NCBI RefSeq assembly: GCF_014333425.1
Contig: NZ_JACRYT010000005.1
Location: 100,116-164,115 of the forward strand
Origin: Zhenpiania hominis
Lineage (GTDB): Bacteria; Bacillota; Clostridia; Peptostreptococcales; Anaerovoracaceae
Reading direction: 5' to 3'
DNA: 64,000 nucleotides
Position 1 is the stretch's first letter; each line of letters opens with the position of its first letter. The notes beneath the pieces are model-generated. The model had not been told where the DNA came from, did no database searches, and was given only the letters and a program-made list of their open reading frames with translations. Both the position numbers and the translations under genes were made by a program. Shown piece by piece: positions 1 to 64,000 of the stretch.

Positions 1-2
1 AA

Positions 3-833
3 AATGGGATTTTAGCTATGCGTATAACAGGGCTTACTTGTGATACAGCGTATTTATCTATTCTACTTGTTTTGGGTTTTTTGATGTCTAAATCGTGGAT
101 ACCAAAGGCAATGTGTATAGGGGTGACTATTTTGTCTATGAGTCGAACAGGAATGCTTGCAATGGTTGTGGCTATAATTTTAGAAATGATTATGCGCGAA
201 AACAAAAATCAGTTGCATTTAAAAAAATTGTTTATGGGTATAAACGGATTTCTGCTTGCTTGCGGCGTAATGGTGATACTTTATATGAAGATACCGGAAA
301 TACAATATTATGTTGACTATTCTTATGAACGTGTAAAAAATATATGGTCTTTTGCGACAGGTGGCACTTATGATAGTACGTCAATACATTTGAATTATTT
401 ACTTTACTTAATTCCAATGTTTATTACTATGTTAAATCCTCTGCAATGTTTCGTTGGTGTTGGTCCAAGAGTATCTATCCCAACTTATATTGAATTTGCA
501 AAAGAAAATAATTTGGCATATGAACATAATTATACTCATTCATTAAGCATTGAATGTGATGTGGCGGATTTATTAATTGGCAGTGGATTAATCGGTTTTT
601 TTCTTTATTATTATATGTTTTTTACAATTTTTTTTCATACTTCCGATAAGATGCTCAAGAAGGCAATAGTGATTTTTGTAATTGCAGGAGTTACATATCA
701 GTTTAATGCTATGACATTATTAATACTGTTTATTATCATTGCACTCGGAGAGTTTTCTAAATTAAGGACTTTAGAAGACTATGAAAGAGACTATAAGATT
801 GGAGAAATTATTTATGAGGCAAAACCTGATTAG
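3..833 (+). CDS. O-antigen polymerase/ligase-like membrane protein (Wzy-like), 5' end outside window
   Basis: This is a hydrophobic integral membrane protein with several transmembrane segments. The reading frame is open to the left window edge: the codons before the first ATG at 18 encode NGILA with no stop, so the N-terminus lies outside the window. A large polar loop (about residues 85-180 of the visible part, with HNYTHS) between membrane spans is typical of Wzy/O-antigen ligase proteins, which polymerise lipid-linked repeat units at the outer face of the membrane. The next gene, a glycosyltransferase, starts inside its 3' end. The role is inferred from topology and from the capsule-cluster context; the family is too divergent to fix the substrate. 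Confidence 0.75.
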   Translation, partial: NGILAMRITGLTCDTAYLSILLVLGFLMSKSWIPKAMCIGVTILSMSRTGMLAMVVAIILEMIMRENKNQLHLKKLFMGINGFLLACGVMVILYMKIPEIQYYVDYSYERVKNIWSFATGGTYDSTSIHLNYLLYLIPMFITMLNPLQCFVGVGPRVSIPTYIEFAKENNLAYEHNYTHSLSIECDVADLLIGSGLIGFFLYYYMFFTIFFHTSDKMLKKAIVIFVIAGVTYQFNAMTLLILFIIIALGEFSKLRTLEDYERDYKIGEIIYEAKPD

Positions 834-1869
834 TGTTATTGTGCCAATTTATAATATGGAAAGATATTTGGAACAGTGCATTCAAAGCCTGCTCAACCAA
901 GATTATAAAAATATAGAGATATTATTAATCAATGATGGCAGCAATGATAATTCAGCAGCTATCTGTCGAAAATATAGCAAAAAAGATAGAAGAATTATCT
1001 ATATTGAACAAGAAAATCAAGGAGTGTCTGCCGCTAGAAACACCGGAATTTGTCACTCATCTGGAGAGTGGATATCTTTTGTAGATGGTGACGACTGGGC
1101 TACATTAGATATGCTTTCGTCTCTATTAAGATGTGCAGAAGACAAGGATGTAATTATTGGGGACGCATATGCGGCTAAAAACGGCAAAATAGATAAATTT
1201 TCCTTTTTTACTATTGATATAGCGGAATCACAAAAAAGGAGCCCTCTTTATTTGATAGGAAATGCCTTGGGATGCACTTCCTATGGAGCTGGTAAATATA
1301 GCAATGTAGGGGTGCCTTGGGCGAAGTTATATCGACGAGAATTTTTAGTAAGGAATCATATTGAGTTTCCAGTAGGAGTCAGGCGTATGCAGGATATGCT
1401 TTTTAATATTAATATATTTTCTAAAACTCAGAGGGTAAACTTTTGTAATCGTCCTATTTATTACTATCGGATAACAGATAACTCTGTATGTCGACGATAT
1501 GACTCTCAGTATGATGAGGTTATCCAGCAAATACTTTTAGGTTTAAGGGATTTAGTAGAAAGCAATAAGGACCCTGAAATACAAAAACTGTATGATTTTA
1601 AGAGAGTACAGTTACTGTTGGAAAATATTGCATTGCACTATGGACACCCTAAATGTCCTTTAGCATATAAAGAAAAAAGGAAAGGGATCAAACAAATTTT
1701 TGACTTATCGGTAAACAGAAATGCTTTAGAAACTTGCGAAAAAAGTTTATTTAGTCGCAAACAAAAAATCATTTTAGGATTGTTATTAAATCATAGGTAT
1801 GCGGTTGTTTACCAGATATATCATTTGCGAAATATGGTGCAGAAGTTTTTGAAGAATGTTGATATGTAG
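814..1869 (+). CDS. Family 2 glycosyltransferase
   Basis: This cytoplasmic GT-A fold glycosyltransferase should add one sugar to the growing polysaccharide repeat unit. From the ATG at 814 the protein has 351 residues. The GT2 start VIVPIYN lies at residues 8-14, the nucleotide-binding DGS at 41-43 and the metal-binding DGDDW at 91-95. An in-frame ATG at 781 also exists, but the GGAG-type ribosome site at about 801 lies 9 bases before 814, so 814 is preferred. Either start overlaps the end of the polymerase gene, which suggests translational coupling. The donor and acceptor sugars cannot be read from the sequence. Confidence 0.9.
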   Translation: MRQNLISVIVPIYNMERYLEQCIQSLLNQDYKNIEILLINDGSNDNSAAICRKYSKKDRRIIYIEQENQGVSAARNTGICHSSGEWISFVDGDDWATLDMLSSLLRCAEDKDVIIGDAYAAKNGKIDKFSFFTIDIAESQKRSPLYLIGNALGCTSYGAGKYSNVGVPWAKLYRREFLVRNHIEFPVGVRRMQDMLFNINIFSKTQRVNFCNRPIYYYRITDNSVCRRYDSQYDEVIQQILLGLRDLVESNKDPEIQKLYDFKRVQLLLENIALHYGHPKCPLAYKEKRKGIKQIFDLSVNRNALETCEKSLFSRKQKIILGLLLNHRYAVVYQIYHLRNMVQKFLKNVDM

Positions 1870-1883
1870 TAAGGAAATCAAAG

Positions 1884-3755
1884 ATGAATGAGAGAAAATG
1901 GGTTAAACATTTGCTAAAAGAATATTTGGACTCGTTAAAACCATTTCTTACGAAAGAATGTGGGGGAATCGAATTTCCAAACCGTCATTGTGCAAGTTAT
2001 AGTGATATGATATCACGAATTGAATGTTTTGCACGGGTTATGTATGGCGTTTGGCCGGCTGTTTTGGGTGGGGAAATGGATATATGTTCTGAGTTTCTTG
2101 AGTATTATAATCGAACATTATTAAAAGGAACAAATCCAGAAGAAAAGAGCTACTGGGGAGATTTTGATAATGCTGATCAACGTGAAGTGGAAATGGTTCC
2201 TTTAGTATTGATGCTGTACTATAATCGTGAGCAAACATGGGACACATATTCAGATAAGGAAAAGAATATGGTTAATCGCTGGTTTCTTCAAGTAAATAAT
2301 GGAAGAATCTATCCGTCTAACTGGCTTTTTTTTCGCCTGCTTGTAAATACAGTATTTTTGAAATTAGGAGGCAAGTACTCACAAAGTAAAATCGAAGAAA
2401 CGTTGGACAAAATAGAGATGTTGTATATTGGAAATGGATGGTACATTGATGGTCCATCATTAGCGGTAGATTATTATGTTGCATTTGCATTTCATTATTA
2501 TTCGCTGATTTATATTTCTATTGAAAAAGGAACTGCTGTAGCAGAACGATATAAAGAACGAGCTTGTTTATTTGCAAAAAATTTCATTTTATGGCAGTCC
2601 AGTACAGGAAGCTGTGTACCATATGGCCGTTCATTGACATATCGGTTTGCACAAGGAGCTTTTTGGGCTGCATTGGCTTTTTCTGACATATGGCCATATG
2701 AAAAAGGAATTATAAAGGGAATCTGTATGCGACATTTCAAATGGTGGCATGAAAGACCAATTTGTGATAATGCTGGGATTTTGACAGTGGGATATGCTTA
2801 TCAGAATGCCTTAATGTCAGAAAAGTATAATGCTTGGGGATCCCCCTACTGGGCTTTTAAATCCTTTTTGATTTTGGCGATAAAGGAAGATGATGAATTT
2901 TGGAAAGTCGAATCTCTACCACTTCCTGATATGAAGCAACAGATATATACAGACAAAATAGGAATGGCTATCGCAACAGATAAACGTCGTAAACACACTA
3001 TTTTATTTCCAAATCGCCAAATAAAAAATGAGACACTAGAGCATTATGAAGGTAAGTATATGAAGTTTGCTTATAGTAGTTATTTTGGATTTTGTGTAAG
3101 GAAAGGGCTTTTTAATTTCGAACAAAGTGGATGTGACTCTGTGTTGTCTGTATCAGAAGATGGAATGACCTTTTTCCCAAGGAATGAGATAATTGAACCT
3201 ACAATTGAAAAAGGGATACTTATTTCAATATGGCACCCTTTAAAAGGAGTTCGGATTAAAAGTTATATTATACCTGGAGAGCCCTGGCATATTCGTATAC
3301 ATAAAATAAAATCCGACTATAAGATTTTTTTGAGAGATGCGGGATTTGCGATTGATAGCACAGAAGGAAAAATAATTAAAGATGAAAATTCTCTTTCCTT
3401 TTTAACAACGAAAGCCAAAAGTGGTGTGAGATGTCTTACAGGAAATGGGATAAGTGGGATTTCCGATTTTTGTCCAGGGACAAATATATTGTATCCGCGT
3501 GTAAAAGTTCCATTTATTCAATGGCATATTCCTAAAGGTAGTACCGTTATAGCAACAGCTGTATATGGGAGTGTATTACCTGAAGAAGAAAATATTGTGG
3601 AGCCTTTTCTGACAATAAGGGGGAGAACAGCAACTATTTCAGTTAATGGGGAAATGATTTCGATGCAATTTTCTGACAAAATTAAAAAAAGAACCTATAT
3701 GGATAGGTGTTTTCTTATAATGCGACGGATTGTAAGACTATATCAATCTTTGTAG
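1884..3755 (+). CDS. DUF2264 family protein
   Basis: This is a 623-residue soluble protein without a signal peptide. The N-terminal 350 residues are rich in aromatic helices resembling an (alpha/alpha)6 barrel, including YWGDFDNADQREVE near residue 90 and YIDGPSLAVDYYVAFAFHYY near residue 195. The C-terminal half looks like a beta-sandwich. This architecture and these motifs match DUF2264, a family related to glycan-acting hydrolases and lyases but without an established activity as far as I know. It sits 14 bases after the glycosyltransferase and 21 before the iron-sulfur protein, inside the polysaccharide operon. A role in trimming or modifying the polymer is an inference. Confidence 0.8.
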   Translation: MNERKWVKHLLKEYLDSLKPFLTKECGGIEFPNRHCASYSDMISRIECFARVMYGVWPAVLGGEMDICSEFLEYYNRTLLKGTNPEEKSYWGDFDNADQREVEMVPLVLMLYYNREQTWDTYSDKEKNMVNRWFLQVNNGRIYPSNWLFFRLLVNTVFLKLGGKYSQSKIEETLDKIEMLYIGNGWYIDGPSLAVDYYVAFAFHYYSLIYISIEKGTAVAERYKERACLFAKNFILWQSSTGSCVPYGRSLTYRFAQGAFWAALAFSDIWPYEKGIIKGICMRHFKWWHERPICDNAGILTVGYAYQNALMSEKYNAWGSPYWAFKSFLILAIKEDDEFWKVESLPLPDMKQQIYTDKIGMAIATDKRRKHTILFPNRQIKNETLEHYEGKYMKFAYSSYFGFCVRKGLFNFEQSGCDSVLSVSEDGMTFFPRNEIIEPTIEKGILISIWHPLKGVRIKSYIIPGEPWHIRIHKIKSDYKIFLRDAGFAIDSTEGKIIKDENSLSFLTTKAKSGVRCLTGNGISGISDFCPGTNILYPRVKVPFIQWHIPKGSTVIATAVYGSVLPEEENIVEPFLTIRGRTATISVNGEMISMQFSDKIKKRTYMDRCFLIMRRIVRLYQSL

Positions 3756-3776
3756 AGTTTAGGGTTAAATTTACAA

Positions 3777-4955
3777 ATGGAGATGAAAAAGATAGATATG
3801 AAAATTGAAAAATGTTTTGGATGTACTGCCTGTGTAAATATTTGCCCCGTACAATGCTTACAGATGAAACCAGATGCCTTTGGCTTCCTATATCCTGAAC
3901 TTATAGGAAACTGTATTAGGTGCGGTCTTTGCGAAAAGGTTTGTCCAGCAGAAATAGTTATAGATAAAAAATCATGTGGTGAGGTATGTTTTGCAGCAAT
4001 TGCAAAAAAAAGACATAGTGAGAGTACTTCGGGAGGGATCGCATCACTTATGTCAACAAAAGTAATTGAGAAAGGTGGGGTTGCTTATGGTGTTGGATTT
4101 AAAAGAGGAAAATGTGTTTACAACAGAATAGATTCTTTATCTGAAATTGAAGGTATAAGGGGTAGCAAATATGTTCAAGCAGAATTGAATGATACTTTAG
4201 CCCTTATAAAATGTGATTTAGTAAATCATAAGTCCGTACTTTTTGTAGGGACACCATGTACCATTGCAGGGGCACAGCTTTATTTAGATAATCAGGGTAT
4301 TGATATGGAAAAATTTATTGCAATAAGTTTTCCCTGTGGTGGTGTTCCATCTCCTTTATTTCTGCAAGAAGAAATAGGAGAGATAAATCAAACCAATATA
4401 ACAGTAAAATTTAGAGAAGGACGAAAATATCTATTTCAATGTAAAACATTATCAGGTGAAGTGTTAAAGAGTCAAACTAGAGTTAGAAGTCCTTATTTAA
4501 TAGGATATGATTATCGACTGACTTTACGCTCCTGTTGTTATAGTTGTCTTTTTTCTAAGGAATCACGAATTGGTGATATTACAATAGGAGATTTTTGGGG
4601 ATTACAATCAAATAATGAGCCATTTAAAAGTCTTTATAAACGGCAGCAAACAGCTTCACTAATAATTATAACATCCCCAAAAGGAGAGGCTTTTTTTAAA
4701 TTTATTGAGAAAGATATATGGCTTGAAAAGCATTCTTTAAAAGAAGCATTTATACATAATCCTAGATTACATGAGCCGGCACCTGCAATGACAATAGCTG
4801 CAAAGAATTTTCGTTCAAAATATATGCAGATAAGGAGCATCAAAAAAGCAATTTATAGCAGTTTGTCGTTATATGATTTCTTCAAAGAATACTATAGATA
4901 TAGCAAATTACTACAACCATTCCATTTTATAATGGGCAAAATTAGAACACAATAG
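3777..4955 (+). CDS. Coenzyme F420 hydrogenase/dehydrogenase beta-subunit-like iron-sulfur protein
   Basis: The 392-residue protein begins with two 4Fe-4S ferredoxin motifs: Cys13, 16, 19, 23 in CFGCTACVNICP and Cys46, 49, 52, 56 in CIRCGLCEKVCP. An FrhB/FdhB-like domain follows, with the typical STSGGIAS near residue 82, GTPCTIAG near residue 160 and GDFWG near residue 270. Members of this family occur often in polysaccharide clusters of Clostridia and Bacteroidetes, usually beside pyruvyl transferases. Nothing suggests that this organism uses F420, so a redox role in sugar modification is only inferred. The start codon has a weak ribosome site; an ATG two codons downstream is possible. Confidence 0.85.
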   Translation: MEMKKIDMKIEKCFGCTACVNICPVQCLQMKPDAFGFLYPELIGNCIRCGLCEKVCPAEIVIDKKSCGEVCFAAIAKKRHSESTSGGIASLMSTKVIEKGGVAYGVGFKRGKCVYNRIDSLSEIEGIRGSKYVQAELNDTLALIKCDLVNHKSVLFVGTPCTIAGAQLYLDNQGIDMEKFIAISFPCGGVPSPLFLQEEIGEINQTNITVKFREGRKYLFQCKTLSGEVLKSQTRVRSPYLIGYDYRLTLRSCCYSCLFSKESRIGDITIGDFWGLQSNNEPFKSLYKRQQTASLIIITSPKGEAFFKFIEKDIWLEKHSLKEAFIHNPRLHEPAPAMTIAAKNFRSKYMQIRSIKKAIYSSLSLYDFFKEYYRYSKLLQPFHFIMGKIRTQ

Positions 4956-5090
4956 AACGAATGCTAAAAATTTAAACCTGATAATATATAATTACGGACA
5001 ACATTGTAATACATGTGAAATGGTTATTGATGAATTTCTTATATATGTGACAACTTTGATATAGAAAAAGATGTATGGATATATGAGATA

Positions 5091-6515
5091 ATGAAGTATT
5101 TAAGATGGAAGAATATGAACACGATGAGCAAGACAAGTAACTTAGTAAAAAATACATTGATGCTCTCTATTGGAACCGCTTTATCGAAAGGAATACAATT
5201 TATTTTAGTGATATTTGTAAGCCGATGGTTATCTACGGAGATTTATGGGACGTTTGATGTATTGTGTACATATATCACATTACTCCTTCCCATTTTGTCT
5301 ATATCGACAGGAGAGGCTGTTTTTCGTTTTTCGGTTTCAAGTAAAACACAGAAAGAACAGTCGGGATATATAACAAATGGGTTTGTCCTTGTTACATGCA
5401 ATTTAATAATTTGTATAGGGGTGCTTGCCGTACTATCCGGTGTTAAATTGCTTTCTGCTAAGCTTGTATTACAGTTTTTATTCCTTTTGGGAACTCAACT
5501 GTTCAATTATTATCTGCAGGCATTTTTGAGAGCAATTAAAAGACTCAATATATATACGATAAGTAATATCATATCAGCATTTATGATAGCATTCTGTTCG
5601 GTGCTTTTTATTCGAGTACTCCAGTTTAGAATGGATGGATTAATATATGCTTATTCTATTGGGTATATGGTGGCAAATCTATTGATCATTTTTTCGGCTA
5701 GGCTATGGAATTACATTACTTTGAAAACAATTTCACGAAAAATAGTGAAGCAATTGGTTCACTATTCTTTGCCATTGGTGCCAAACGATATTTCATGGTG
5801 GATATTGAATGTTTCAGATCGACAGGTGATATCGATTGCATTAGGCGCAGCAGCAAATGGGATTTATGCTATTGCTAATAAGTTACCAGCTTTATGTAAT
5901 TCGATCTTTGGGATGTTCAGCGTATCATGGCAGCAAAGCATGGCAGAAAAAATCGAGATGGAAAACTGGCAGGAATATGCTAATCAGGTGTATAACCAAA
6001 TGACGGTTGTCTTGTTAACATTGTGTTCAGGCATTTTGAGTGTGACATTTATCTTTTTTAATTATATGTTTGACATAAAATATTATTCGGGAATGGTCTA
6101 TGTACCAATTTTACTAACGGCTACTATTTTTTCATCATGGATGTTGTTTTTTGGAGGGGTACAGATTGCACTGAAAAAAACGTCGGAAAATGGAGTTACT
6201 ACAGTTATAGGCGCTATTATTAACTTAATTATCAATATTGCTTTAATCCATTTTATTGGTTTATATGCAGCAGCTATTTCCACACTTGTGGCAAATATAA
6301 TTACTGCTGTATTACGTCGACATAGGCTGAAGTGGTTCGTTAGATTTTGGTCAGACTCAAAAACCCGAAGCTGCTGGATTATATATGGATATTTTATTGT
6401 CAGCTTTTATTTTTTTCAAGAATATATAGTACTTGAATGGATTAATATCTTGCTAGCAGGAATTGCATTTATTGCAGTGAATCATCAATTTTTACAGGCC
6501 TTTTTTAGAAGATAG
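5091..6515 (+). CDS. Polysaccharide flippase, Wzx/MATE-like
   Basis: This 474-residue multispanning protein has about 12-14 hydrophobic segments and resembles the polysaccharide biosynthesis (PST/Wzx) transporters. Those proteins flip lipid-linked repeat units to the outer face of the membrane for Wzy. Near residue 240 it carries the family-like stretch LVPNDISWWILNVSDRQVIS, and the first helix follows a short polar N-terminus. ATGs at 5115 and 5124 are alternative starts, and the ribosome site does not clearly decide. About 135 AT-rich bases without a recognised element separate it from the previous gene. With the polymerase at 3-833 it implies a Wzx/Wzy-dependent route. Confidence 0.88.
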   Translation: MKYLRWKNMNTMSKTSNLVKNTLMLSIGTALSKGIQFILVIFVSRWLSTEIYGTFDVLCTYITLLLPILSISTGEAVFRFSVSSKTQKEQSGYITNGFVLVTCNLIICIGVLAVLSGVKLLSAKLVLQFLFLLGTQLFNYYLQAFLRAIKRLNIYTISNIISAFMIAFCSVLFIRVLQFRMDGLIYAYSIGYMVANLLIIFSARLWNYITLKTISRKIVKQLVHYSLPLVPNDISWWILNVSDRQVISIALGAAANGIYAIANKLPALCNSIFGMFSVSWQQSMAEKIEMENWQEYANQVYNQMTVVLLTLCSGILSVTFIFFNYMFDIKYYSGMVYVPILLTATIFSSWMLFFGGVQIALKKTSENGVTTVIGAIINLIINIALIHFIGLYAAAISTLVANIITAVLRRHRLKWFVRFWSDSKTRSCWIIYGYFIVSFYFFQEYIVLEWINILLAGIAFIAVNHQFLQAFFRR

Positions 6516-6564
6516 TATTCAATGGCATTGTAATTAATAAACAAGAAGTTGAGAGGAGATTAGA

Positions 6565-7524
6565 TTGTTCATGAAGCATAAACGAATACTTGTTACAGGC
6601 GGAGCAGGATTCATTGGTTCCAATCTGTGCGAACGGTTGTTAAATGAGGGTAATGAAATTATTTGTTTGGACAACCTGTTTACTGGCAGGAAGGAGAATA
6701 TCCGGCATTTACTGGATAACTCGGATTTTGAGTTTATTCGGGGCGATATCATCAATGAGGTGTACATAGAATGTGATGAGATATATAATCTGGCTTGCCC
6801 TGCAAGTCCGATTCACTATCAGGCCGACCCGATCAAGACCATAAAGACAGGAGTGTTCGGTGCACTTCATCTTTTAGGTCTTGCCAAGAGGTGTAATGCG
6901 AGGATACTTCAAGCATCAACAAGCGAGGTATACGGAGATCCACAGATACATCCACAGCCGGAAAACTATAGAGGCAGTGTAAATCCGATCGGCATACGTG
7001 CTTGCTATGATGAGAGTAAGCGGATTGCTGAGACTTTGTTCTTCGATTATCACAGGGCATATGGAGTAGATATCAAAGTAATTCGCATTTTCAATACTTA
7101 TGGGCCAAGGATGAGATCGGATGATGGAAGAGTGGTGTCAAATTTTATCACACAGGCACTGAAGGGAGAAAAACTTACGGTTTATGGTGATGGAAGCCAA
7201 ACCAGAAGTTTCTGTTATGTTGATGATCTAGTAGATGGAATGATAAAGATGATGGAAAGTAGAGAGGGATTCACAGGCCCCGTCAATTTAGGAAATCCAG
7301 GAGAGTTCACGATGCTGGAGCTTGCGGAAAAAGTAAAAATCATTACTCGTTCCAAGTCGGAGATTGAATATATGCCACTTCCGGCAGATGATCCGACACA
7401 AAGACAGCCAGTAATCGATTTAGCGAAGAAAGAACTTGATTGGGTGCCGAAGGTAGCACTTGAAGATGGATTAAAGAAGACGATACCATACTTTGCAGAA
7501 ATGATAAAGAAGGAGAAGCAGTAA
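6565..7524 (+). CDS. NAD-dependent epimerase/dehydratase, UDP-glucuronate decarboxylase (UXS) type
   Basis: This is a short-chain dehydrogenase of the extended type with 319 residues from a TTG start. NAD binds at GGAGFIG (residues 12-18). The catalytic residues are Ser120 in TSEVYGD and Tyr148-Lys152 in YDESK. The NLACPASP and YRGSVNP motifs are characteristic of UDP-glucuronate decarboxylases, which make UDP-xylose. The next gene supplies UDP-glucuronate, which fits this reading. GAGGAG lies 6 bases before the TTG at 6565, whereas the ATG at 6571 has 12-base spacing, so the start is uncertain by two codons. Confidence 0.88.
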
Positions 7525-7527
7525 GAT

Positions 7528-8736
7528 ATGGATAAAAGAATAGTGGTAGTAGGAACGGGATATGTGGGCTTATCAAATGCGATACTTCTTGCCCAGCATA
7601 ATGAAGTAATAGCGGTAGATTTATTACCTAAAAAAGTACATATGATAAACAATGGTGAGAGTCCATTAAAGGATAAAGAGATAGAAGATTATTTAGAAAG
7701 CGGTAATCTTAACCTTACTGCCACAACGGACGGAGATATGGCATATATGGGTGCAGATTTTGTCATTGTATCTACACCTACAGACTACGATCCAGAAGAG
7801 GATTACTTCAATACCGATTCCGTAGAGAGTGTAGTAGAACAGGTACGGAAGCTAAATCCATCTGCTTATATTGTAATAAAGAGCACAGTTCCTATAGGAT
7901 TCACAAGGGCTATACAGGAGAAGTTCGATACCGATCATATCCTGTTTTCGCCTGAGTTTCTAAGAGAAGGACAGGCTCTTAAGGATAACCTTCATCCGTC
8001 GCGCATTATTGTCGGAGCAAACATGGAGAGCGGAGAATCTGTGGTGAAAGCGAAAGAATTTGCGGGACTTTTAAAGGAGGGGGCTCTTAAAGAAGATGTG
8101 CCTGTTCTCATCATGGAAACTACCGAGGCAGAAGCGGTGAAGCTGTTTGCCAACATGTATCTTGCAATGAGAGTATCATACTTTAATGAACTTGATACAT
8201 ATGCGGAAGCACAAAAACTTGACACAGAGTCGATTATCAGAGGGGTATGCTATGATCTTAGAATAGGAGGAGGCTATAACAATCCCTCCTTCGGATATGG
8301 AGGATATTGTTTCCCTAAAGATACCAAACAGCTTTTAGCTAACTATAAGGGAATTCCGCAAAATATCATAGGGGCAGTGGTAGATTCTAATATCACAAGA
8401 AAAGGCTTCATAGCGGAGCAGATAATTAAGACATTAAAGAAAAGAAAAGAAGATAGGAGCGTAGCTGGGGTCTACCTGTTAGCCATGAAAACGGGATCAG
8501 ATAATTTCAGACAGTCTGCGATTTTAGATATCATCGAGATATTGAAAAAGAGAGATATTGAGATCATCATATATGAACCGGCACTCAAGGAAAACCTTTT
8601 CATGGGGTGCAAGGTTATTCGTGATATTGATGCGTTCAAAGCTGTATGTGATATTATCATAGCTAACAGAAAAACAGCAGAACTTAAAGATGTTGCAGAT
8701 AAAGTATATACCAGAGATATATTTTTATCGGATTAA
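7528..8736 (+). CDS. ugd: UDP-glucose 6-dehydrogenase
   Basis: This enzyme oxidises UDP-glucose twice, with NAD, to UDP-glucuronate, the substrate of the decarboxylase encoded 3 bases upstream. The 402-residue protein has the Rossmann motif GTGYVG at residues 9-14, the STVPIGFT stretch near 120, the SPEFLREGQA motif at 141-150 and the catalytic Cys261 in GYGGYCFPKDT. Its length is typical of the family. The pair 6565-8736 therefore forms a UDP-glucose to UDP-xylose module. A UDP-N-acetyl-mannosamine dehydrogenase is less likely given the neighbour. Confidence 0.93.
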   Translation: MDKRIVVVGTGYVGLSNAILLAQHNEVIAVDLLPKKVHMINNGESPLKDKEIEDYLESGNLNLTATTDGDMAYMGADFVIVSTPTDYDPEEDYFNTDSVESVVEQVRKLNPSAYIVIKSTVPIGFTRAIQEKFDTDHILFSPEFLREGQALKDNLHPSRIIVGANMESGESVVKAKEFAGLLKEGALKEDVPVLIMETTEAEAVKLFANMYLAMRVSYFNELDTYAEAQKLDTESIIRGVCYDLRIGGGYNNPSFGYGGYCFPKDTKQLLANYKGIPQNIIGAVVDSNITRKGFIAEQIIKTLKKRKEDRSVAGVYLLAMKTGSDNFRQSAILDIIEILKKRDIEIIIYEPALKENLFMGCKVIRDIDAFKAVCDIIIANRKTAELKDVADKVYTRDIFLSD

Positions 8737-8771
8737 GATATTTAGCCTAAAAAGGTGAAAAGGAGATGGAT

Positions 8772-9842
8772 ATGGAGATGAAAACAGAAAAAGAGCAGAT
8801 GCAACCGAATAAGGGTAAAAAAAAGAAATTGGTTTTCATTATAGCGATAATCATCATAGCCGCCATTATAGTGCTTGCAGTAGTAATAGCACTCGACCAT
8901 GAGGAAGTACAAAAACAGAATATTCAGTCTACGACAGAGGTGGAACAGATGATCTATGGTGACGAGAGCCTTGGGATAGACGCAGAGGTAGATGAATCGC
9001 TTAAGGATTACAGAAATATCGTCATTTATGGACTGGATGCAGAAGATAAGGACTCCGCATCTGGACATAGAAGCGATGCCATGATGATTTTAAGCATCAA
9101 TAAAAAGACGGATGCAGTTAAGCTGTTTTCTGTATATCGTGATACATATCTTCAGATCAATGATGATGGAACTCTTGACAAGACGAATCATGCCTATGCC
9201 TATGGGGGTATGCGTCAGAGTATGAAGGCACTAAACCAGAATCTCGATCTGAATATCCGAGAAGCGATAACGTTCAATTGGAAGGCAACCGCTGATCTGG
9301 TAGATGCACTGGGTGGTATTGAGATGGATGTGCAGGATAATGAGATCCAATTTATAAATCAGCATTTAAACGGAATGGGTGCAGAGGAGCAATATATCAC
9401 TCAGAGTGGTACGCAGACTCTGAGTGGAAGGCAGGCAGTAGCATATTCGAGAATACGGTATGATTCAAGCGATTTTAAGAGAAATGAGAGGATGCAGGCA
9501 GTGCTGATTGCAACATTTAAAAAGGCGCAAACTCTTGGAGCAGGACAACTTATGAGTATCATGGATGATGTGGTAGGAGAGATAGACAGTAACATGAGCA
9601 GGAATACGATGACAGAGATATTAAGTCAGATTAAGGAATTGGATATCGATGAAAACATGGGATGGCCGTTTAAGAAGCAGGGTTGGATGCATAATGAAAT
9701 TTATTACTGTGTACCGGTAACGTTAGCTTCCAATGTATCGGAACTTCATGCCAGAGTATTCGGACAGAGCGGATATGTGCCAACGGAGTTTGTACAGAAC
9801 GTAAGTAGTCAGATCGAATCCATCAGCGGATATAGTCAATAA
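8772..9842 (+). CDS. LCP (LytR-CpsA-Psr) family glycopolymer transferase
   Basis: LCP enzymes move polysaccharide from its undecaprenyl carrier to peptidoglycan on the outer face of the membrane. The start at 8772 is preferred because AGGAG sits 6 bases upstream; the ATG at 8766 directly abuts it. A lysine-rich cytoplasmic tail is followed by one membrane segment (about residues 19-40) and then the LCP domain. Visible markers are HRSDAMMILS, the arginine in FSVYRDTY, a DALGGIEMDV block and AYSRIRYDSSDFKRNERMQ with the conserved arginines. It heads the cpsB-C-D block, the usual order in Gram-positive capsule loci. Confidence 0.92.
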   Translation: MEMKTEKEQMQPNKGKKKKLVFIIAIIIIAAIIVLAVVIALDHEEVQKQNIQSTTEVEQMIYGDESLGIDAEVDESLKDYRNIVIYGLDAEDKDSASGHRSDAMMILSINKKTDAVKLFSVYRDTYLQINDDGTLDKTNHAYAYGGMRQSMKALNQNLDLNIREAITFNWKATADLVDALGGIEMDVQDNEIQFINQHLNGMGAEEQYITQSGTQTLSGRQAVAYSRIRYDSSDFKRNERMQAVLIATFKKAQTLGAGQLMSIMDDVVGEIDSNMSRNTMTEILSQIKELDIDENMGWPFKKQGWMHNEIYYCVPVTLASNVSELHARVFGQSGYVPTEFVQNVSSQIESISGYSQ

Positions 9843-9858
9843 AGGAGGGAGTGTGCAT

Positions 9859-10593
9859 ATGGGAGAAAAATGGATATATACAGATATTCATGCACACATC
9901 ATCCCAGGAGTAGATGATGGATCCTCAAGTATGGAAGAAAGCCTTGAAATGGCCGAACTCGCATATCAAGAAGGGGTACGGGCGATCATTGCAACACCAC
10001 ATTATGGAAGACGCAATCCTGAGTACAATACAAATCGTACAGTCGCATTAGCTATGGAATTGCGGGAGAAGATCAAAAAAAACCATCCGGATTTGAGTCT
10101 CTTTCTGGGGAATGAATTGTATTACAGTCCCGGAATTATTGAGGAAGTAAACTCCAGAAAAGCATTTACATTGGGAAGTACAAACTACGCGTTGGTCGAA
10201 TTTGATGTGCTGGCAGAATATCCGGAGTTGAAACGTTGTATCAGAGAGTTTGTGATGGAAGGCTACCGGCCAATCCTCGCGCACACAGAGCGATATAGAT
10301 GTCTCTTTCATGACATAAGCAGGGTAAAAGAGCTAATCGAGCAGGGTGCATACATACAGGTGAATACCAGAGGATTTATACAAAAAAAGAGGGAGGAACG
10401 CAGTTTATGGTGTTGGGAATTGCTTGAGACTGGTTTGATTCATTTTATAGCAAGTGATTGTCATAATATGCGGGAACGAAAACCCATCATGAAAACGGCA
10501 ATAAGGGAAATGGTGAAGCTGGCAGGAGAAGAAGCAGTAAAGGAAATTGTATATGCCAATATCTTTAAACTGCTCAAGAATGAATATATCTAG
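9859..10593 (+). CDS. cpsB: CpsB/CapC family protein-tyrosine phosphatase (PHP fold)
   Basis: This manganese-dependent PHP phosphatase removes phosphate from the tyrosine-rich tail of CpsD and so controls chain length and export. The metal ligands are visible: HAH at residues 11-13, the DDG stretch, TPHYG, LAHTERY and a late SDCHN. The protein has 244 residues from the ATG at 9859. AAAGGAGGG lies 9 bases before that ATG, while the GTG at 9853 would be too close. The following gene starts 11 bases after its stop. Confidence 0.92.
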   Translation: MGEKWIYTDIHAHIIPGVDDGSSSMEESLEMAELAYQEGVRAIIATPHYGRRNPEYNTNRTVALAMELREKIKKNHPDLSLFLGNELYYSPGIIEEVNSRKAFTLGSTNYALVEFDVLAEYPELKRCIREFVMEGYRPILAHTERYRCLFHDISRVKELIEQGAYIQVNTRGFIQKKREERSLWCWELLETGLIHFIASDCHNMRERKPIMKTAIREMVKLAGEEAVKEIVYANIFKLLKNEYI

Positions 10594-10604
10594 GAGGAAC
10601 ATAA

Positions 10605-11330
10605 ATGAATCATGAGAGAAATGAGATAGAATTCGATCTGCAAGAGGTTTTCTATATATTAAAAAAGAAGATTCTGCTTATCATTCTTGTGGCAGTTCTG
10701 GGAGCAGTGGCAGCCGGTGTATACAGTTTTCTTCTGGCCTCTCCCATATATCAGTCTACGGCAAAAGTGTACATACTGTCACAGTCTACATCATTAACTT
10801 CTTTTGCAGATATCCAGATCAGCTCCAGTTTAACAACAGACTATGAAGAGATGATTACGGGCAGACGTGTAGTCGGACAGGTAAAGGAAAATTTGAATCT
10901 TGATATGAAATATGAAGACATCGTGGAAATGGTAACGATTGAGAACCCTCCGGACACACGCATTTTAAATATATCAGTGGAATCTACAGATGCGCAGGAA
11001 GCGGCGGATATGGCAAATGAGTTTGCGGAAGTGTCGAGAGAGCAGATTTCGAGGATCATGGAGACCGATGAGCCGGCGTTATTTGAGACAGCTATCGTGG
11101 AAGACGATCCGATCAAACCGCAAAAGGCAAGGAATACTATACTGGGGTTCCTGATTGGCTTGATATTGTCAGCGTTCGTGGTGATTGTGCTGCATGTGCT
11201 TAATGACAATATCAAGAATCAGGAGGATGTGGAAAGGTATCTAAACCTCAATACGCTTGCCAATGTACCGCTTGAAAAGGGCAGTAAGGGAAAGAAAGAA
11301 AAGAAAGGGACACTCAGAAGAGAACGGTAA
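10605..11330 (+). CDS. cpsC: Wzz/CpsC-type polysaccharide co-polymerase, activator of CpsD
   Basis: The 241-residue protein has two membrane helices (about residues 20-45 and 180-205) flanking an extracytoplasmic domain, the layout of a Wzz chain-length determinant. The second helix is preceded by a proline motif (DPIKPQKARN), typical of the family. The short cytoplasmic C-terminus (rich in Lys, KGSKGKKEKK) would contact the kinase CpsD, encoded 18 bases downstream. As in other Firmicutes, the membrane activator and the kinase are separate proteins here rather than fused as in Proteobacteria. Confidence 0.92.
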   Translation: MNHERNEIEFDLQEVFYILKKKILLIILVAVLGAVAAGVYSFLLASPIYQSTAKVYILSQSTSLTSFADIQISSSLTTDYEEMITGRRVVGQVKENLNLDMKYEDIVEMVTIENPPDTRILNISVESTDAQEAADMANEFAEVSREQISRIMETDEPALFETAIVEDDPIKPQKARNTILGFLIGLILSAFVVIVLHVLNDNIKNQEDVERYLNLNTLANVPLEKGSKGKKEKKGTLRRER

Positions 11331-11348
11331 GGAAAGGAGAACGGATTC

Positions 11349-12029
11349 ATGCTGGATATAGAATTTGGAAATTTGCAGGAACCAGAATATGGACGAAGAG
11401 AGGCGCTGAATTCACTTAGAACGAATATACAGTTTTCCGGATCGGGATTACAGACATTGTTGTTTACAAGCTGTCAACCTAACGAGGGAAAGAGTACCAT
11501 ATCGTTTGAGTTGGCATACTCAATGGCAACAAATGGAAAAAAGACGGTGTTCGTCGATGCCGATCTCAGAAAGTCGGTAACGATCAATCGATATAAAATT
11601 ACTAACCAAAGAAAGCGAATCGGCGGTTTGTCGCACTATTTGTCGATGCAGGCAACTCTGGACGATGTCCTTTGTCATACAAATGTAGAAAATATGGATA
11701 TCATTTTATCAGGGCCTTATACACCGAATCCTACCGCCTTATTCAATGAACCTGCGTTTGATGTACTCTTACAAACGCTTAGAAAGTTATATGACTATGT
11801 GATTATAGATACCCCACCGCTTGGGGCCGTCATCGATGCTGCAGTCATAGCACCTAAGTGTGATGGGGCAATCCTTGTTCTGGAAGCCAATATGACAAAT
11901 TCCAGGGCAGCTATCAGCGTAAAAAAGCAACTTGAGCTTGTAGGTAGCAACATATTGGGAGTAGTCCTTAATAAAGTCCCTGTAAGGAGTAGTGGATATT
12001 ATTATCAGTATTATGGTGAATACAAATAG
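11349..12029 (+). CDS. cpsD: CpsD/CapB family bacterial tyrosine kinase
   Basis: This cytoplasmic BY-kinase autophosphorylates on a tyrosine cluster and works with CpsC to control polymer assembly. The Walker A motif SCQPNEGKST is at residues 41-50; the usual glycine is replaced by Asn45. Walker A' is VFVDADLR at 67-74 and Walker B is VIIDTPP near residue 149. The C-terminal tail SGYYYQYYGEYK holds six tyrosines, the expected phosphorylation cluster. Its length of 226 residues is normal. GAGAA-type ribosome bases lie upstream, and the gene follows cpsC closely. Confidence 0.94.
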   Translation: MLDIEFGNLQEPEYGRREALNSLRTNIQFSGSGLQTLLFTSCQPNEGKSTISFELAYSMATNGKKTVFVDADLRKSVTINRYKITNQRKRIGGLSHYLSMQATLDDVLCHTNVENMDIILSGPYTPNPTALFNEPAFDVLLQTLRKLYDYVIIDTPPLGAVIDAAVIAPKCDGAILVLEANMTNSRAAISVKKQLELVGSNILGVVLNKVPVRSSGYYYQYYGEYK

Positions 12030-12047
12030 CGGAGGGAAGATGCATAA

Positions 12048-12932
12048 ATGAAAGGGATCATATTAGCAGCAGGTAAGGGAACGAGGCTCTATCCAATAAC
12101 GAAATCAATCTGCAAGCCGTTGCTTCCTGTGTATGATAAACCTCTGATCTATTATTCTATTTCAACATTGATGTTGGCTGGGATAAGAGATATATTGATT
12201 ATTATACCTGATGGACAGCAGATTGCGTTTAGAGAATTGCTAGGAGATGGTAGTAAGTTTGGAATAAATATCGAATATGCGATACAGGACGTACCGAGAG
12301 GAATCGCAGATGCATTTATTGTAGGCGAGCGCTTTATCAAGAACGATCAAGTCTGTCTTATGCTTGGCGATAATATATTCTATCATCCGAATCTTGAAGG
12401 GATCTTAAAAAAAGCAATGCGATTCGTAAAAAATGCAAGTAAAGCAACGATATTTGGGATAAAGGTAGAAGATCCATATTCATTTGGTGTAGTGGAATTT
12501 GATGAAAATGGAAGAGTGATATCAATAGAAGAAAAGCCGGACTACCCAAAGTCTCAGTATGCAGTACCTGGATTATACTTCTATGGAAATGATGTGATCG
12601 ATATAGCAAAAGAGCTTAAACCGTCAGCAAGAGGTGAGCTTGAGATAACGGATGTGAATATTGAGTACTTGAATCGAGGGAAATTGAACGTAATACCGCT
12701 TGATGAAGAGGTCATTTGGCTTGATGCAGGGACGGTCACTACATTACATGAAGCGGCATGTAGGGTATATGAGATGCAGCAGATAGGAGTCTATGTGTCG
12801 TATCCTGAAAAAGTAGCTATAGATAAAGGTTATATTACTTGGGATAAATTTATTCATGAAATAGAGGAAATGCACAACACAGAGTATGGAAAACATTTAA
12901 AGGATATGATGGATAGCATCAAACTAATATAA
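12048..12932 (+). CDS. rfbA: Glucose-1-phosphate thymidylyltransferase-like nucleotidyltransferase
   Basis: The protein has 294 residues. It starts with the sugar nucleotidyltransferase signature LAAGKGTRLYPIT and has the metal-binding LGDNIFY near residue 106, EEKPDYPKS near 163 and GELEITDVN near 200. This pattern is that of RfbA/RmlA, which makes dTDP-glucose from glucose-1-phosphate and dTTP. No rmlB, rmlC or rmlD is present in the window, so the dTDP sugar may be finished elsewhere. Alternatively, this copy serves the kinase gene that follows after 43 bases. The C-terminus is divergent from typical RmlA. Confidence 0.87.
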   Translation: MKGIILAAGKGTRLYPITKSICKPLLPVYDKPLIYYSISTLMLAGIRDILIIIPDGQQIAFRELLGDGSKFGINIEYAIQDVPRGIADAFIVGERFIKNDQVCLMLGDNIFYHPNLEGILKKAMRFVKNASKATIFGIKVEDPYSFGVVEFDENGRVISIEEKPDYPKSQYAVPGLYFYGNDVIDIAKELKPSARGELEITDVNIEYLNRGKLNVIPLDEEVIWLDAGTVTTLHEAACRVYEMQQIGVYVSYPEKVAIDKGYITWDKFIHEIEEMHNTEYGKHLKDMMDSIKLI

Positions 12933-12975
12933 TTTTTTTGTGATCTAAAAATTATGAGAAGGAGAAACTAATTGG

Positions 12976-13998
12976 GTGTTAAATAAAAGACATTTACAGA
13001 ATATTTCAATTGCGGTAATTGGAGATTATTTTCTTGACAGATTTATTTATATAGATACAAATAGGACAAATAAATCCCTTTATGGCAACGGTCCAGTATA
13101 TCATGTCAATGAGGTTAGGAAATATGCTGGAGCAGCGGGAACAATTGCAAAAAACTTGGCTAATCTGGGTGTTGGACATATCTATGCTATTGGATTTATC
13201 GGAAATGACAGTAATGGAGTCGATCTAAGAAATTCAATGACTGCACTAGGCATTGATTGTGAGGGACTTATTGTAACTGATGCTTGTATTACACCAACGT
13301 ACACTATGGTACTTCAAAAAGGTTCTGTGCAAAGTGAAATCTGTGAATATGATTACTTAAATGATAGTGTGACCCCCATAGAAATACAGAAGCAAATTTC
13401 AAGTGCCATATATAAATTAGCAAATGAGAATGATTTAGACGCAATAATTGCGCTAGATCAACTAGATACGGAAGACTGTGGTGTTATTACTTCGTTAGTT
13501 GCGAAAACTTTATCATATATAGGTAATAAAAAAATAGTTTGTTTTGATTCTAGAAAACACATTGGAAAGGTAAAAAATGCGATTATTAAATGCAACTATA
13601 AAGAATTTATGGAATCCGAATTATATGATAGTTCAATAACATTTCAAGACTCATGCAAAAAGATAAGTAAGGAAACAGGGCAGACCCTTATTGTAACGAA
13701 AGATAAAGAGGGTGCATTTATAGTAGTAGACGGTAAAGTGACTCATATTCCTGCAAGAGAAATAGAACAGCCTATAGATTCTCGTGGTGCTGGTGACGCA
13801 TTTACTAGTGGTTTTGTTACTGCCTTTTGTTGTGGAACTTCACTTTATACTTCTGGTCTAATTGGAGCAGTAACAGCATCATTGTGTGTAACTGAAATTG
13901 GTACAACAGGACGTATGCTATTTGATGATGTAATGAATACCTATGAAAGGTGGCGTAATCATGACAGCTTCAGATATTTCTCAAAAATTACATATTGA
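12976..13998 (+). CDS. PfkB/RfaE-like carbohydrate kinase
   Basis: This is a ribokinase-fold sugar kinase of 340 residues. Near the N-terminus, IAVIGDYFLDRFIYID and the GAAGTIAKNLANLG stretch at 52-65 resemble the kinase domain of HldE/RfaE, which phosphorylates heptose-7-phosphate. The catalytic anion hole GAGDAF is at 271-276. The start is a GTG with AGAAGGAG upstream. The last 38 bases overlap the protein kinase gene in another frame, indicating coupled translation. Codon use is AT-richer than in the cps genes upstream. The substrate is unknown; a sugar phosphate destined for nucleotide activation is the likeliest. Confidence 0.82.
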   Translation: MLNKRHLQNISIAVIGDYFLDRFIYIDTNRTNKSLYGNGPVYHVNEVRKYAGAAGTIAKNLANLGVGHIYAIGFIGNDSNGVDLRNSMTALGIDCEGLIVTDACITPTYTMVLQKGSVQSEICEYDYLNDSVTPIEIQKQISSAIYKLANENDLDAIIALDQLDTEDCGVITSLVAKTLSYIGNKKIVCFDSRKHIGKVKNAIIKCNYKEFMESELYDSSITFQDSCKKISKETGQTLIVTKDKEGAFIVVDGKVTHIPAREIEQPIDSRGAGDAFTSGFVTAFCCGTSLYTSGLIGAVTASLCVTEIGTTGRMLFDDVMNTYERWRNHDSFRYFSKITY

Positions 13999-14884
13999 TA
14001 AAGGCAAAACTCTCACAACGAAGGGTAGCAAGTATCTAATAATTAGGGCTATAGGGCTTGGGAAGAATAATGTTGTATACTATGCGTTAGGCATAGAAGG
14101 TTTACGGAAAGGAATGTTTGTTGCAATAAAGATACAATATAATTTGGAGGGAAAACGAGTAAAACGATTTTTTCGTGAAGTTTCTTTCCTGCGTCAACAT
14201 CAACATTTATATACGGTAAAGTATTATGATGAAGGATATTATCAAGTAACAAATAAAAGATATCCATTTGTTGTAATTTCATATTTGCCATATACATTAG
14301 AAGATTACATTATCAATTTTGAAATGAGCTTTGAGAAAAAACTATGTTTTGCATGTCAAATGGCATCCGTACTATGCTGGCTGAAAAGGTTAAATACGCT
14401 TCATCGTGACATAAAGCCATTAAATATTCTTACAGATGGAGAAAATGCAGTTTTGGGGGATTTTGGACTAATCAAAAACTTAAACAAAGAACGATTACTA
14501 ATATCAGAATGGGATGATGGCGAAGCAGAGGATATTCTAGATATATCAGATACGATACCGAGGTTTTATCGTACACCAGAACTGGTTCGATTTGCGAAGA
14601 AGGAAGACATTCTTCGTATAGAATCTGACACTTTTCAAATGGGACTTGTATACGGTAGACTGTTTACAGGAAAAAATCCGTTACAGCCATCTAAAATGAA
14701 GTTGGATGATTTGAACATTTCCTTTTCTGAAGTTGATGAATATAATGTAGAATATAGAATCGTAAAAAGGCTCAACTGTTTAATAAGGAAAATGTTAAAC
14801 ATGGATTATAATATACGGGCAACTCCAGAATATGTTCTTCAAGAAATGATGGAGGTATATAAAATCTATGCTGTATATCCATGA
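13961..14884 (+). CDS. Hanks-type Ser/Thr protein kinase
   Basis: This is a soluble eukaryote-like kinase of 307 residues with all core catalytic elements: VAIK with Lys57, Glu73 in the alpha-C region, HRD at 148-150 with Lys152 and Asn155, and DFG at 167-169. There is no transmembrane helix and there are no PASTA repeats, so it is not the usual cell-wall-sensing PrkC. The start at 13961 follows AAAGGTGG by about 7 bases and lies inside the PfkB kinase gene. The coupling suggests that the two products work together, for example with the protein kinase tuning polysaccharide precursor supply. That is inference only. Confidence 0.88.
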   Translation: MTASDISQKLHIDKGKTLTTKGSKYLIIRAIGLGKNNVVYYALGIEGLRKGMFVAIKIQYNLEGKRVKRFFREVSFLRQHQHLYTVKYYDEGYYQVTNKRYPFVVISYLPYTLEDYIINFEMSFEKKLCFACQMASVLCWLKRLNTLHRDIKPLNILTDGENAVLGDFGLIKNLNKERLLISEWDDGEAEDILDISDTIPRFYRTPELVRFAKKEDILRIESDTFQMGLVYGRLFTGKNPLQPSKMKLDDLNISFSEVDEYNVEYRIVKRLNCLIRKMLNMDYNIRATPEYVLQEMMEVYKIYAVYP

Positions 14885-15235
14885 ACCTATCGTGAATTTT
14901 ATATAGCAAGAGGCGTTACTGGTGTTTGGGATTATATTCATGTGGTCGATGTGACAAAGGGGCATGTATCAGCCTTGGAATTTCTGAACAGGAACCCGAG
15001 ATTTCATGCATTTAATCTGGGAACTGAGCAAGGTGTCAGCGTTCTAGAACTACTCGAAACCCTTCAAAAGATAAACAGTGTAAAGGTACCGTATCGCTTC
15101 GTCCTACGTTGCCCGGGTGATGTGGTAGAATGCTATGCGTCCGTTGAAAAGGTGAAATATGTACTGGGCTGGCAGGCAAAGCGAAGTCTGGAAAATATGA
15201 CAATGGATGCTTGGCGGTTTGAAATTAGTTGCTAA
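14885..15235 (+). pseudogene. galE: 3' remnant of a UDP-glucose 4-epimerase gene
   Basis: Directly after the protein kinase stop, and in the same frame, about 116 codons encode the C-terminal third of a GalE-like epimerase. VTGVWDYIHVVDVTKGH corresponds to the GalE GVRDYIHVMDLADGH block, followed by the FNLGTEQGVSVLELL and CPGDVVECYAS regions. The whole NAD-binding half with GxxGxxG and YxxxK is missing, so no active epimerase can be made. A GTG at 14942 could start a 97-residue peptide, but no ribosome site supports it. The remnant marks a recombination joint between the capsule cluster and the accessory region to its right. Confidence 0.85.
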
Positions 15236-15294
15236 GTCTAAAATATTATAATTGGCAGGTAGGGCGCATGTTCATAATACTACAGGAGAAGAAT

Positions 15295-15837
15295 ATGGGA
15301 AGGATTACTTTCGCAGAAAGATTGCATGATATCCTCAGAGAAAGAGATATCATGCAGGTGGAACTTTGTAAAATGACGGGTATAGGAAAAAGTGCAATGA
15401 GTCAGTATTTGAGTGGAGCTTTTACTCCAAGGCAGGAGACTTTGTATAAGCTGGCTTCTGCTTTGGATGTCTCCGAGGCATGGCTTATGGGATATGATGT
15501 GCCTTGTGATAGAAAGATTCCTACTGGCAGAGAATCAGATTCCGATTCCTTTTATTTCACTGCTGCCGATGATAGTATGGCATCATTTTGTATCCCAAAT
15601 GGTTCCAAAGTTCTTATTCAAAAAAACGATTACGCCCATTCGGGTCAGATCGTATGCTTTTCCATTGCGGATGCTCAAGAGATGCTCTTGAGAAAATTAT
15701 ACAAGCAGGGGACTGGGTTCGTTTTCACTGCATCGTCAAGCGGTGATTACCCGCCTTTTATTTTCAGCGAGTCAGACTTTTCTGCCCGCAGGCTGAAAAT
15801 TCACGGTGTTGCAATAAAAGTCATCATTTCACTATAG
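15295..15837 (+). CDS. LexA-like transcriptional repressor (XRE HTH plus S24 peptidase)
   Basis: The protein has 180 residues from the ATG at 15295, which follows CAGGAGAAG at good distance; in-frame codons upstream lack such support. Residues 5-65 form a Cro/C1-type helix-turn-helix (QVELCKMTGIGKSAMSQYLS). Residues 88-180 resemble the S24/LexA self-cleavage domain, with the catalytic Ser94 in DDSM and Lys134 in LLRKLY. Such repressors usually keep prophages or conjugative elements silent and are released by RecA after DNA damage. It stands just downstream of the galE remnant, at the left edge of a block of mobile-element genes. Confidence 0.88.
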   Translation: MGRITFAERLHDILRERDIMQVELCKMTGIGKSAMSQYLSGAFTPRQETLYKLASALDVSEAWLMGYDVPCDRKIPTGRESDSDSFYFTAADDSMASFCIPNGSKVLIQKNDYAHSGQIVCFSIADAQEMLLRKLYKQGTGFVFTASSSGDYPPFIFSESDFSARRLKIHGVAIKVIISL

Positions 15838-15869
15838 TGCAGGTATGAAATTTTTAAAGACAGAAAATG

Positions 15870-15901
15870 CAGTTTAGATTAAGTCTAGAAAATGTAAACT
15901 G
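15870..15901. repeat. 7-bp inverted repeat downstream of the S24 repressor gene
   Basis: CAGTTTA at 15870-15876 is repeated inverted as TAAACTG at 15895-15901 with an 18-base spacer. It lies 33 bases after the repressor stop. It could be an operator half-site pair or part of an RNA fold. Its function is unknown. Confidence 0.4.
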
Positions 15902-15940
15902 ACGAAAAGTACGTTCACTGTGTGTGAAAATTTTAAGAGA

Positions 15941-15985
15941 AAAATCCCTGCATTAGCTATCATTCAATGCTTGCAGAGATTTTTG
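15941..15985 (+). terminator. Probable intrinsic terminator between convergent genes
   Basis: AAAATC-CCTGCA at 15941-15952 pairs with TGCAG-AGATTTT at 15972-15983, with one mismatch, followed by a T-rich run. It lies between the convergent S24 repressor gene and the DUF3102 gene, so it may end transcription from either side. Confidence 0.5.
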
Positions 15986-16013
15986 AGGGAGTGCTCTTCC
16001 AATTTATCCATAT

Positions 16014-17102
16014 TTATTTTTTCACTTCCATCCGTTCTGCCATGGACGTAAGCACATCGCTGATGGAAGCTTTTAATTCTTCGGCCGTCTTAGAATTTAG
16101 TTTCCGGAGCCGACTGAGACTTTCTTCTAAATCCTCGTAAGTTTGTTGAAGACTGAGTAAAATGTATTCACATTTTACAGCTTCCTTTGCCATTCTGGCA
16201 CGAAGATTTGCTGCTTTTTTGTCAGCATCCAGCTTTTCTGCCTTTTCTTTTAACTTTTCCAACTGTTGATTGAATTTTTCTGTTGCTTTGCGCATTTCAT
16301 CGTCTTTTTTTCGCAACACTTTTTCCGTTGCCTCTTTTTCTGCCTGTTGTAAGGCGTTTAACTCTTTTTGGTGAGCGGAAATAAGGGCTTCTTTTTCTTT
16401 AAGTAAAGACGATTTTTCCTGTTCCGCTTTTTTCAGCTTTTCCCGCTCTTCTGCAACTAATTGCTCCAACTGTTTCTGTACTTCCGTGTCACGATTCTTT
16501 TCTGCCTGTAGAGCCTGATCTTCCAGAGAGGAAATTTTTTTTGTCAGGGCTTCGATCCTGTTTTGATTTTCTGCCTCTTGTTTTTTCTGTTCTTGTTCTT
16601 TTTTCTCGAATACCGTTATCTTTTCTTGAAGTACCACATTTTCCTGTTTCGCTTCTTGAATCATCTTTTTTAGTTGTGCAATGGACATGTCCGTCACATT
16701 ATTTTTCTGTACAAAAGGTTCTCGATCTTCGGAAGGAAGTGCTAATAATTGTAATGCCTGAGAATATCCGATATTCGCAAACGTCTGCGAATTTGCAAGG
16801 CCAGTTTTACCATATTCTTCATAAAGCTTCATTAGGTTATTCGCTGTGCGCTGAGAAAACTCAACACGCTCTTTCAACCAATCTGCCCACTTCCCATGTT
16901 TGATAATCTGCTTTGCCTCAGTCAACCGTTTCCCAATTTCAATGGAATTTAGGAGGACGGTTTGCTGCGTTTGGGCGGTGATCATGCGGATTTCTGTTAC
17001 AAGCTGTGTTTCCTGTTGCGAATGATCCATTTCAACAAAGCTTTCGTTTGTAGTTGCCATAGCGGTATGTTCTTCTTTTTTCATTTCTGTATTGTTCTTC
17101 AT
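16014..17102 (-). CDS. DUF3102 domain protein with long coiled coil
   Basis: The protein has 362 residues. Residues 30-115 match the DUF3102 pattern (LLNSIEIGKRLTEAKQIIKH, then GKWADWLKERVEFSQRTANN and MKLYEEYG). A Gln/Glu/Lys-rich region from about 165 to 300 is predicted to be coiled coil, and a helical C-terminus follows. DUF3102 proteins are common on plasmids and conjugative transposons of Firmicutes and have a ParB/Noc-like flavour, but no function is established that I can name. It probably forms an operon with the YdbC-like gene upstream on the minus strand. A role in maintenance or partition of a mobile element is an inference. Confidence 0.8.
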   Translation of the reverse strand: MKNNTEMKKEEHTAMATTNESFVEMDHSQQETQLVTEIRMITAQTQQTVLLNSIEIGKRLTEAKQIIKHGKWADWLKERVEFSQRTANNLMKLYEEYGKTGLANSQTFANIGYSQALQLLALPSEDREPFVQKNNVTDMSIAQLKKMIQEAKQENVVLQEKITVFEKKEQEQKKQEAENQNRIEALTKKISSLEDQALQAEKNRDTEVQKQLEQLVAEEREKLKKAEQEKSSLLKEKEALISAHQKELNALQQAEKEATEKVLRKKDDEMRKATEKFNQQLEKLKEKAEKLDADKKAANLRARMAKEAVKCEYILLSLQQTYEDLEESLSRLRKLNSKTAEELKASISDVLTSMAERMEVKK

Positions 17103-17158
17103 GATGAAACTCCCTTTCTTTTATCAATCTTGTTAAGGTTGTGATATAGACCTTTCCA

Positions 17159-17185
17159 GCAGGCAGAGCCGAGAACCCTGCCTGC
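17159..17185. repeat. 8-bp hairpin between the ydbC-like and DUF3102 genes
   Basis: GCAGGCAG at 17159-17166 pairs with CTGCCTGC at 17178-17185. No clear U-tract follows on either strand, so it may moderate read-through from the YdbC-like gene to the DUF3102 gene rather than terminate it. Confidence 0.4.
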
Positions 17186-17199
17186 CTCAAAAGATACGG

Positions 17200-17442
17200 T
17201 TAGATTTCTCGATTGTTTAATAAGGCGATTAATGTCCGTATTTCTTTTGGGTGAAAGGTAATCCCTCTTGACATATGTTCATGCTCCGGATCCCAGTCAC
17301 GGATATCATATTTGGGTGCATTTCCATTCCAAGAGACAAGATTCAATTCCTTATTCCACCCGGTTGGGTATTCGGTAATGATTCCGATTCGTTCTTTGAT
17401 TTCAAATACGATTTCTTCTCTTTCTGTTCTCTGAATTGCCAT
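17200..17442 (-). CDS. YdbC/PC4-like single-strand DNA binding protein
   Basis: This 80-residue protein resembles the PC4-fold YdbC family, whose members bind single-stranded DNA. Recognisable pieces are FEIKERIGIITEYPTGWNKELNLVSWN and KYDIRDWDPEHEHMSRGITF. AAAGGAG sits 8 bases before the ATG at 17442, so the longer frame starting at 17493 is rejected. Genes like this are frequent in Tn916/Tn1549-type conjugative elements of Firmicutes, which agrees with its neighbours. It lies about 100 bases upstream of the DUF3102 gene on the same strand. Confidence 0.82.
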   Translation of the reverse strand: MAIQRTEREEIVFEIKERIGIITEYPTGWNKELNLVSWNGNAPKYDIRDWDPEHEHMSRGITFHPKEIRTLIALLNNREI

Positions 17443-17600
17443 ATTGTGTTCTCCTTTCCAAAATGGTTGAATTAAGAAATAGATTTTTGCCACCGAATGT
17501 GGTGGTGAATGCTTATATCTGTGGTAGTGGTAGCGCAGCGGAAGTGAGAAGGCCAGTCAAGGGCGTAAGACTTTTTCAGATTTTTTTTCGAAGGAGAAAA

Positions 17601-17693
17601 ATGTTAAAAAGTTGCGGATGCACCCTTGACGTCAGCCAGCGAACGACCAATCATGGCCACCCACAGAATAAGCATCCTTTTAAGGTCACTTAA
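17601..17693 (+). CDS. Possible 30-residue small peptide
   Basis: ATG at 17601 is preceded by AAGGAG with 4-base spacing and opens a 30-codon frame (start MLKSCGCTLDVSQR). I do not recognise it. The frame overlaps one arm of an inverted repeat, so it may be accidental. Only the ribosome site supports it. Confidence 0.2.
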   Translation: MLKSCGCTLDVSQRTTNHGHPQNKHPFKVT

Positions 17694-17715
17694 AAGAACC
17701 GATTGCATATAAAAA

Positions 17716-17740
17716 CGTTCTCCAGGCAATGTGGAGAACG
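17716..17740. repeat. Perfect 9-bp hairpin with flanking direct repeats
   Basis: CGTTCTCCA at 17716-17724 and TGGAGAACG at 17732-17740 form a 9-bp stem with a 7-base loop. AACCGATT occurs as a direct repeat on both sides (about 17697 and 17741). No U-tract follows, so it is more likely a protein-binding or DNA-processing site than a terminator. Confidence 0.45.
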
Positions 17741-18166
17741 AACCGATTAGAAAAATGCAGGCAGAGACTTGCAGAGAATTTTCATGGATAGAAAGATAAG
17801 ACAAAAGCTGCAAGGACATAACGGTATATATGGGAAAAATAATGGAAGTCAATCTTATATAAATTCCTGTGAAATCGTAAAAAACATGTGTATGTATAAG
17901 ATTTCCGTTTTATTAGGCCGAACAGCCTTTTGATCCGGAAATAGGAATTTCAAATAAATCAGGATCATTGCGAGTAGAGACGTGTAGGAGCTTTATGTAG
18001 AAAATAGTTCCTTTGAAAGAGCAAAATGCGATTAAAAAGTAGAAGAATCTTGTTTTTCTCAGAAAGGAAACCAAAAAGAATTCCGGTTACCCCTGATAAC
18101 AAAGGAATCTTTCAGTATATAAGGTGGCAGGGAATCTGCAGAAATGAAAAAAGTTCAAAAGAATGA

Positions 18167-18406
18167 TTAGAGAGAGGAATTTGATTCCGTTTCTTCCGGT
18201 TGCTTGTCCTGTTCAACAACAAATAATTCTTCAATCGGACAGTCAAACAGTTTTAATAATTTATCAATCGTTGCAAAACTGATGGAGGAAGTCTCATTTT
18301 CCAGCATTTTATTCAGTGCTGTATAATTTGTATCCAGCTTTCTTACAAGCCAATACTTGCTTTTTCCACTTTTTTTCAACACTTCTTTTAAGTTTAAATA
18401 TACCAT
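18167..18406 (-). CDS. Small XRE-family transcriptional regulator
   Basis: The 79-residue protein is a bare Cro/C1-type helix-turn-helix. Its SGKSKYWLVRKLDTNYTALNKML block provides helices 2 and 3, and SISFATIDKLLKLFDCPIEELF forms the closing helices. A short acidic tail follows. It is transcribed divergently from the 18552 gene, and the shared 145-base spacer carries a promoter for that gene, so it probably represses one or both. Similar small regulators are common next to conjugation or toxin-antitoxin genes, but no partner toxin is recognisable here. Confidence 0.85.
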   Translation of the reverse strand: MVYLNLKEVLKKSGKSKYWLVRKLDTNYTALNKMLENETSSISFATIDKLLKLFDCPIEELFVVEQDKQPEETESNSSL

Positions 18407-18499
18407 AGCTTAAGGAACCTCCTGCCTAGTATTATAGCCAGAAGAGAGTTAGAAAATAAGGCGTTTAGAGTTGAGTCAATTATAATTTACTGTATGCTA

Positions 18500-18508
18500 T
18501 GGTATAAT
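18500..18508 (+). promoter_or_regulatory. Extended -10 promoter for the 18552 gene
   Basis: TGG-TATAAT at 18500-18508 is an extended -10 element; no good -35 lies 17 bases upstream. It overlaps the first in-frame ATG of the downstream frame (18507), which is why the gene start was moved to 18552. Confidence 0.55.
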
Positions 18509-18551
18509 GATAGCAGAGACGCAGATAGTAGATTTAAGAAATGGGGATAAA

Positions 18552-18770
18552 ATGCTAAGTACGAAAGCAAAGCAGCAAATCGAAGTACATGAGGAAGCCA
18601 TTAAAAAGATTTTAAAAATGGAACTGCCAGGAGATTTGTATCAGGAGATCGTAAGTTATATACAGTTGGTGAGAGGGTTAAGCCGAATTGCCTTTCTGTT
18701 TTATCCCTATAAAAAGAAAGAACTAAATCAGGACACTTCTAAAGGATACAAAGAGAATGACGTAAAGTAG
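18552..18770 (+). CDS. Hypothetical small helical protein
   Basis: The protein has 72 residues from the ATG at 18552, with GGGGAT-like purines upstream. It is mostly charged helices (TKAKQQIEVHEEAIKKILKM) followed by a more hydrophobic stretch, LVRGLSRIAFLFYPY. I do not recognise a family. The divergent XRE regulator and the extended -10 promoter suggest a regulated accessory gene. It ends before a pair of hairpins shared with the convergent RadC-like gene. Confidence 0.5.
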   Translation: MLSTKAKQQIEVHEEAIKKILKMELPGDLYQEIVSYIQLVRGLSRIAFLFYPYKKKELNQDTSKGYKENDVK

Positions 18771-18855
18771 AAGAAACGCGGTATTTTCTTAAAAAGCTTT
18801 CAAGTCAGAAATTTTTTATTTCATTTTCATATTTCCAATCTGTCCATCCTATTGA

Positions 18856-18930
18856 TTTCATAGAACAATCGAGCGTTTCTATGAAAGAAAAACGCATCAA
18901 AGTGCTGAAATCAACAAATTCGATGCGTTT
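18856..18930. terminator. Two adjacent hairpins between convergent genes
   Basis: TTTCATAGAA (18856-18865) pairs with TTCTATGAAA (18877-18886). AAACGCATC (18890-18898) pairs with GATGCGTTT (18922-18930). They separate the 18552 gene from the convergent RadC-like gene. The A/T-rich stem bases make them plausible bidirectional terminators, though long U-tracts are absent. Confidence 0.5.
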
Positions 18931-18977
18931 ACTCTGCGCTTATGCCAGATAAAGTATGTAGGAGATTTTTTATTTGT

Positions 18978-19436
18978 TTAGACGAAATTCCATTCTTTCA
19001 GACTGATAAAATCACTTTCATTACCAACGATAATATGATCCAGAACAGGAATTCTAAGAAGTTTACCTGCTTGGACTAATTGTTTTGTAGTTTCAAAATC
19101 TTTCTTGCTGGGATTTGGATTTTCAGAAGGATGATTGTGAGCGAGAATAGCGGCGGATGCATTGCATTGAATCAGAAATTTGAAGATCTCTCTTGGATGA
19201 ATCAGTGTGGAATTCAGAATCCCGATCGACGCCGTATGATAGCCGATAATGCTTCCTTTTGCATTCAGCGCAATCACAAGAAAGACTTCCTGTGGATTTA
19301 AATGTAGTTTGCAAATTTTGGTTAAAAATTGATGGGCCGGAATGGGACTTGAAATTTCGTAGTGCTCCAAAGATTCAACGGAATCTTCTTTTACGAGCTG
19401 CAGTTTGTACTTGACATATTCATATGGTGTGTTCAT
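18978..19436 (-). CDS. Short RadC-like JAB-domain protein
   Basis: The 152-residue protein carries the RadC/JAB signature. GSIIGYHTASIG is followed by the metal site HNHPSENPNPSKKD, where the usual SG is SE, and by LLRIPVLDHIIVG. It lacks the N-terminal helix-hairpin-helix region of chromosomal RadC (about 225 residues). Such short forms are typical of plasmids, integrative elements and defence-rich islands. The start at 19436 has GGAGGGAGG upstream; the longer frame to 19478 lacks this. The biochemical role is unproven in the family. Confidence 0.87.
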   Translation of the reverse strand: MNTPYEYVKYKLQLVKEDSVESLEHYEISSPIPAHQFLTKICKLHLNPQEVFLVIALNAKGSIIGYHTASIGILNSTLIHPREIFKFLIQCNASAAILAHNHPSENPNPSKKDFETTKQLVQAGKLLRIPVLDHIIVGNESDFISLKEWNFV

Positions 19437-19438
19437 AT

Positions 19439-19743
19439 GGGTTCCTCCCTCCCATGAATGATAGTTTGTACACTGCAAATCAAAGTGCGGATACTTGGGA
19501 TATCAGGCATAGTACGGAGTGAGGATGGGATGTCATAGGGAGAACGACTTATTTTTCTATTTTTTTTGCAAAAAAAAGGGACAAAATCAGGAGAGCGACC
19601 TTGACAGGAACACAGAACGACGGAAACTAAAGATTCCTGGGATCCGCAGGACTGGTGCGCCCAGTCCGTTCTATTTTTATAAAGAGAAAATATTTGACAA
19701 AAAAACCGATATTTCAGCACGATCCAGATAGTGAGATCGTTCT
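19439..19743. other. 305-bp intergenic stretch without a gene
   Basis: No credible gene is seen between the divergent RadC-like and sigma factor genes. It contains a 7-bp hairpin, GGACTGG at 19649-19655 with CCAGTCC at 19661-19667, followed by a T-rich run. A TTGACA at about 19693 has no matching -10 element. Confidence 0.45.
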
Positions 19744-19791
19744 ATGATTGTGAAGCGAAATCACTTTATAAACATACGCTTGAAAGGGAAG

Positions 19792-20217
19792 GTGATAGTC
19801 ATTTCTTTTTATGAAAAAGTAGAACGGGAATTTGATGCTTACTGCAAGCGTACCCTGAAAAACAAACTGGTTGATTACAAACGGCAGCAAGCCTGTCTTC
19901 GTAGGAAAGAGCTTTCCTTTGATGAGACGCAGCAAAGAAAACTGGATCAATTTTTCTCTACGATGGATGAGTATTTTGCAGATATGATTCAGTTTGGAGA
20001 TTATGCAATCGAGTTGAAAGATGAAACGCTCTATAAGGCCCTGTTGCAACTATCCGAAGAGAAGCAGATGATTCTTATTTGCCACTATGCAATGGGAATT
20101 AGCGACAGAGAGATTGCAACTCAGTTAGCACTTCCCAAAACAACGGTCCGATACCGAAGGGAGGCGGCGTTACAGAGGTTAAAATCTTTGATGGACCAAG
20201 GGGCAAAGAACGAATGA
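19792..20217 (+). CDS. Small sigma-70-like RNA polymerase sigma factor of a mobile element
   Basis: The C-terminal half is a region-4 helix-turn-helix: LQLSEEKQMILICHYAMGISDREIATQLALPKTTVRYRREAALQRL. The N-terminal half (FYEKVEREFDAYCKRTLKN) resembles the sigma-like regulators found in Tn916/Tn1549-type elements. The start is unclear. The frame opens with an ATG at 19744 that has no ribosome site and falls in the left inverted repeat region. A GTG at 19792 is used here, but GGAAGGTG lies best placed before an ATT codon at 19801. The stop overlaps the next gene by 4 bases (ATGA). Confidence 0.78.
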   Translation: MIVISFYEKVEREFDAYCKRTLKNKLVDYKRQQACLRRKELSFDETQQRKLDQFFSTMDEYFADMIQFGDYAIELKDETLYKALLQLSEEKQMILICHYAMGISDREIATQLALPKTTVRYRREAALQRLKSLMDQGAKNE

Positions 20218-20444
20218 GCCGTTATACACGTATTACATTTCCTGTCATTACTGGTGCAATCAAGGGAGACACTCTCGCAATGGAGCAGATCCTGAATCAT
20301 TATAAGGGGTATATTAATAAATTGTCAGTGGACAAACTCTACGACCATTTGGGAAATGAACGTCTTACAATAGACAGTCAACTTCAAAAAATATTGGAAC
20401 TGCACCTGATTGTTGCGGTTCTAAAATTCCAAATCCGCAAATAA
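20214..20444 (+). CDS. Helix-turn-helix domain protein of conjugative-element type
   Basis: This 76-residue protein starts in the ATGA overlap with the sigma factor gene. Residues 8-45 (FPVITGAIKGDTLAMEQILNHYKGYINKLS) match the small helix-turn-helix proteins that accompany sigma-like genes in Tn916-type elements, where the pair is thought to act in regulation of transfer. The coupling suggests that they act as one unit. The C-terminus (IDSQLQKILELHLIVAVLKF) is a long amphipathic helix that may contact the sigma factor. Confidence 0.75.
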   Translation: MSRYTRITFPVITGAIKGDTLAMEQILNHYKGYINKLSVDKLYDHLGNERLTIDSQLQKILELHLIVAVLKFQIRK

Positions 20445-20821
20445 AAGAAAAAGTGATTTCGCTTTTTATTGGAACCTTTACAATTTCATACTGCGAAAGG
20501 TACGTTTGAACTGCAGGGAGCGAGTTTCGATTGTACGCCAGGACCCTGTTTATAGGCGAGCGAACTCTACAACCGATCAAACAGGGAGGGAAACTCTGTC
20601 TGCGAAGAACTGCAGAAAAGAATCATGATACGTCCGTCAGATGTACGGTGCCCACGGGAATGGGAAAGGACTGCACTTGCAGGACTGCGGAGCTGCATCC
20701 AACAGCCGCCTTTTTGCAGATAAAAATTGATCGTTCAGTATGAATTAAATAAAAAAGGAACCCTGTTTTTTGCGTGTATAATGTAGATAGTGTAAGAATG
20801 GAAAAGAAATGAGAGGGAATT
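20445..20821. other. 377-bp intergenic stretch before the recombinase operon
   Basis: It begins with a weak terminator-like hairpin (AAAAAG at 20448 and CTTTTT at 20462). A GC-rich block of unknown function follows (about 20500-20710). It ends with a TATAAT at 20777-20782, 39 bases before the first recombinase ATG, the probable -10 box of the tnp operon; no good -35 is seen. No gene is credible. Confidence 0.45.
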
Positions 20822-21943
20822 ATGAAGTTTTATCAGGTGGAATCTATCAAAGAGCAGGAAATCGTTTATTATATTATTCGGAGAATGACTGATTTTTGTA
20901 TGCTTCCGGAAGAAAGTCAGTATCTTGCCTATCGGATTCGTACGAACCTATCACCCAATACGGTGAAGCGCGCGGCATTTTCCATTATGTATTACTGCGA
21001 GTTTCTAAAACAAAAGGATTTAAGAAAAGAAGAGATCTGGCAACTTTCTTTTGCGTTCCAGCACGAGCATTTCATTGAATTTTTGAATTGGTTAAAAAAT
21101 GGGAACCATACGGATCGTAAAGGAAAATTGCCAAGTAATCGAACCTGTAATATGTACCTGAGAGATGTATTAGAATTTTACCGTTATCTTGAACAGCAGG
21201 GAACGGAAGAATTAAAAGTGCTTTCGGAACAGGAGAACACCTTTATAACTTCCTGTGGCATTCGGAAGCATAAAATGATCAGGCGATTTCGAGGTTTCTT
21301 CAGAGAGGAGCCATCCAAAGGGGATAGCATTACAGCAGAACGTATCGGAGCACTCGTGGCAGCTTGTACGAATCTGAGAGATTCCCTGCTTCTGCTACTT
21401 CTGGCAGAAACCGGATTTCGAATTGGAGAGATTCTGGGAATTCGATTGGAGGATATTGATTTTTCTTCCAGACAAATTCAAGTCCAGTTTCGATCCAATA
21501 ATAAAAATCAGGCGAGAGCAAAAAACGCAGAATATCGAAAGGCACTTTTAAGTCCGACCACCTTTTCTCATTTAACAACCTATCTGACACAATGCAGAAA
21601 GAATGGATATTCGGATTATCTATTCGTGAACTTAGAAGGAAAACAGCTTGGCCAACCCATGAAGGTACAAAGCGTTTATGCGATGCTAAAACGATTGGAA
21701 CAGAAAACCGGAATTGCAAGCCATCCACATCAACTCCGTCATTATTTTGCTAATGCACGGTACAATGCAGGCTGGGAGTTGCTTTTGATTAGTAAAGCTC
21801 TTGGTCACAGGCAGCTAGAGACCACGCGCAACTATCTGAATCTGGAAGAGGAAACGCTGCGCAGTGCGTCTCAAACGTATTTTGAACAGACTGAAGCGCT
21901 TACGCAGATTTCGACGCTGATTGGAAACGGAGGGCAAGAATGA
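20822..21943 (+). CDS. Tyrosine recombinase, Tn554 TnpA-like
   Basis: This 373-residue site-specific recombinase is the first of three in tandem. The N-terminal SAM-like core-binding domain covers about residues 1-150. The catalytic domain shows Arg200 in ETGFRIGEIL, HPHQLRHYF with the second His-Arg pair, LGHRQLETTRNY with GH and the nucleophilic Tyr. Its length is close to TnpA of Tn554 (361). GAGAGGGAAT precedes the ATG. The gene overlaps the next recombinase by 4 bases (ATGA). It probably catalyses integration and excision of the surrounding element together with its two partners. Confidence 0.92.
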   Translation: MKFYQVESIKEQEIVYYIIRRMTDFCMLPEESQYLAYRIRTNLSPNTVKRAAFSIMYYCEFLKQKDLRKEEIWQLSFAFQHEHFIEFLNWLKNGNHTDRKGKLPSNRTCNMYLRDVLEFYRYLEQQGTEELKVLSEQENTFITSCGIRKHKMIRRFRGFFREEPSKGDSITAERIGALVAACTNLRDSLLLLLLAETGFRIGEILGIRLEDIDFSSRQIQVQFRSNNKNQARAKNAEYRKALLSPTTFSHLTTYLTQCRKNGYSDYLFVNLEGKQLGQPMKVQSVYAMLKRLEQKTGIASHPHQLRHYFANARYNAGWELLLISKALGHRQLETTRNYLNLEEETLRSASQTYFEQTEALTQISTLIGNGGQE

Positions 21944-23628
21944 AATCGAATGTACAGAGCCAGCGAGCAGATACAGGGCTTTCTGCCCTTGGGATTTTGC
22001 AGGAAATCGAAGCCTGTCCGGTTCTTGCGGAACGGCAAAAACAGAAGCTTTGTTCCTTTTTCACTTCTTATCCACACCGTTCCGCAAAAGAGATTACCTA
22101 TTCGGATCGGGAAGCGTATGGAGTGTATCTGCTTCAGACTGGAGTAAAGAAAAAGCATGCGGAATATCTGCATGCTTTGGATCAATTCAAACTTTGGTAT
22201 CAGGAAATGCAGCCACTTACAGTTGTCGAAAAGCGCCTTTCGTTTACTGACGATCGCATCTTTCTTCTTTATCATCCAGATACGAGAATTGCAAAGGAGC
22301 TTTTCAAAACAGCGGATAAGGAAGAACTGCTTTGGGACTTTTCCCAACCTGCTTCAGAATCTTTTACCGATCAGGTGTTTGAACTTCTGAATACAATTTT
22401 AATGCAGCCAATGGATCGGAAGCTTCGGAGAGCCAGGCTTCTGGTACTCAAACAACTCTATGCGTTTGGTATTCGGTATCACCTTTCTTCGATTCTGCAC
22501 CTGGATTTGGCAGACGAAAAGCGATTTGAACTGTATTTAAATCAAACACCCCATCTGCAACGCTACCGAAAATCAGCGCTCTCTTATTTTCGAAAGACCT
22601 TATTTCTGCAATCGGATTCCATCTGTTGGGATGCAAGCGTCTGGTATTTAGAACGCTTTCATTTGGATTCGGCAAGGGTGAACGTGGCTAATCCAGTCCG
22701 TCAGTTTTCCTTTTTAGAAATCCAAGATCCGGAGCATCGGAGATATGGGCAGCAGTATCTTCGTTACTTGCTGGGTGCAACGGAACTTTCGATTGCAACG
22801 ATTCGTTTTCATTATAGTGTGTGCAAATCATGTTTCCGCTTTCTGGAACAGGAAGCCATTTCTTTCACAGAACTGAAGGATTCCGTGTTGGAAGACTTTC
22901 TGCATGCAGAGAAGACTGATTGTGCGGAAACTATCAATCGAAAGGTGATTGTGTTAAGCCAGATGTTCCATTATCTGTCTGTTCGGGAGAACCTGTCCGT
23001 TCCGTTTGACAGCGCACTTCATATTCGAAAAAGCCAGCCGTACCACTATAGGGGGAATGTGACAGAAAAACGAATGGAGGAAGTTATAGATGCCTTGTCC
23101 GATTTGGATACAACACTTCGGCTGATGGTTGTGACCCTTTTTTGTACCGGACTTCGAAAAAATGAGGTGTGTGTGTTGACTGGAGATTGTCTGTCCCATG
23201 ATGGGACCGATGGATGGATTCGACTGTACCAGTCCAAGCTTCGAAAAGAAAAACGGATCCCCATTCCGGACGGATTGTATCAGATGCTGAAGCAGTATAT
23301 CGAAACCGAACGTAGAACGGCGAATGACTACCTGTTTCAAAATGCAAAAGGGGATGCGTATAATGCGCAGACGTTTACGAATCGGATGCGAATGGCCTGC
23401 GGGAAATGGAACTTTGCGCAAGATGGGTACCAGTTTCGAGCACATGCCTTTCGGCACTGGTTTGCAACAGAACTCTTTGAGGAATCCAACCTTCAGGTTG
23501 TCCGGGAATTCTTAGGACATGACCATGATGATATGACGAAAGCCTATATTGATGGAATTCCCAGGCAGATTCAGGAAAAAAGCCACGCTTATTTTATGGA
23601 ACATGAAAATGAATTTATGAAAGACTAA
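21940..23628 (+). CDS. Tyrosine recombinase, Tn554 TnpB-like
   Basis: This 562-residue protein has a long N-terminal region and a C-terminal phage-integrase domain. The catalytic residues lie in CTGLRKNEVCVL (Arg), HAFRHWFATELF (His-x-x-Arg-His) and LGHDHDDMTKAYI (GH and Tyr). TnpB of Tn554 is about 630 residues, so this is a slightly shorter relative. Translation is coupled to the first recombinase through the ATGA overlap. Fifteen bases separate it from the third recombinase. Confidence 0.9.
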   Translation: MKSNVQSQRADTGLSALGILQEIEACPVLAERQKQKLCSFFTSYPHRSAKEITYSDREAYGVYLLQTGVKKKHAEYLHALDQFKLWYQEMQPLTVVEKRLSFTDDRIFLLYHPDTRIAKELFKTADKEELLWDFSQPASESFTDQVFELLNTILMQPMDRKLRRARLLVLKQLYAFGIRYHLSSILHLDLADEKRFELYLNQTPHLQRYRKSALSYFRKTLFLQSDSICWDASVWYLERFHLDSARVNVANPVRQFSFLEIQDPEHRRYGQQYLRYLLGATELSIATIRFHYSVCKSCFRFLEQEAISFTELKDSVLEDFLHAEKTDCAETINRKVIVLSQMFHYLSVRENLSVPFDSALHIRKSQPYHYRGNVTEKRMEEVIDALSDLDTTLRLMVVTLFCTGLRKNEVCVLTGDCLSHDGTDGWIRLYQSKLRKEKRIPIPDGLYQMLKQYIETERRTANDYLFQNAKGDAYNAQTFTNRMRMACGKWNFAQDGYQFRAHAFRHWFATELFEESNLQVVREFLGHDHDDMTKAYIDGIPRQIQEKSHAYFMEHENEFMKD

Positions 23629-23643
23629 GGAAGGAATAAAGAA

Positions 23644-25134
23644 ATGAAAAAACAGGCACACCAAAGCAATGGATTGGAACTGCAAGCGTGTTCGGATGCA
23701 CGCAGCAAACATCGTGAAGAAGCATGGAAGGCTCCTTTACATTGGCTCAAGAAGGAGAAGCTGCGGGAGGAACTACGCACCTTTCTGGACACTCGTGTAC
23801 AAGAGGTTTCATTTACTACCTGGAAAAAGGAGAAATCTCCCTGTCGACAGGTTTGTCGGTTTTTAGAAGAAAAGGAATCTGAGTTGAAAAGTTTTCATGA
23901 AAAAACCTATGAGGAACTTAAACAGAGTCTGACCGCATGGCTGCTTGCAAATGGGTATGTGGTGTATAAGAAGCACTATCGTAAGGATAGAGGGAAATAT
24001 ACTTATCAGGATGCGGATGCAATCTGTTATTTAAAAAAGATCTATCGATTTTTAGGCAAAAAGGAGGAGTCGGAAGTTTCGGATCCGTGGGACTTGCGTT
24101 CCCTGGATATTCCTCCGGAACAAAATCCAATCAATCCACATTATCGGTTAGATTTTGTAGGAATCAAACAAGATGCAATGCGACAGGAAGTGAAAGACGT
24201 GTTGGCTTTTCATGCTCGATATAAAGCGGCGGAGACACTGCGGCTGGAATTGTGGGCAGTAACCGCTTTTTCCCGTTTTTTGCAGAAGAGCTTCCCAGAA
24301 GTGGAGTCGTTTAAACAGATTCAAAGAGTGCAACTGGAAGACTACCTTATCTATGTACGGACAGAATCAAAACTGAAAAGTTCCAGTTATGCTTCGCAGT
24401 TTGTACATTTAAAGAATGTATTCATTGATCTCGGACAAATGAAGGAATGGCCGCATTTGACCAATCTCTTTTTAAAAACAGATTTTAAGACACGGATTAC
24501 AATCAAAATGAAAATCTATTCGGAAGAAGAACTGAAACGACTGAATCAAGGAATTGTAACATTGGAACCACAAGTTGCACGGGCACTGTTCCTGCATCAG
24601 ATTCTGGGGCTTCGAATTTCAGATACACTGACGCTGCGAACCGACTGTCTTCTTGAGAAGTGTGCAGGTTTTGTGATTCGCATCCACCAGCCGAAAACGA
24701 CATCCTATGAAAAGCCAATCACGGAGGAGGTGATGCAGTTGGTGCAGGCCGCAATTTCGAATACCTTTCAGAACCATGGAGAAACGGACTATATCTTCGT
24801 TCAGGATCGCCATCCGGAAAAACCGATGTCCTATGGGAAAGTGGAATATCAATTGAAGGCAATGATTCGAGAAAAACAAATCTTAGATGATCAGGGAACT
24901 CTCCTTCAATTTGGTACACATATTTTTCGGCATAATTATGGAAAGAAATTGGCGGAATTGGGGCTGGATGATTATACGATTATGCAGCTTCTTGGACATT
25001 CTACGTTACGATCGATACGACATTACCGGATGTTAGGTAGCAAACAGTTAGCAGAAGAGACAAGAGAGATGCGCAACAAGCTGGATCGGCGCATACGGCC
25101 ATATTTACAGGAGTGGGGTTATGAAGAAGTATGA
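23644..25134 (+). CDS. Third tyrosine recombinase of the operon
   Basis: The protein has 496 residues. The C-terminal catalytic domain shows QILGLRISDTLTLRTD (Arg), GTHIFRHNYGKKLAELG (His-x-x-Arg-His) and LLGHSTLRSIRHYRMLG (GH and Tyr), so it looks active. Tn554 itself has only two recombinases plus TnpC; three in a row resembles recombinase-in-trio arrangements, but those normally lack TnpC. The 3' end overlaps the TnpC-like gene by 14 bases. AAGGAAGGA precedes the ATG. Confidence 0.9.
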   Translation: MKKQAHQSNGLELQACSDARSKHREEAWKAPLHWLKKEKLREELRTFLDTRVQEVSFTTWKKEKSPCRQVCRFLEEKESELKSFHEKTYEELKQSLTAWLLANGYVVYKKHYRKDRGKYTYQDADAICYLKKIYRFLGKKEESEVSDPWDLRSLDIPPEQNPINPHYRLDFVGIKQDAMRQEVKDVLAFHARYKAAETLRLELWAVTAFSRFLQKSFPEVESFKQIQRVQLEDYLIYVRTESKLKSSSYASQFVHLKNVFIDLGQMKEWPHLTNLFLKTDFKTRITIKMKIYSEEELKRLNQGIVTLEPQVARALFLHQILGLRISDTLTLRTDCLLEKCAGFVIRIHQPKTTSYEKPITEEVMQLVQAAISNTFQNHGETDYIFVQDRHPEKPMSYGKVEYQLKAMIREKQILDDQGTLLQFGTHIFRHNYGKKLAELGLDDYTIMQLLGHSTLRSIRHYRMLGSKQLAEETREMRNKLDRRIRPYLQEWGYEEV

Positions 25135-25483
25135 GAAAATGCTTGAAGTTAATCGGAAACGAAATCAGGAAAAGGAACAGCTTGCTCGGAAGGCCATTTT
25201 TTCTCTGAAACAGGAAGGCCTTCCGATTTCAGTTGCAACATTGGTGCAACGTACCGGATTATCAAGAGGGTACTTTTATAAAATGAAAGAAATCAGAGAC
25301 CTTTGGGAAAAGGAGCAGGCAACTGGGGTTCAGGAACCTGTAGGAGAGTTTATAGATCCACGTGATAAAGAGATTGAGAAGTTGAAAGCAGAGCGAGATT
25401 ATTTGATAGAAGAAAAAAAGAGACTGGAGCAAGTCTTAAAAAAATATGAGCTTGGATTTTTAACGAGAAAGGACAGAATGTAA
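25121..25483 (+). CDS. TnpC-like accessory transposition protein (DUF6262 type)
   Basis: The 120-residue protein starts inside the third recombinase gene. An N-terminal basic helix-turn-helix-like part (LPISVATLVQRTGLSRGYFYKMKEI) is followed by a C-terminal coiled coil (EIEKLKAERDYLIEEKKRLEQVLKKYE). Size, order and layout match TnpC of Tn554 (125 residues), which affects the efficiency and orientation of transposition. It is the last gene before the element boundary at about 25592. Confidence 0.83.
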   Translation: MKKYEKMLEVNRKRNQEKEQLARKAIFSLKQEGLPISVATLVQRTGLSRGYFYKMKEIRDLWEKEQATGVQEPVGEFIDPRDKEIEKLKAERDYLIEEKKRLEQVLKKYELGFLTRKDRM

Positions 25484-25528
25484 TCCCGTTAATGAACTAT
25501 AAGTGTGCATATTGTGTATTATGTAGAA

Positions 25529-25563
25529 CCGTTGTAATTCTAAAGGCTGCAACGGCTTTTTTT
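25529..25563 (+). terminator. Intrinsic terminator of the recombinase operon
   Basis: CCGTTG at 25529-25534 pairs with CAACGG at 25550-25555, followed by seven T residues. It lies 45 bases after the TnpC-like stop and about 30 bases before the cpaF fragment, so it insulates the pilus genes from recombinase transcription. Confidence 0.75.
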
Positions 25564-25592
25564 ATGGGAAAAGAACAGGAGTACATATATAG

Positions 25593-25940
25593 GCAATGAA
25601 TACAGGGCATGACGGGAGTTTGTCCACCGGACACGGAAATTCCATTTCCGGTATGCTCCGGCGGCTGGAATCCATGTTCCTGCAGGCGGCAGATTTCCCT
25701 ATAGATGCCATACGGGCGCAAATTGCAGAGGGAATTGATCTGATTATACATTTGGGGAGACTGTCGGACGGGAGCCGCAAGGTTTTGGAGATTGCCGAGA
25801 TCGATGGTGTTTCTCAGGGGGAAATACAGATCAATATGCTTTTTCGTTATCGGCCTTCCAAGGGGCTGATTCGGACAACAAATCATTTGATTCATACAGA
25901 AAAGCTGGAACTCAGAGGGATAGCGGCATATGGAAATTGA
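25593..25940 (+). pseudogene. cpaF: 3' fragment of a Tad/Flp pilus ATPase gene (cpaF/tadA)
   Basis: The frame encodes AMNTGHDGSLSTGHGNS, the conserved motif that follows Walker B in CpaF/TadA secretion ATPases. RLESMFLQAADFPIDAIRAQIAEGIDLIIHLGRL and a C-terminal beta region follow. Only about 115 of the usual 380-450 residues are left; Walker A and B are gone. Family similarity starts exactly after an in-frame TAG at 25590-25592, so the joint with foreign DNA lies here. An ATG at 25596 exists but has no ribosome site. The last 11 bases overlap tadB. Confidence 0.88.
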
Positions 25941-26676
25941 TTATTCAGAATACAGATTGTCTGGAAAAGAAACGATCACTTTTTTAGTGGCAGGGTATAT
26001 GGTAACCTTTACAGTGCTCTTTTTGTTTTATCACAGTATTGCTTTTTCTTTGGCAGGAGGAATCCTTCCCTATTTTGCGCTGAGGAACTATAGGCAATGG
26101 AAAGCGGAGAAAAGACGGACGCTTCTTACAATACAATTTAAGGACCTGTTGTATTCACTTTCCGCATCGATTGCGGCAAATTTTCAGATTTCTGAGGCCT
26201 TGGCAAACGGCCTTGAAAGCCTTAGAATGCTCTATGATGAAAGCACTCCCCTCATAAGTGAATTGAAATACATGGTCAAAAATATATCTGAGAACAGAGA
26301 AAGCGACATACAGATTTTTCTTGATTTTGCAAAGAGAAGTCACTGTGAAGATATTGATAATTTCGTTCAGGTTTATATGACCTGTAGAACGATGGGAGGG
26401 AATCTTGAAAAAGTGATTAAAAGTACGACTGAGATTATCGTAGATAAGATTAATATTGAAAGCGAGATACGGACTTTGACTGCGCAGAAGAAATTTGAAG
26501 GGAAGATTATCAGTATGATGCCCTTTGCGATTTTGCTGCTTTTAAATCTGTTTTCTCCGGATTATCTGGAACCTCTGTACACAACTCTGACAGGAAGAAT
26601 CGTTATGACAGCGGCCCTTGGAGGATTGGTTTTTGCCTTTTTTCTGACTGAGCGTTTGACGGCTATTGAGGTGTAA
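25930..26676 (+). CDS. tadB: Flp pilus assembly inner-membrane protein TadB
   Basis: The 248-residue protein has two N-terminal hydrophobic spans (about 18-50), a cytoplasmic T2SSF domain with the FQISEALANGLESL and FVQVYMTCRTMGGNLEKVI motifs, and two C-terminal spans. TadB and TadC form the membrane platform on which the ATPase polymerises Flp pilin. It overlaps the cpaF remnant by 11 bases. Without an intact ATPase at this locus the platform may be idle unless another CpaF works in trans. Confidence 0.88.
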   Translation: MEIDYSEYRLSGKETITFLVAGYMVTFTVLFLFYHSIAFSLAGGILPYFALRNYRQWKAEKRRTLLTIQFKDLLYSLSASIAANFQISEALANGLESLRMLYDESTPLISELKYMVKNISENRESDIQIFLDFAKRSHCEDIDNFVQVYMTCRTMGGNLEKVIKSTTEIIVDKINIESEIRTLTAQKKFEGKIISMMPFAILLLLNLFSPDYLEPLYTTLTGRIVMTAALGGLVFAFFLTERLTAIEV

Positions 26677-26677
26677 A

Positions 26678-27739
26678 GTGAACATGTTACAGATGTTTGA
26701 ACGATCCCTTGCCGAGCGGTATGCCAGACTCTATGGAAAAAAGAACTTTCAAAAAAAGGTAGAAAAGGAAAGAAGAAAACTACTATTCACAGGTGCCGCA
26801 ATCCTCGCTTTTTTATGCGCGGCTCTGCTTTTCGGGCTTGCGGAAGGAGAGGAAAGCTACGAATATATGAGGTTTAATCAAAAGGGGGAACTGATCGAAA
26901 TAAAACGACCTTCCGCGGAGCAGGGCGCAATTTCCTTTTCTGCCCGGGTACAAATGGGAGCAGGCGCGTCAGCCAGGACAAAGGAAATTTTTATAACGAT
27001 CGATCCGCTCGGAAGTGCAGAGGAAGTGGATCAGGATGGGATCCTTCCAGAAAAAACAGAGGAGGAAAAGGAAGAAGATGAATTAAATCAGCTGATTGCC
27101 GGATTTAACTCGGATACGACAAATTCAAAGATAACGATGCCGAAGGAACTGAAAAACGGGGAAAATCTTGTATGGAAAAAAAGTGAGGATTCCGGTCTTA
27201 TGCTGTATTTCACACTGGCGGTCGTAATGCTGTGGATGCTGTACAAGGGACGCTTTTATACAGTGGAGAAGGAAGAAAAACGAGCCAGAGAATCAATTAT
27301 TCGTGAACTTCCGCAATTTATCAACAAAATGATACTTTTGATAAGCGCGGGAGTTGTTCTTCACACTGCGTTTCTGAAAATAGTGGATGATTACGAAAAA
27401 AGCGGGAAGCACGGAAGCTATTTTTATATGCAGCTGACTCAGATTGGCCGGGCAGTTCGGGAAACAAACGGCTCGCTCTGTCAGGAATTACAGCAATTTG
27501 CAAAGAGGAGCGGCGTAAAAGAGCTGATTCGGATATCAAATATTTTGAGCGACAATTTAAACAAAGGCGCGGATTTATCGGAAAAGCTGAAACAGGAAAA
27601 CAGCTTGCTCTGGCTGGCAAGAAAGCAGCAGTCTGAAGAGAAGGGGAGACTGGCGGAGACAAAGCTGACACTGCCGCTGATGATTCTTTTGCTTGTTTTG
27701 ATTATGATGACGATTGCACCGGCGATGATGGAAATATAA
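26678..27739 (+). CDS. tadC: TadC-like pilus platform protein with a large periplasm-facing insert
   Basis: The C-terminal 170 residues resemble the T2SSF domain of TadC (ELPQFINKMILLISAGVVLHTAF, then GSLCQELQQFAKRSGVKELIRIS, and a final membrane span). Unusually, the N-terminal membrane helix (about residues 36-57) is followed by some 115 hydrophilic residues rich in Glu before the second helix. This extra domain is predicted outside the cytoplasm. The GTG at 26678 has GAGGT 5 bases upstream and is preferred; the ATG at 26684 is an alternative. It follows tadB by one base. Confidence 0.8.
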   Translation: MNMLQMFERSLAERYARLYGKKNFQKKVEKERRKLLFTGAAILAFLCAALLFGLAEGEESYEYMRFNQKGELIEIKRPSAEQGAISFSARVQMGAGASARTKEIFITIDPLGSAEEVDQDGILPEKTEEEKEEDELNQLIAGFNSDTTNSKITMPKELKNGENLVWKKSEDSGLMLYFTLAVVMLWMLYKGRFYTVEKEEKRARESIIRELPQFINKMILLISAGVVLHTAFLKIVDDYEKSGKHGSYFYMQLTQIGRAVRETNGSLCQELQQFAKRSGVKELIRISNILSDNLNKGADLSEKLKQENSLLWLARKQQSEEKGRLAETKLTLPLMILLLVLIMMTIAPAMMEI

Positions 27740-27751
27740 GGGGGATAAAGA

Positions 27752-27910
27752 ATGAAACGAAAGAAATGGATTCACAATAACAAACGGGGAATGGAGATGG
27801 TACAGGTGGCGATCCTTGTGGCGATTGCCATCATATTAGGACTGATCTTTAAAAATGAAATAACAAACTTTGTAAATAAGACATTCGAAAGTCTGAACAG
27901 CGGCTTCTGA
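27752..27910 (+). CDS. flp: Flp-type (type IVb) pilin, Flp1-like
   Basis: This small 52-residue protein has a basic start (MKRKKWIHNNKRG), then MEMVQVAILVAIAIILGLIF, a hydrophobic helix headed by a Gly-Met-Glu motif as in prepilin peptidase substrates. A short polar tail follows (NKTFESLNSGF). This matches the Flp1-type pilins of Clostridia. GGGGGAT bases precede the ATG. Its stop overlaps the next gene (TGATG), so pilin and TadE-like protein are translated together. It would be the main subunit of the pilus. Confidence 0.82.
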   Translation: MKRKKWIHNNKRGMEMVQVAILVAIAIILGLIFKNEITNFVNKTFESLNSGF

Positions 27911-28284
27911 TGAATCGAAAAGGGACGGCAATGGTAGAAGCGGCGGTGGTTTTCCCGATGGTTATTCTGACTGTAATGGCTTTGATCTACATGTTTCAGA
28001 TTTTTTTTAGAGAAACAGAAATACGGGCCGACATGCATAAAGCGCTGCGGGCAGAGAGCGGGAAGTGCTGTCAGACGCTTCAATATCAAGAAAACATTCA
28101 ATCTCCCTTTCCGATTTACCGGAAAGGAGAGCGGCTATACTGCCGGGGGACTTTGCAATCCAAGGAAAGAGGCATTTTGAAAGCGGGAGAGAAAATGCTG
28201 TATTCAGACAAATATCTGGACGATGAACGGGATTTTATTCGAAAGATCGATCTCATCCCTCAAAGGGAGTTTTATGATGAATAA
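27910..28284 (+). CDS. TadE-like minor pseudopilin
   Basis: The 124-residue protein begins MNRKGTAMVEAAVVFPMVIL, the TadE signature in which a prepilin-type cleavage site with Glu+5-like residue precedes one membrane helix. The remainder is extracytoplasmic and contains two adjacent cysteines (KCCQ) and one more (YCRG) that may form disulfides. It is translationally coupled to the pilin gene upstream and overlaps the next gene by 8 bases. Confidence 0.83.
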   Translation: MNRKGTAMVEAAVVFPMVILTVMALIYMFQIFFRETEIRADMHKALRAESGKCCQTLQYQENIQSPFPIYRKGERLYCRGTLQSKERGILKAGEKMLYSDKYLDDERDFIRKIDLIPQREFYDE

Positions 28285-29485
28285 GAAAGGAAGCGCTTCT
28301 GTGTTCCTTGTGTTTATTCTGACAGCTGTGATTTTCATGACTGCCGCGTTTATCTATGCTGCCAAAGAGATTGCCTTTGAAAGCTATGAAGATGGGTTAT
28401 TAGGGATTGCCTCCAGGTCGGTTCTTTCAGAATTCCATACCGAATTGAAAGATCGATATGGTATCTTTGCCTTCGAAAGCCACGGCAGTGACACGGAGGC
28501 CGACATAAGGGGATATGTAAATGAGTCGCTGCTGGTTAACGGGGAACGACGTCTTGAAGAGATTAAAGTGAAATTTGGGGACTACTCGCTGGGCAATCCG
28601 GAGGTTTTTAAAGAGCAGATCTTGGATTATATGAAGTTTGTCATTACAGAGGATCTGTTTTCACAGGAGGTGGAGGAAGAGGAGTCTCAGGGACACAGAA
28701 AAAGCCGGACTCTGAGGAACGAGCAGATTATTCAGGGACTGCCATCGCGACCTATGAAAGAACAGAGCGAGAGCTTCCTGGAGTGGGGAAAAAATATCGC
28801 TTCCCAGATGGGAAATGTGACACAGATTTTTGATCAAACAAAAGAAAACTATCTAATGAATAAATATATTCTTATGCATTTTAAAAATAAAATAGACAGG
28901 CCGTCATCTGAGCCGTCCTTTTTTGAAAATGAAGTGGAATATATATTGGAAGGTGACTACAGCAACGAAAAAAATTATGAGAAAACGCGAAGGGGCCTTG
29001 TTCTTTTTCGAAGCAGCCTCAATGCTATCTATCTTTATGTCAATCCGCAGAAGCGGGCAGAAACCCTGGCTGCCGCGGAGATTTTAACGCCGGGACCGGC
29101 CGCCGTGGTGACGCAGGCTGTTCTGATTGGAACATGGTCTCTTGCAGAGGCAGAAAATGACGCGAAGCTTTTAGAGCGTAAAAAGCCGGTAGCTTTGTTT
29201 AAAGACGACAGGACCTGGGCAACGGATTTGCAGTCGATCCTGGATAATAAAGAAAAAGGATGTATTGAGACAAAAAGTAAAAAGGGTCTGTATTATGAGG
29301 ACTATTTAATGATTTTTCTTTCTTTTCAAGATGAGGAACTCAAACTGATGCGGATTATGGATTTGATTCAGATTAATATGAAAGGAAGCTGTGACAAAGA
29401 TTTTTTGATACGGACATTAAACTGCGGCTTTCAGATGAAGGCTGTGATTAACGGCAGGGAATATGCGTATGAAACAAGATATTAA
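28277..29485 (+). CDS. TadG-like/DUF5702 pilus-associated protein
   Basis: The 402-residue protein begins MNKKGSASVFLVFILTAVIF, a prepilin-like N-terminus with one membrane helix. A long extracytoplasmic region follows, with repeated charged helices and a more conserved C-terminal part (DYLMIFLSFQDEELKLMRIMDLIQINM). This is the DUF5702 layout found in Lachnospiraceae Tad loci. The ATG at 28277 has AGGGAG 7 bases upstream; codons from 28223 belong to the overlapping TadE gene and are rejected. It probably forms a base or tip component of the pilus. Confidence 0.8.
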   Translation: MNKKGSASVFLVFILTAVIFMTAAFIYAAKEIAFESYEDGLLGIASRSVLSEFHTELKDRYGIFAFESHGSDTEADIRGYVNESLLVNGERRLEEIKVKFGDYSLGNPEVFKEQILDYMKFVITEDLFSQEVEEEESQGHRKSRTLRNEQIIQGLPSRPMKEQSESFLEWGKNIASQMGNVTQIFDQTKENYLMNKYILMHFKNKIDRPSSEPSFFENEVEYILEGDYSNEKNYEKTRRGLVLFRSSLNAIYLYVNPQKRAETLAAAEILTPGPAAVVTQAVLIGTWSLAEAENDAKLLERKKPVALFKDDRTWATDLQSILDNKEKGCIETKSKKGLYYEDYLMIFLSFQDEELKLMRIMDLIQINMKGSCDKDFLIRTLNCGFQMKAVINGREYAYETRY

Positions 29486-30230
29486 TAAAAAGGGGTATTT
29501 TACACTGGAAGCCGCTATTGTCCTTCCAATCTTTGTAATAGGGATCCTGTCCATCGGATATTGTATGAAGATTTTCAGTACTGCAGAAACAATCACTTAT
29601 TCTATGATGGATGAAACGGGGCATCTGGCAGCGCAAGCATATGGAAAACCGGTTGCGCCGGGATTCCCAGCAGTACTGAAACAGCGGATTAGAGAAGAAA
29701 ACAAACGAATTCGGCATATTAAAATTACGGAGTTTCAATATCGCCACAGTGGCAGAGGAAAAACGGATTTGATTACAGTGGCCTGCAGATATCAACTTGA
29801 TTTATCTCTGCCATTGCATCTGCAAGATAATTTTGAGATGGAAAGTAAAATTCAGTGCAGAGGATTTGTGGGAAAAAACAGCAGAGGAAGCCCTATGAAT
29901 TTTAAAGAGATGGAGAAAAACGGGGACGCTTCACTGGTATGGATTTTTCCGATGTGGGGAAAAAAGTTTCACAAGGAAACTTGCATTTATGTAACAAACA
30001 ACCCCAGACAGATGGTTCTGACAGCCGAATTAAAAAAACGTTTTAAAGCATGTGAGCTGTGCGGAGCCGAGCGTGTTCTGACGGGGTCCTATGTATATTG
30101 TTTTATGCGTGCCGGAACAGTTTACCATAAAGATAGTTGTAAAATCGTTGATAAATATACAATTGAAGTTGAAAAAAGGGACGCGCTTGCGAAGGGATAC
30201 ATACCCTGCAGTAAATGTGGAGGAGGATAA
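29469..30230 (+). CDS. TadE-like pseudopilin with duplicated Ada-type zinc motifs
   Basis: Residues 1-35 (INKKGYFTLEAAIVLPIFVIG) are a TadE-like prepilin segment with Glu+5. An extracytoplasmic domain follows. The last 100 residues hold two copies of a His-x3-Cys...Cys-x2-Cys pattern: FHKETC...ACELC and YHKDSC...GYIPCSKC. The second copy closely resembles the Ada-type metal-binding motif (YH-x3-C...GY-x-PC-x2-C). Zinc binding outside the membrane would be unusual for a pilin-like protein. The ATG at 29469 has AGGGA 8 bases upstream; 29463 is an alternative. Confidence 0.78.
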   Translation: MKQDINKKGYFTLEAAIVLPIFVIGILSIGYCMKIFSTAETITYSMMDETGHLAAQAYGKPVAPGFPAVLKQRIREENKRIRHIKITEFQYRHSGRGKTDLITVACRYQLDLSLPLHLQDNFEMESKIQCRGFVGKNSRGSPMNFKEMEKNGDASLVWIFPMWGKKFHKETCIYVTNNPRQMVLTAELKKRFKACELCGAERVLTGSYVYCFMRAGTVYHKDSCKIVDKYTIEVEKRDALAKGYIPCSKCGGG

Positions 30231-30231
30231 C

Positions 30232-30819
30232 ATGGAGATTCGAAATAATGACTTTAAACTGCAGTTGAAAGATGGCTCTATCAAAGAATTTGAAAAAGTG
30301 GTGCTTTCATCTGGTATTTGTGATCTGTTTATGCCGATGGGATTTGTGCGGCTGGAAGACGGAGAACTGGTTTCTTATAACTGCAGTGGGTATACAGCTC
30401 TGCGGCAGTGTAATATCAATGAGGCAAAAGAAGCTTTTGAAATTCTGGAAAAAACATTGCTGTTAGTAAACCGAGCAGGAGAGTATCTGATTACACCGGG
30501 AAAAATAACACTCAATATGGATACCATTTTTTATAACCGAAAGACCAAACAGGTAAGAATCGCGTACGTTCCTGCGGAAGAACCACAGCTCAATCTAAGG
30601 GAGAATGTAGCAGAATTTTTTACACAGATGGAGGGAAAACTGAAAAAAACAGAGAGAGCTTATCTGGAAAAGATGAAAACACAGATGGAAGAACATAATT
30701 ATTATATAGGGGATCTAATCAATATGATTGGGGAAATCCGTAGAAAGCTTTACATGTCTGATAAAGCGTCGAATCTTGTGGAGATGTCTGATTCAGATGG
30801 ACAGGAGGGCCAGGAGTAA
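30232..30819 (+). CDS. DUF6382-like protein closing the Tad operon
   Basis: This 195-residue soluble protein has GGAGGAGG directly upstream of its ATG. It begins MEIRNNDFKLQLKD and contains LEKTLLLVNRAGEYLITPGKITLN and DTIFYNRKTKQVRIAYVPAE. This resembles the N-terminal DUF6382 region of clostridial FHA-domain proteins located in Tad/type VII-like loci. Here no FHA domain follows. A regulatory or scaffold role at the pilus base is inferred from position only. The frame is open further upstream, but that part overlaps the previous gene. Confidence 0.65.
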   Translation: MEIRNNDFKLQLKDGSIKEFEKVVLSSGICDLFMPMGFVRLEDGELVSYNCSGYTALRQCNINEAKEAFEILEKTLLLVNRAGEYLITPGKITLNMDTIFYNRKTKQVRIAYVPAEEPQLNLRENVAEFFTQMEGKLKKTERAYLEKMKTQMEEHNYYIGDLINMIGEIRRKLYMSDKASNLVEMSDSDGQEGQE

Positions 30820-30850
30820 AGATGTGAAATTAATAACTAACGAGAAAAGC

Positions 30851-30879
30851 TTGAAAATTCTGAAATAATATGTTAAACT
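30851..30879 (+). promoter_or_regulatory. Sigma-A promoter of the riboswitch-controlled operon
   Basis: TTGAAA at 30851-30856 and TAAACT at 30874-30879 are separated by 17 bases. A TG before the -10 box adds an extended element. It lies about 37 bases upstream of the first aptamer. Confidence 0.6.
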
Positions 30880-30916
30880 AATTACAAAAATATAACAACT
30901 AAATACTTCGGATGAG

Positions 30917-31086
30917 GATAGCTTTAGACATTCTATTTAATTAGGAGGCCGAAGAAGCAAATCAGAATAGTGGCAGTTATTCTGTGGAAACTGACAGGCA
31001 AAAGGAAGGTTATCTGACGAGTCTTTGGAGAGATCACTTCAGTGTGGCGCCTACGTGGATATAACCAACTGGCAAAGGGACAGAGA
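30917..31086 (+). promoter_or_regulatory. Tandem glycine-type riboswitch
   Basis: Aptamer 1 (30917-31014) has P1 GATAGCT/GGTTATC with G-U pairs, the core CCGAAGAAGCAA at 30949-30960 and AGGCAAAAGGA at 30996-31006, as in gcvT-type glycine aptamers. A 7-base linker leads to aptamer 2 (31022-31086) with GGAGAG at 31027-31032 and CTGGCAAAGGGA at 31069-31080. Its middle core, GGCGCCTACGTGG at 31046-31058, departs strongly from the usual CCGAAGGGGCAA. P1 of aptamer 2 pairs TCTTT (31022) with AGAGA (31082). AGAGA is also the start of the terminator stem, so ligand binding should block termination: an ON switch. It controls the dehydrogenase and permease genes downstream. Confidence 0.8.
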
Positions 31087-31128
31087 AATATGCAGCACCG
31101 GCTTTGGTGAAGTATATTTCTCTTTTTT
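31082..31128 (+). terminator. Riboswitch-controlled intrinsic terminator
   Basis: AGAGAAATAT at 31082-31091 pairs perfectly with ATATTTCTCT at 31114-31123, with an inner CACC/GGTG stem, followed by six T residues. Its first five bases are shared with the closing helix of aptamer 2, which makes the two folds mutually exclusive. Confidence 0.88.
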
Positions 31129-31243
31129 ATGTATACCCTGAAGCCGAAAGGAAAAGGAAATATTTTTTCTGCATGATGTATTTAGTTTTCTACTGCTGAG
31201 AAAGAACCCGTAAAAACGGATCAAACGCGAGGAGGAAATGAGT

Positions 31244-32557
31244 ATGAAAATGTTATTAGTAGGAGCGGGAGCGGTAGGTGAATCCATTCTTCGTATTCTG
31301 CAGGTAAGAGATCCGGAAGGAAAGTGGCTGGAAAAAGTTGTAGTGGGCGATTACGATTTTGATAGGGCAAAAGAGGTCTGTGAACATCTGGCAGGTGATA
31401 AGCGTTTCACTCCGCAGCAGTTAAATGCGAAAAATACGAATGAACTGGTAGAAATTATTAGAAAGCAGGACTGCAACTTTGTGATGGATGCAGCCGCGCC
31501 TTTTGTTTCCAATAATATTTTTGACGCTGCTTATGAAGCGGGAGCTGATTATGTGAGCATGGGGACATGGTCTGTGCCGTACGACCCACCTATTTATGGA
31601 ACACTGGAGGAAAGCTTTTCTGAGCCTATGTCCAAATACAACTTTGATCGGCATGAACAATGGAAAGAAAAAGGGAATATGGCTTGTATCTGCCTCGGCA
31701 TCGACCCGGGCGTTGTAGATGTATTCGCCAAATTCGCGGCGGAATATCTGTTTGACGAGCTGAAAGAGATTCATGTAAAAGATGGAGGAAATCTGGAAAT
31801 CCCAAGTGCGGGTGAAGACGATATCACCTTTGGGTTCAACGTCTGGACTGTACTTGACGAATGTATTAACCCAAATGTAGAGTGGGATAAGGAGAAGGGT
31901 TACATAACGGATGTTCCTTTTGCAGGAGAAGAAGTTTTTGAAATGCCTGCTGGGGTCGGCCCGAATACGATGGTAAAAATCGAACATGAAGAAACCGTTT
32001 TGATGCCGCGGTTTCTGGAGAAATATGGTTTGGAAAAATGCACCTTCAAGATCTCTCTGGACGAGAATCTGATGCAGGCGCTGAAAGTTATTACAGCACT
32101 GGGACTGCGCAGTCTGGAACCGGTAGAGGTAAACGGGGTTAAAGTGGTTCCTAGAGATATTGTCGCGGCCTGTGCGCCTCAGCCGAAAGATATCGGAGAT
32201 GAGATGATCGGAAAAATGTGCGTTGGAATCCATTGCAAAGGAATCAAAGATGGAAAAGAAAGAGAAATTTTTATGTATCAGCCCTTTGATAACCAGGAAT
32301 CCATGAAAAGATGGAATATGCAGGCGGTTGTTGCCCAGACCGGATTTGGAGCGGCTGTGGGAATTGAATTGATCGGCAGAGGTATATGGAAAGACGCGGG
32401 AGTCTTTGCGCCGGAATATTTTGATCCGATTCCGTATCTGGAGATTATGGATGAAGCAGGCTTTGAATATGGTTTTGTAGAAATGGATTCTCCTTATAAA
32501 ACGGCTCAAGACAAAGAAAAGATGGCGGAAATCTTTGCAAAAGCAAAGAAAAAGTAA
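31244..32557 (+). CDS. Saccharopine dehydrogenase family oxidoreductase
   Basis: The 437-residue protein has the NAD(P)-binding Rossmann start MLLVGAGAVGESILRIL and the family blocks MDAAAPFVSNNIFDAAYEAGADYVS and LGIDPGVVDVFAKFAAE. Relatives include lysine-forming and lysine-degrading saccharopine dehydrogenases and carboxynorspermidine dehydrogenase; I cannot decide the substrate. AGGAGG lies 8 bases before the ATG at 31244 but only 2 before the ATG at 31238. The gene is preceded by the glycine-type riboswitch and followed by an amino acid permease, so an amino acid reductive or oxidative step linked to uptake is likely. Confidence 0.88.
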   Translation: MKMLLVGAGAVGESILRILQVRDPEGKWLEKVVVGDYDFDRAKEVCEHLAGDKRFTPQQLNAKNTNELVEIIRKQDCNFVMDAAAPFVSNNIFDAAYEAGADYVSMGTWSVPYDPPIYGTLEESFSEPMSKYNFDRHEQWKEKGNMACICLGIDPGVVDVFAKFAAEYLFDELKEIHVKDGGNLEIPSAGEDDITFGFNVWTVLDECINPNVEWDKEKGYITDVPFAGEEVFEMPAGVGPNTMVKIEHEETVLMPRFLEKYGLEKCTFKISLDENLMQALKVITALGLRSLEPVEVNGVKVVPRDIVAACAPQPKDIGDEMIGKMCVGIHCKGIKDGKEREIFMYQPFDNQESMKRWNMQAVVAQTGFGAAVGIELIGRGIWKDAGVFAPEYFDPIPYLEIMDEAGFEYGFVEMDSPYKTAQDKEKMAEIFAKAKKK

Positions 32558-32584
32558 TAAAATAGAAAGGCTTACATTCAAAAA

Positions 32585-32609
32585 CTATGGGGTATGCTCC
32601 GCCCCATAG
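32585..32609 (+). promoter_or_regulatory. 8-bp hairpin between dehydrogenase and permease genes
   Basis: CTATGGGG at 32585-32592 pairs with CCCCATAG at 32602-32609. There is no U-tract, and a strong AGGAGG ribosome site follows. It may stabilise or process the bicistronic mRNA. Confidence 0.45.
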
Positions 32610-32630
32610 CTGACTTTTAAAAGGAGGTGC

Positions 32631-34307
32631 ATGATGAGTCAAAATCAAACTCAGGCACATACGCATGGTGTCGCAGGACTGAAAAAGCATGATATCCGGG
32701 TTTCAGGGATTGTATTTATGCTCTACTGTCTGGTAGCAGCAGGAGCTTTCGGGATTGAAGAAATGATCCCGGAGGCAGGTCCGGGAATGACGCTCATTCT
32801 CTTAATTGCGTTTCCAATTGTATGGGCGTATCCGATTAGCAATTTAGTCGCAGAGCTGGGATCCGTCCTCCCTTCAGAAGGAGGCGTATACGTATGGGCA
32901 AAAGAAGCCTTCGGCGAGTTCTGGGGCTTTCAGGCAGGATGGTGGGGGACGGTTTCCACCTATATCACAAATGGAGTATACGTTGCTTTAGTTGCGGGAT
33001 ATGTGACACAAATGATCCCTATGTCAGAGGTAGCCGTTCACGCACTGAAAATTGGAATGATTTTAATTTTCACAGTTATCAACCTGATGGGATTGAAAGA
33101 AGTAGGAAGGGTTAGTACAATTCTTTCAATCTTGATTGTACTTGCGTTTGCGTTGGTAACGGTCGTAGGACTGTTGAATTGGCAGACGAATCCGATGGAT
33201 CCAATCATGCCGGAAGGATATTCGATTGTTGATGGGATTGGTGGAGGAATTTGCATCTGTGTATGGATGTACTGTGGTTATGAATGCATTTCCAATATGG
33301 CAGGAGAAGTGAAGAATCCACAGGTAATTCCAAAAGGACTTATGATCGCTATGCCGCTGGTTGCGCTTACTTATGTACTGCCTACTTTAGCGGGGCTGGC
33401 GTCGCTTCCGGAAGGAAGTTGGGAAAACTGGACAACAGATGGCGGTTTTTCCGGTGATACCATCGGATACGCAACGGTATTGACAGCAAATCTCGGGCAG
33501 GCATGGGGGTATATCTTCCTTGTAATTGCCATTGTTTCTCAGTGCGCGATTTTTAATACCTACCTTGCTTCCGGTTCAAGAGGCTTTTTTGTACTGGCAG
33601 ATGACAATTTATGTCCGAAATTCCTTGTAAAGGTGAGCAGAAAAAGAGGAGTCCCTTATGTTGGTATTCTGTCACTTTCAGTTGTAACTCTGATTCTGGC
33701 ACAATCGGACTTTACGACGCTGGTCAGTGCAGAGGTCGTATTTATGCTTGCGCTGTATATGATTCTTCCGCTATCTGTGATTAAACTTAGAAAGACGATC
33801 CCCGTAGAAGAACGAAAAGCGAGAGGGCTTTATGTAATGCGCGGAGGAAAAGCAGGGCTGGTCTTTTACGCAGGGGCGCCGATTGTAATCGCGATTATTG
33901 CGCTTCTTGTAAATGGGACGGATTATCTGTGCATGGGTCTGATCGCTATCAGTACTGGACCGATTGCCTATATTATATTTAAAAGACTCTATGGCGGAAT
34001 GGCGAAAAATGATCCGGAACGCTATCCGGTTAATAAAAAAACAAAGCTGGCGATGGGAGATACAATCAGGATTGGGGTGTATCTTATTATCGCAGGAGCC
34101 TTTGCGTTTCTTGGCCAGTTCTGGCTGCATTGGTATGAGATTACCTGGGGCGAATGGGAGCCGAGTGATTACGATATGTTTTCAAACTCCATACCTCAGG
34201 TACTGGAAGCCTTGAAATGGGGAGGCTTAATCGCAATTGTCATTGGTATAGTATTGGCTCTTGCAGGGAGAAAATTGGAGCGGAAAGAAAATCGGCTGCA
34301 GAACTAA
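32631..34307 (+). CDS. APC family amino acid permease
   Basis: This 558-residue transporter has at least 12 membrane spans. The first helices show the APC pattern (FMLYCLVAAGAFGIEEMI and PGMTLILLIAFPIVWAYP, then SEGGVYVWAKEAFGEFWGFQAGWW). A YVMRGGKAG stretch and two further C-terminal spans follow. It imports or exchanges an amino acid or amine across the cytoplasmic membrane. It is cotranscribed with the saccharopine-dehydrogenase-like gene under the riboswitch, so the two probably share a substrate pathway. AAGGAGG precedes ATG codons at 32631 and 32634; either may be used. Confidence 0.9.
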   Translation: MMSQNQTQAHTHGVAGLKKHDIRVSGIVFMLYCLVAAGAFGIEEMIPEAGPGMTLILLIAFPIVWAYPISNLVAELGSVLPSEGGVYVWAKEAFGEFWGFQAGWWGTVSTYITNGVYVALVAGYVTQMIPMSEVAVHALKIGMILIFTVINLMGLKEVGRVSTILSILIVLAFALVTVVGLLNWQTNPMDPIMPEGYSIVDGIGGGICICVWMYCGYECISNMAGEVKNPQVIPKGLMIAMPLVALTYVLPTLAGLASLPEGSWENWTTDGGFSGDTIGYATVLTANLGQAWGYIFLVIAIVSQCAIFNTYLASGSRGFFVLADDNLCPKFLVKVSRKRGVPYVGILSLSVVTLILAQSDFTTLVSAEVVFMLALYMILPLSVIKLRKTIPVEERKARGLYVMRGGKAGLVFYAGAPIVIAIIALLVNGTDYLCMGLIAISTGPIAYIIFKRLYGGMAKNDPERYPVNKKTKLAMGDTIRIGVYLIIAGAFAFLGQFWLHWYEITWGEWEPSDYDMFSNSIPQVLEALKWGGLIAIVIGIVLALAGRKLERKENRLQN

Positions 34308-34359
34308 ATAATAGTCGAGATAGGCAAATAAACGAAACCGGTTAAACAGACAACCGATT

Positions 34360-34401
34360 AAAAAAGCAGGACTCATAAGAAAAAATGGGGCCTGCTTTTT
34401 T
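34360..34401 (+). terminator. Intrinsic terminator after the permease gene
   Basis: AAAAAAGCAGG at 34360-34370 pairs perfectly with CCTGCTTTTTT at 34391-34401. The stem is 11 bp and ends in the U-tract. Confidence 0.88.
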
Positions 34402-34484
34402 AATGGTTTTTAAGGCTTGTTGGTCTATTTTTCTTTAGAGACTAATAATATGTACAAAGCTTTATGAGAGAAAGAGGGAATGAG

Positions 34485-35027
34485 ATGAACCGGAGAAGAA
34501 GAATCAAAAGAAGGCCGGCTGTATACAGGGGAAGAAAAATACAGGTGAATTTTGTGCCTGTTATTGTTATAATATGCTTGTCAGTCTGTGCCGGATATCT
34601 GACAGCAAAATATGTTGTCTATCCGATTTTAGGCTCTGAGCCTGCCGGCCTCAATATTTTTCAGGAAAAAGAATCGAATGAACAAAAATCTGAAGAAACA
34701 GAGGCTGAGACGACGGAATCGGCAGCGGAAAATAAAAGCACAGAAGCAAGCGCAGAGACGACAGTCGCCTCCGCCGGCGTAATTGAAGATCAGGTAGAAC
34801 TGACGCAAACACCGGAATACGCAATTCAATTTGGCAGTTATTCAACCAAGGATGCTGCGGAGAAAAGCGCAGCCCAGTTAAAACAGTCGGGAATCAAGGT
34901 TGAAGTTGTGGAAAAAGACGGAGCATATAAAGTAATCAGCAAGCTATTTGACACGAAAGAGAAAGCGAAAGCAGTGCTGAACGAGATGGATGCATCTTTA
35001 GGGGCATTTGTAACAACGATTAAATAA
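34485..35027 (+). CDS. SPOR-domain membrane protein
   Basis: The 180-residue protein has a very basic N-terminus (MNRRRRIKRRP), one membrane helix (about residues 25-45) and a Glu/Thr/Ala-rich linker. A C-terminal SPOR domain of about 65 residues follows (YAIQFGSYSTKDAAEKSAAQLKQSG, then VEKDGAYKVISKLFDTKEKA). SPOR domains bind denuded glycan strands of peptidoglycan at division or sporulation septa. The ATG at 34485 has GAGGG 6 bases upstream; the frame from 34464 lacks one. It stands 20 bases before rarA. Confidence 0.85.
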   Translation: MNRRRRIKRRPAVYRGRKIQVNFVPVIVIICLSVCAGYLTAKYVVYPILGSEPAGLNIFQEKESNEQKSEETEAETTESAAENKSTEASAETTVASAGVIEDQVELTQTPEYAIQFGSYSTKDAAEKSAAQLKQSGIKVEVVEKDGAYKVISKLFDTKEKAKAVLNEMDASLGAFVTTIK

Positions 35028-35047
35028 AGCAGAAACTGGAGCAGAAC

Positions 35048-36340
35048 ATGATACCTTTATCTACGAGGATGCGGCCGGATAATTTGGATGAATTTGTGGG
35101 ACAGACTCATTTCATGTACAAGGGGTCGCTTTTATACAATGCAATCAAAAATAAAACCTTTGATTCTGCCATCTTTTTTGGGCCTTCTGGTACAGGCAAG
35201 ACAACGCTTGCCAGAATTACGGCCAAAGAAATGGATGCGGATTTCATAGAAATCAACGCGTCTACAACCGGAACAAAAGAGTTGAAGGAAATTTTGGAAA
35301 AGGCTAAAAACCGTTTTTTTGGCCTTATGAAGGAAACGACTTATGTGTATGTGGACGAGTTTCACAGATGGAATAAGCTTCAGCAGGACTCGCTTTTAAA
35401 AGCGCTGGAGGAAGGGGTGATTCGTTTTATCGGAAGCACCACAGAAAATCCCTATTTCGCTGTAAATAATGCGATTCTCAGCAGGGTGAGAAATATCTAT
35501 GAGTTTCGGAGGCTGCGAACAGAGGATATTCATAAACTTCTGAAGCGGACGATTAAAGATAAAAACAAAGGTCTGGGAGGGTGGGGAATATCCTATGAAG
35601 AAGAGGCCCTATACCTTTTAGCAGATATGAGCGGAGGCGACGCGAGGGTGGCTTTGGACACCTTAGGATTTATTGCAGATAATCTCAGCAGCGGAGAAGT
35701 TATGAGCAAAGAGATCATCGGAGAAGCGATGCAGCGCCAGACAACTTTTTATGATAAAAGCGAAGATAAATACAACCTGCTTTCCGCACTGCAAAAGTCC
35801 ATAAGAGGAAGTGATCCGGATGCGGCGATTCATTATCTGGCAAGACTTCTTGAAGGAGGAGGCGATCTCCAGATGATTGGGAGGCGGCTCCTTGTGATCG
35901 CCAGTGAAGATGTAGGGATGGCGTATCCAAGCGCTATTACCATTGTCACGGCCTGTGTGCAGGCGGCTCTTATGGTAGGGCTTCCGGAGGCCCAGATTAA
36001 TTTGGCGCAGGCAGTTGTACTGATGGCCTCCTGTCCAAAATCCAATGCCGCGTGTATGGCGCTGGAACGGGCAAAGAGCGATCTGAAAACGAAAAAAATT
36101 GATGATGTGCCGGCTCACCTGAAAGATTCCCATTACAGCGGAGCAACCAAAAGAGGACATGGGATCGATTACAAATATCCTCATAATTATGGCGGGTATG
36201 TGACACAGCAATATTTGCCGGACAATTTGTACCACCAGGGAGTGCGGTATTATGAGCCTACCAGTAATGGAAGCGAATCATCTTTTAAAAAATATCTGGA
36301 GGAACTGAAAAAAATTGATGAAAGAAATCATAAGGGCTGA
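35048..36340 (+). CDS. rarA: Replication-associated recombination protein A
   Basis: This AAA+ ATPase of 430 residues acts at stalled replication forks (RarA/MgsA, related to WRNIP1). Walker A is GPSGTGKTT near residue 45. Walker B reads VYVDEFHRW, with Phe in place of the usual Ile. Sensor 1 is GSTTENPYFAVN. The C-terminal tetramerisation part has GSDPDAAIHYLARLLEGG and SEDVGMAYPSA. The PDNLDEFVGQ start is typical. Its 3' end overlaps ispH by 23 bases. Confidence 0.93.
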   Translation: MIPLSTRMRPDNLDEFVGQTHFMYKGSLLYNAIKNKTFDSAIFFGPSGTGKTTLARITAKEMDADFIEINASTTGTKELKEILEKAKNRFFGLMKETTYVYVDEFHRWNKLQQDSLLKALEEGVIRFIGSTTENPYFAVNNAILSRVRNIYEFRRLRTEDIHKLLKRTIKDKNKGLGGWGISYEEEALYLLADMSGGDARVALDTLGFIADNLSSGEVMSKEIIGEAMQRQTTFYDKSEDKYNLLSALQKSIRGSDPDAAIHYLARLLEGGGDLQMIGRRLLVIASEDVGMAYPSAITIVTACVQAALMVGLPEAQINLAQAVVLMASCPKSNAACMALERAKSDLKTKKIDDVPAHLKDSHYSGATKRGHGIDYKYPHNYGGYVTQQYLPDNLYHQGVRYYEPTSNGSESSFKKYLEELKKIDERNHKG

Positions 36341-38345
36341 TCATTCCGGATTTTGCTTCGGAGTGCGGGAAGCAATCGCGAAGGCAGAGGCAGCTGTCAG
36401 AGAGTATGACAAAAGAATTTATTCTTACGGGCCGTTAATTCATAATAAGCAGGTAACGGATCGTCTCGAGAAAAAAGGTGTGAGAGTGATTGAAAGCCCG
36501 GATGAAGCGGAGTGCGGAGCCGTGGTTATTATTCGATCCCATGGAGTCGGAAAACGGTTTTACGAAATCGCAGAGGAAAAGAATTGGACTTTGATTGATG
36601 CAACCTGTCCCTTTGTTGCCAGAATTCACGATCTAGTGCGAGCAGCAGATGAAAAAGGAGAACAAGTTTTGATTGTAGGTGATGCAAATCATCCGGAAGT
36701 TCAAGGGATTAACGGGTGGTGCGGAAATTCGGCGATTATCGTAGGGAACTCGCAGACTATCCCAGACATGGAAGCGGAGCATTTGTTTGTAGTAGCGCAG
36801 ACGACGATTCCCAAACGCCTTTTTGAAGGCATCTTAGAGGAATTGAAAAAGCAAAGAAAGGAATTGTCTGTCAATCATACAATATGCAGCGCGACGGAGA
36901 ATCGCCAGCAAAGCTGCATGAAAACCGCTCAACAAGTGGAGTTGATGCTGGTTTTAGGGGATCGGAAAAGCTCCAACACAAAGAAATTGTACGATATTTC
37001 AAAAAAATATTGCAATAACACATATTTTGTTGAAAATATAGAAGATTTACCATTGAAAGAAGTTGAAAAATGTAATAGAATAGGAGTAGCAGCGGGTGCC
37101 TCGACGCCTGAATGCTTAATTAAGGAGGTTATTGCCAATATGAGTGAAAACACACTTGAAAACAATGAAATGAATTCAATGGACGCCTTAATGGACGAAA
37201 TCGAAAAATCCTTAAGGCTGCCCCGCAGCGGAGAAATTGTAACCGGAAAGATCCATCAGGTTACAGACAGAGAAATTATTGTCAATCTCGGCTGCAAAAA
37301 GGATGGAATTATTCCATCTGATGAAATTACACTGGAAGGAGATCAAAAGCTAACTGACTTATATCATGAAGGCGATGAAATTCAGGCAAAAGTTGTAAAG
37401 ACAGACGATGGCGACGGCAGCATCCTGCTGTCCAAGAAAAAGCTGGAAATTGGCGAACACTGGGATGAAATCAACCAGGCGCTTGAAGATAAATCAAACA
37501 TTGAAGTTAAAGTTGTCAGACCGGTTAATGGTGGCGTAATTGCCGCTTATAAAGAAGTTTCCGGATTTATTCCGCTTTCACAGCTCTCCGATCATTACGT
37601 GGAAAACGTAGACGAATTTATTGGACAGACTCTTACAGTCAAAGTATCCAGAGTGGATCTGAGAAGAGGAAAGGCCGTATTCTCCCACAAACAGTATTTG
37701 AATGAAGAAAAGAACAAGAGAATCGCGGAGATCTGGGAAGGTCTGAGCGTTGATGATGTAGTAGAAGGTACTGTAATGCGCTTTACAGACTATGGCGCTT
37801 TTGTAGATATCGGCGGAATTGACGGACTGCTGCATATCTCTGAAATCTCCTGGGGCAAACTGAAGCATCCACAGGAAGTGCTGAGCATCGGCGATAAGAT
37901 TCGCGTAAAAGTTCTCTCGATGAATCAGGAAAAAGGAAAAATTTCCTTGGGTCTGAAGCAGAACCAGCCGGAACCGTGGAGTGTAATCAACGAAAAATAC
38001 GACGTTGGACAAATTGTAAACGGAAAAGTTGTGCAGCTTAAGGAGTACGGCGCGTTTGTAGAACTGGAGCCGGGGCTTGACGGACTTGTACATATTTCCG
38101 AGGTTGCCCATAAACGGGTTGGAAACATTGCGGACGAGCTGTCCGTAGGTCAGGAAGTTGCGGCCAAGATTCTGGAAATTGATCAGGACAGAAGACGTAT
38201 CAGCCTGAGCATCAAAGAAGCGTTGGACGAAATGCCACAGCCTGAGGAAGAAGTCTCGGAAACTTATGAAGAAGAGGCAGAACCTGCGGACGTACCGGCA
38301 GAAGAAGCTGCTATGGAAGTGGAAGAAACCAGCGAAGAAGCGTAA
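36318..38345 (+). CDS. ispH: IspH-ribosomal protein S1 fusion
   Basis: Residues 1-280 are 4-hydroxy-3-methylbut-2-enyl diphosphate reductase, the last step of the non-mevalonate isoprenoid pathway. Its iron-sulfur cysteines lie in FCFGVREAI, DATCPFV and NHTICSATENRQQ. Residues about 305-640 carry four S1 RNA-binding domains (the last two show GAFVDIGGIDGLLHISEIS and GAFVELEPGLDGLVHISEVA), and the tail is acidic. This fusion is a known feature of Clostridia. The ATG at 36318 lies within the rarA 3' end; a TTG at 36315 is an alternative. The S1 part may act as the organism's ribosomal S1-like protein. Confidence 0.94.
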   Translation: MKEIIRADHSGFCFGVREAIAKAEAAVREYDKRIYSYGPLIHNKQVTDRLEKKGVRVIESPDEAECGAVVIIRSHGVGKRFYEIAEEKNWTLIDATCPFVARIHDLVRAADEKGEQVLIVGDANHPEVQGINGWCGNSAIIVGNSQTIPDMEAEHLFVVAQTTIPKRLFEGILEELKKQRKELSVNHTICSATENRQQSCMKTAQQVELMLVLGDRKSSNTKKLYDISKKYCNNTYFVENIEDLPLKEVEKCNRIGVAAGASTPECLIKEVIANMSENTLENNEMNSMDALMDEIEKSLRLPRSGEIVTGKIHQVTDREIIVNLGCKKDGIIPSDEITLEGDQKLTDLYHEGDEIQAKVVKTDDGDGSILLSKKKLEIGEHWDEINQALEDKSNIEVKVVRPVNGGVIAAYKEVSGFIPLSQLSDHYVENVDEFIGQTLTVKVSRVDLRRGKAVFSHKQYLNEEKNKRIAEIWEGLSVDDVVEGTVMRFTDYGAFVDIGGIDGLLHISEISWGKLKHPQEVLSIGDKIRVKVLSMNQEKGKISLGLKQNQPEPWSVINEKYDVGQIVNGKVVQLKEYGAFVELEPGLDGLVHISEVAHKRVGNIADELSVGQEVAAKILEIDQDRRRISLSIKEALDEMPQPEEEVSETYEEEAEPADVPAEEAAMEVEETSEEA

Positions 38346-38368
38346 ACTTGTAAAATAAAAGAACAAGT

Positions 38369-38400
38369 AAAGGGCGAGAGTTGAACCTCGCCCTTTTTCT
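38369..38400 (+). terminator. Intrinsic terminator after ispH-S1
   Basis: AAAGGGCGAG at 38369-38378 pairs with CTCGCCCTTT at 38387-38396 and runs into a T-tract. Stem 10 bp, loop 8. Confidence 0.9.
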
Positions 38401-38419
38401 GTAGAAAGAGGATAGACTT

Positions 38420-38914
38420 ATGAACAACATCATCCTGGTGGGAATGCCGGCCTGCGGAAAAAGTATTACCGGCGTTGTTCTTGCCAAGACCATGCGGAAA
38501 AGCTTTATTGATACAGATCTTCTGATTCAGGAAAAAGAAGAACGTCCGCTGCAGGAAATTATTAACGAAGAAGGCCTGGAATATTTCAAAAAAGCGGAAG
38601 AAGACGTCCTTACAGAACTGGAAGTGGAAAACGCGGTCATTTCCACAGGTGGAAGCGCGATCTACTACCCGGACGCCATCGCTCATTTGCAAAAAGGTGG
38701 AATTATCGTTTATCTGAAGGTGTCGTTAGCTACAATCGAAGAGCGGCTGGATAACATTAAGACAAGAGGAGTCGCTATGGGGAAAGGGGAGACTATCGAA
38801 AATCTTTATGAGCGGAGAGTTCCCCTCTATGAAAAATACGCGGACGTGACCATTGAAGCCGATGGCCTGACGGTTGAAGAAACAGTGGAACAAATTGTGC
38901 AGTCTTGTAAATGA
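38420..38914 (+). CDS. aroK: Shikimate kinase
   Basis: This 164-residue P-loop kinase phosphorylates shikimate in the pathway to aromatic amino acids. Walker A is GMPACGKS at 8-15, the shikimate-binding Asp is in FIDTD, and STGGSAIYY gives the Gly-Gly motif. The LID region reads TRGVAMGKGETIENLYERRVP. A GAAAGAGG ribosome site precedes the ATG. It has its own position between two terminators, so it is probably transcribed alone or by read-through. Confidence 0.92.
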   Translation: MNNIILVGMPACGKSITGVVLAKTMRKSFIDTDLLIQEKEERPLQEIINEEGLEYFKKAEEDVLTELEVENAVISTGGSAIYYPDAIAHLQKGGIIVYLKVSLATIEERLDNIKTRGVAMGKGETIENLYERRVPLYEKYADVTIEADGLTVEETVEQIVQSCK

Positions 38915-38919
38915 AAAAA

Positions 38920-38946
38920 CGGAAGAGGGGAATCTTCCGCTTTTAT
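38920..38946. terminator. Bidirectional terminator between aroK and recN
   Basis: CGGAAGA at 38920-38926 pairs with TCTTCCG at 38933-38939. A-runs on the left and T-runs on the right serve both convergent genes. It overlaps the recN stop region. Confidence 0.8.
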
Positions 38947-40562
38947 TTTGACGCTTCGATTAGCTCCCGCGCCGACTGAAGCGTAGTTTCTGTAATATTG
39001 ATTCCACCCAGCAGCCGCGCGATTTCCTCGACTTCCTCTTCCTTTTTTAGAGGGATGACAGTCGTATAGGTATTGGTATCATCGGATTCTTTGTAGATCT
39101 TATAATTGTGGTCGCCGAACGCCGCGATTTGAGGCAGATGGGTGATGCAGAGAATCTGATGGTTCTCCGCGATCTGTTTTAATTTTTTTCCGACAATGCT
39201 GGCAGTGATGCCGCTGATTCCCGTGTCGATTTCATCGAAAATCATCGTTGGAATTTCATCATAATCGCCGACGATTTTTTTAAAGGCCAGCATGATTCGG
39301 GACATTTCACCGCCGGAGGCGATTTTGGAAAGGGGCTTCAGCTTCTCTCCCTTGTTGGTGCTGATAAGAAATTCTACCAGATCCGTTCCATTGTCCGTAT
39401 ATTCCCTGCTTTCCTTAAATTCGATGACAAGCTGCGCGTCTTTAAAATTCAGTTCTGCCAGTTCCGCGAGAATTTTACCTTCCAGCTCTTTCGCCGCCGT
39501 TTTTCGAAGCTCGGTCAGCTCGTGGCTGGCGGCTTTTAATTCCGTTTCGCATTTTTTCCGTTCCGCGGTCAGCTTTTCCCTCGCGCTGTCCACATTTTCT
39601 ACCTGTTGGAGCCGTTCTTCCAGTTCCTGTCCGTAGGCGATGATTTCTTCCAGGGAAGCGTTATGCTTCCGTTTTAACGCGTTTAAGGCTTCCATGCGGG
39701 AAATGGCCTGATCCAGCTCATCCGGAGAAAATACCGTATTGTCGCGAAGCTCCCGTACCTGGCTGCACAGATCCTCCAGCAGGTAATAGGAGTCTTCCAT
39801 CTGGCGGTAAATTTCCGCTAAATCTTTCGAATATTCCTGAATTCCGCCGATCCGATCCATCGCCTTTTTCAGACCGGACAGAGCGGCATATTCTTCCCCA
39901 TTTGTAAGCTCATAAGCCTCAGCCAGGCTTTCGTAGATGGTCTCGCTATTCTGAAGCAGATTGATTTCTTCTTCTAACGTTTCATCTTCGCCGGGAGTCA
40001 GATTCGCTTTTTGGATTTCTTCCAGTTCAAACCGCATAAAATCAAGCTGGCGCTGGTTTTCAGCAGCGTCGGCGAGGAGGTGCTTTAGCCGGGAAGAAAG
40101 CTCCCGATAACGGGTAAAAATTTCTGACACCTTCTGTTTTGCCGGGAAGATGGAATCTTTTTTATAAAGATCCACCAGCTTGATATGATACTCCGGATTC
40201 AGAAGGGATTGGTGGTCATACTGCCCATGAATGTCCGCCAACTTTTTACAGATCTGGTTGAGATTCGCCAGGGTGACGATTTCGCCGTTGACTTTACACA
40301 GGTTCTTACCGGCTGCAGACACTTCCCGTGTGATGACATATTCCTCTCCTTCATGGGTTCCGGCTAGCTGAACAATGGCCTTAGTGGCTCCGGAGCGGAC
40401 AAAAGCGGTATCCGCACGACTGCCCAAGGCCAGACTGATGGCTTCGATGACGATGGATTTTCCTGCCCCGGTTTCCCCTGTGATGATATTTAACCCTTCG
40501 TGAAAGTCGATATCCACTTCTTTAATAATCGCGAAATTCTTGATACTGATATGAGAAATCAT
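38943..40562 (-). CDS. recN: DNA repair protein RecN
   Basis: This SMC-like ATPase of 539 residues acts early in double-strand break repair. The N-terminal half has FAIIKEVDIDFHEGLNIITG and Walker A GETGAGKS at 29-36. Two coiled-coil segments flank the centre. The C-terminal half has the signature LSKIASGGEMSRIMLAFK and Walker B TMIFDEIDTGISG, followed by CITHLPQIAAF. It follows argR by 18 bases, the usual Firmicute pair. Confidence 0.95.
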   Translation of the reverse strand: MISHISIKNFAIIKEVDIDFHEGLNIITGETGAGKSIVIEAISLALGSRADTAFVRSGATKAIVQLAGTHEGEEYVITREVSAAGKNLCKVNGEIVTLANLNQICKKLADIHGQYDHQSLLNPEYHIKLVDLYKKDSIFPAKQKVSEIFTRYRELSSRLKHLLADAAENQRQLDFMRFELEEIQKANLTPGEDETLEEEINLLQNSETIYESLAEAYELTNGEEYAALSGLKKAMDRIGGIQEYSKDLAEIYRQMEDSYYLLEDLCSQVRELRDNTVFSPDELDQAISRMEALNALKRKHNASLEEIIAYGQELEERLQQVENVDSAREKLTAERKKCETELKAASHELTELRKTAAKELEGKILAELAELNFKDAQLVIEFKESREYTDNGTDLVEFLISTNKGEKLKPLSKIASGGEMSRIMLAFKKIVGDYDEIPTMIFDEIDTGISGITASIVGKKLKQIAENHQILCITHLPQIAAFGDHNYKIYKESDDTNTYTTVIPLKKEEEVEEIARLLGGINITETTLQSARELIEASK

Positions 40563-40580
40563 GAATTACCTCTTTATGCC

Positions 40581-41030
40581 CTATCCCAGCATTTCATTAA
40601 ACTCTTTTAGAAATTCAGGGGTGTTTTCCGGATCGTCGATGATGATCATCAGTGTGTTGTCGCCGGCTACAGAACCGATTACATGAGGAAATCCCAGGGA
40701 ATCAATCGCTTCTCCCGCGGCGTTCGCGCAGCCGGAAAGCGTCTTTACCACAACAAGATTTCCGGAAGAGTCTACGGATTTGATCGTTTCTCTGAATATA
40801 TTTACAAAACGATCGGAAACAGGACTTTCTACATTTGTAGCAACTGCATATTTATATTTTCCGCTGGAGGAAAGTGTTTTTATCAGATGCAGCTCCTTTA
40901 TATCACGGGATATCGTTGCCTGTGTGACGTCATACCCGTATTCTTTCAATAGGGAAGCCAGCTTGTCCTGGGTCTCCACCTCATACTTTTCGATCAGTTC
41001 CAGTATTTTGCTTTGCCTCGAATAACGCAT
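40581..41030 (-). CDS. argR: Arginine repressor
   Basis: The 149-residue protein has an N-terminal winged helix (SKILELIEKYEVETQDKLAS, then VTQATISRDIKELHLIK) and a C-terminal oligomerisation and arginine-binding domain (GCANAAGEAIDSL and GSVAGDNTLMIIIDDP). AAAGGAG lies 8 bases before the ATG at 41030; the longer frame to 41072 lacks a ribosome site. It controls arginine synthesis and catabolism genes elsewhere and is cotranscribed with recN. Confidence 0.94.
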   Translation of the reverse strand: MRYSRQSKILELIEKYEVETQDKLASLLKEYGYDVTQATISRDIKELHLIKTLSSSGKYKYAVATNVESPVSDRFVNIFRETIKSVDSSGNLVVVKTLSGCANAAGEAIDSLGFPHVIGSVAGDNTLMIIIDDPENTPEFLKEFNEMLG

Positions 41031-41077
41031 GGTATTCTCCTTTAATATACATTTTTTATTAAGTTTATACATTTATA

Positions 41078-41086
41078 ATTATACCA
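41078..41086 (-). promoter_or_regulatory. Extended -10 promoter of argR-recN
   Basis: Read on the minus strand, TGG-TATAAT occupies 41086-41078, followed by an AT-rich stretch (41041-41077) that could contain an ARG-box-like autoregulatory site. No strong -35 is seen. Confidence 0.55.
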
Positions 41087-41126
41087 TATCCTGCGGAAAA
41101 AGCTACCGGAAAATACGTTTTGAGAA

Positions 41127-41155
41127 TTGCGGAACGTATGTTTGTGTGATATACT
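41127..41155 (+). promoter_or_regulatory. Promoter of the ruvCAB-queA operon
   Basis: TTGCGG at 41127-41132 and TATACT at 41150-41155 are 17 bases apart. TGA before the -10 box gives an extended element. The ruvC ATG is 46 bases further. Confidence 0.55.
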
Positions 41156-41200
41156 AAATAAGCGCATTTATAAGGAAAAGGACGGTGGGAGAAAGGGTTT

Positions 41201-41695
41201 ATGCGGATACTGGGAATTGATCCGGGCTACGCGATTTTAGGCTACGGAATCATTGAGATGAGGGGAAACCGGTTCAAGGTCATCGACTATGGCGCCGTAA
41301 CTACGGAAGCGGGTATGGAGATGCCGGACAGGCTGAAGGTTTTATACAATTCTCTCATGGAGCTGATCGGGCGTTTTGAACCGGAAGTGGCCTCTGTTGA
41401 AGAATTGTTTTTTAATACGAACGCGAAGACCGCCATTCTGGTGGGACAGGCCAGGGGAGTCGCGCTGCTGGCGTGTTCCAATTCAGGGCTGGAAATCGCG
41501 GAATATACGCCCTTGCAGATTAAGCAGGCGCTGGTGGGAAACGGCAGAGCGGAAAAGAAGCAGGTACAGTTTATGGTAAAGACCATTCTGAATCTGAAAG
41601 AAGCTCCCAAACCGGACGATACGGCGGACGCCCTGGCCGCGGCCATTTGCCACGGACATTCCGCGGGGGCGAGAAACAGGCTGAAAGGATTATAG
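41201..41695 (+). CDS. ruvC: Holliday junction resolvase RuvC
   Basis: This 164-residue endonuclease cuts Holliday junctions. Acidic catalytic residues are Asp7 in LGIDPG, Glu67 in SVEELFF, and the Asp pair at 139-143 in [10 protein letters not shown]. Length and motif order are normal. A GAGAAAGGG-like ribosome site precedes the ATG. It is the first gene of the tightly packed ruvC-ruvA-ruvB-queA operon. Confidence 0.95.
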
Positions 41696-41705
41696 GAGGA
41701 ACGCA

Positions 41706-42311
41706 ATGCTGCATTACATAAAAGGCACGCTGGCTATGAAACTGGAAAGCAGCGTGGTGGTAGAAGCCGGAGGACTGGGCTACGAACTTTCTGTGCCAGC
41801 TAATTCCAGTATTTATCTGGCGAAGGAAGGGGAAGAAGTTACCGTTTTTACAGCCATGATCGTAAGGGAAGATGATATCAGTCTGTACGGCTTCGGAGAA
41901 AAAGCGTCTCTCGACACGTTCCGCAAACTGATCAGCGTCAGCGGGGTGGGAGCGAAGGCGGCCCTGGCGATTTTATCCGCTATGCCGCTGAATGAAGTGC
42001 ATCAGGCGATTGTGACAGAAGACGCGAAAACCCTTACTCGGGCAAACGGCGTTGGGAAAAAGACCGCGGAACGGATTGTGCTGGAACTGAAGGACAAATT
42101 CGGGCAGCTGGAAGACGCGGTCCTGCCAAAAGGCGAGGAAGCCGCGGAAACGGCGGGAGACAGTGCCGGAGACAACCGGGCCGAAGCGGTAAAAGCATTG
42201 CTCGCGCTGGGTTATACCAAGGGTGAAGCGGTGAACGCGCTGGCAGCGGTAAAGGAAACGGATCTTACCGTGGAAGAATACATCAAACAGGCATTGAAAA
42301 AACTGTTTTAG
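41706..42311 (+). CDS. ruvA: Holliday junction DNA helicase subunit RuvA
   Basis: This 201-residue protein binds the four-way junction as a tetramer and loads RuvB. The OB-fold N-terminus (MLHYIKGTLAMKLESSVVVE) is followed by tandem helix-hairpin-helix motifs (LISVSGVGAKAALAILS and ANGVGKKTAERIVLELK) and a C-terminal RuvB-contact domain (VKALLALGYTKGEAVNAL). TATAGGAGG lies upstream of the ATG. Confidence 0.95.
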   Translation: MLHYIKGTLAMKLESSVVVEAGGLGYELSVPANSSIYLAKEGEEVTVFTAMIVREDDISLYGFGEKASLDTFRKLISVSGVGAKAALAILSAMPLNEVHQAIVTEDAKTLTRANGVGKKTAERIVLELKDKFGQLEDAVLPKGEEAAETAGDSAGDNRAEAVKALLALGYTKGEAVNALAAVKETDLTVEEYIKQALKKLF

Positions 42312-42321
42312 AGGATAGCGT

Positions 42322-43365
42322 ATGGGAGAATATGAAGGAAGAATAACTGCGGCAAACGCAGGGGAAAACGAAGAGATTGCGGAGTTTACATTAAGACCCC
42401 AATCTCTGGCGGAATACATCGGGCAGAAAAAAGCGACCGACAATCTGAAGATTTTTATTGAAGCGGCGAAACTGAGAGGTGAGCCTCTGGATCATGTGCT
42501 TTTTTACGGACCTCCCGGACTGGGAAAGACAACGCTGGCGGGGATTATCGCCAATGAGCTGGGGGTAGATCTTCGGATCACGTCCGGACCCGCTATTGAA
42601 CGGGCGGGGGATCTGGCGGCGATTCTCACAAATCTCAACGAAAACGATGTGCTTTTCATTGATGAAATCCATCGCCTCAATCGGCAGGTGGAGGAAGTCC
42701 TTTATTCGGCTATGGAGGATTTCGCTCTGGATATTGTCATTGGAAAAGGGCCTTCCGCAAGGTCTATCCGGCTGGATATTGCCAAATTCACCCTGATAGG
42801 GGCCACCACCAGGGCGGGGAGCCTTTCAGCGCCTCTGCGGGATCGATTCGGGGTCAGCTGCAAGTTCGAGCTTTATACAACGGAAGAACTGATGCAGATT
42901 ATCCGGCGATCCGCGAAGCTTTTAAATGTGGAAGTGGACGAGCCGTCTCTGAAAGAAATGGCAAAGCGCTCCAGAGGAACGCCCCGTGTGGCCAACCGGA
43001 TTTTGAAACGGGTTCGGGATTTTTCCCAGGTAAAGGGAAACGGCGTCATTGATCTTGCGATTACGGAGAAGGCGTTGACCGCGCTGGGGGTAGATCCCAT
43101 GGGACTGGAGAGTCTGGATCGGGAAATCCTGCGGACGATTATTGAACGTTTTAAAGGCGGTCCCGTGGGAATCGACACGATTGCGGCTTCCATCGGGGAA
43201 GAACGGGTTACCATTGAAGATGTATATGAACCCTATCTGATTCAGGCAGGTTTTCTGCATCGTACCCAGAAGGGGAGAGTGGTTTCCGAACAGGCTTACC
43301 ATCATCTGGGGATTGCTGTGGACGATGAACAGAGCGGGCAAATAGAAATAAAAATTGAGGAATAA
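42322..43365 (+). CDS. ruvB: Holliday junction DNA helicase subunit RuvB
   Basis: This 347-residue AAA+ motor drives branch migration. Walker A is GPPGLGKTT at 63-71 and Walker B is FIDEIHRL. Sensor 1 is IGATTRAG, the arginine finger is in APLRDRFG, and the C-terminal winged helix starts near [15 protein letters not shown]. The N-terminal [12 protein letters not shown] is typical. It begins 10 bases after ruvA. Confidence 0.96.
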
Positions 43366-43368
43366 TAT

Positions 43369-44406
43369 ATGAATATCAACGAATTTGACTATCATCTGCC
43401 GCAGGAGCTGATTGCGCAGAAACCGGCGGATCGGAGAGACGGATCCCGCCTGATGGCAGTGCACAGAGACAGTGGAAAGGTGGAGCATCGTCATTTTTAT
43501 GACATCTTAGAATATCTGAATTCCGGGGACTGTCTGGTTTTAAACAACTCGAAGGTCCTTCCTGCCAGGCTTTTCGGAGAAAAGGAGCAGACTGGGGCAA
43601 AAGTGGAGTTCCTTTTAATCAAACGGATCGAAGGCGATGTGTGGGAAACCATGGTGCGTCCGGGAAAACGGCTGAAACCCGGCGATACGGTAGCATTTTC
43701 CCCTTCCTTTAAAGCGGAGATTGTTGACTATGGACAGGACGGGACGCGGCTCGCCAGGTTCCGATATGACGGCATTTTTATGGAACGCCTGGAAGAACTG
43801 GGGAAAATGCCTCTTCCGCCTTATATTGAGCGGGCCAGCGACGCGGAAGACAGCGAACGTTATCAGACGGTTTACTGCAAAGAAGAAGGATCGGTGGCCG
43901 CGCCGACAGCGGGTCTCCACTTTACAGAAGAACTGCTGGAGCAGGCAGATAAAAAAGGCGTTCAGATCGCCTATGTGACCCTTCATGTGGGAATCGGAAC
44001 CTTCCGGCCGGTCAAGTGCGAAAACATCGAAGACCATCAGATGCATTTTGAAGAATACGAAGTGACGCAGGAAACCGCGGATCGGATTAACCGGGTAAAG
44101 CGGGCAGGAGGGAGGATTATCTCTGTGGGGACGACCTCCACCAGAACGCTGGAAAGCGCGGCCGTTTTAAAAGATGGACGTTATGAAGTCAGAGCCGGCA
44201 GCGGGAGCACAGGGATTTTTATCTATCCCGGATATGAGTTTAAAATGATTGACTCGCTGATTACGAATTTCCATCTGCCGAAATCAACGCTCCTGATGTT
44301 GATTTCCGCTTTCTATGACCGGGAAAAAATTCTGGAAATCTACGATACAGCGGTAAGGGAAAAGTATCGGTTCTTCAGCTATGGGGATGCGATGCTGCTG
44401 ATTTAA
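43369..44406 (+). CDS. queA: tRNA preQ1(34) S-adenosylmethionine ribosyltransferase-isomerase
   Basis: QueA transfers and isomerises the ribosyl group of SAM onto preQ1 in tRNA, giving epoxyqueuosine. The 345-residue protein starts [20 protein letters not shown] and shows [38 protein letters not shown]-like [11 protein letters not shown] and the C-terminal [16 protein letters not shown]. It is the last gene of the ruv operon. The partner enzyme Tgt is encoded about 6 kb downstream. Confidence 0.95.
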
Positions 44407-44414
44407 CTAGCTAC

Positions 44415-44445
44415 GAGCGCCTTTCCAGCGAAAGGAAAGGCGCTC
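44415..44445 (+). terminator. Strong hairpin after queA
   Basis: GAGCGCCTTTCC at 44415-44426 pairs perfectly with GGAAAGGCGCTC at 44434-44445. The U-tract is poor, but the 12-bp GC-rich stem placed 8 bases after the queA stop is a probable terminator. Confidence 0.7.
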
Positions 44446-44483
44446 AGACGTTTGAGGATTTTGTGATAATCACAGGCTGAAAA

Positions 44484-44512
44484 TTGACTTAAAGGATGGG
44501 TTGGAGTATAAT
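44484..44512 (+). promoter_or_regulatory. Near-consensus sigma-A promoter
   Basis: TTGACT at 44484-44489 and TATAAT at 44507-44512 with an exact 17-base spacer form the best promoter in the window. It drives the structured leader and the zinc-ribbon/YARHG gene. Confidence 0.85.
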
Positions 44513-44631
44513 AAAAAGGACTATTTTGTAATGGTTTTCAAGGAATGAGCCTTGTGCAAAAGGCGTTCTGGTAATGTCAGCTTTCGATCTGACATGTGTG
44601 AAAGGGATTTTTCCATTGTTCACACTTTTTT
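44513..44631 (+). ncRNA. Structured leader or small RNA with intrinsic terminator
   Basis: Downstream of the promoter come three hairpins: CAAGG/CCTTG (44539-44554), ATGTCAG/CTGACAT (44574-44595) and GTGTGAA/TTCACAC (44596-44625). The last is followed by six T residues, a proper intrinsic terminator ending at 44631. Transcription would thus stop before the coding region unless antitermination occurs. The element could therefore be a regulatory leader or a free small RNA of about 115 nucleotides. I do not recognise a known riboswitch class. Confidence 0.55.
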
Positions 44632-44662
44632 AATATAGATTCATATTTCAGGGGTATATTTC

Positions 44663-45700
44663 ATGTATTGCAAAAATTGTTTCAAGAAAATCAGTTCACG
44701 CAGTCATTTCTGTAAATACTGTGGCGCTCCTGTTCAACCAAGGAAAAAAGAAAAGGAAGAAGAGCAGGAAAAGATATCTGTACAGACACCACCAGATGTA
44801 GAAGAATCAGTAACAGAACCGGAAGGGATGGAACTGCCGGCATCCACGTTACCGAAGGCAGAGCCTGCAAAAGAGACGAAAAAGGAATATAGCTTTAAAC
44901 TTCGTTCGGAACGGGAAAAGGAATTCCCGATACCACCAAAAGTTATCGGAATTGTCATCGGGATTATCTTGATTTTTCTGGTGCTGTTTGTGCTGATGAG
45001 GAGTTCTATTTTTCAGAGCGAAGACTCTATCAACTACAACGATTACATAGGCGTATGGCAAGAACGGGGCGTTGAGGATGTGGAAACTTCCGGAGGCGTA
45101 CGGCTGGAAATCCTGTCTGTTGACGGAAGCACCATGGTGATTTCCATGGGATTTTATGACGGAGGCGCGGCTTATAACAGTATTCGCGTGGAAAATATTG
45201 GGGCAACGCTGAAGGAAGGTTCCGCCTACTATACGTTCTCCAATGACGGATATGGCAATAGCGGAAATGGCGTTCTGACCTTTAACAACAGGAGTATCCA
45301 GTGGAGAAGTGTCATCAATAAAAATGAAGCTAAAAATTATGAGGTATTTAAAGTCGCCAATTCTGTTCCGGAAGAAACAGAGCCTTCACAGGAGTCAGAA
45401 ACTACAGAAGCGACATCTGAAAGCAAGACAGATAACGATTACGTTTTGCCTGACAGCTCTACAAAATATCTGACAGAAGAAGATCTGCAGGGATTGACAG
45501 CAGAAGAACTGCGGATTGCCAGAAACGAGATTATGGCAAGGCATGGACGGCAGTTTAATGATCCGGCGCTGGCAGCTTATTTTGAGAGCAAAGATTGGTA
45601 CAACGGAACGGTAGATCCGGAGACCTTTGACAGCCAGGTTGGAGAGATTCTGAATGAGTATGAGATGCAGAACGTGGAACTGATTCAGAGTATGGAATAA
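44663..45700 (+). CDS. Zinc-ribbon membrane protein with C-terminal YARHG domain
   Basis: The 345-residue protein starts with a zinc ribbon (MYCKNCFKK and FCKYCGAP, four cysteines). It continues with a Glu-rich linker and one membrane helix (about residues 92-112, VIGIVIGIILIFLVLFVLM). An extracytoplasmic beta-rich domain follows, then a Ser/Thr/Glu linker and a YARHG-type domain (LTAEELRIARNEIMARHG) near residue 285. YARHG proteins are widespread surface proteins of Clostridia without a defined function. The structured leader upstream suggests tight control. Confidence 0.85.
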   Translation: MYCKNCFKKISSRSHFCKYCGAPVQPRKKEKEEEQEKISVQTPPDVEESVTEPEGMELPASTLPKAEPAKETKKEYSFKLRSEREKEFPIPPKVIGIVIGIILIFLVLFVLMRSSIFQSEDSINYNDYIGVWQERGVEDVETSGGVRLEILSVDGSTMVISMGFYDGGAAYNSIRVENIGATLKEGSAYYTFSNDGYGNSGNGVLTFNNRSIQWRSVINKNEAKNYEVFKVANSVPEETEPSQESETTEATSESKTDNDYVLPDSSTKYLTEEDLQGLTAEELRIARNEIMARHGRQFNDPALAAYFESKDWYNGTVDPETFDSQVGEILNEYEMQNVELIQSME

Positions 45701-45712
45701 ATTTTTAAGAGA

Positions 45713-45742
45713 GCGGTATTTCAGAGCAAATGCCGCTTTTTT
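45713..45742 (+). terminator. Intrinsic terminator after the YARHG gene
   Basis: GCGGTATTT at 45713-45721 pairs with AAATGCCGC at 45728-45736 (one G-U pair), followed by six T residues. Confidence 0.85.
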
Positions 45743-45786
45743 AATCAACGCGAAAGTTGATTTTGTTTTGCGGAGAAGTATATAAT
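45743..45786 (+). promoter_or_regulatory. Promoter with palindromic site for the two-component operon
   Basis: TTGATT at 45757-45762 and TATAAT at 45781-45786 (18-base spacer) form the promoter. A perfect 7-bp inverted repeat, AATCAAC at 45743-45749 and GTTGATT at 45756-45762, covers the -35 box and could be an operator for a repressor or autoregulator. Confidence 0.65.
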
Positions 45787-45850
45787 AGGGTTGTGAAGTC
45801 GGCAGAGAGGAAACTGCCAACGGTGGAATCAGATCGGGAGGGCAGCAGGA

Positions 45851-46573
45851 ATGTATAACATCGCAGTCTGCGAAGATGAGGAACGGGATTTGGAAATCGT
45901 AAAGCAGTTACTGGAACTCTATGGCGCGCGGCATGAATGGAAATATGCGTTAAAAACATATGATACAGCGAAAAACTTTATAAGGGATATGGAACGGATG
46001 AAATCTATTCCGGATATCGTGTTTCTTGATATTTATCTGCGGGAGGGAAACGGCGTGGAGGTTGCGAAAGAAATGAGAGCCAACGGATTCGCAAATCCGA
46101 TCGTATTTCTGACTGCTTCCCGGGAATATGCTCTGGAAGCTTACAATGTAGACGCGGCGCAGTATCTTGTAAAACCTCTGGAGCAGAAGCGTTTCTTTTC
46201 CATATTGGATAGATTGTTTCTGAAAACAGAAGAGGAACGGGAACAATGGATGGTTCTGCGCGTTGGAGGAGAGTTCCGCCGTATTCCGCTGGATAAAGTT
46301 GTGTATTGTGAAGCACAAAGAAACTACCAGCATCTTTGTATGGAAGATGGAAGTAAATATAAAGTGCGGATGACCATGATCGAATTATTCAGCTATCTTG
46401 AAAAACGTTCCGAATTTGTTAAGGTAGGCAGCGCCTATATTTTCAATCTGGCATTTATTGAAAGCATGAATTCGAAAACAGTAACTTTTGGAACAGGAAA
46501 GACAATTCACCTCCCCAGAGGTTCCTATTCATCTTTGAAAGAGGAATATTTCCAGTATTACTGCGGTGAGTAA
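45851..46573 (+). CDS. LytTR-family response regulator (AgrA/LytR type)
   Basis: The 240-residue protein has a receiver domain with acidic pocket CEDEE, phosphorylation site Asp60 (VFLDIYLREGNG) and the KPLEQKRF loop lysine. A C-terminal LytTR DNA-binding domain follows (LDKVVYCEAQRNYQHL, then FVKVGSAYIFNLAFIE). It would bind direct-repeat sites in target promoters. The sensor kinase gene follows after 17 bases. No agrB, agrD or bacteriocin genes are nearby, so the signal is unknown. Confidence 0.92.
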   Translation: MYNIAVCEDEERDLEIVKQLLELYGARHEWKYALKTYDTAKNFIRDMERMKSIPDIVFLDIYLREGNGVEVAKEMRANGFANPIVFLTASREYALEAYNVDAAQYLVKPLEQKRFFSILDRLFLKTEEEREQWMVLRVGGEFRRIPLDKVVYCEAQRNYQHLCMEDGSKYKVRMTMIELFSYLEKRSEFVKVGSAYIFNLAFIESMNSKTVTFGTGKTIHLPRGSYSSLKEEYFQYYCGE

Positions 46574-46590
46574 AAAGGAGAAACTTTTTT

Positions 46591-47868
46591 ATGGAAGTGA
46601 GTACGATTGGTCTGATAACTTTGTTTCCCCTGCATGCGGTTTCCCTGTCTATGCTGGGGAGATTAAGATATTCAAAGGGCGTTACAGCGGTTATCTGGGG
46701 GATATTATGTATATGCTGTCTAACCGTTACTCTTCTGCTGAAGGCGTTTCGTCCGGATTTGTGGGTGGACAGCGCGTATCTTATCACCATTCTGCTGTTT
46801 TTCGTGTGTTATGCGTGGCTATCAGAAGAAAACACTCCTCAGATGGTGTTTTTGTTTTTTCTATATTCTTCCACCTTTCTGGCAACCTGCATTTTTTCGG
46901 AATTTATTGTTCATTTATTCTGGAAAGACCAGAGTTTGCTTATATCGACGATTATCCGGCGTGTTTTGCAGATTGGAGAGATTTTCCTTTATCTCCGCTG
47001 GGGGAAGGAACGATTTGACAAAGTAAGGAACGCAATATCGGAGGGCTGGTGGCCGCTAAATCTAATAGCTGTGATGATACAGACATTTGAAGGAATGATC
47101 ATGGTGGCGATCTTTATGCGTTATCCGCAGATGCGGGAATGGATTCTGATCCTTTTTGCACTCACCTTTTTTGGGATCATATATGGGGTACTTTTTCGGA
47201 CAATGAGTCTGATGAAAAAAACGGCAGAGCAGGAAGAAGCCAGACAGAGAGAGCATTTTCTGAAGTGGCAGCTCAATATGATGAAATCGGCAGAGGAAGA
47301 CGCGAGGCGTATTCGGCATGATGCCCGGCACCATGATCTGGTGATTGCGGATTACGCAAAAAACGGAAAGATTCAGGAATTGCTGCAGTACCTTGACGAA
47401 CAGGAAGCAGAACAAAGAAGAGGAGCGAATCTGAAGTTCTGCGAAAATAGAGCGATTAACAGCATTTTGGTTTCCTATGTTTCAAAGGCAGAAGAACAGG
47501 GAATTTCCACGTCGGTACAGGCGGATGTAAAGCAGGATACGGGCATAAGAGATATGGATCTGACCGCTATTCTGGGAAATCTCATGGAAAATGCTGTGAA
47601 CGGCTGTTTGACCTCCCGAAAGGCAGAGCGGCGTATTGAAGTACGAATTCATACCAGGTCCGGAAAGCTGGTATTTACCGTAAGGAATTCTTGTAGTGAC
47701 GATTTGCGCTTTCAAGGTGAAAAAGCGCAAGTTAATATTCGGACAGGTACAGGAATTCAGAGTATCCTGCGTAGCGCGAGGCTCTATAATGGAGAAGCGG
47801 ATTTCCAGGGTGAAAACGGCGTCTTTGTTAGCAGAGTTTTAGTGAATCTCCATACAAAGTATCAATAA
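46591..47868 (+). CDS. Membrane sensor histidine kinase of the AgrC/GHKL type
   Basis: The 425-residue protein has six or seven membrane spans in residues 1-205. A cytoplasmic dimerisation helix with RRIRHDARHHD (His243 the probable phosphorylated residue) follows, then a GHKL-type ATPase domain (MDLTAILGNLMENAVNGCL as the N box and GTGIQSILRSARLYNGEADF as the G box). This is the layout of peptide-sensing HPK10 kinases. AAAAGGAG lies before the ATG. It partners the LytTR regulator upstream. Confidence 0.9.
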   Translation: MEVSTIGLITLFPLHAVSLSMLGRLRYSKGVTAVIWGILCICCLTVTLLLKAFRPDLWVDSAYLITILLFFVCYAWLSEENTPQMVFLFFLYSSTFLATCIFSEFIVHLFWKDQSLLISTIIRRVLQIGEIFLYLRWGKERFDKVRNAISEGWWPLNLIAVMIQTFEGMIMVAIFMRYPQMREWILILFALTFFGIIYGVLFRTMSLMKKTAEQEEARQREHFLKWQLNMMKSAEEDARRIRHDARHHDLVIADYAKNGKIQELLQYLDEQEAEQRRGANLKFCENRAINSILVSYVSKAEEQGISTSVQADVKQDTGIRDMDLTAILGNLMENAVNGCLTSRKAERRIEVRIHTRSGKLVFTVRNSCSDDLRFQGEKAQVNIRTGTGIQSILRSARLYNGEADFQGENGVFVSRVLVNLHTKYQ

Positions 47869-47978
47869 AAAAGGGCGTTTTGTCCTCAAGCTGATATTGC
47901 CCTATGATTCTATGCTAGAATAAAATCGGATTTGTAGATGGAAACGACAGTATGAAATAACTAGAGAGGAACGGATCT

Positions 47979-49481
47979 GTGCAGAGAAAAAATGACTTTA
48001 AGAAGATTAAAAGGGATTATACGGAAAAAGCTACCGCTTGGAACTGTAATCTGTTGTTGTTTGTGTGTCTTTTTTGCATTTTAGTAGAATTGTTTAATAT
48101 CATCCGTGTGGTCGGATTTTCGAACTCCGGACTGGGAACTTTAAACAACCGGATTTATTTCGGTTTCTATACAGCATTGCTTTTTCTTTGTGTTTTGTAT
48201 GTGACTTTGGAGCTGGCGCTGCGCAGAACACAGAGGATTTCTGTCCGCTATGGAATCTGTATGAGCGGAATGGCGATGATTCTCTTATGGCAGACGCTGT
48301 TTCAAATTTACGATATCAGCAGATCTTCGGCCAACGGATATATTACGATTGTAGCTGCGCTTGTGGCGTTTTCGTCAATCGCAATCATGCGTCCTGTCTA
48401 TGCTGTGGTGAATTTAATTTTCAATTATGGTCTCTTTTTTCTGGCTCTCCGGGACTCGGGAGATCGGTTTAACTTCACGATTATGCTGCTGCTTTGCATG
48501 GTAATCTATTTGGTAAAATATAGGAGTTTTTTGTCCGGACTGTTTCAGGAACAGGAACTTCAGTTTGTGCATCATGAATTAAATGATAAAACAGATAAAC
48601 TGCGTCTTTCCAATGAGCAGTATGAGATACTTGCGCAGAGCAGCAACCTGATTGCGTTCCAGTGGCACATGAAAGAAGGATGGCTTCATTTTGCCTCGAA
48701 TCGGGAGACGGAATTTGATTGGCCGGATCGGATCGAGGATTTTCTGCTGAAGGTGAGGGAAAGTAAAATCATTCGGGAAGAGTCAAAGCATATTATTTAC
48801 CGCTGTGAACAACAGGCGATACAGGGAATTTCCCATCAGAAATATGAGATTCTGCTGCCTTCAAAAAATAGAACCGAAAAGTGGTACGAATTGCAGATGA
48901 CGATGCAGATGGATCGGGAAGGAAACCCGCTTTTGGGGATTGGTTTTTTATCTAACATTATGAAACAGAAGGAGAAAACCGAAAATCTGGAAGAACAGCT
49001 GCAGATGGATTCGTTTACGCGGCTTTTGAATAAAGCCGCGATTGAAGAGCGGGGGATGCAGATGATAGAACGGCTCAAGGCAGAAGAAGAGTTATACATG
49101 CTGATTACCGATATTGATAATTTTAAGGCCATTAATGATCGGTTCGGACATATTTGCGGGGATCATGTACTGAAAACGATTGCAGATACAATGAATCGCC
49201 TGGCTCCGGAAAATATGGAGACTGGACGCATTGGTGGAGATGAGTTTATGGCGCTTTTCTCAGGTGGGCAGGGGAAAGAGATCATAAAAAACTATGCGCG
49301 ACAACTGCTTGAAGGTACTTCTGAGGTTTTATGGGCAAAAGAAGAATTGCCGGTAAGCCTCAGCATTGGAATCGCTTCAGCCGCGCCGGGAGAAATGACT
49401 TACGCGCAGCTATATACTGCCGCGGATAAGGCGATGTATATCGCCAAAAAAGATGGAAAAGGGAAGATCGTCTTTGCCTGA
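47979..49481 (+). CDS. Membrane-bound diguanylate cyclase
   Basis: From a GTG start (GAGAGG 9 bases upstream) the 500-residue protein has six membrane spans (about 22-185), a PAS-like linker (about 205-330) and a GGDEF domain with GGDEF at residues 419-423. The site should be active and make cyclic di-GMP. The usual inhibitory RxxD site five residues before GGDEF is absent, so feedback inhibition is not expected. It follows the two-component genes by 110 bases and may be expressed separately. No EAL partner is nearby. Confidence 0.93.
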   Translation: MQRKNDFKKIKRDYTEKATAWNCNLLLFVCLFCILVELFNIIRVVGFSNSGLGTLNNRIYFGFYTALLFLCVLYVTLELALRRTQRISVRYGICMSGMAMILLWQTLFQIYDISRSSANGYITIVAALVAFSSIAIMRPVYAVVNLIFNYGLFFLALRDSGDRFNFTIMLLLCMVIYLVKYRSFLSGLFQEQELQFVHHELNDKTDKLRLSNEQYEILAQSSNLIAFQWHMKEGWLHFASNRETEFDWPDRIEDFLLKVRESKIIREESKHIIYRCEQQAIQGISHQKYEILLPSKNRTEKWYELQMTMQMDREGNPLLGIGFLSNIMKQKEKTENLEEQLQMDSFTRLLNKAAIEERGMQMIERLKAEEELYMLITDIDNFKAINDRFGHICGDHVLKTIADTMNRLAPENMETGRIGGDEFMALFSGGQGKEIIKNYARQLLEGTSEVLWAKEELPVSLSIGIASAAPGEMTYAQLYTAADKAMYIAKKDGKGKIVFA

Positions 49482-49488
49482 TTCGATT

Positions 49489-49525
49489 AAACAGGCGGCA
49501 TATCACGGGAATGCCGCCTGTTTTT
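49489..49525. terminator. Bidirectional terminator between the cyclase and hydrolase genes
   Basis: AAACAGGCGGCAT at 49489-49501 pairs perfectly with ATGCCGCCTGTTT at 49511-49523, extended by T residues. The 13-bp stem with A and T flanks serves both convergent genes. Confidence 0.92.
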
Positions 49526-49530
49526 CTGTT

Positions 49531-50358
49531 CTAACCTTTCAGAAAATCTTTAAGCTCTCTGTTGAATTTTTCCGGATCTTCCAGAAACAATCCGTGGCCG
49601 CAGCCCGGGAAGATTACAAGCCGGCTTTCTCCGCCCAGATGTTCTTTCATATATTCCCCGTGGGAAGGTCCGTAGAGGAGGCCGTCACCGCTGTAGGTAA
49701 GGAGTACCGGGATTTTGATGGTTGGAAGAACATCGCGGAAGTCTTCAATAGCCATAGCGATCCACATGTTCATCATACAGTGAGGCGTGTTGTCGAGCGC
49801 CTGCTGCGCAACCCATTTGAATTCGTCCGACTTCTGGTCATAGTCTTTGGCGAAGACATTTGGGATAAACAGCTTGGCCGCGAATTCCCAGCTAACGGCG
49901 ATGGCTGCCATAAACTGCAGGTTCTGTACGATATCGAAGGTACAGCTTTGTCCTAGCTTCCACTCCGGATCGTTTAACAGTTTTGGCGTCATGTCAATGA
50001 AACACATTTTTTTGATATACTGGCATTTGAATTCTCTCGCGTAGGCAAGAAGGGTGCTGGTTCCCATAGACCAGCCTACCACGTATACCTGATCCAGCTT
50101 CAGATATTCGATGAGTTCATGCAGATCGGCGGCAAACCGGTTGAGATTCATGCCGCGCTCTGTGACTTCGGAACGGTCGGACTGGCCATGTCCCCGGAAA
50201 TCATAGAGGATGACACGGTAATTTTTCGCGAATTCGTCTACCTGATACTTAAAAAACTTGTGGTTACAGGACCAGCCGTGAATAAAAATCAGAGGCTCGC
50301 CGCTTCCATGCTCTTCATAATAAATGTTACAGTTGTCTTTTGTGGTAAAATAAGCCAT
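49531..50358 (-). CDS. Alpha/beta hydrolase
   Basis: The 275-residue protein has the oxyanion motif HGWS near residue 27, the nucleophile Ser97 in GWSMG and the catalytic His in GCGHGLF; the Asp lies in the YSGDGLLYGP loop. The N-terminus (FTTKDNCNIYYEEHGSGEPLIFIHG) is typical of the family of esterases and haloperoxidase-like hydrolases. No signal peptide is seen. It is a single gene, divergent from tgt. The substrate cannot be inferred. Confidence 0.9.
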   Translation of the reverse strand: MAYFTTKDNCNIYYEEHGSGEPLIFIHGWSCNHKFFKYQVDEFAKNYRVILYDFRGHGQSDRSEVTERGMNLNRFAADLHELIEYLKLDQVYVVGWSMGTSTLLAYAREFKCQYIKKMCFIDMTPKLLNDPEWKLGQSCTFDIVQNLQFMAAIAVSWEFAAKLFIPNVFAKDYDQKSDEFKWVAQQALDNTPHCMMNMWIAMAIEDFRDVLPTIKIPVLLTYSGDGLLYGPSHGEYMKEHLGGESRLVIFPGCGHGLFLEDPEKFNRELKDFLKG

Positions 50359-50467
50359 GTTCGTTCGATTCTCTCCTTTCCTTTTTTAGTGTCGGTCCAC
50401 AGCGAGAAAGCGGCTGCGGACGATGATTTGTTGTGATGCTAACATAAATTTATTATATGCTTTTTTG

Positions 50468-51652
<1,185 letters not shown>

Positions 51653-51996
51653 TCTGCAAGCGGCGTGGGAGCGGTTTTTGTAGCCCTTGTGGTTCCTGAG
51701 GCTCTGAGGTTCCGAGGCTCCAAGGGATCTACGGACTCTGCGGGCAGCGGATTTATCAACAAATGGGAAATTCTGCGAGTTGTTGATATTTTTATCAGGG
51801 GTTTCGCCTGCTGCGGCGTGGGAAAAAGGTTGCGGCCGCCTGAATTTGGAAAATGGAGCCTGGAAACCCTTGAAAATTTGGAAACAAATTGGATTTTGAG
51901 AGAATTGTTTCTATTAGGAACAGTGGGAGGGATAAGCTTTCCAAATCTTCGGTTAAGGAAAGAAAAGAAGTGTGTGTGTAAAAGAGGAGAGACGTT
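51653..51996. other. 344-bp stretch with terminator, no gene
   Basis: An open frame of 111 codons (from 51665) exists but has no ribosome site, odd composition and no family resemblance. The one clear signal is a terminator: ATCAACAA at 51755-51762 pairs with TTGTTGAT at 51780-51787, followed by ATTTTTAT, probably ending tgt transcripts. Confidence 0.55.
51755..51795 (+). terminator. Intrinsic terminator downstream of tgt
   Basis: The 8-bp stem ATCAACAA/TTGTTGAT (51755-51762 and 51780-51787) ends in a T-rich run. It lies about 100 bases after the tgt stop. Confidence 0.65.
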
Positions 51997-52347
51997 ATGA
52001 GCAGGAAAGTTATAAAAATGATCGGAAACGGTCTAAAGCCAATTGAGGAGCTGGTGCCGATATTAATTCGAAACCTTTCTGAAGAGCTTGTTCTGAAAAG
52101 TATACGGCAATATGATGATTGCAAAGTTGGGCTGGTGGTAATGGAAAAACTCTATTTACGAACCGGAAGCTATGTAAACCTGACAGTCCTGCTTGTAGAA
52201 ACAAGCAAAATACAGACTGCGCAGATTATCGGTTCCGGCGGTGGAAATGGTGTGTTCAATCTTTCGTGGGGAACAAATTCTAATTTTGCGGAGTCCGCGC
52301 GATCCGTCTTGGAGGAGTATGGCTTTACAGAACAAAAGGGATCGTAA
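51997..52347 (+). CDS. DUF6054-like small protein
   Basis: This 116-residue soluble alpha/beta protein has AGAGGAGAGA upstream of its ATG. It starts MSRKVIKMIGNGLKPIEELVP and has a beta-rich middle (VGLVVMEKLYLRTGSYVNLTVLLVE) and GSGGGNGVFNLSWGTNSNF near the end. This fits the DUF6054 family by length and layout, but I am not certain. No function is known to me. It may be transcribed with rlmD, which starts 68 bases later. Confidence 0.6.
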   Translation: MSRKVIKMIGNGLKPIEELVPILIRNLSEELVLKSIRQYDDCKVGLVVMEKLYLRTGSYVNLTVLLVETSKIQTAQIIGSGGGNGVFNLSWGTNSNFAESARSVLEEYGFTEQKGS

Positions 52348-52415
52348 GCAGACAGGAGAACGTGTAAAGGAAAAAGACGTGTTTCGATAGAGGCAAGAGG
52401 AAGGATGAATTGGAG

Positions 52416-53594
52416 ATGAAAAACGAATTTGAAATCTGTAAGCACAGTGAGTTCTGCGGAGGGTGCGTATATCAGGGCGTTTCCTATGAAGAACAGCTGA
52501 AAATGAAGGAGGGAGAGGTTCGCGGCCTGCTTGAGAAAAAGGAAATCCGCTGCGGGGAGCTTTTGCCCATCGAACCGGCTCCATCCCAGTTCGAATATCG
52601 GAATAAGATGGAGTATACCTTCGGCGATATGGAAAAGGGCGGCGAGATGACCCTGGGAATGCACCGGAAAAAGCGGTTTATGTCCATTGTCACAGTGGAT
52701 GAGTGTCAGCTGGTGCATCCGGACTTTAATAAGGTGCTTCGGGCTACGCTGGATTTCTGCCGGGAAAAAGGGTATTCCTTTTACCATAAAAAATCCCACA
52801 AGGGGATGCTCCGCCATCTGATTGTGAGAAGAGGCGTGCGGACCGGCGAACTGCTGATTAATCTGGTTACATCGACAGAGCCGGGGTTTGACGAGGAAGC
52901 TTATGTGGAAATGCTCCGGGGGCTTGCGCTGGAACACAAAATCGTCGGCGTGCTCCGCACGTTTAACGACCGCCTGGCAGACGCGGTTTACTGCGAGGAA
53001 CTTTCGGTTCTTTGGGGCCGGGATTATTATCTGGAGCAGATTATGGGGCTTGAATTTAAAGTCAGCGCCTTTTCTTTCTTTCAGACCAATGTGGAAGCGG
53101 TGGAGCATCTGTATTCTTACGCGGTAGGGCTGATCGATAACTTTGAGGGAAAGGTGGCCTTCGATCTGTTCTGCGGGACGGGAACCATCACCCAGACGCT
53201 GGCGAAAAAAGCGAAACGGGCTGTAGGCGTAGAGCTGGTTGCGGAAGCAGTGGAGGCGGCCAGAGAAAACGCGGCGCGAAACGGGCTGGATAATTGCGAG
53301 TTCCTGGCGGGGGATGTGTTTGAGGTCCTGGAGAATCTGACGGACAAGCCGGATGTGATCGTGGTAGACCCGCCGCGGGTAGGCATTTCTCCCAAGGCGC
53401 TGGACAAGATTATCAGTTACGGGGTGAAGCAGATTGTGTATGTGTCCTGCAACCCGAAGACTTTGGTGGAAAATCTTTATTATCTGCAGTATTACGGGTA
53501 TGAGACGGTGAGTTTGAAGGCGTTTGATAATTTTCCGAATACGCGGCATACAGAATGCGTGGCGCTGCTTTCGAAAAAAACGGGGCGAGGCTAG
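52416..53594 (+). CDS. rlmD: 23S rRNA (uracil-C5)-methyltransferase, RlmD/RumA type
   Basis: The 392-residue enzyme methylates a uracil in 23S rRNA (U1939-type) with SAM. The N-terminal iron-sulfur cysteines are visible in FEICKHSEFCGGCVYQ. The SAM motif is FDLFCGTGTITQTLA. The catalytic loop is VVDPPRVGISPKALD and the nucleophile is in YVSCNPKTL. It lacks the N-terminal TRAM domain of many relatives. The ATG at 52416 is used; a TTG at 52410 has better ribosome-site spacing and is an alternative. TrmA-type tRNA methylation is less likely because of the cluster cysteines. Confidence 0.9.
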   Translation: MKNEFEICKHSEFCGGCVYQGVSYEEQLKMKEGEVRGLLEKKEIRCGELLPIEPAPSQFEYRNKMEYTFGDMEKGGEMTLGMHRKKRFMSIVTVDECQLVHPDFNKVLRATLDFCREKGYSFYHKKSHKGMLRHLIVRRGVRTGELLINLVTSTEPGFDEEAYVEMLRGLALEHKIVGVLRTFNDRLADAVYCEELSVLWGRDYYLEQIMGLEFKVSAFSFFQTNVEAVEHLYSYAVGLIDNFEGKVAFDLFCGTGTITQTLAKKAKRAVGVELVAEAVEAARENAARNGLDNCEFLAGDVFEVLENLTDKPDVIVVDPPRVGISPKALDKIISYGVKQIVYVSCNPKTLVENLYYLQYYGYETVSLKAFDNFPNTRHTECVALLSKKTGRG

Positions 53595-53656
53595 GGGCGG
53601 CAGAAGATAGATATTTCGGCGAAAGTATATTGCTTGATAAAACAGTAACAAAAAAG

Positions 53657-53693
53657 TGGCATTGCATTTTTTAACGAGATGTAATGCCATTTT
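53657..53693 (+). terminator. Intrinsic terminator after rlmD
   Basis: TGGCATTGCAT at 53657-53667 pairs with ATGTAATGCCA at 53679-53689 (one G-U pair), followed by TTTTGTTAT. The stretch 53694-53979 after it holds no credible gene. Confidence 0.85.
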
Positions 53694-53906
53694 GTTATAA
53701 ATACAGATTTTATTAAAATGGACAATTACATTTAATAATACTCTCTGGTGTTCAAACTTTATTCTTGGCATAAATGTAAATTTGAAAAAGCCCGGAAATA
53801 CGCCGTTTCTGGCAAGTTAGTTGTCCTTTATTTACATATTTTTTCTGCAATTTTTAGCTTCATTATTTGCGATTGTCCTTTTGAGAACTTCAAGGGGGTG
53901 GTAGGT

Positions 53907-53936
53907 TTCTTACAAAAAATGGCGAAAGTATATAAT
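53907..53936 (+). promoter_or_regulatory. Possible promoter at the left edge of the restriction locus
   Basis: TATAAT at 53931-53936 is clear; the -35 (TTCTTA at 53907-53912, 18-base spacer) is weak. It lies 44 bases before the hypothetical gene at 53980. Confidence 0.4.
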
Positions 53937-53979
53937 CTTATGGCAAAAATACAATTTAACGGAAGGGAGAAATACAAAG

Positions 53980-54255
53980 ATGGGGATAGTGGCAATTCGT
54001 TATTATAATGTATGGTTTTATTTACACTTACAATCGGAATTAGATGTGGTGAAGTTTTCATATTTATCGAAACGTATAGAAGCAGGTGACAGTTTTAGAA
54101 TGAGAGATATATATAAGTGGTGTGCTATGCAAAAAATAAACTATAGAACAAAGTTTGTATATAGAAAAGACTTTCCAGTAACAGCAAATTTCTGGAATTT
54201 TTATTCATACATACGTTCGAAAATCGAGAATGGCATATCTAAAAGAATTTCTTAG
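53980..54255 (+). CDS. Hypothetical protein next to the silent hsdS cassette
   Basis: This 91-residue frame has GGAAGGGAG 10 bases before the ATG and a possible promoter further up. The sequence is rich in Tyr, Phe and Arg (FYLHLQSELDVVKFSYLSKRIEAG, then FRMRDIYKWCAMQKINYRTK). I do not recognise a family. Its stop codon at 54253-54255 is immediately followed by the 34-bp inverted repeat of the silent hsdS cassette, so it borders the invertible DNA exactly. It could be a degenerate gene end or a small regulator. Confidence 0.4.
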   Translation: MGIVAIRYYNVWFYLHLQSELDVVKFSYLSKRIEAGDSFRMRDIYKWCAMQKINYRTKFVYRKDFPVTANFWNFYSYIRSKIENGISKRIS

Positions 54256-54289
54256 AATTTACATTATGAGAAGTTTCAGGATGGAACTG
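54256..54289 (+). repeat. IR-A left copy (34 bp), entry to the TRD1 position
   Basis: These 34 bases (starting AATTTACATTATGAGAAG) recur exactly, inverted, at 58516-58549 inside the expressed hsdS, just before its first target-recognition domain. Similarity continues with a few mismatches for about 27 more bases. Inversion between the copies would exchange both recognition domains of hsdS. Confidence 0.92.
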
Positions 54290-55659
54290 TGAAATGTATT
54301 GAGGATGAGATACCATTTGAAATGCCGGAGGGCTGGGAGTGGTGCCGAGTTCGGGATATTGCTTCTGTCAAAGGAGGTAAGCGGCTTCCAAAGGGAATGA
54401 GTTTTTCTCTTTATAAGACTTCTCATGCATATATTAGAGTCACAGATATGAAAAATCATGCTATAAATACAGATGATTTAAAATACATTTCAGAAGATGT
54501 ATTTTTGAAAATTAAAAATTATACTATTTCCAAAGATGATCTTTATGTTACTATTGCAGGTACAATTGGCGTCGCCGGTGAAGTTCCAGCAGAACTGGAT
54601 GGGATGAATCTTACTGAAAATGCTGCAAAGGTTACCAATATACAAATCAACAAATCCTTTTTGTGTTTGTTGTTGCAATCAGAATTTGTTCAGCAACAGT
54701 TTAAAGGAAAAACACATCAGGTTGCCATGCCAAAGCTGGCATTAGAACGTATTTTATCGACTTTGATTCCTGTTTGCTCTACGGAAACACAAGCAGCTAT
54801 AGTTAAAAGATTTTGCAAAATAGATCAGTTGATAGATCTAATTAGTAAAGAAAAGGATGCATTGACAGATACTGTTTCTAAGACAAAATCTAAAATTCTC
54901 GACTTGGCTATCCGTGGACAGTTGGTTCCACAAGACCCTAATGATGAACCTGCTTCTGTTCTTCTGAAACGTATCAAAGCAAAAAAGGAAGAACTTATTA
55001 AACAGAGGAAAATTAAGCGGGACAAGAGGGAGTCCATTATCTTCAAAGGTGAGGATAACTCTTATTATGAAATAATATGTAATAAAGTAAATAATTTGGA
55101 TGATTCTAATCTTTTTGATTTGCCAGACAATTGGTGTTGGTGCCGTATGCGTTCGATTGCAGATGTAAAAGGTGGGAAACGCTTACCGAAGGGCTGTAAT
55201 TTCAGTGATACCTCAACAAATCATGCCTACATCAGGGTAACAGATATGAAAAATCGAACTATAAATACAACAGATTTAAGATACATTTCTGATGAGGTTT
55301 ATGAACAAATTAAATCATATATAATTTCTAAAAATGACCTTTATATTACCATCGCAGGTACAATTGGCCTGGTTGGAGAAATACCTGATGAACTTGACAA
55401 CATGAATTTGACAGAAAATGCAGCTAAGATCTGTAACATAAAAATCAATAAAAAATATTTATTATATATACTGTCGAGTCAATTTGTACAGAATCAATTT
55501 CAAGAAAAAACACATCAAGTAGCAATGCCTAAATTAGCATTGGAAAGGATTTTGACCACAATCATTCCTATTCCGCCATTTAAGGAACAACTTCTAATTG
55601 TAAAAAAAATAGAGGAAATTTTATGTAGAATGGATGCAATAGAAAATTGTACATACTAA
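54256..55659 (+). CDS. hsdS: Silent hsdS cassette A carrying two target-recognition domains
   Basis: The frame lacks the first about 75 residues of HsdS, has a TAG directly before it and no ribosome site, so it should not be expressed. It starts at IR-A with NLHYEKFQDG, then encodes TRD1' (VKGGKRLPKGMSF...), the central conserved region KSKILDLAIRGQLVPQDPND and TRD2' (VKGGKRLPKGCNF...). The two TRDs are homologous to each other, sharing HAYIRVTDMKN and KTHQVAMPKLALERIL. A fused HsdS built from this cassette should therefore read two similar half-sites. It acts as a donor for the expressed hsdS on the opposite strand. Confidence 0.88.
   Translation, partial: NLHYEKFQDGTVKCIEDEIPFEMPEGWEWCRVRDIASVKGGKRLPKGMSFSLYKTSHAYIRVTDMKNHAINTDDLKYISEDVFLKIKNYTISKDDLYVTIAGTIGVAGEVPAELDGMNLTENAAKVTNIQINKSFLCLLLQSEFVQQQFKGKTHQVAMPKLALERILSTLIPVCSTETQAAIVKRFCKIDQLIDLISKEKDALTDTVSKTKSKILDLAIRGQLVPQDPNDEPASVLLKRIKAKKEELIKQRKIKRDKRESIIFKGEDNSYYEIICNKVNNLDDSNLFDLPDNWCWCRMRSIADVKGGKRLPKGCNFSDTSTNHAYIRVTDMKNRTINTTDLRYISDEVYEQIKSYIISKNDLYITIAGTIGLVGEIPDELDNMNLTENAAKICNIKINKKYLLYILSSQFVQNQFQEKTHQVAMPKLALERILTTIIPIPPFKEQLLIVKKIEEILCRMDAIENCTY
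55039..55070 (+). repeat. IR-B left copy (32 bp), entry to the TRD2 position of cassette A
   Basis: The 32 bases 55039-55070 (starting ATCTTCAAAGGTGAGG) recur exactly, inverted, at 57738-57769 before the second recognition domain of the expressed hsdS. Recombination here would exchange only TRD2. Confidence 0.9.
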
Positions 55660-55663
55660 TATT

Positions 55664-55692
55664 ACAGCCGTCCTTGTCATACGGACGGCTGT
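55664..55692. terminator. Hairpin between cassette A and the recombinase gene
   Basis: ACAGCCGTCC at 55664-55673 pairs perfectly with GGACGGCTGT at 55683-55692, then GCTTTTA. It separates convergent cassette A and recombinase frames and is a likely bidirectional terminator. Confidence 0.75.
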
Positions 55693-55696
55693 GCTT

Positions 55697-56506
55697 TTAC
55701 CATGTTACAATTTTATCTACAAGAGCTTGTTGCTCGCTTGATGTACGGCGTAGATAAATACGAGTTGTTTCAATACTTTCATGTCCCATCAGATCAGCCA
55801 ATAGAGCGATATCATTATATTTCTCTAAAAAATTTTTGGCATAACGGTGTCGAAAAGAGTGTGGATATACCACTTTTTTATCCAGCCCGTATTTATCGGC
55901 ATAATTTTTAAGCTGCTGAGAAATACCACGAGTAGTGATCCGTTCTCCATAGCGGTTCAAAAACAAATAGCCGGAGGCACGGTTTGTTTCCTCCAGCCAT
56001 TCGATGGTCTCTGTTCTTAATTTTTTCGGTATGTACAATCTGCGTAGTTTACCTCCCTTTGTATACAGATCGAAATATCCAAGTTCGACGTGTTCAATTT
56101 TGATCTGAATAAGTTCGCTGACACGGGCACCGGTAGCAGCCAGATACCAGACCACGAAGTACCACTCCATATTGCCGTCCTTTTTAAGCTGCTTCTTCAA
56201 AAAGTTGTAATCGGCATTGCTGATCACATTTTCAAGGAAGTTCTTCTGCTGAACCTTTACAGCTTTCAGTTGCAGCTTATCCTTTCCCAGATAGACCAAA
56301 TACTTATTCATAGCCTGAATGCGGAGATTTACCGTCTTGGGCTTATAAAACTCCATCAGATACCCTTTGTACGCCAATAGATTTTCTTTGCTGACTGCAT
56401 CGTAATGTGCATGGTAGTATTCCACCGTCCACAAATACGATGTGATCGTGTTTTCGGAAAGATTGCTCTTTCGCAGATGTTCTTCAAATGTGCTATGCTG
56501 CTTCAT
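55697..56506 (-). CDS. Tyrosine recombinase, probable hsdS invertase
   Basis: From the ATG at 56506 (GGAGG 9 bases upstream) the protein has 269 residues. Residues 1-85 are a SAM-like core-binding domain (FEEHLRKSNLSENTITSYLWTVEYY) and the rest is catalytic, with Arg in ATGARVSELIQI, HSFRHRYAKNFL, and LMGHESIETTRIY. Its position between two inverted hsdS cassettes matches the dedicated invertases of phase-variable type I systems (PsrA/CreX-like). The frame extends upstream to 56650 but this part overlaps cassette B and has no ribosome site. I infer that it recombines IR-A, IR-B and IR-C. Confidence 0.88.
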   Translation of the reverse strand: MKQHSTFEEHLRKSNLSENTITSYLWTVEYYHAHYDAVSKENLLAYKGYLMEFYKPKTVNLRIQAMNKYLVYLGKDKLQLKAVKVQQKNFLENVISNADYNFLKKQLKKDGNMEWYFVVWYLAATGARVSELIQIKIEHVELGYFDLYTKGGKLRRLYIPKKLRTETIEWLEETNRASGYLFLNRYGERITTRGISQQLKNYADKYGLDKKVVYPHSFRHRYAKNFLEKYNDIALLADLMGHESIETTRIYLRRTSSEQQALVDKIVTW

Positions 56507-56520
56507 AATAAGCGGCCTCC

Positions 56521-56559
56521 TTATAATATTTTCTGCGGTTTTCCGCACAAATATTATAA
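56521..56559. repeat. 39-bp near-perfect palindrome upstream of the recombinase gene
   Basis: TTATAATATTT at 56521-56531 and AAATATTATAA at 56549-56559 enclose TGCGG-TTTT-CCGCA. Both outer arms contain TATAAT read in opposite directions. It ends 15 bases from the recombinase ATG and 17 bases from IR-C. It may be a promoter/operator through which the recombinase regulates itself, or a leader hairpin. Confidence 0.6.
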
Positions 56560-56576
56560 AGGGAATATGTAACTTT

Positions 56577-56592
56577 CTCTTATTATGAGAAG
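56577..56592 (+). repeat. IR-C left copy (16 bp), entry to cassette B
   Basis: CTCTTATTATGAGAAG at 56577-56592 recurs inverted at 57734-57749, overlapping the right copy of IR-B. It shares the core ATTATGAGAAG with IR-A. Inversion here flips 56.6-57.7 kb and swaps TRD2. Confidence 0.75.
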
Positions 56593-57192
56593 CTTGGAGA
56601 AGATGTGTGTTGTATTGACGAAGAAATACCATATGATATTCCTGATTCATGGGAGTGGGTGCGGCTGAAGAATTGCTGCATTAAGGAAATTCGTCGTGGA
56701 AAATCGCCGAAATATACAACGAAAAGCAATACTCTTGTTTTTGCACAAAAATGTAATACAAAATATAATGGCATCGATATCGGGCTAGCATTGTATCTGG
56801 ATGAAAGCACATTAGGCAGGTATCCAAATGAAGAATATATGCATGACAACGATGTGGTTGTGAACTCTACAGGTACAGGTACTTTAGGGCGGATTGGATT
56901 GTACAGAACAACTGATAACATTTCCGGTTTACCGATAGTGCCGGATTCTCATGTAACCGTTATTCGTGGATTTCGTAGTATTCGAGCATTTTATCTGTAC
57001 ATATTTATGAAGGCAAACCAAAGTGTGCTTGAGAAAAAAGGTGAAGGTTCTACAAATCAAAAAGAGTTAAAACCAATAACATTGAAAGAAATACTGGTGC
57101 CAATGCCGCCAGCCTCCGAGCAACAACGAATTGAAAATGCTATAATTACTGCATTTTCCTTTGTTGAAACAATAGAAAAGAGCCTTAATTGA
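56578..57192 (+). CDS. hsdS: Silent hsdS cassette B carrying one target-recognition domain
   Basis: The frame opens after a TAA at 56557 and has no ribosome site. It starts at IR-C with SYYEKLGEDVCCIDEEIPYDI, followed by one TRD (KSPKYTTKSNTLVFAQKCN, then VVVNSTGTGTLGRIGLYRT) and the C-terminal PPASEQQRIENAI helix. It ends IEKSLN, as does the expressed hsdS, with which it converges tail to tail through a 16-bp inverted repeat. It is a donor for the TRD2 position. A shorter frame from ATG 56605 might be annotated as a protein but would lack the start of the domain. Confidence 0.86.
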   Translation, partial: SYYEKLGEDVCCIDEEIPYDIPDSWEWVRLKNCCIKEIRRGKSPKYTTKSNTLVFAQKCNTKYNGIDIGLALYLDESTLGRYPNEEYMHDNDVVVNSTGTGTLGRIGLYRTTDNISGLPIVPDSHVTVIRGFRSIRAFYLYIFMKANQSVLEKKGEGSTNQKELKPITLKEILVPMPPASEQQRIENAIITAFSFVETIEKSLN

Positions 57193-57207
57193 GGCTCTTT
57201 TCTATTG
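57170..57207. repeat. 16-bp inverted repeat joining the two hsdS 3' ends
   Basis: CAATAGAAAAGAGCCT at 57170-57185 and AGGCTCTTTTCTATTG at 57192-57207 with a 6-base loop. Each arm encodes the end of one hsdS frame (TIEKSLN-stop). It can act as a bidirectional terminator and as a symmetric join that keeps the 3' ends identical after inversion. Confidence 0.85.
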
Positions 57208-58744
57208 AGATGAGAAAGCTCGTCAACATAGCCATTTGTTTAACTACTCTTGCTTGATAAGCCCTTGGGGGCACTGGCAGAATTAAATTTAGGATATCTT
57301 CCCTTGATATTCCGGGGATAAGTCCTTTTGCGACGTTTTTTATGGCGCTGATATGGAAAGCCATACAAAGAGCGAGATATTCTGGATTGAGTTCGAACGT
57401 GTTGCGTATCGCCATGATTTGTCGTGCAATATGAGCGTCACCAAAATTATTGAATGCCATCTCACCGATAGTTCCCTTACAAGTGAGTAGCAAATCTCCA
57501 GTTTTGGTTATCACTTGTGGTGATGTTGTCCATCTCACCAATTCGACCTTACCGTTTGTGAAATTACTTGCTCCCGTGATATACGGAATTCCAACTCCTT
57601 CAGCATTGTATTCAGAAGACGCAAGATCTCGTCCAGAGATAAGTTCCCACATTTCTTTCAGTCGAACAAACACCCATCCATCTGGCAATTCAAAGGGGAT
57701 TTCGCCATCTATATTTACGACTGTATTGCCGACCTTCTCATAATAAGAGTTATCCTCACCTTTGAAGATGATAGATTCCTTCTTATCACGCTTGATTTTA
57801 CCCTGTTTGATGAGTTCTTCTTTTTCTGCACGGATACGTTCTAAAAGTACAGAGGCAGGCTCATCATTCGGATCTTGCGGAACAAGCTGCCCACGAATAG
57901 CAAGGTCGAGAATTTTAGATTTTGCTTGCCGTATGATTTCTTCAAGATCTTCTTTTGCGTTTTCTATTCTAATAATAAATTCAAATATTGAATTTATTTT
58001 CTGAATAATTCGAGTTTGCTCATTTCGGGGCGGGACAGGTATCAAATATTGCGAAATATAATCTTTTCCCACACGTTGCTGCCCGACTGCTCCTGAAAAA
58101 GTATGAACGCCTCCCTGAATAAAAGAATCCATTTTAGCAATCCATAATAAATATTCATTTGAAATTGTATCATCAAGTGTTCTTAATATATGAAGTTCAG
58201 TTGTTCCGGCACCATAACCATTAACCAAATCTTTAAAAATGACTGATTTCCTATTTTCAAAACATGGTGTTATTTTAGCAATGCCGATATCATTTTCTGC
58301 AAAATGAGTAAAACCACTTTTAACTTTACTCCAGGTTCGAATTTCATAGGTATACATATTTGTATATCCTTCAGAAATCAATGACATAGGGACAAAAGAT
58401 ACCTCTAAACTATCAGAAATATTATTTCTGGGATTTATGATACATATCGATCCTATTCTTGTCCATTCCCAGCCCGCTGGCACCTCAAACGGTATCTCAT
58501 CCTCAATGCATTTCTCAGTTCCATCCTGAAACTTCTCATAATGTAAATTATCTTCTCCAACATAGATTATAGAATCATTTTTTATGTCTTTTTTCTTTAG
58601 TTTTCCTTCCTTGACCATCCGGGCTTTTTCTTCACGGATTTTTTCTAATAAAACAGAGGCAGGCTCATCACTGGGATCCTGCGGTACAAGTTTTCCACGA
58701 ATAGCAAGATCCAATATCTTTTGGCGTAATGCTTTTGTATCCAC
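57185..58744 (-). CDS. hsdS: Expressed type I restriction specificity subunit HsdS
   Basis: This 519-residue protein determines the DNA sequence read by the methylase and nuclease. It has an N-terminal conserved region (LRQKILDLAIRGKLVPQDPS), TRD1 (about residues 85-250), a central conserved region that repeats the first (KILDLAIRGQLVPQDPND), TRD2 (about 345-505) and a short C-terminus. It starts with GTG overlapping the hsdM stop (TAGTG), so only this copy is coupled to hsdM. Right copies of IR-A (58516-58549), IR-B (57738-57769) and IR-C (57734-57749) lie at its TRD entries. The present allele is TRD1a-TRD2a. Confidence 0.94.
   Translation of the reverse strand: MDTKALRQKILDLAIRGKLVPQDPSDEPASVLLEKIREEKARMVKEGKLKKKDIKNDSIIYVGEDNLHYEKFQDGTEKCIEDEIPFEVPAGWEWTRIGSICIINPRNNISDSLEVSFVPMSLISEGYTNMYTYEIRTWSKVKSGFTHFAENDIGIAKITPCFENRKSVIFKDLVNGYGAGTTELHILRTLDDTISNEYLLWIAKMDSFIQGGVHTFSGAVGQQRVGKDYISQYLIPVPPRNEQTRIIQKINSIFEFIIRIENAKEDLEEIIRQAKSKILDLAIRGQLVPQDPNDEPASVLLERIRAEKEELIKQGKIKRDKKESIIFKGEDNSYYEKVGNTVVNIDGEIPFELPDGWVFVRLKEMWELISGRDLASSEYNAEGVGIPYITGASNFTNGKVELVRWTTSPQVITKTGDLLLTCKGTIGEMAFNNFGDAHIARQIMAIRNTFELNPEYLALCMAFHISAIKNVAKGLIPGISREDILNLILPVPPRAYQARVVKQMAMLTSFLISIEKSLN
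57734..57769 (-). repeat. IR-B and IR-C right copies in the expressed hsdS
   Basis: 57738-57769 is the exact inverted partner of 55039-55070 (32 bp), and 57734-57749 that of 56577-56592 (16 bp). They overlap at the codons SYYEK that begin TRD2, so TRD2 can be exchanged with either silent cassette. Confidence 0.88.
58516..58549 (-). repeat. IR-A right copy in the expressed hsdS
   Basis: This is the exact inverted partner of 54256-54289 (34 bp), covering the codons NLHYEKFQDGT just before TRD1. Confidence 0.92.
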
Positions 58745-60174
58745 TATTCTTCAACCTCCCCGATCAATTCTTCCAGTTGTGCTACGGCTTTTGAAATATT
58801 TTCAGATTTAGTTTTTATTAAATCCAAGAGTTCTGCCAGGGTATAATCATCGGTCGGATTATCAGCTTTGATCCATGCGATATCTAAGCTTGTTTTGTCA
58901 CGAGCCAAAATTTCTTCATAAGTATATTTTCTCCAGCGGCCATTTGGATTTTCTTCACTATAGGTTTCTTGGCGCTTTGAAAGGTCTCCACCTGCATAGC
59001 ATTGCTCGAATTCTTCGAAGTCTGATTCTTTAAGAGGGTTTGTTTTTCCAAAGGAGGGCATATCTGTCCGGAGATCATAGATCCACACCTCTTTTGTATT
59101 TCCGTGGTCAGTCTGTCCTCTGGTAAAAAACAGTACGTTTGTTTTTACGCCTTGGGCATAAAAAATACCTGTGGGTAAGCGAAGAATAGTATGCAAGTTG
59201 CACTTTTCCATAAGATCGCGGCGTATTTTTTCACCGTCACTATCTGCAAACAACACATTGTCCGGAAGTACAACAGCAGCACGGGCAGTGCCAGTTGTTT
59301 TTAGACTCCTATAAATATGCTGGAGAAAATTAAGCTGTTTGTTGCTGGTCGGGAATGTGAAATCGTCACGAGTTGCACGTTCACCACCTTTTTTTGTTCC
59401 GAATGGAGGATTTGTTAATACCACATCGTATCCTTTTAGCTGCTTTCCAAAATTAGAAAGCGTATCTCCAAGATAAATAGGACCATCAATATCATGGAGC
59501 ATTGCGTTCATTAAGGCCAGACGGTGTGTATCGTGAACAAGTTCACAACCGGAAAAAGCAGCAGTGCGCTGGAATTCTTGTAAATCAATAGGCAGATCAA
59601 AAAGGTTGTCCGTATTATTCTTTATATATTGGTCTGCAGCAATCATGAATCCAAAAGTACCACAGGCGGGATCATTGCAACGTTCTCCGGGCTGTGGAGA
59701 AAGCAAACGAGTCATGACGTTGATTAGTACACGAGGAGTGAAATACTGTCCGGCTCCAGATTTTTTTTCGTTTGCGTTTTTTTCCAAAAGCCCTTCATAT
59801 AAATTGCCAAGACCTTCCTCTTTTGCAGAATACCAATCAAACTGATCGATGGTCGTAATAATTTTTTCCAGATTCTTCGGTTCTTCTATATTTGTTTGTG
59901 CACCCTGGTAAATTTCACGAACCCGCCCAGTACAATTTTCACCTAAGTATTCCAGCAATTCTTTATAAAATTTCTTCAGTTCCAGTCCTTGTTTCGTAAT
60001 GAGATTATCCCATCTGTATTTTTCCGGGATAGAACTTTCACTGTTTGTTTCTTTACACATTTTAAGAAACAGGATATATGTAAGCTCTGTTACATATTGA
60101 TGGTAAGTAATGCCATCATCCCTAAGAACGTTACAGAGATTCCATAATTTTGCTACAAGTTCCTGATTATTCAC
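58744..60174 (-). CDS. hsdM: Type I restriction-modification DNA methyltransferase HsdM
   Basis: This 476-residue N6-adenine methyltransferase has the HsdM N-terminal helical domain (LWNLCNVLRDDGITYHQYVTE), SAM motif I DPACGTFGF and the catalytic NPPFG in VVLTNPPFGTKKGG. It overlaps hsdR by 4 bases (ATGA) and hsdS by 1 base, so all three subunits are translated as a unit. A two-M one-S complex would methylate host DNA at whatever site the current HsdS specifies, so allele switching changes the methylome. Confidence 0.95.
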   Translation of the reverse strand: MNNQELVAKLWNLCNVLRDDGITYHQYVTELTYILFLKMCKETNSESSIPEKYRWDNLITKQGLELKKFYKELLEYLGENCTGRVREIYQGAQTNIEEPKNLEKIITTIDQFDWYSAKEEGLGNLYEGLLEKNANEKKSGAGQYFTPRVLINVMTRLLSPQPGERCNDPACGTFGFMIAADQYIKNNTDNLFDLPIDLQEFQRTAAFSGCELVHDTHRLALMNAMLHDIDGPIYLGDTLSNFGKQLKGYDVVLTNPPFGTKKGGERATRDDFTFPTSNKQLNFLQHIYRSLKTTGTARAAVVLPDNVLFADSDGEKIRRDLMEKCNLHTILRLPTGIFYAQGVKTNVLFFTRGQTDHGNTKEVWIYDLRTDMPSFGKTNPLKESDFEEFEQCYAGGDLSKRQETYSEENPNGRWRKYTYEEILARDKTSLDIAWIKADNPTDDYTLAELLDLIKTKSENISKAVAQLEELIGEVEE

Positions 60175-63100
60175 GCTACTGTTCCTCCATCCTCATACAT
60201 ATATTTGTTAATTTCTGTAATTATATCGTGCAATTTTCCACCAAAGCGGCGATCTATATTGGAAAAGCCACCTGCATTGCGGAATGCACCAACTTCGAAA
60301 ATTTGTTCGTCCAGAACGGATTCCTCTAACAAGACTTTTTCTATACGCTTCAGCCAGTCTAACTGATTTTTATTAAAAGTGTGGTTGAGGCGTAATTTGG
60401 CAAAAGCGTGTTTTACCCTTTGTTCATGACTGATTAGTGTAGAGCCGATAGCCTGTTGACGTATAAAAGCAATAATATCTGCGGCAATATCCTGATTTGT
60501 CATATCATTCCATGCAGAATTTAATTGCTTTTCTGTAAAGTCGTGACGATCAAGTTCTAATAATAAAGTTTTTAAATCTTTACGAGTCAACTCGGTAGGC
60601 TTTGTACATACAGTTTTTAATGCAGCAATTGAATTCAAATTATTTTGGATAAATTCACGGAAGGATTCTATATAATCTTCCGGTTTTTGTCCTGTACCGT
60701 AGCCTCTTGTATGACTGATGACCTTATCATCATGGTCATCAATGATACGTCCATGTTTACGCTTGCTTTTATCATAATCTAAGACTGAAAATGCTTCTCT
60801 ATGTTTAAGAATATGTTCTTTTGCCTCATTGGCAGACCAATGCTCTAATTTGTGTGCAAAGGAAGCAAGATCATTACCGTCTGATAAAGCCATAAACTGT
60901 TCCAACCCTTTTTTGCTTATGTTCCGGCGTTTACGTTGCAATTTGGCCACGATTTGATCTATCTGGTACGCAATCTGATCTTCTGAGGTTAGAATTTCCA
61001 ACCCTTTTAATAAATCTTCAAAACTTGTGGTGGGATTAACCACTACAGGTTTCATATTACTAACATCTTGCAATGTTTCATAAACGCCGACAGGATCGTA
61101 GATTTCAAAATGCGTTTTTTCAATTTCAGGGCATAAGCGGGTGGCTCGTCCTAACATCTGCTCGAAAAGAATACGAGATCTGATCCGGCGCATAAAAACC
61201 AGGTTAGTTATTTCAGGGACATCAATACCTGTTGTTAACAGGTCTACAGTAACAACCACTTTTGGGTTTTGTTCATTTTTAAAACGTTTGATGGCTTCAA
61301 GAATTTTCTTTTTATTTCCGCCTTCGATGCTACCAGTGATTTTCATAACTGCATCATTTGCCACGCCTCCTTCACTGTAAATATTTTTTAAGATTTTTAC
61401 AATAAGATCAGCATGATCATCGTCAACCGCATAAATCAGTGTTTTGCCAGGGCCATCAGGATTAAAGTCCCAAGCAATCTCCTCAAAAACAGCACGGTTA
61501 AATTTTTCTGTCACAACTTGACGATTAAAGGTATCTATATCAAATTTCATATCATCTTCCAGTTCATCACTATTTAGAAGTTCGCCAGAAATAGGGTCAT
61601 AGATAACCAAGCTATCGCCTTTTTTGTATTGGATCCCTTCTGTTCCCAGACGTGTGCGGATATTATGAGGAGCATCGTGGTCAACGAGATATCCATCTAT
61701 GACAGCTTCACGGTAGGAATAGTTAAAAATTGGCTTACCAAATATTTCAGTTGTATGTAGAGCAGGTGTCGCTGTCAGAGCAATTTTTACCGCATCAAAA
61801 TATTCGATGACTGTACGATATTTGCTAATGTAATCGTCTTGATTGCGGTACAATAATTCGGAATCACTCATATCTTTGTCCAGAGCGTATCCACGATGAG
61901 CCTCATCAACAACGATTAAATCATAGTCAGTTACAGAAGGCATTGTTTCATCTTCATTAAAAAGGATTTTCCGAACAAGACTTTGTACTGTAGCAACCTG
62001 AAGCCTTGTCTCTGGGTCAATATCCTTATCATCCAGCCCTTTGATGGAATAGATGGAACCGAGTGTCATTAATTCTTCCAGCTTTACCTCTTTAAATACA
62101 TCCATAGCCTGTTCACCTAAAGCATTCCGATCAACCAAGAATAAAATGCGCCTAAAGCGATTGCTACGAATAAAGCGGTAAATCATTCCAAGTATAGTAC
62201 GGGTTTTCCCTGTTCCAGTAGCCATAGATAAGAGGACATTTGTTTTGCCGTTAATAATAGCCTGTTCTGCAGCTTCGATAGCCTGAATTTGATAATCTCG
62301 CAGATTCAGCCCATCAGGATCTCGTAAAAAGTCGTACGGAGCATTCGTAAGTGTAGCATTCGCACTTTCTATATCTTTTTCTAATAATTCCATAATGCCC
62401 TGTGCGCTTATCCATCCCTGTAAAGCTTTGTCTGGATTTGTGTTTTTACGAACATCACGGAACCATATTCCAGATTTGGTTTCTATTTGTTTCAGGTATT
62501 TTCTTCCGTTAGTGGCAAACAAGAACGGTACCTTATACTCACCCCAAGAGGAGATTATATATTTTTGGTGTTCATTACGAATCATTTTTGCGTATTCGGC
62601 GCACTGATAAGAAAGAACAGAAGGAATGTCTATGGCAGCCTTTTTTGCTTCGATAATTCCCACCATCTTTTCACCAATAAAGAGTGCATAGTCAGCATAG
62701 CCAAATTTTCCTGTTGTGGAATCGGTAGGCCATTCGGCAATGGCTATATTGCGACCCTTCTGGGGACGTGTTCCTTTTGGATAACGAAGATTGTTTGTAT
62801 CAGCTTCCCAACCGACACGCCGCAACTGATCGTCAATAATAATACGTGTTTCTGCCTCAGATAATTCCATATTTTCAGAGACAGATTCCGCTTTTTTGGT
62901 TCTTTCTTTTATGGAACTATTGGATACGGACGTTTTAACAGTATCTACTTGCTTCATCAGTTCTGCTATTTTAGCTTCTTGTTCTTTAATTATAGAATCA
63001 TAATCGGGCTGGATGGTCTCCGCGGGCATAGCAAAAGCAGGTGCCGTAAAATCCCAATCACCGTAAACTTCCATAAACCAGACTGCGAGATTATATGTAA

Positions 63101-63431
63101 GAGAAAGCAGGGTCTTGGAGTCATCTACGGAATTAATATATTTGTGAACAGCATCATTTCTGTTTTTCCGAAGAGCATATAATATATCATCTATTTTTTT
63201 AGGAATTAACCTTTCGCGCTTCAGAATACGGATTCTGTGGGCATGTGTATTGTCATAAGATGGCTCTGAAAGTTTTTCAAAAGCAAAAATTTCATGAACC
63301 AATCGTTCCCCAAACATTCCTAATTTGTACATACATGAGTTCGGATCTGAATATAAATAGTGTTCTGCCGTTTCACCGATTTGAGCGAGTGCAGGCCAAT
63401 ATTTTTTTAAAAAATAAAAATTGGACTTCAT
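60171..63431 (-). CDS. hsdR: Type I restriction endonuclease subunit HsdR
   Basis: The protein has 1086 residues from the ATG at 63431, which has GAGGAGG upstream; the frame to 63446 lacks it. An N-terminal DUF4145-like helical region is followed by a PD-(D/E)xK nuclease domain (GYADYALF and GIIEAKKA). The superfamily 2 translocase has Walker A in SMATGTGKTRT, DEAH in VVDEAHRGY and motif VI in QMLGRATRLCPE. A C-terminal EcoEI-type HsdM-contact region completes it. No frameshift is seen, so restriction should be active. Confidence 0.95.
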   Translation of the reverse strand: MKSNFYFLKKYWPALAQIGETAEHYLYSDPNSCMYKLGMFGERLVHEIFAFEKLSEPSYDNTHAHRIRILKRERLIPKKIDDILYALRKNRNDAVHKYINSVDDSKTLLSLTYNLAVWFMEVYGDWDFTAPAFAMPAETIQPDYDSIIKEQEAKIAELMKQVDTVKTSVSNSSIKERTKKAESVSENMELSEAETRIIIDDQLRRVGWEADTNNLRYPKGTRPQKGRNIAIAEWPTDSTTGKFGYADYALFIGEKMVGIIEAKKAAIDIPSVLSYQCAEYAKMIRNEHQKYIISSWGEYKVPFLFATNGRKYLKQIETKSGIWFRDVRKNTNPDKALQGWISAQGIMELLEKDIESANATLTNAPYDFLRDPDGLNLRDYQIQAIEAAEQAIINGKTNVLLSMATGTGKTRTILGMIYRFIRSNRFRRILFLVDRNALGEQAMDVFKEVKLEELMTLGSIYSIKGLDDKDIDPETRLQVATVQSLVRKILFNEDETMPSVTDYDLIVVDEAHRGYALDKDMSDSELLYRNQDDYISKYRTVIEYFDAVKIALTATPALHTTEIFGKPIFNYSYREAVIDGYLVDHDAPHNIRTRLGTEGIQYKKGDSLVIYDPISGELLNSDELEDDMKFDIDTFNRQVVTEKFNRAVFEEIAWDFNPDGPGKTLIYAVDDDHADLIVKILKNIYSEGGVANDAVMKITGSIEGGNKKKILEAIKRFKNEQNPKVVVTVDLLTTGIDVPEITNLVFMRRIRSRILFEQMLGRATRLCPEIEKTHFEIYDPVGVYETLQDVSNMKPVVVNPTTSFEDLLKGLEILTSEDQIAYQIDQIVAKLQRKRRNISKKGLEQFMALSDGNDLASFAHKLEHWSANEAKEHILKHREAFSVLDYDKSKRKHGRIIDDHDDKVISHTRGYGTGQKPEDYIESFREFIQNNLNSIAALKTVCTKPTELTRKDLKTLLLELDRHDFTEKQLNSAWNDMTNQDIAADIIAFIRQQAIGSTLISHEQRVKHAFAKLRLNHTFNKNQLDWLKRIEKVLLEESVLDEQIFEVGAFRNAGGFSNIDRRFGGKLHDIITEINKYMYEDGGTVA

Positions 63432-63473
63432 AATATTCCTCCTCAATAGTCATGTTCCCATAATAAAAAAATA

Positions 63474-63734
63474 TCAGAAGTTGGTAGGCAAAAAATGGAA
63501 AATTATTGGATACATGTCAAAAAAATATTTTTCATCCGGAACGAGTTCCATAATGTCACAAAAATCTACATTCAGAGCTGTACAAACCCGAATTAAGACG
63601 TCAAGACTTACATTTTCATTTTTTGCCAGTTTGGAAATAGCGTTAGAAGAAAGAAAAGCCATTTTTGCTAGTTCGCCTTTCTTAATTTCTCAGTCAATCA
63701 TTAATTTAAACAATTTTTTATAACTTACCTTCAA
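63474..63734 (-). pseudogene. XRE-family regulator (YozG-like) with internal stop
   Basis: Downstream of a TTG at 63734 the frame reads LKVSYKKLFKLMID, then TGA (63692-63690), then EIKKGELAKMAFLSSNAISK and NVSLDVLIRVCTALNVDFCDIMELVPDE. This is the complete layout of a small Cro/C1 regulator interrupted by one nonsense codon and with a weak start. An ATG at 63662 could restart translation but would lose the first helix. It may have regulated the adjacent restriction genes. The C-terminal tail after residue 65 is non-conserved. Confidence 0.75.
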
Positions 63735-63820
63735 TGAAGCACATTCAAAGACAGGATTTTCTTTAATTGTACCAAAACTTTTCTATATCTACAACATAAC
63801 ATTGGCGTTTGCCAGGGAAA

Positions 63821-64000
63821 TCAAGTTTCAGAAAATACTGATGCAAGCAAGAGTGGATCGAGCAGACAATCCAGCATAATTTTGGAAATGGGACGTTTGG
63901 ATTTCTCCTTTTCTTTGTACCGTTTGATGAGATTCAAAGCCATCTTCCGAAAGACATTGAGCTGTTCCTGAACCTCTCTGGTTTCTACTCTACAGGAATC
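63821..64000 (-). mobile_element. C-terminal end of a transposase, possibly ISAs1 family (cut by window edge)
   Basis: The minus strand is open from the window edge to a TGA at 63823-63821, giving 59 residues. The block VFRKMALNLIKRYKEKEKS followed by PISKIMLDCLLDPLLL resembles the end of ISAs1-type DDE transposases (N-x-x-RKIALN-x-LK). The rest lies outside the window, so integrity and inverted repeats cannot be judged. Bases 63735-63820 hold no recognised element. Confidence 0.6.

Follow-up and report, generated by a model that had tools for sequence, protein, structure and literature searches.

A probable recombinase-driven hsdS shufflon on a Type I restriction-modification operon of Zhenpiania hominis, with candidate dif-like crossover sites in hsdS codons

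The closest described counterpart of the locus reported here is the SpnIII/cod/ivr locus of Streptococcus pneumoniae, with the recombinase CreX (PsrA, IvrR), for which eight arrangements (PMC4948785) and six HsdS proteins (PMC7394358) are described. In vitro, PsrA inverts DNA at each of the three repeat pairs (PMC7096588), and one group reports that loss of CreX abolished inversion at the 15-bp repeat and reduced it at the 333-bp repeat, while the 85-bp repeat inverted as before (PMC6620402). In gut commensals (hCom2), the invertons of group 145 have short inverted repeats that overlap hsdS and a nearby tyrosine recombinase; the group is described as common to Bacteroidota and Firmicutes_A, and horizontal spread has been inferred for it (PMC11892184).

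We analysed a stretch of 64,000 nucleotides from Zhenpiania hominis (contig NZ_JACRYT010000005.1), hereafter the window, which at 54256-63446 holds a complete Type I restriction-modification (R-M) operon of hsdR, hsdM and hsdS, as in inverting systems of the SpnIII/cod kind, together with a Xer-like tyrosine recombinase and two silent hsdS cassettes (Table 1). The gene order given in a preliminary description is borne out: a complete hsdS follows hsdM, and the other strand holds two hsdS cassettes that lack a start, with a tyrosine recombinase between them. The same description had hsdS fused translationally to hsdM, which is incorrect, as the two genes overlap by one base, the hsdM stop codon TAG and the hsdS start codon GTG sharing position 58744; hsdM and hsdR overlap by 4 bases. 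Each cassette is preceded by an in-frame stop, a TAG at 54253-54255 directly ahead of the repeat of hsdS', and a TAA directly 5' of hsdS'', which has no start of its own before the repeat.

Table 1. Genes, proposed crossover sites and imperfect inverted repeats of the locus (window positions)
Feature	Positions	Strand	Evidence or sequence
hsdR, 1091 aa, restriction subunit, EcoEI_R_C domain	60171..63446	-	NF008521 1422 bits, cut-off 729
hsdM, 476 aa, N6 adenine methyltransferase	58744..60174	-	PF02384 5.8e-71; PF12161
Expressed hsdS, 519 aa, TRD1a-TRD2a, GTG start	57185..58744	-	PF01420 (two stretches); HsdS structures 3okg, 5ybb
Silent cassette hsdS' (TRD1b-central region-TRD2b)	54256..55659	+	
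Silent cassette hsdS'' (TRD2c)	56577..57192	+	
Tyrosine recombinase (P0001), 269 aa, XerA/XerC/XerD-like, between both cassettes	55697..56506	-	
Proposed crossover site, expressed TRD1	58531..58558	-	left arm GGAGAAGATAA, centre TTTACA, right arm TTATGAGAAGT
Proposed crossover site, expressed TRD2	57733..57760	-	left arm GGTGAGGATAA, centre CTCTTA, right arm TTATGAGAAGG
Proposed crossover site, TRD2c	56566..56593	+	centre CTCTTA, right arm TTATGAGAAGC; left arm not coding type
Proposed crossover site, TRD1b	54247..54274	+	centre TTTACA, right arm TTATGAGAAGT
Proposed crossover site, TRD2b	55048..55075	+	left arm GGTGAGGATAA, centre CTCTTA, right arm intact only to TTATGA
IR1 left arm, 87 nt	54256..54342	+	91% complementary to 58463-58549, mismatches allowed
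IR2 left arm, 219 nt	54884..55102	+	79% complementary to 57706-57924, mismatches allowed
IR3 left arm, 21 nt	56577..56597	+	90% complementary to 57729-57749, mismatches allowed

Three exact inverted-repeat pairs claimed at the TRD starts were reproduced to the base by script: 34 bp (54256-54289/58516-58549), 32 bp (55039-55070/57738-57769) and 16 bp (56577-56592/57734-57749); further exact pairs of 20 bp (54884/57905) and 17 bp (54298/58491) are also present. When the region was simulated 200 times under a Markov-1 model, which leaves out hsdS homology as a source of part of the repeat likeness, the longest exact inverted match had a mean of 12.1 bp and never exceeded 16 bp, a length reached in a single simulation, so that the 34- and 32-bp pairs are much longer than chance would give. 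Judged by length alone, the 16-bp pair is a borderline case, but its position and its recurrence in relatives support it. By the published measure of at least 20 bp of exact inverted repeat shared with the expressed hsdS (PMC7394358), the opposite-strand, start-less hsdS' qualifies with 34 and 32 bp, while hsdS'' shares only 16 bp. It is not unusual for hsdS to be duplicated with inverted repeats (3.9% of 22,107 hsdS in a REBASE survey; PMC7394358), and the locus might on that ground be read as an ordinary Type I system with relic hsdS copies and no switching. We consider this very improbable given the dedicated recombinase, the cassettes truncated exactly at the sites, and the relatives in which segments are cleanly inverted.

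The recombinase reading frame is intact, with the XerA model covered over residues 6-258 of the 269, and is 97% identical to that of L001, a relative from another species. Five of its six PDB matches are Xer-type and the remaining one is an integron integrase, while its scores stay below the equivalog cut-offs of XerA, XerC and XerD (137/220, 97/335 and 93/330 bits, respectively). Its relation to CreX/PsrA runs through L095, a locus with the published pneumococcal 15-bp repeat, to whose recombinase it is 68% identical; to that of L099, which carries the same repeat, it is 63% identical over residues 6-203. Both of these loci come from the family of G413 (L063, titled Streptococcaceae).

We propose a model in which the locus is, very probably, a recombinase-driven hsdS shufflon acting on a Type I R-M operon, presumably active in the window strain. 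The Xer-like recombinase would act on short dif-like sites within the hsdS coding sequence where each recognition domain begins, and would flip the DNA that lies between an expressed site and a silent-cassette site. A flip at IR1 would swap TRD1 along with what follows it and a flip at IR2 or IR3 would swap TRD2, and as these flips exchange TRDs a single expressed hsdS could cycle through six proteins. The cell would thereby cycle through six target sequences, in methylation and restriction alike, and gene expression may be affected in turn. TRD1b and TRD2b are 64% identical, so the form that combines them would be predicted to give a near-palindromic motif if the two TRDs recognise one and the same half-site. 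Inversion in silico at the common centre and right-arm sites alone closes on eight DNA arrangements and yields six full-length HsdS proteins of 519-537 aa, all six in frame. This agrees with the earlier expectation that two TRD1 and three TRD2 options allow up to six HsdS, and together with the Xer-type recombinase and the inverted segments between close relatives with homologous loci it supports the suggestion that the locus works as SpnIII/ivr does.

Evidence for movement comes from those relatives. The segment between the 16-bp repeats lies in opposite orientations in L039 and L040 and is 100.0% identical; over positions 8600-10000 the two agree at 1387 of 1401 positions after in-silico inversion of 8726-9922, versus 588 before. 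Another flip separates L073 from L074 (1062 of 1074 positions inverted, 258 as is). Since L039 and L040 differ also in the expressed TRD1 stretch, and ~0.5 kb of L073 is absent from L074, each pair is separated by more than one flip. Relative to hsdM, the recombinase lies on the same strand in 24 and on the opposite strand in 19 of the 43 loci with an hsdM match, among 81 examined. In the protein database, no other-phase HsdS of the window strain was seen among the best 120 of 7995 and the best 120 of 7993 hits, a search of low power in view of the number of hits listed and of how rarely the strain is sampled. The 90% clusters of the expressed form and the silent ORF have 5 and 3 members, compared with 52 for the host RecN, and the locus is therefore either rare or seldom caught in another phase. 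Of 250 genomes from one family, 10 carry the N-terminal hsdS family; 5 of these have matches on both strands of one contig, and recombinase-free cases are few.

A single phase in the database, with five members in the expressed-form cluster and no other form among the matches listed, is also what a frozen or decaying shufflon would leave, one in which the architecture persists, the recombinase is silent or inactive and the strain keeps one fixed specificity; the degenerate right arm of the TRD2b site points the same way. We find this improbable, as the recombinase is intact and nearly identical to that of L001, the repeats are exact and longer than chance, and all six products remain in frame. 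Under the model of an active shufflon, the damage to that right arm means that exchange of TRD2b may be slow.

The candidate crossover sites fit an 11+6+11 bp plan of the dif kind, written in hsdS codons, with a partial dyad ATAA-N6-TTAT; this is a resemblance between sites and no proof of cleavage positions. The start of the right arm is identical and identically placed in all five window sites, and the coding left arm is found in three, namely both expressed sites and TRD2b. The proposed TRD2c site lies 59 bp upstream of the recombinase start and is divergent from the recombinase. A further apparent site copy at the recombinase start codon (56502-56521) was rejected as coincidence, since it was picked up in 10 of 81 loci and the ATTATG context of the start accounts for it.

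At the crossover sites, codon choice is restricted. The mean divergence from recombinase codon usage is 0.85 bits at the N-terminal site and 0.77 bits at the central site, against 0.29 and 0.27 bits for other codons. In a within-gene control the motif window comes 2nd of 69 windows of the N-terminal alignment and 4th of 60 of the central one. As the top window of the latter begins four codons further upstream, the constraint is not confined to the 27 bp. These observations bear on the reading that homologous or other recombination acts at most of the repeats while the locus recombinase acts at the 16-bp pair only, as the length of IR1 and IR2 and the graded effect of CreX loss in pneumococcus would allow. 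We think this unlikely, because the right-arm start recurs in place at every window site, PsrA acts on each pneumococcal pair in vitro, and the codon constraint peaks around the site, even if in the central segment it extends a few codons upstream of it.

Sites that belong to the same slot share their 6-bp centre, and the TRD1 and TRD2 slots have different centres in all 28 loci where both could be classed. Loci in which no coding site was found were left out of the centre comparison beforehand (11 of 58 with recombinase-side sites, 5 of 32 with silent TRD1 sites). Among the rest, the centre is identical to that of a coding site of the same locus for 39 of 48 recombinase-side sites (47 loci) and 24 of 27 silent TRD1 sites (27 loci); label shuffles, which do not keep relatedness, gave means of 16.1 and 9.1, and none of 5000 reached the observed counts. 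Eight of the nine recombinase-side misses fall in loci where just one class of coding site was found, the ninth being L051, whose second recombinase-side site matches, and all three silent TRD1 misses are in loci where a TRD1 coding site was not found. This pattern suggests that the centre serves as an overlap "address code", whereby centres would have to match between partners and TRD1 and TRD2 cassettes would be held in their own slots.

Since the centres do code for residues of the conserved peptides N-L-H-Y and N-S-Y-Y, and since the loci are related in a way that the label shuffle does not keep, the slot-specific centres could be a by-product of these peptides together with homogenisation by recombination. 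We lean against this while granting it real weight: centres of the same slot change together in the divergent L048, L050, L054, L056 and L061 (both slots) and L063 (one slot), and synonymous TTTACA versus TTTGCA choices match between expressed and silent sites within one locus. The fuller form of the address code, in which captured dif-like sites with 6-bp labels let one recombinase run two non-crossing shufflons per gene, as a module that moves between unrelated Type I families and between phyla, we regard as evenly poised. The pneumococcal repeats, two with CTCTT and the third with GAAAC, would then be a single case of a general rule. The closest published passage we found gives a 10-bp core and this CTCTT/GAAAC difference (PMC6620402); among the matches listed in literature searches, no title or abstract beginning describes a dif-like site or slot-specific centre for hsdS, and others may have priority. 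If true, the code would account for the way domains keep to their slots and for the sufficiency of a 15-bp repeat in pneumococcus, and would make such switches easy to recognise in genomes by a simple signature.

The locus adds a well-formed six-way specificity switch for the Anaerovoracaceae, in a host that is plausibly a gut commensal, from a family known from the gut, and one site plan ties together loci from Clostridia, Bacteroidales and streptococcal relatives. RecN places the host probably in the Anaerovoracaceae, while TrmA, compared across 397 genomes, was uninformative, with 54% as the best match listed. As in XerCD/dif and XerA/dif, the sites follow the 11+6+11 plan, and both Xer models and Xer structures match the recombinase; the arms of the window TRD2 site agree with those of E. 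coli dif at 9/11 and 7/11 positions. Unlike those dimer-resolution systems, the window locus has the single recombinase of an accessory locus, sites within coding sequence, and inversion as the outcome. Inverton group 145 shares the short repeats in hsdS and the nearby tyrosine recombinase, and the window site is likely the repeat sequence of that group. The likeness to SpnIII extends to the recombinase between the cassettes, one expressed hsdS (1566 bp there, 1560 here), one two-TRD and one single-TRD cassette (609 there, a 588-bp ORF here), three repeat pairs (15/298 or 333/85 there, 16/219/87 here), and eight arrangements with six HsdS in both, in silico for the window. Compared with four streptococcal-type loci (L107-L110), however, the window HsdM is 32% and HsdR 26-27% identical, outside their HsdM/HsdR lineage, and the window locus therefore belongs to another Type I family. 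Furthermore, the TRD1 centre is TTTACA here and GAAACA there, and the recombinase-side site is placed differently: here it is upstream of the recombinase and points away from it, in those loci it follows the recombinase closely on the same strand. The window locus thus joins the known SpnIII/cod design with another HsdM/HsdR family and a differently placed recombinase-side site.

We propose that an invertible HsdS specificity switch most reasonably fits this locus. The preliminary description read it as SpnIII-like, which is right in kind; the feature is real. The minus-strand hsdS, the two opposite-strand cassettes cut at repeats and the tyrosine recombinase were all confirmed, and a script run on the window recovered the 34, 32 and 16 bp pairs exactly where they had been placed, with further exact pairs of 20 and 17 bp nested in the longer imperfect repeats. 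The hsdS gene, described as fused to hsdM, instead overlaps it by one base. In simulated sequence of the same composition the longest inverted match averaged 12.1 bp, and 16 bp was attained in 1 of 200 runs. Patterns resembling the inverted repeat upstream of the recombinase are present in many relatives, and it is a possible control element.

Features of the window
Feature	Position	Strand	Remarks
Type I operon hsdR-hsdM-hsdS	60171-63446, 58744-60174, 57185-58744	minus	hsdS is TRD1a-TRD2a
Tyrosine recombinase gene	55697-56506	minus	
Silent hsdS cassette	54256-55659	plus	TRD1b-TRD2b; truncated at repeats, in-frame stop ahead
Silent hsdS cassette	56577-57192	plus	TRD2c; truncated at repeats, in-frame stop ahead
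Exact inverted repeat, 34 bp	54256/58516		within IR1 (imperfect, 87 nt)
Exact inverted repeat, 32 bp	55039/57738		within IR2 (imperfect, 219 nt)
Exact inverted repeat, 16 bp	56577/57734		within IR3 (imperfect, 21 nt)
91-aa ORF	53980-54255	plus	its TAG is exactly the stop preceding the silent cassette; no match in Pfam or NCBIfam
Non-coding, upstream of recombinase	56507-56576		TTATAATATT...AATATTATAA inverted repeat, inner GCGG/CCGC stem
One TRD family in both slots	54289-55656	plus	silent cassette
Polysaccharide synthesis/export-like genes	1-13000	plus	judged from ORF list only
Protein-kinase-like ORF	13943-14884		
Three successive tyrosine recombinase genes	20822-25134	plus	373, 562, 496 aa; all PF00589; arranged as in a recombinase-in-trio (RIT) element
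Glycine-GGAnGA riboswitch	30908-31087	plus	160.8 bits
Saccharopine-dehydrogenase-type gene	31238-32557		downstream of riboswitch; carboxynorspermidine synthase match far under that model's cut-off
Gene that looks like an amino-acid transporter	32631-34307		also behind riboswitch

When aligned, the proposed crossover sites show a 6-bp centre flanked by two arms, GGTGANGATAA on the left and TTATGAGAAG on the right, together encoding G-[ED]-D-N-x-[HY]-Y-E-K; silent sites keep the centre and right arm, the coding left arm being usually absent. In plan and arms the site resembles Xer dif, for which an excerpt of PMC5357621 gives 11+6+11, and the arms of the window's TRD2 site match those of E. coli dif (sequence from an excerpt of PMC2731167) at 9/11 and 7/11 positions. 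Codon choice is constrained at the site. Across 155 hsdS segments of 65 loci, sorted into N-terminal and central by the query that each matches best, glutamates of the N-terminal site are GAG in 37/37 and glycines of the central site GGT in 96/103, and mean divergence from the recombinase codon usage of the same loci is 0.85 bits (N-terminal) and 0.77 bits (central) at the site against 0.29 and 0.27 bits elsewhere in the segment.

The centre differs by slot, being TTTACA at both TRD1 sites of the window and CTCTTA at all three TRD2 sites, and in none of the 28 loci where coding sites could be assigned to each slot do the two slots have a centre in common. The centre of the own-locus coding site recurs in 39 of 48 recombinase-side sites (locus-shuffle mean 16.1) and 24 of 27 silent TRD1 sites (mean 9.1). 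In divergent loci the centres are altered yet still paired: TCGCTA and CTGCTA in L048, TCGCCA and CTGCTA in L050, TTGCTA and CTGTTA in L054, TTCCCA and CAAGTA in L056. Pneumococcal repeats, as far as the excerpt of PMC6620402 gives them, agree with this slot-specific pattern: those of 15 and 333 bp have CTCTT ahead of the 10-bp core ATTATGGGAA, and that of 85 bp has GAAAC there. CTCTTA and GAAACA are likewise found as centres in genomes of the family to which L063, a locus titled Streptococcaceae, belongs. Such a pattern could be the outcome of peptide conservation plus homogenisation. For a tyrosine recombinase, the exchange region must be identical between partners for strand exchange, and we infer that the 6-bp centre may be this region, in which case matching centres would hold TRD1 and TRD2 cassettes in their own slots.

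When only oppositely oriented sites with a common centre and right arm may recombine (16 letters at TRD1 sites, 12 at TRD2 sites), inversion in silico generates a closed set of 8 arrangements, which encode 6 HsdS proteins, all in frame: 1a-2a (519 aa), 1a-2b (531 aa), 1a-2c (536 aa), 1b-2a (520 aa), 1b-2b (532 aa) and 1b-2c (537 aa), the six anticipated from two TRD1 and three TRD2. Permitting every exact inverted match of at least 16 bp adds mosaics, single-TRD and three-domain forms in silico, so the count of six depends on site-specific exchange. Inversion at IR1 or IR2 would move the recombinase along, and at IR3 would not. TRD1b and TRD2b are 64% identical, the remaining TRD pairs weakly so (21-33% across part or most of their length); with one family in both slots, TRDs have therefore at some point changed slots by a different route.

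A single search of genome_contigs with the recombinase as query returned 117 relatives, the best 80 being retained, and many of the loci listed are built alike, their repeats spaced at stereotyped distances. The best inverted segment, between L039 and L040, is 1197 bp between 16-bp repeats and 100.0% identical in reverse, with flanks at 98.5-98.6%; agreement rises from 588/1401 positions to 1387/1401 once inverted in silico. Their expressed TRD1 also diverges, L039 8008-8725 aligning only over its final 173 bases (89%). Between L073 and L074 a segment of 1074 bp is flipped at another site (1062 positions agree inverted, 258 as is), L073 also having about 0.5 kb without counterpart in L074. In L019 and L021 two segments (~86% identity) differ in orientation, as would be expected from inversion at two classes of repeat. 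Recombinase and hsdM share a strand in 24 and are opposite in 19 of the 43 loci with an hsdM match, among 81.

Other layouts occur. L106 (7006-9169), from the family of genome G658, which may be the host's, has an ON/OFF version, in which the hsdS start behind hsdM gives just 94 aa because its frame runs into the recombinase end; inverting between its two TTGTCA sites yields a 480-aa HsdS in silico. The Bacteroidales locus L056 (7455-9096, minus) has four minus-strand sites, all with a CAAGTA centre, which suggests a larger multi-cassette shufflon. In L107-L110 the recombinase-side site is on the recombinase's own strand, directly after the stop codon of that gene, the window's layout being divergent, and a TRD match lies behind that site in 3/4 loci.

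L001 has a recombinase 97% identical to the window's, with 82% DNA identity over the recombinase and TRD2c region, while its HsdM is only 43% identical. Across 40 loci aligned over more than 300 residues, HsdM identity to the window falls into three bands, 28-30% (n=11), 43-48% (n=12) and 74-87% (n=17). In the G658 family the recombinase matches at E <=1e-80 in 5/349 genomes, at 59-84% identity by best match. Given high recombinase identity with low HsdM identity and this spread of matches, recombinase and sites seem to move as one module among Type I families and hosts.

No other-phase HsdS of the window's strain appeared among the best 120 of 7995 and best 120 of 7993 protein-database matches, although the host's RecN 90% cluster has 52 members. 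Among named matches, this RecN is most similar to those of Anaerovorax odorimutans (79%) and Hominibacterium faecale (78%), which both belong to Anaerovoracaceae. In pneumococcus, recombinase loss left inversion at the 85-bp repeat unchanged in one study (PMC6620402, excerpt); according to PMC7096588 all three inversions are recombinase-dependent in vivo, to varying degree, and also occur in vitro. An excerpt of a REBASE survey of such hsdS loci names Ruminococcus among hosts (PMC7394358), and gut invertons, from part of PMC11892184, are of the same known kind. What is new here is a site plan common across phyla and an address-code hypothesis open to testing; the inverting hsdS locus itself belongs to a kind already known from SpnIII/cod, the inverting Type I system of pneumococcus.
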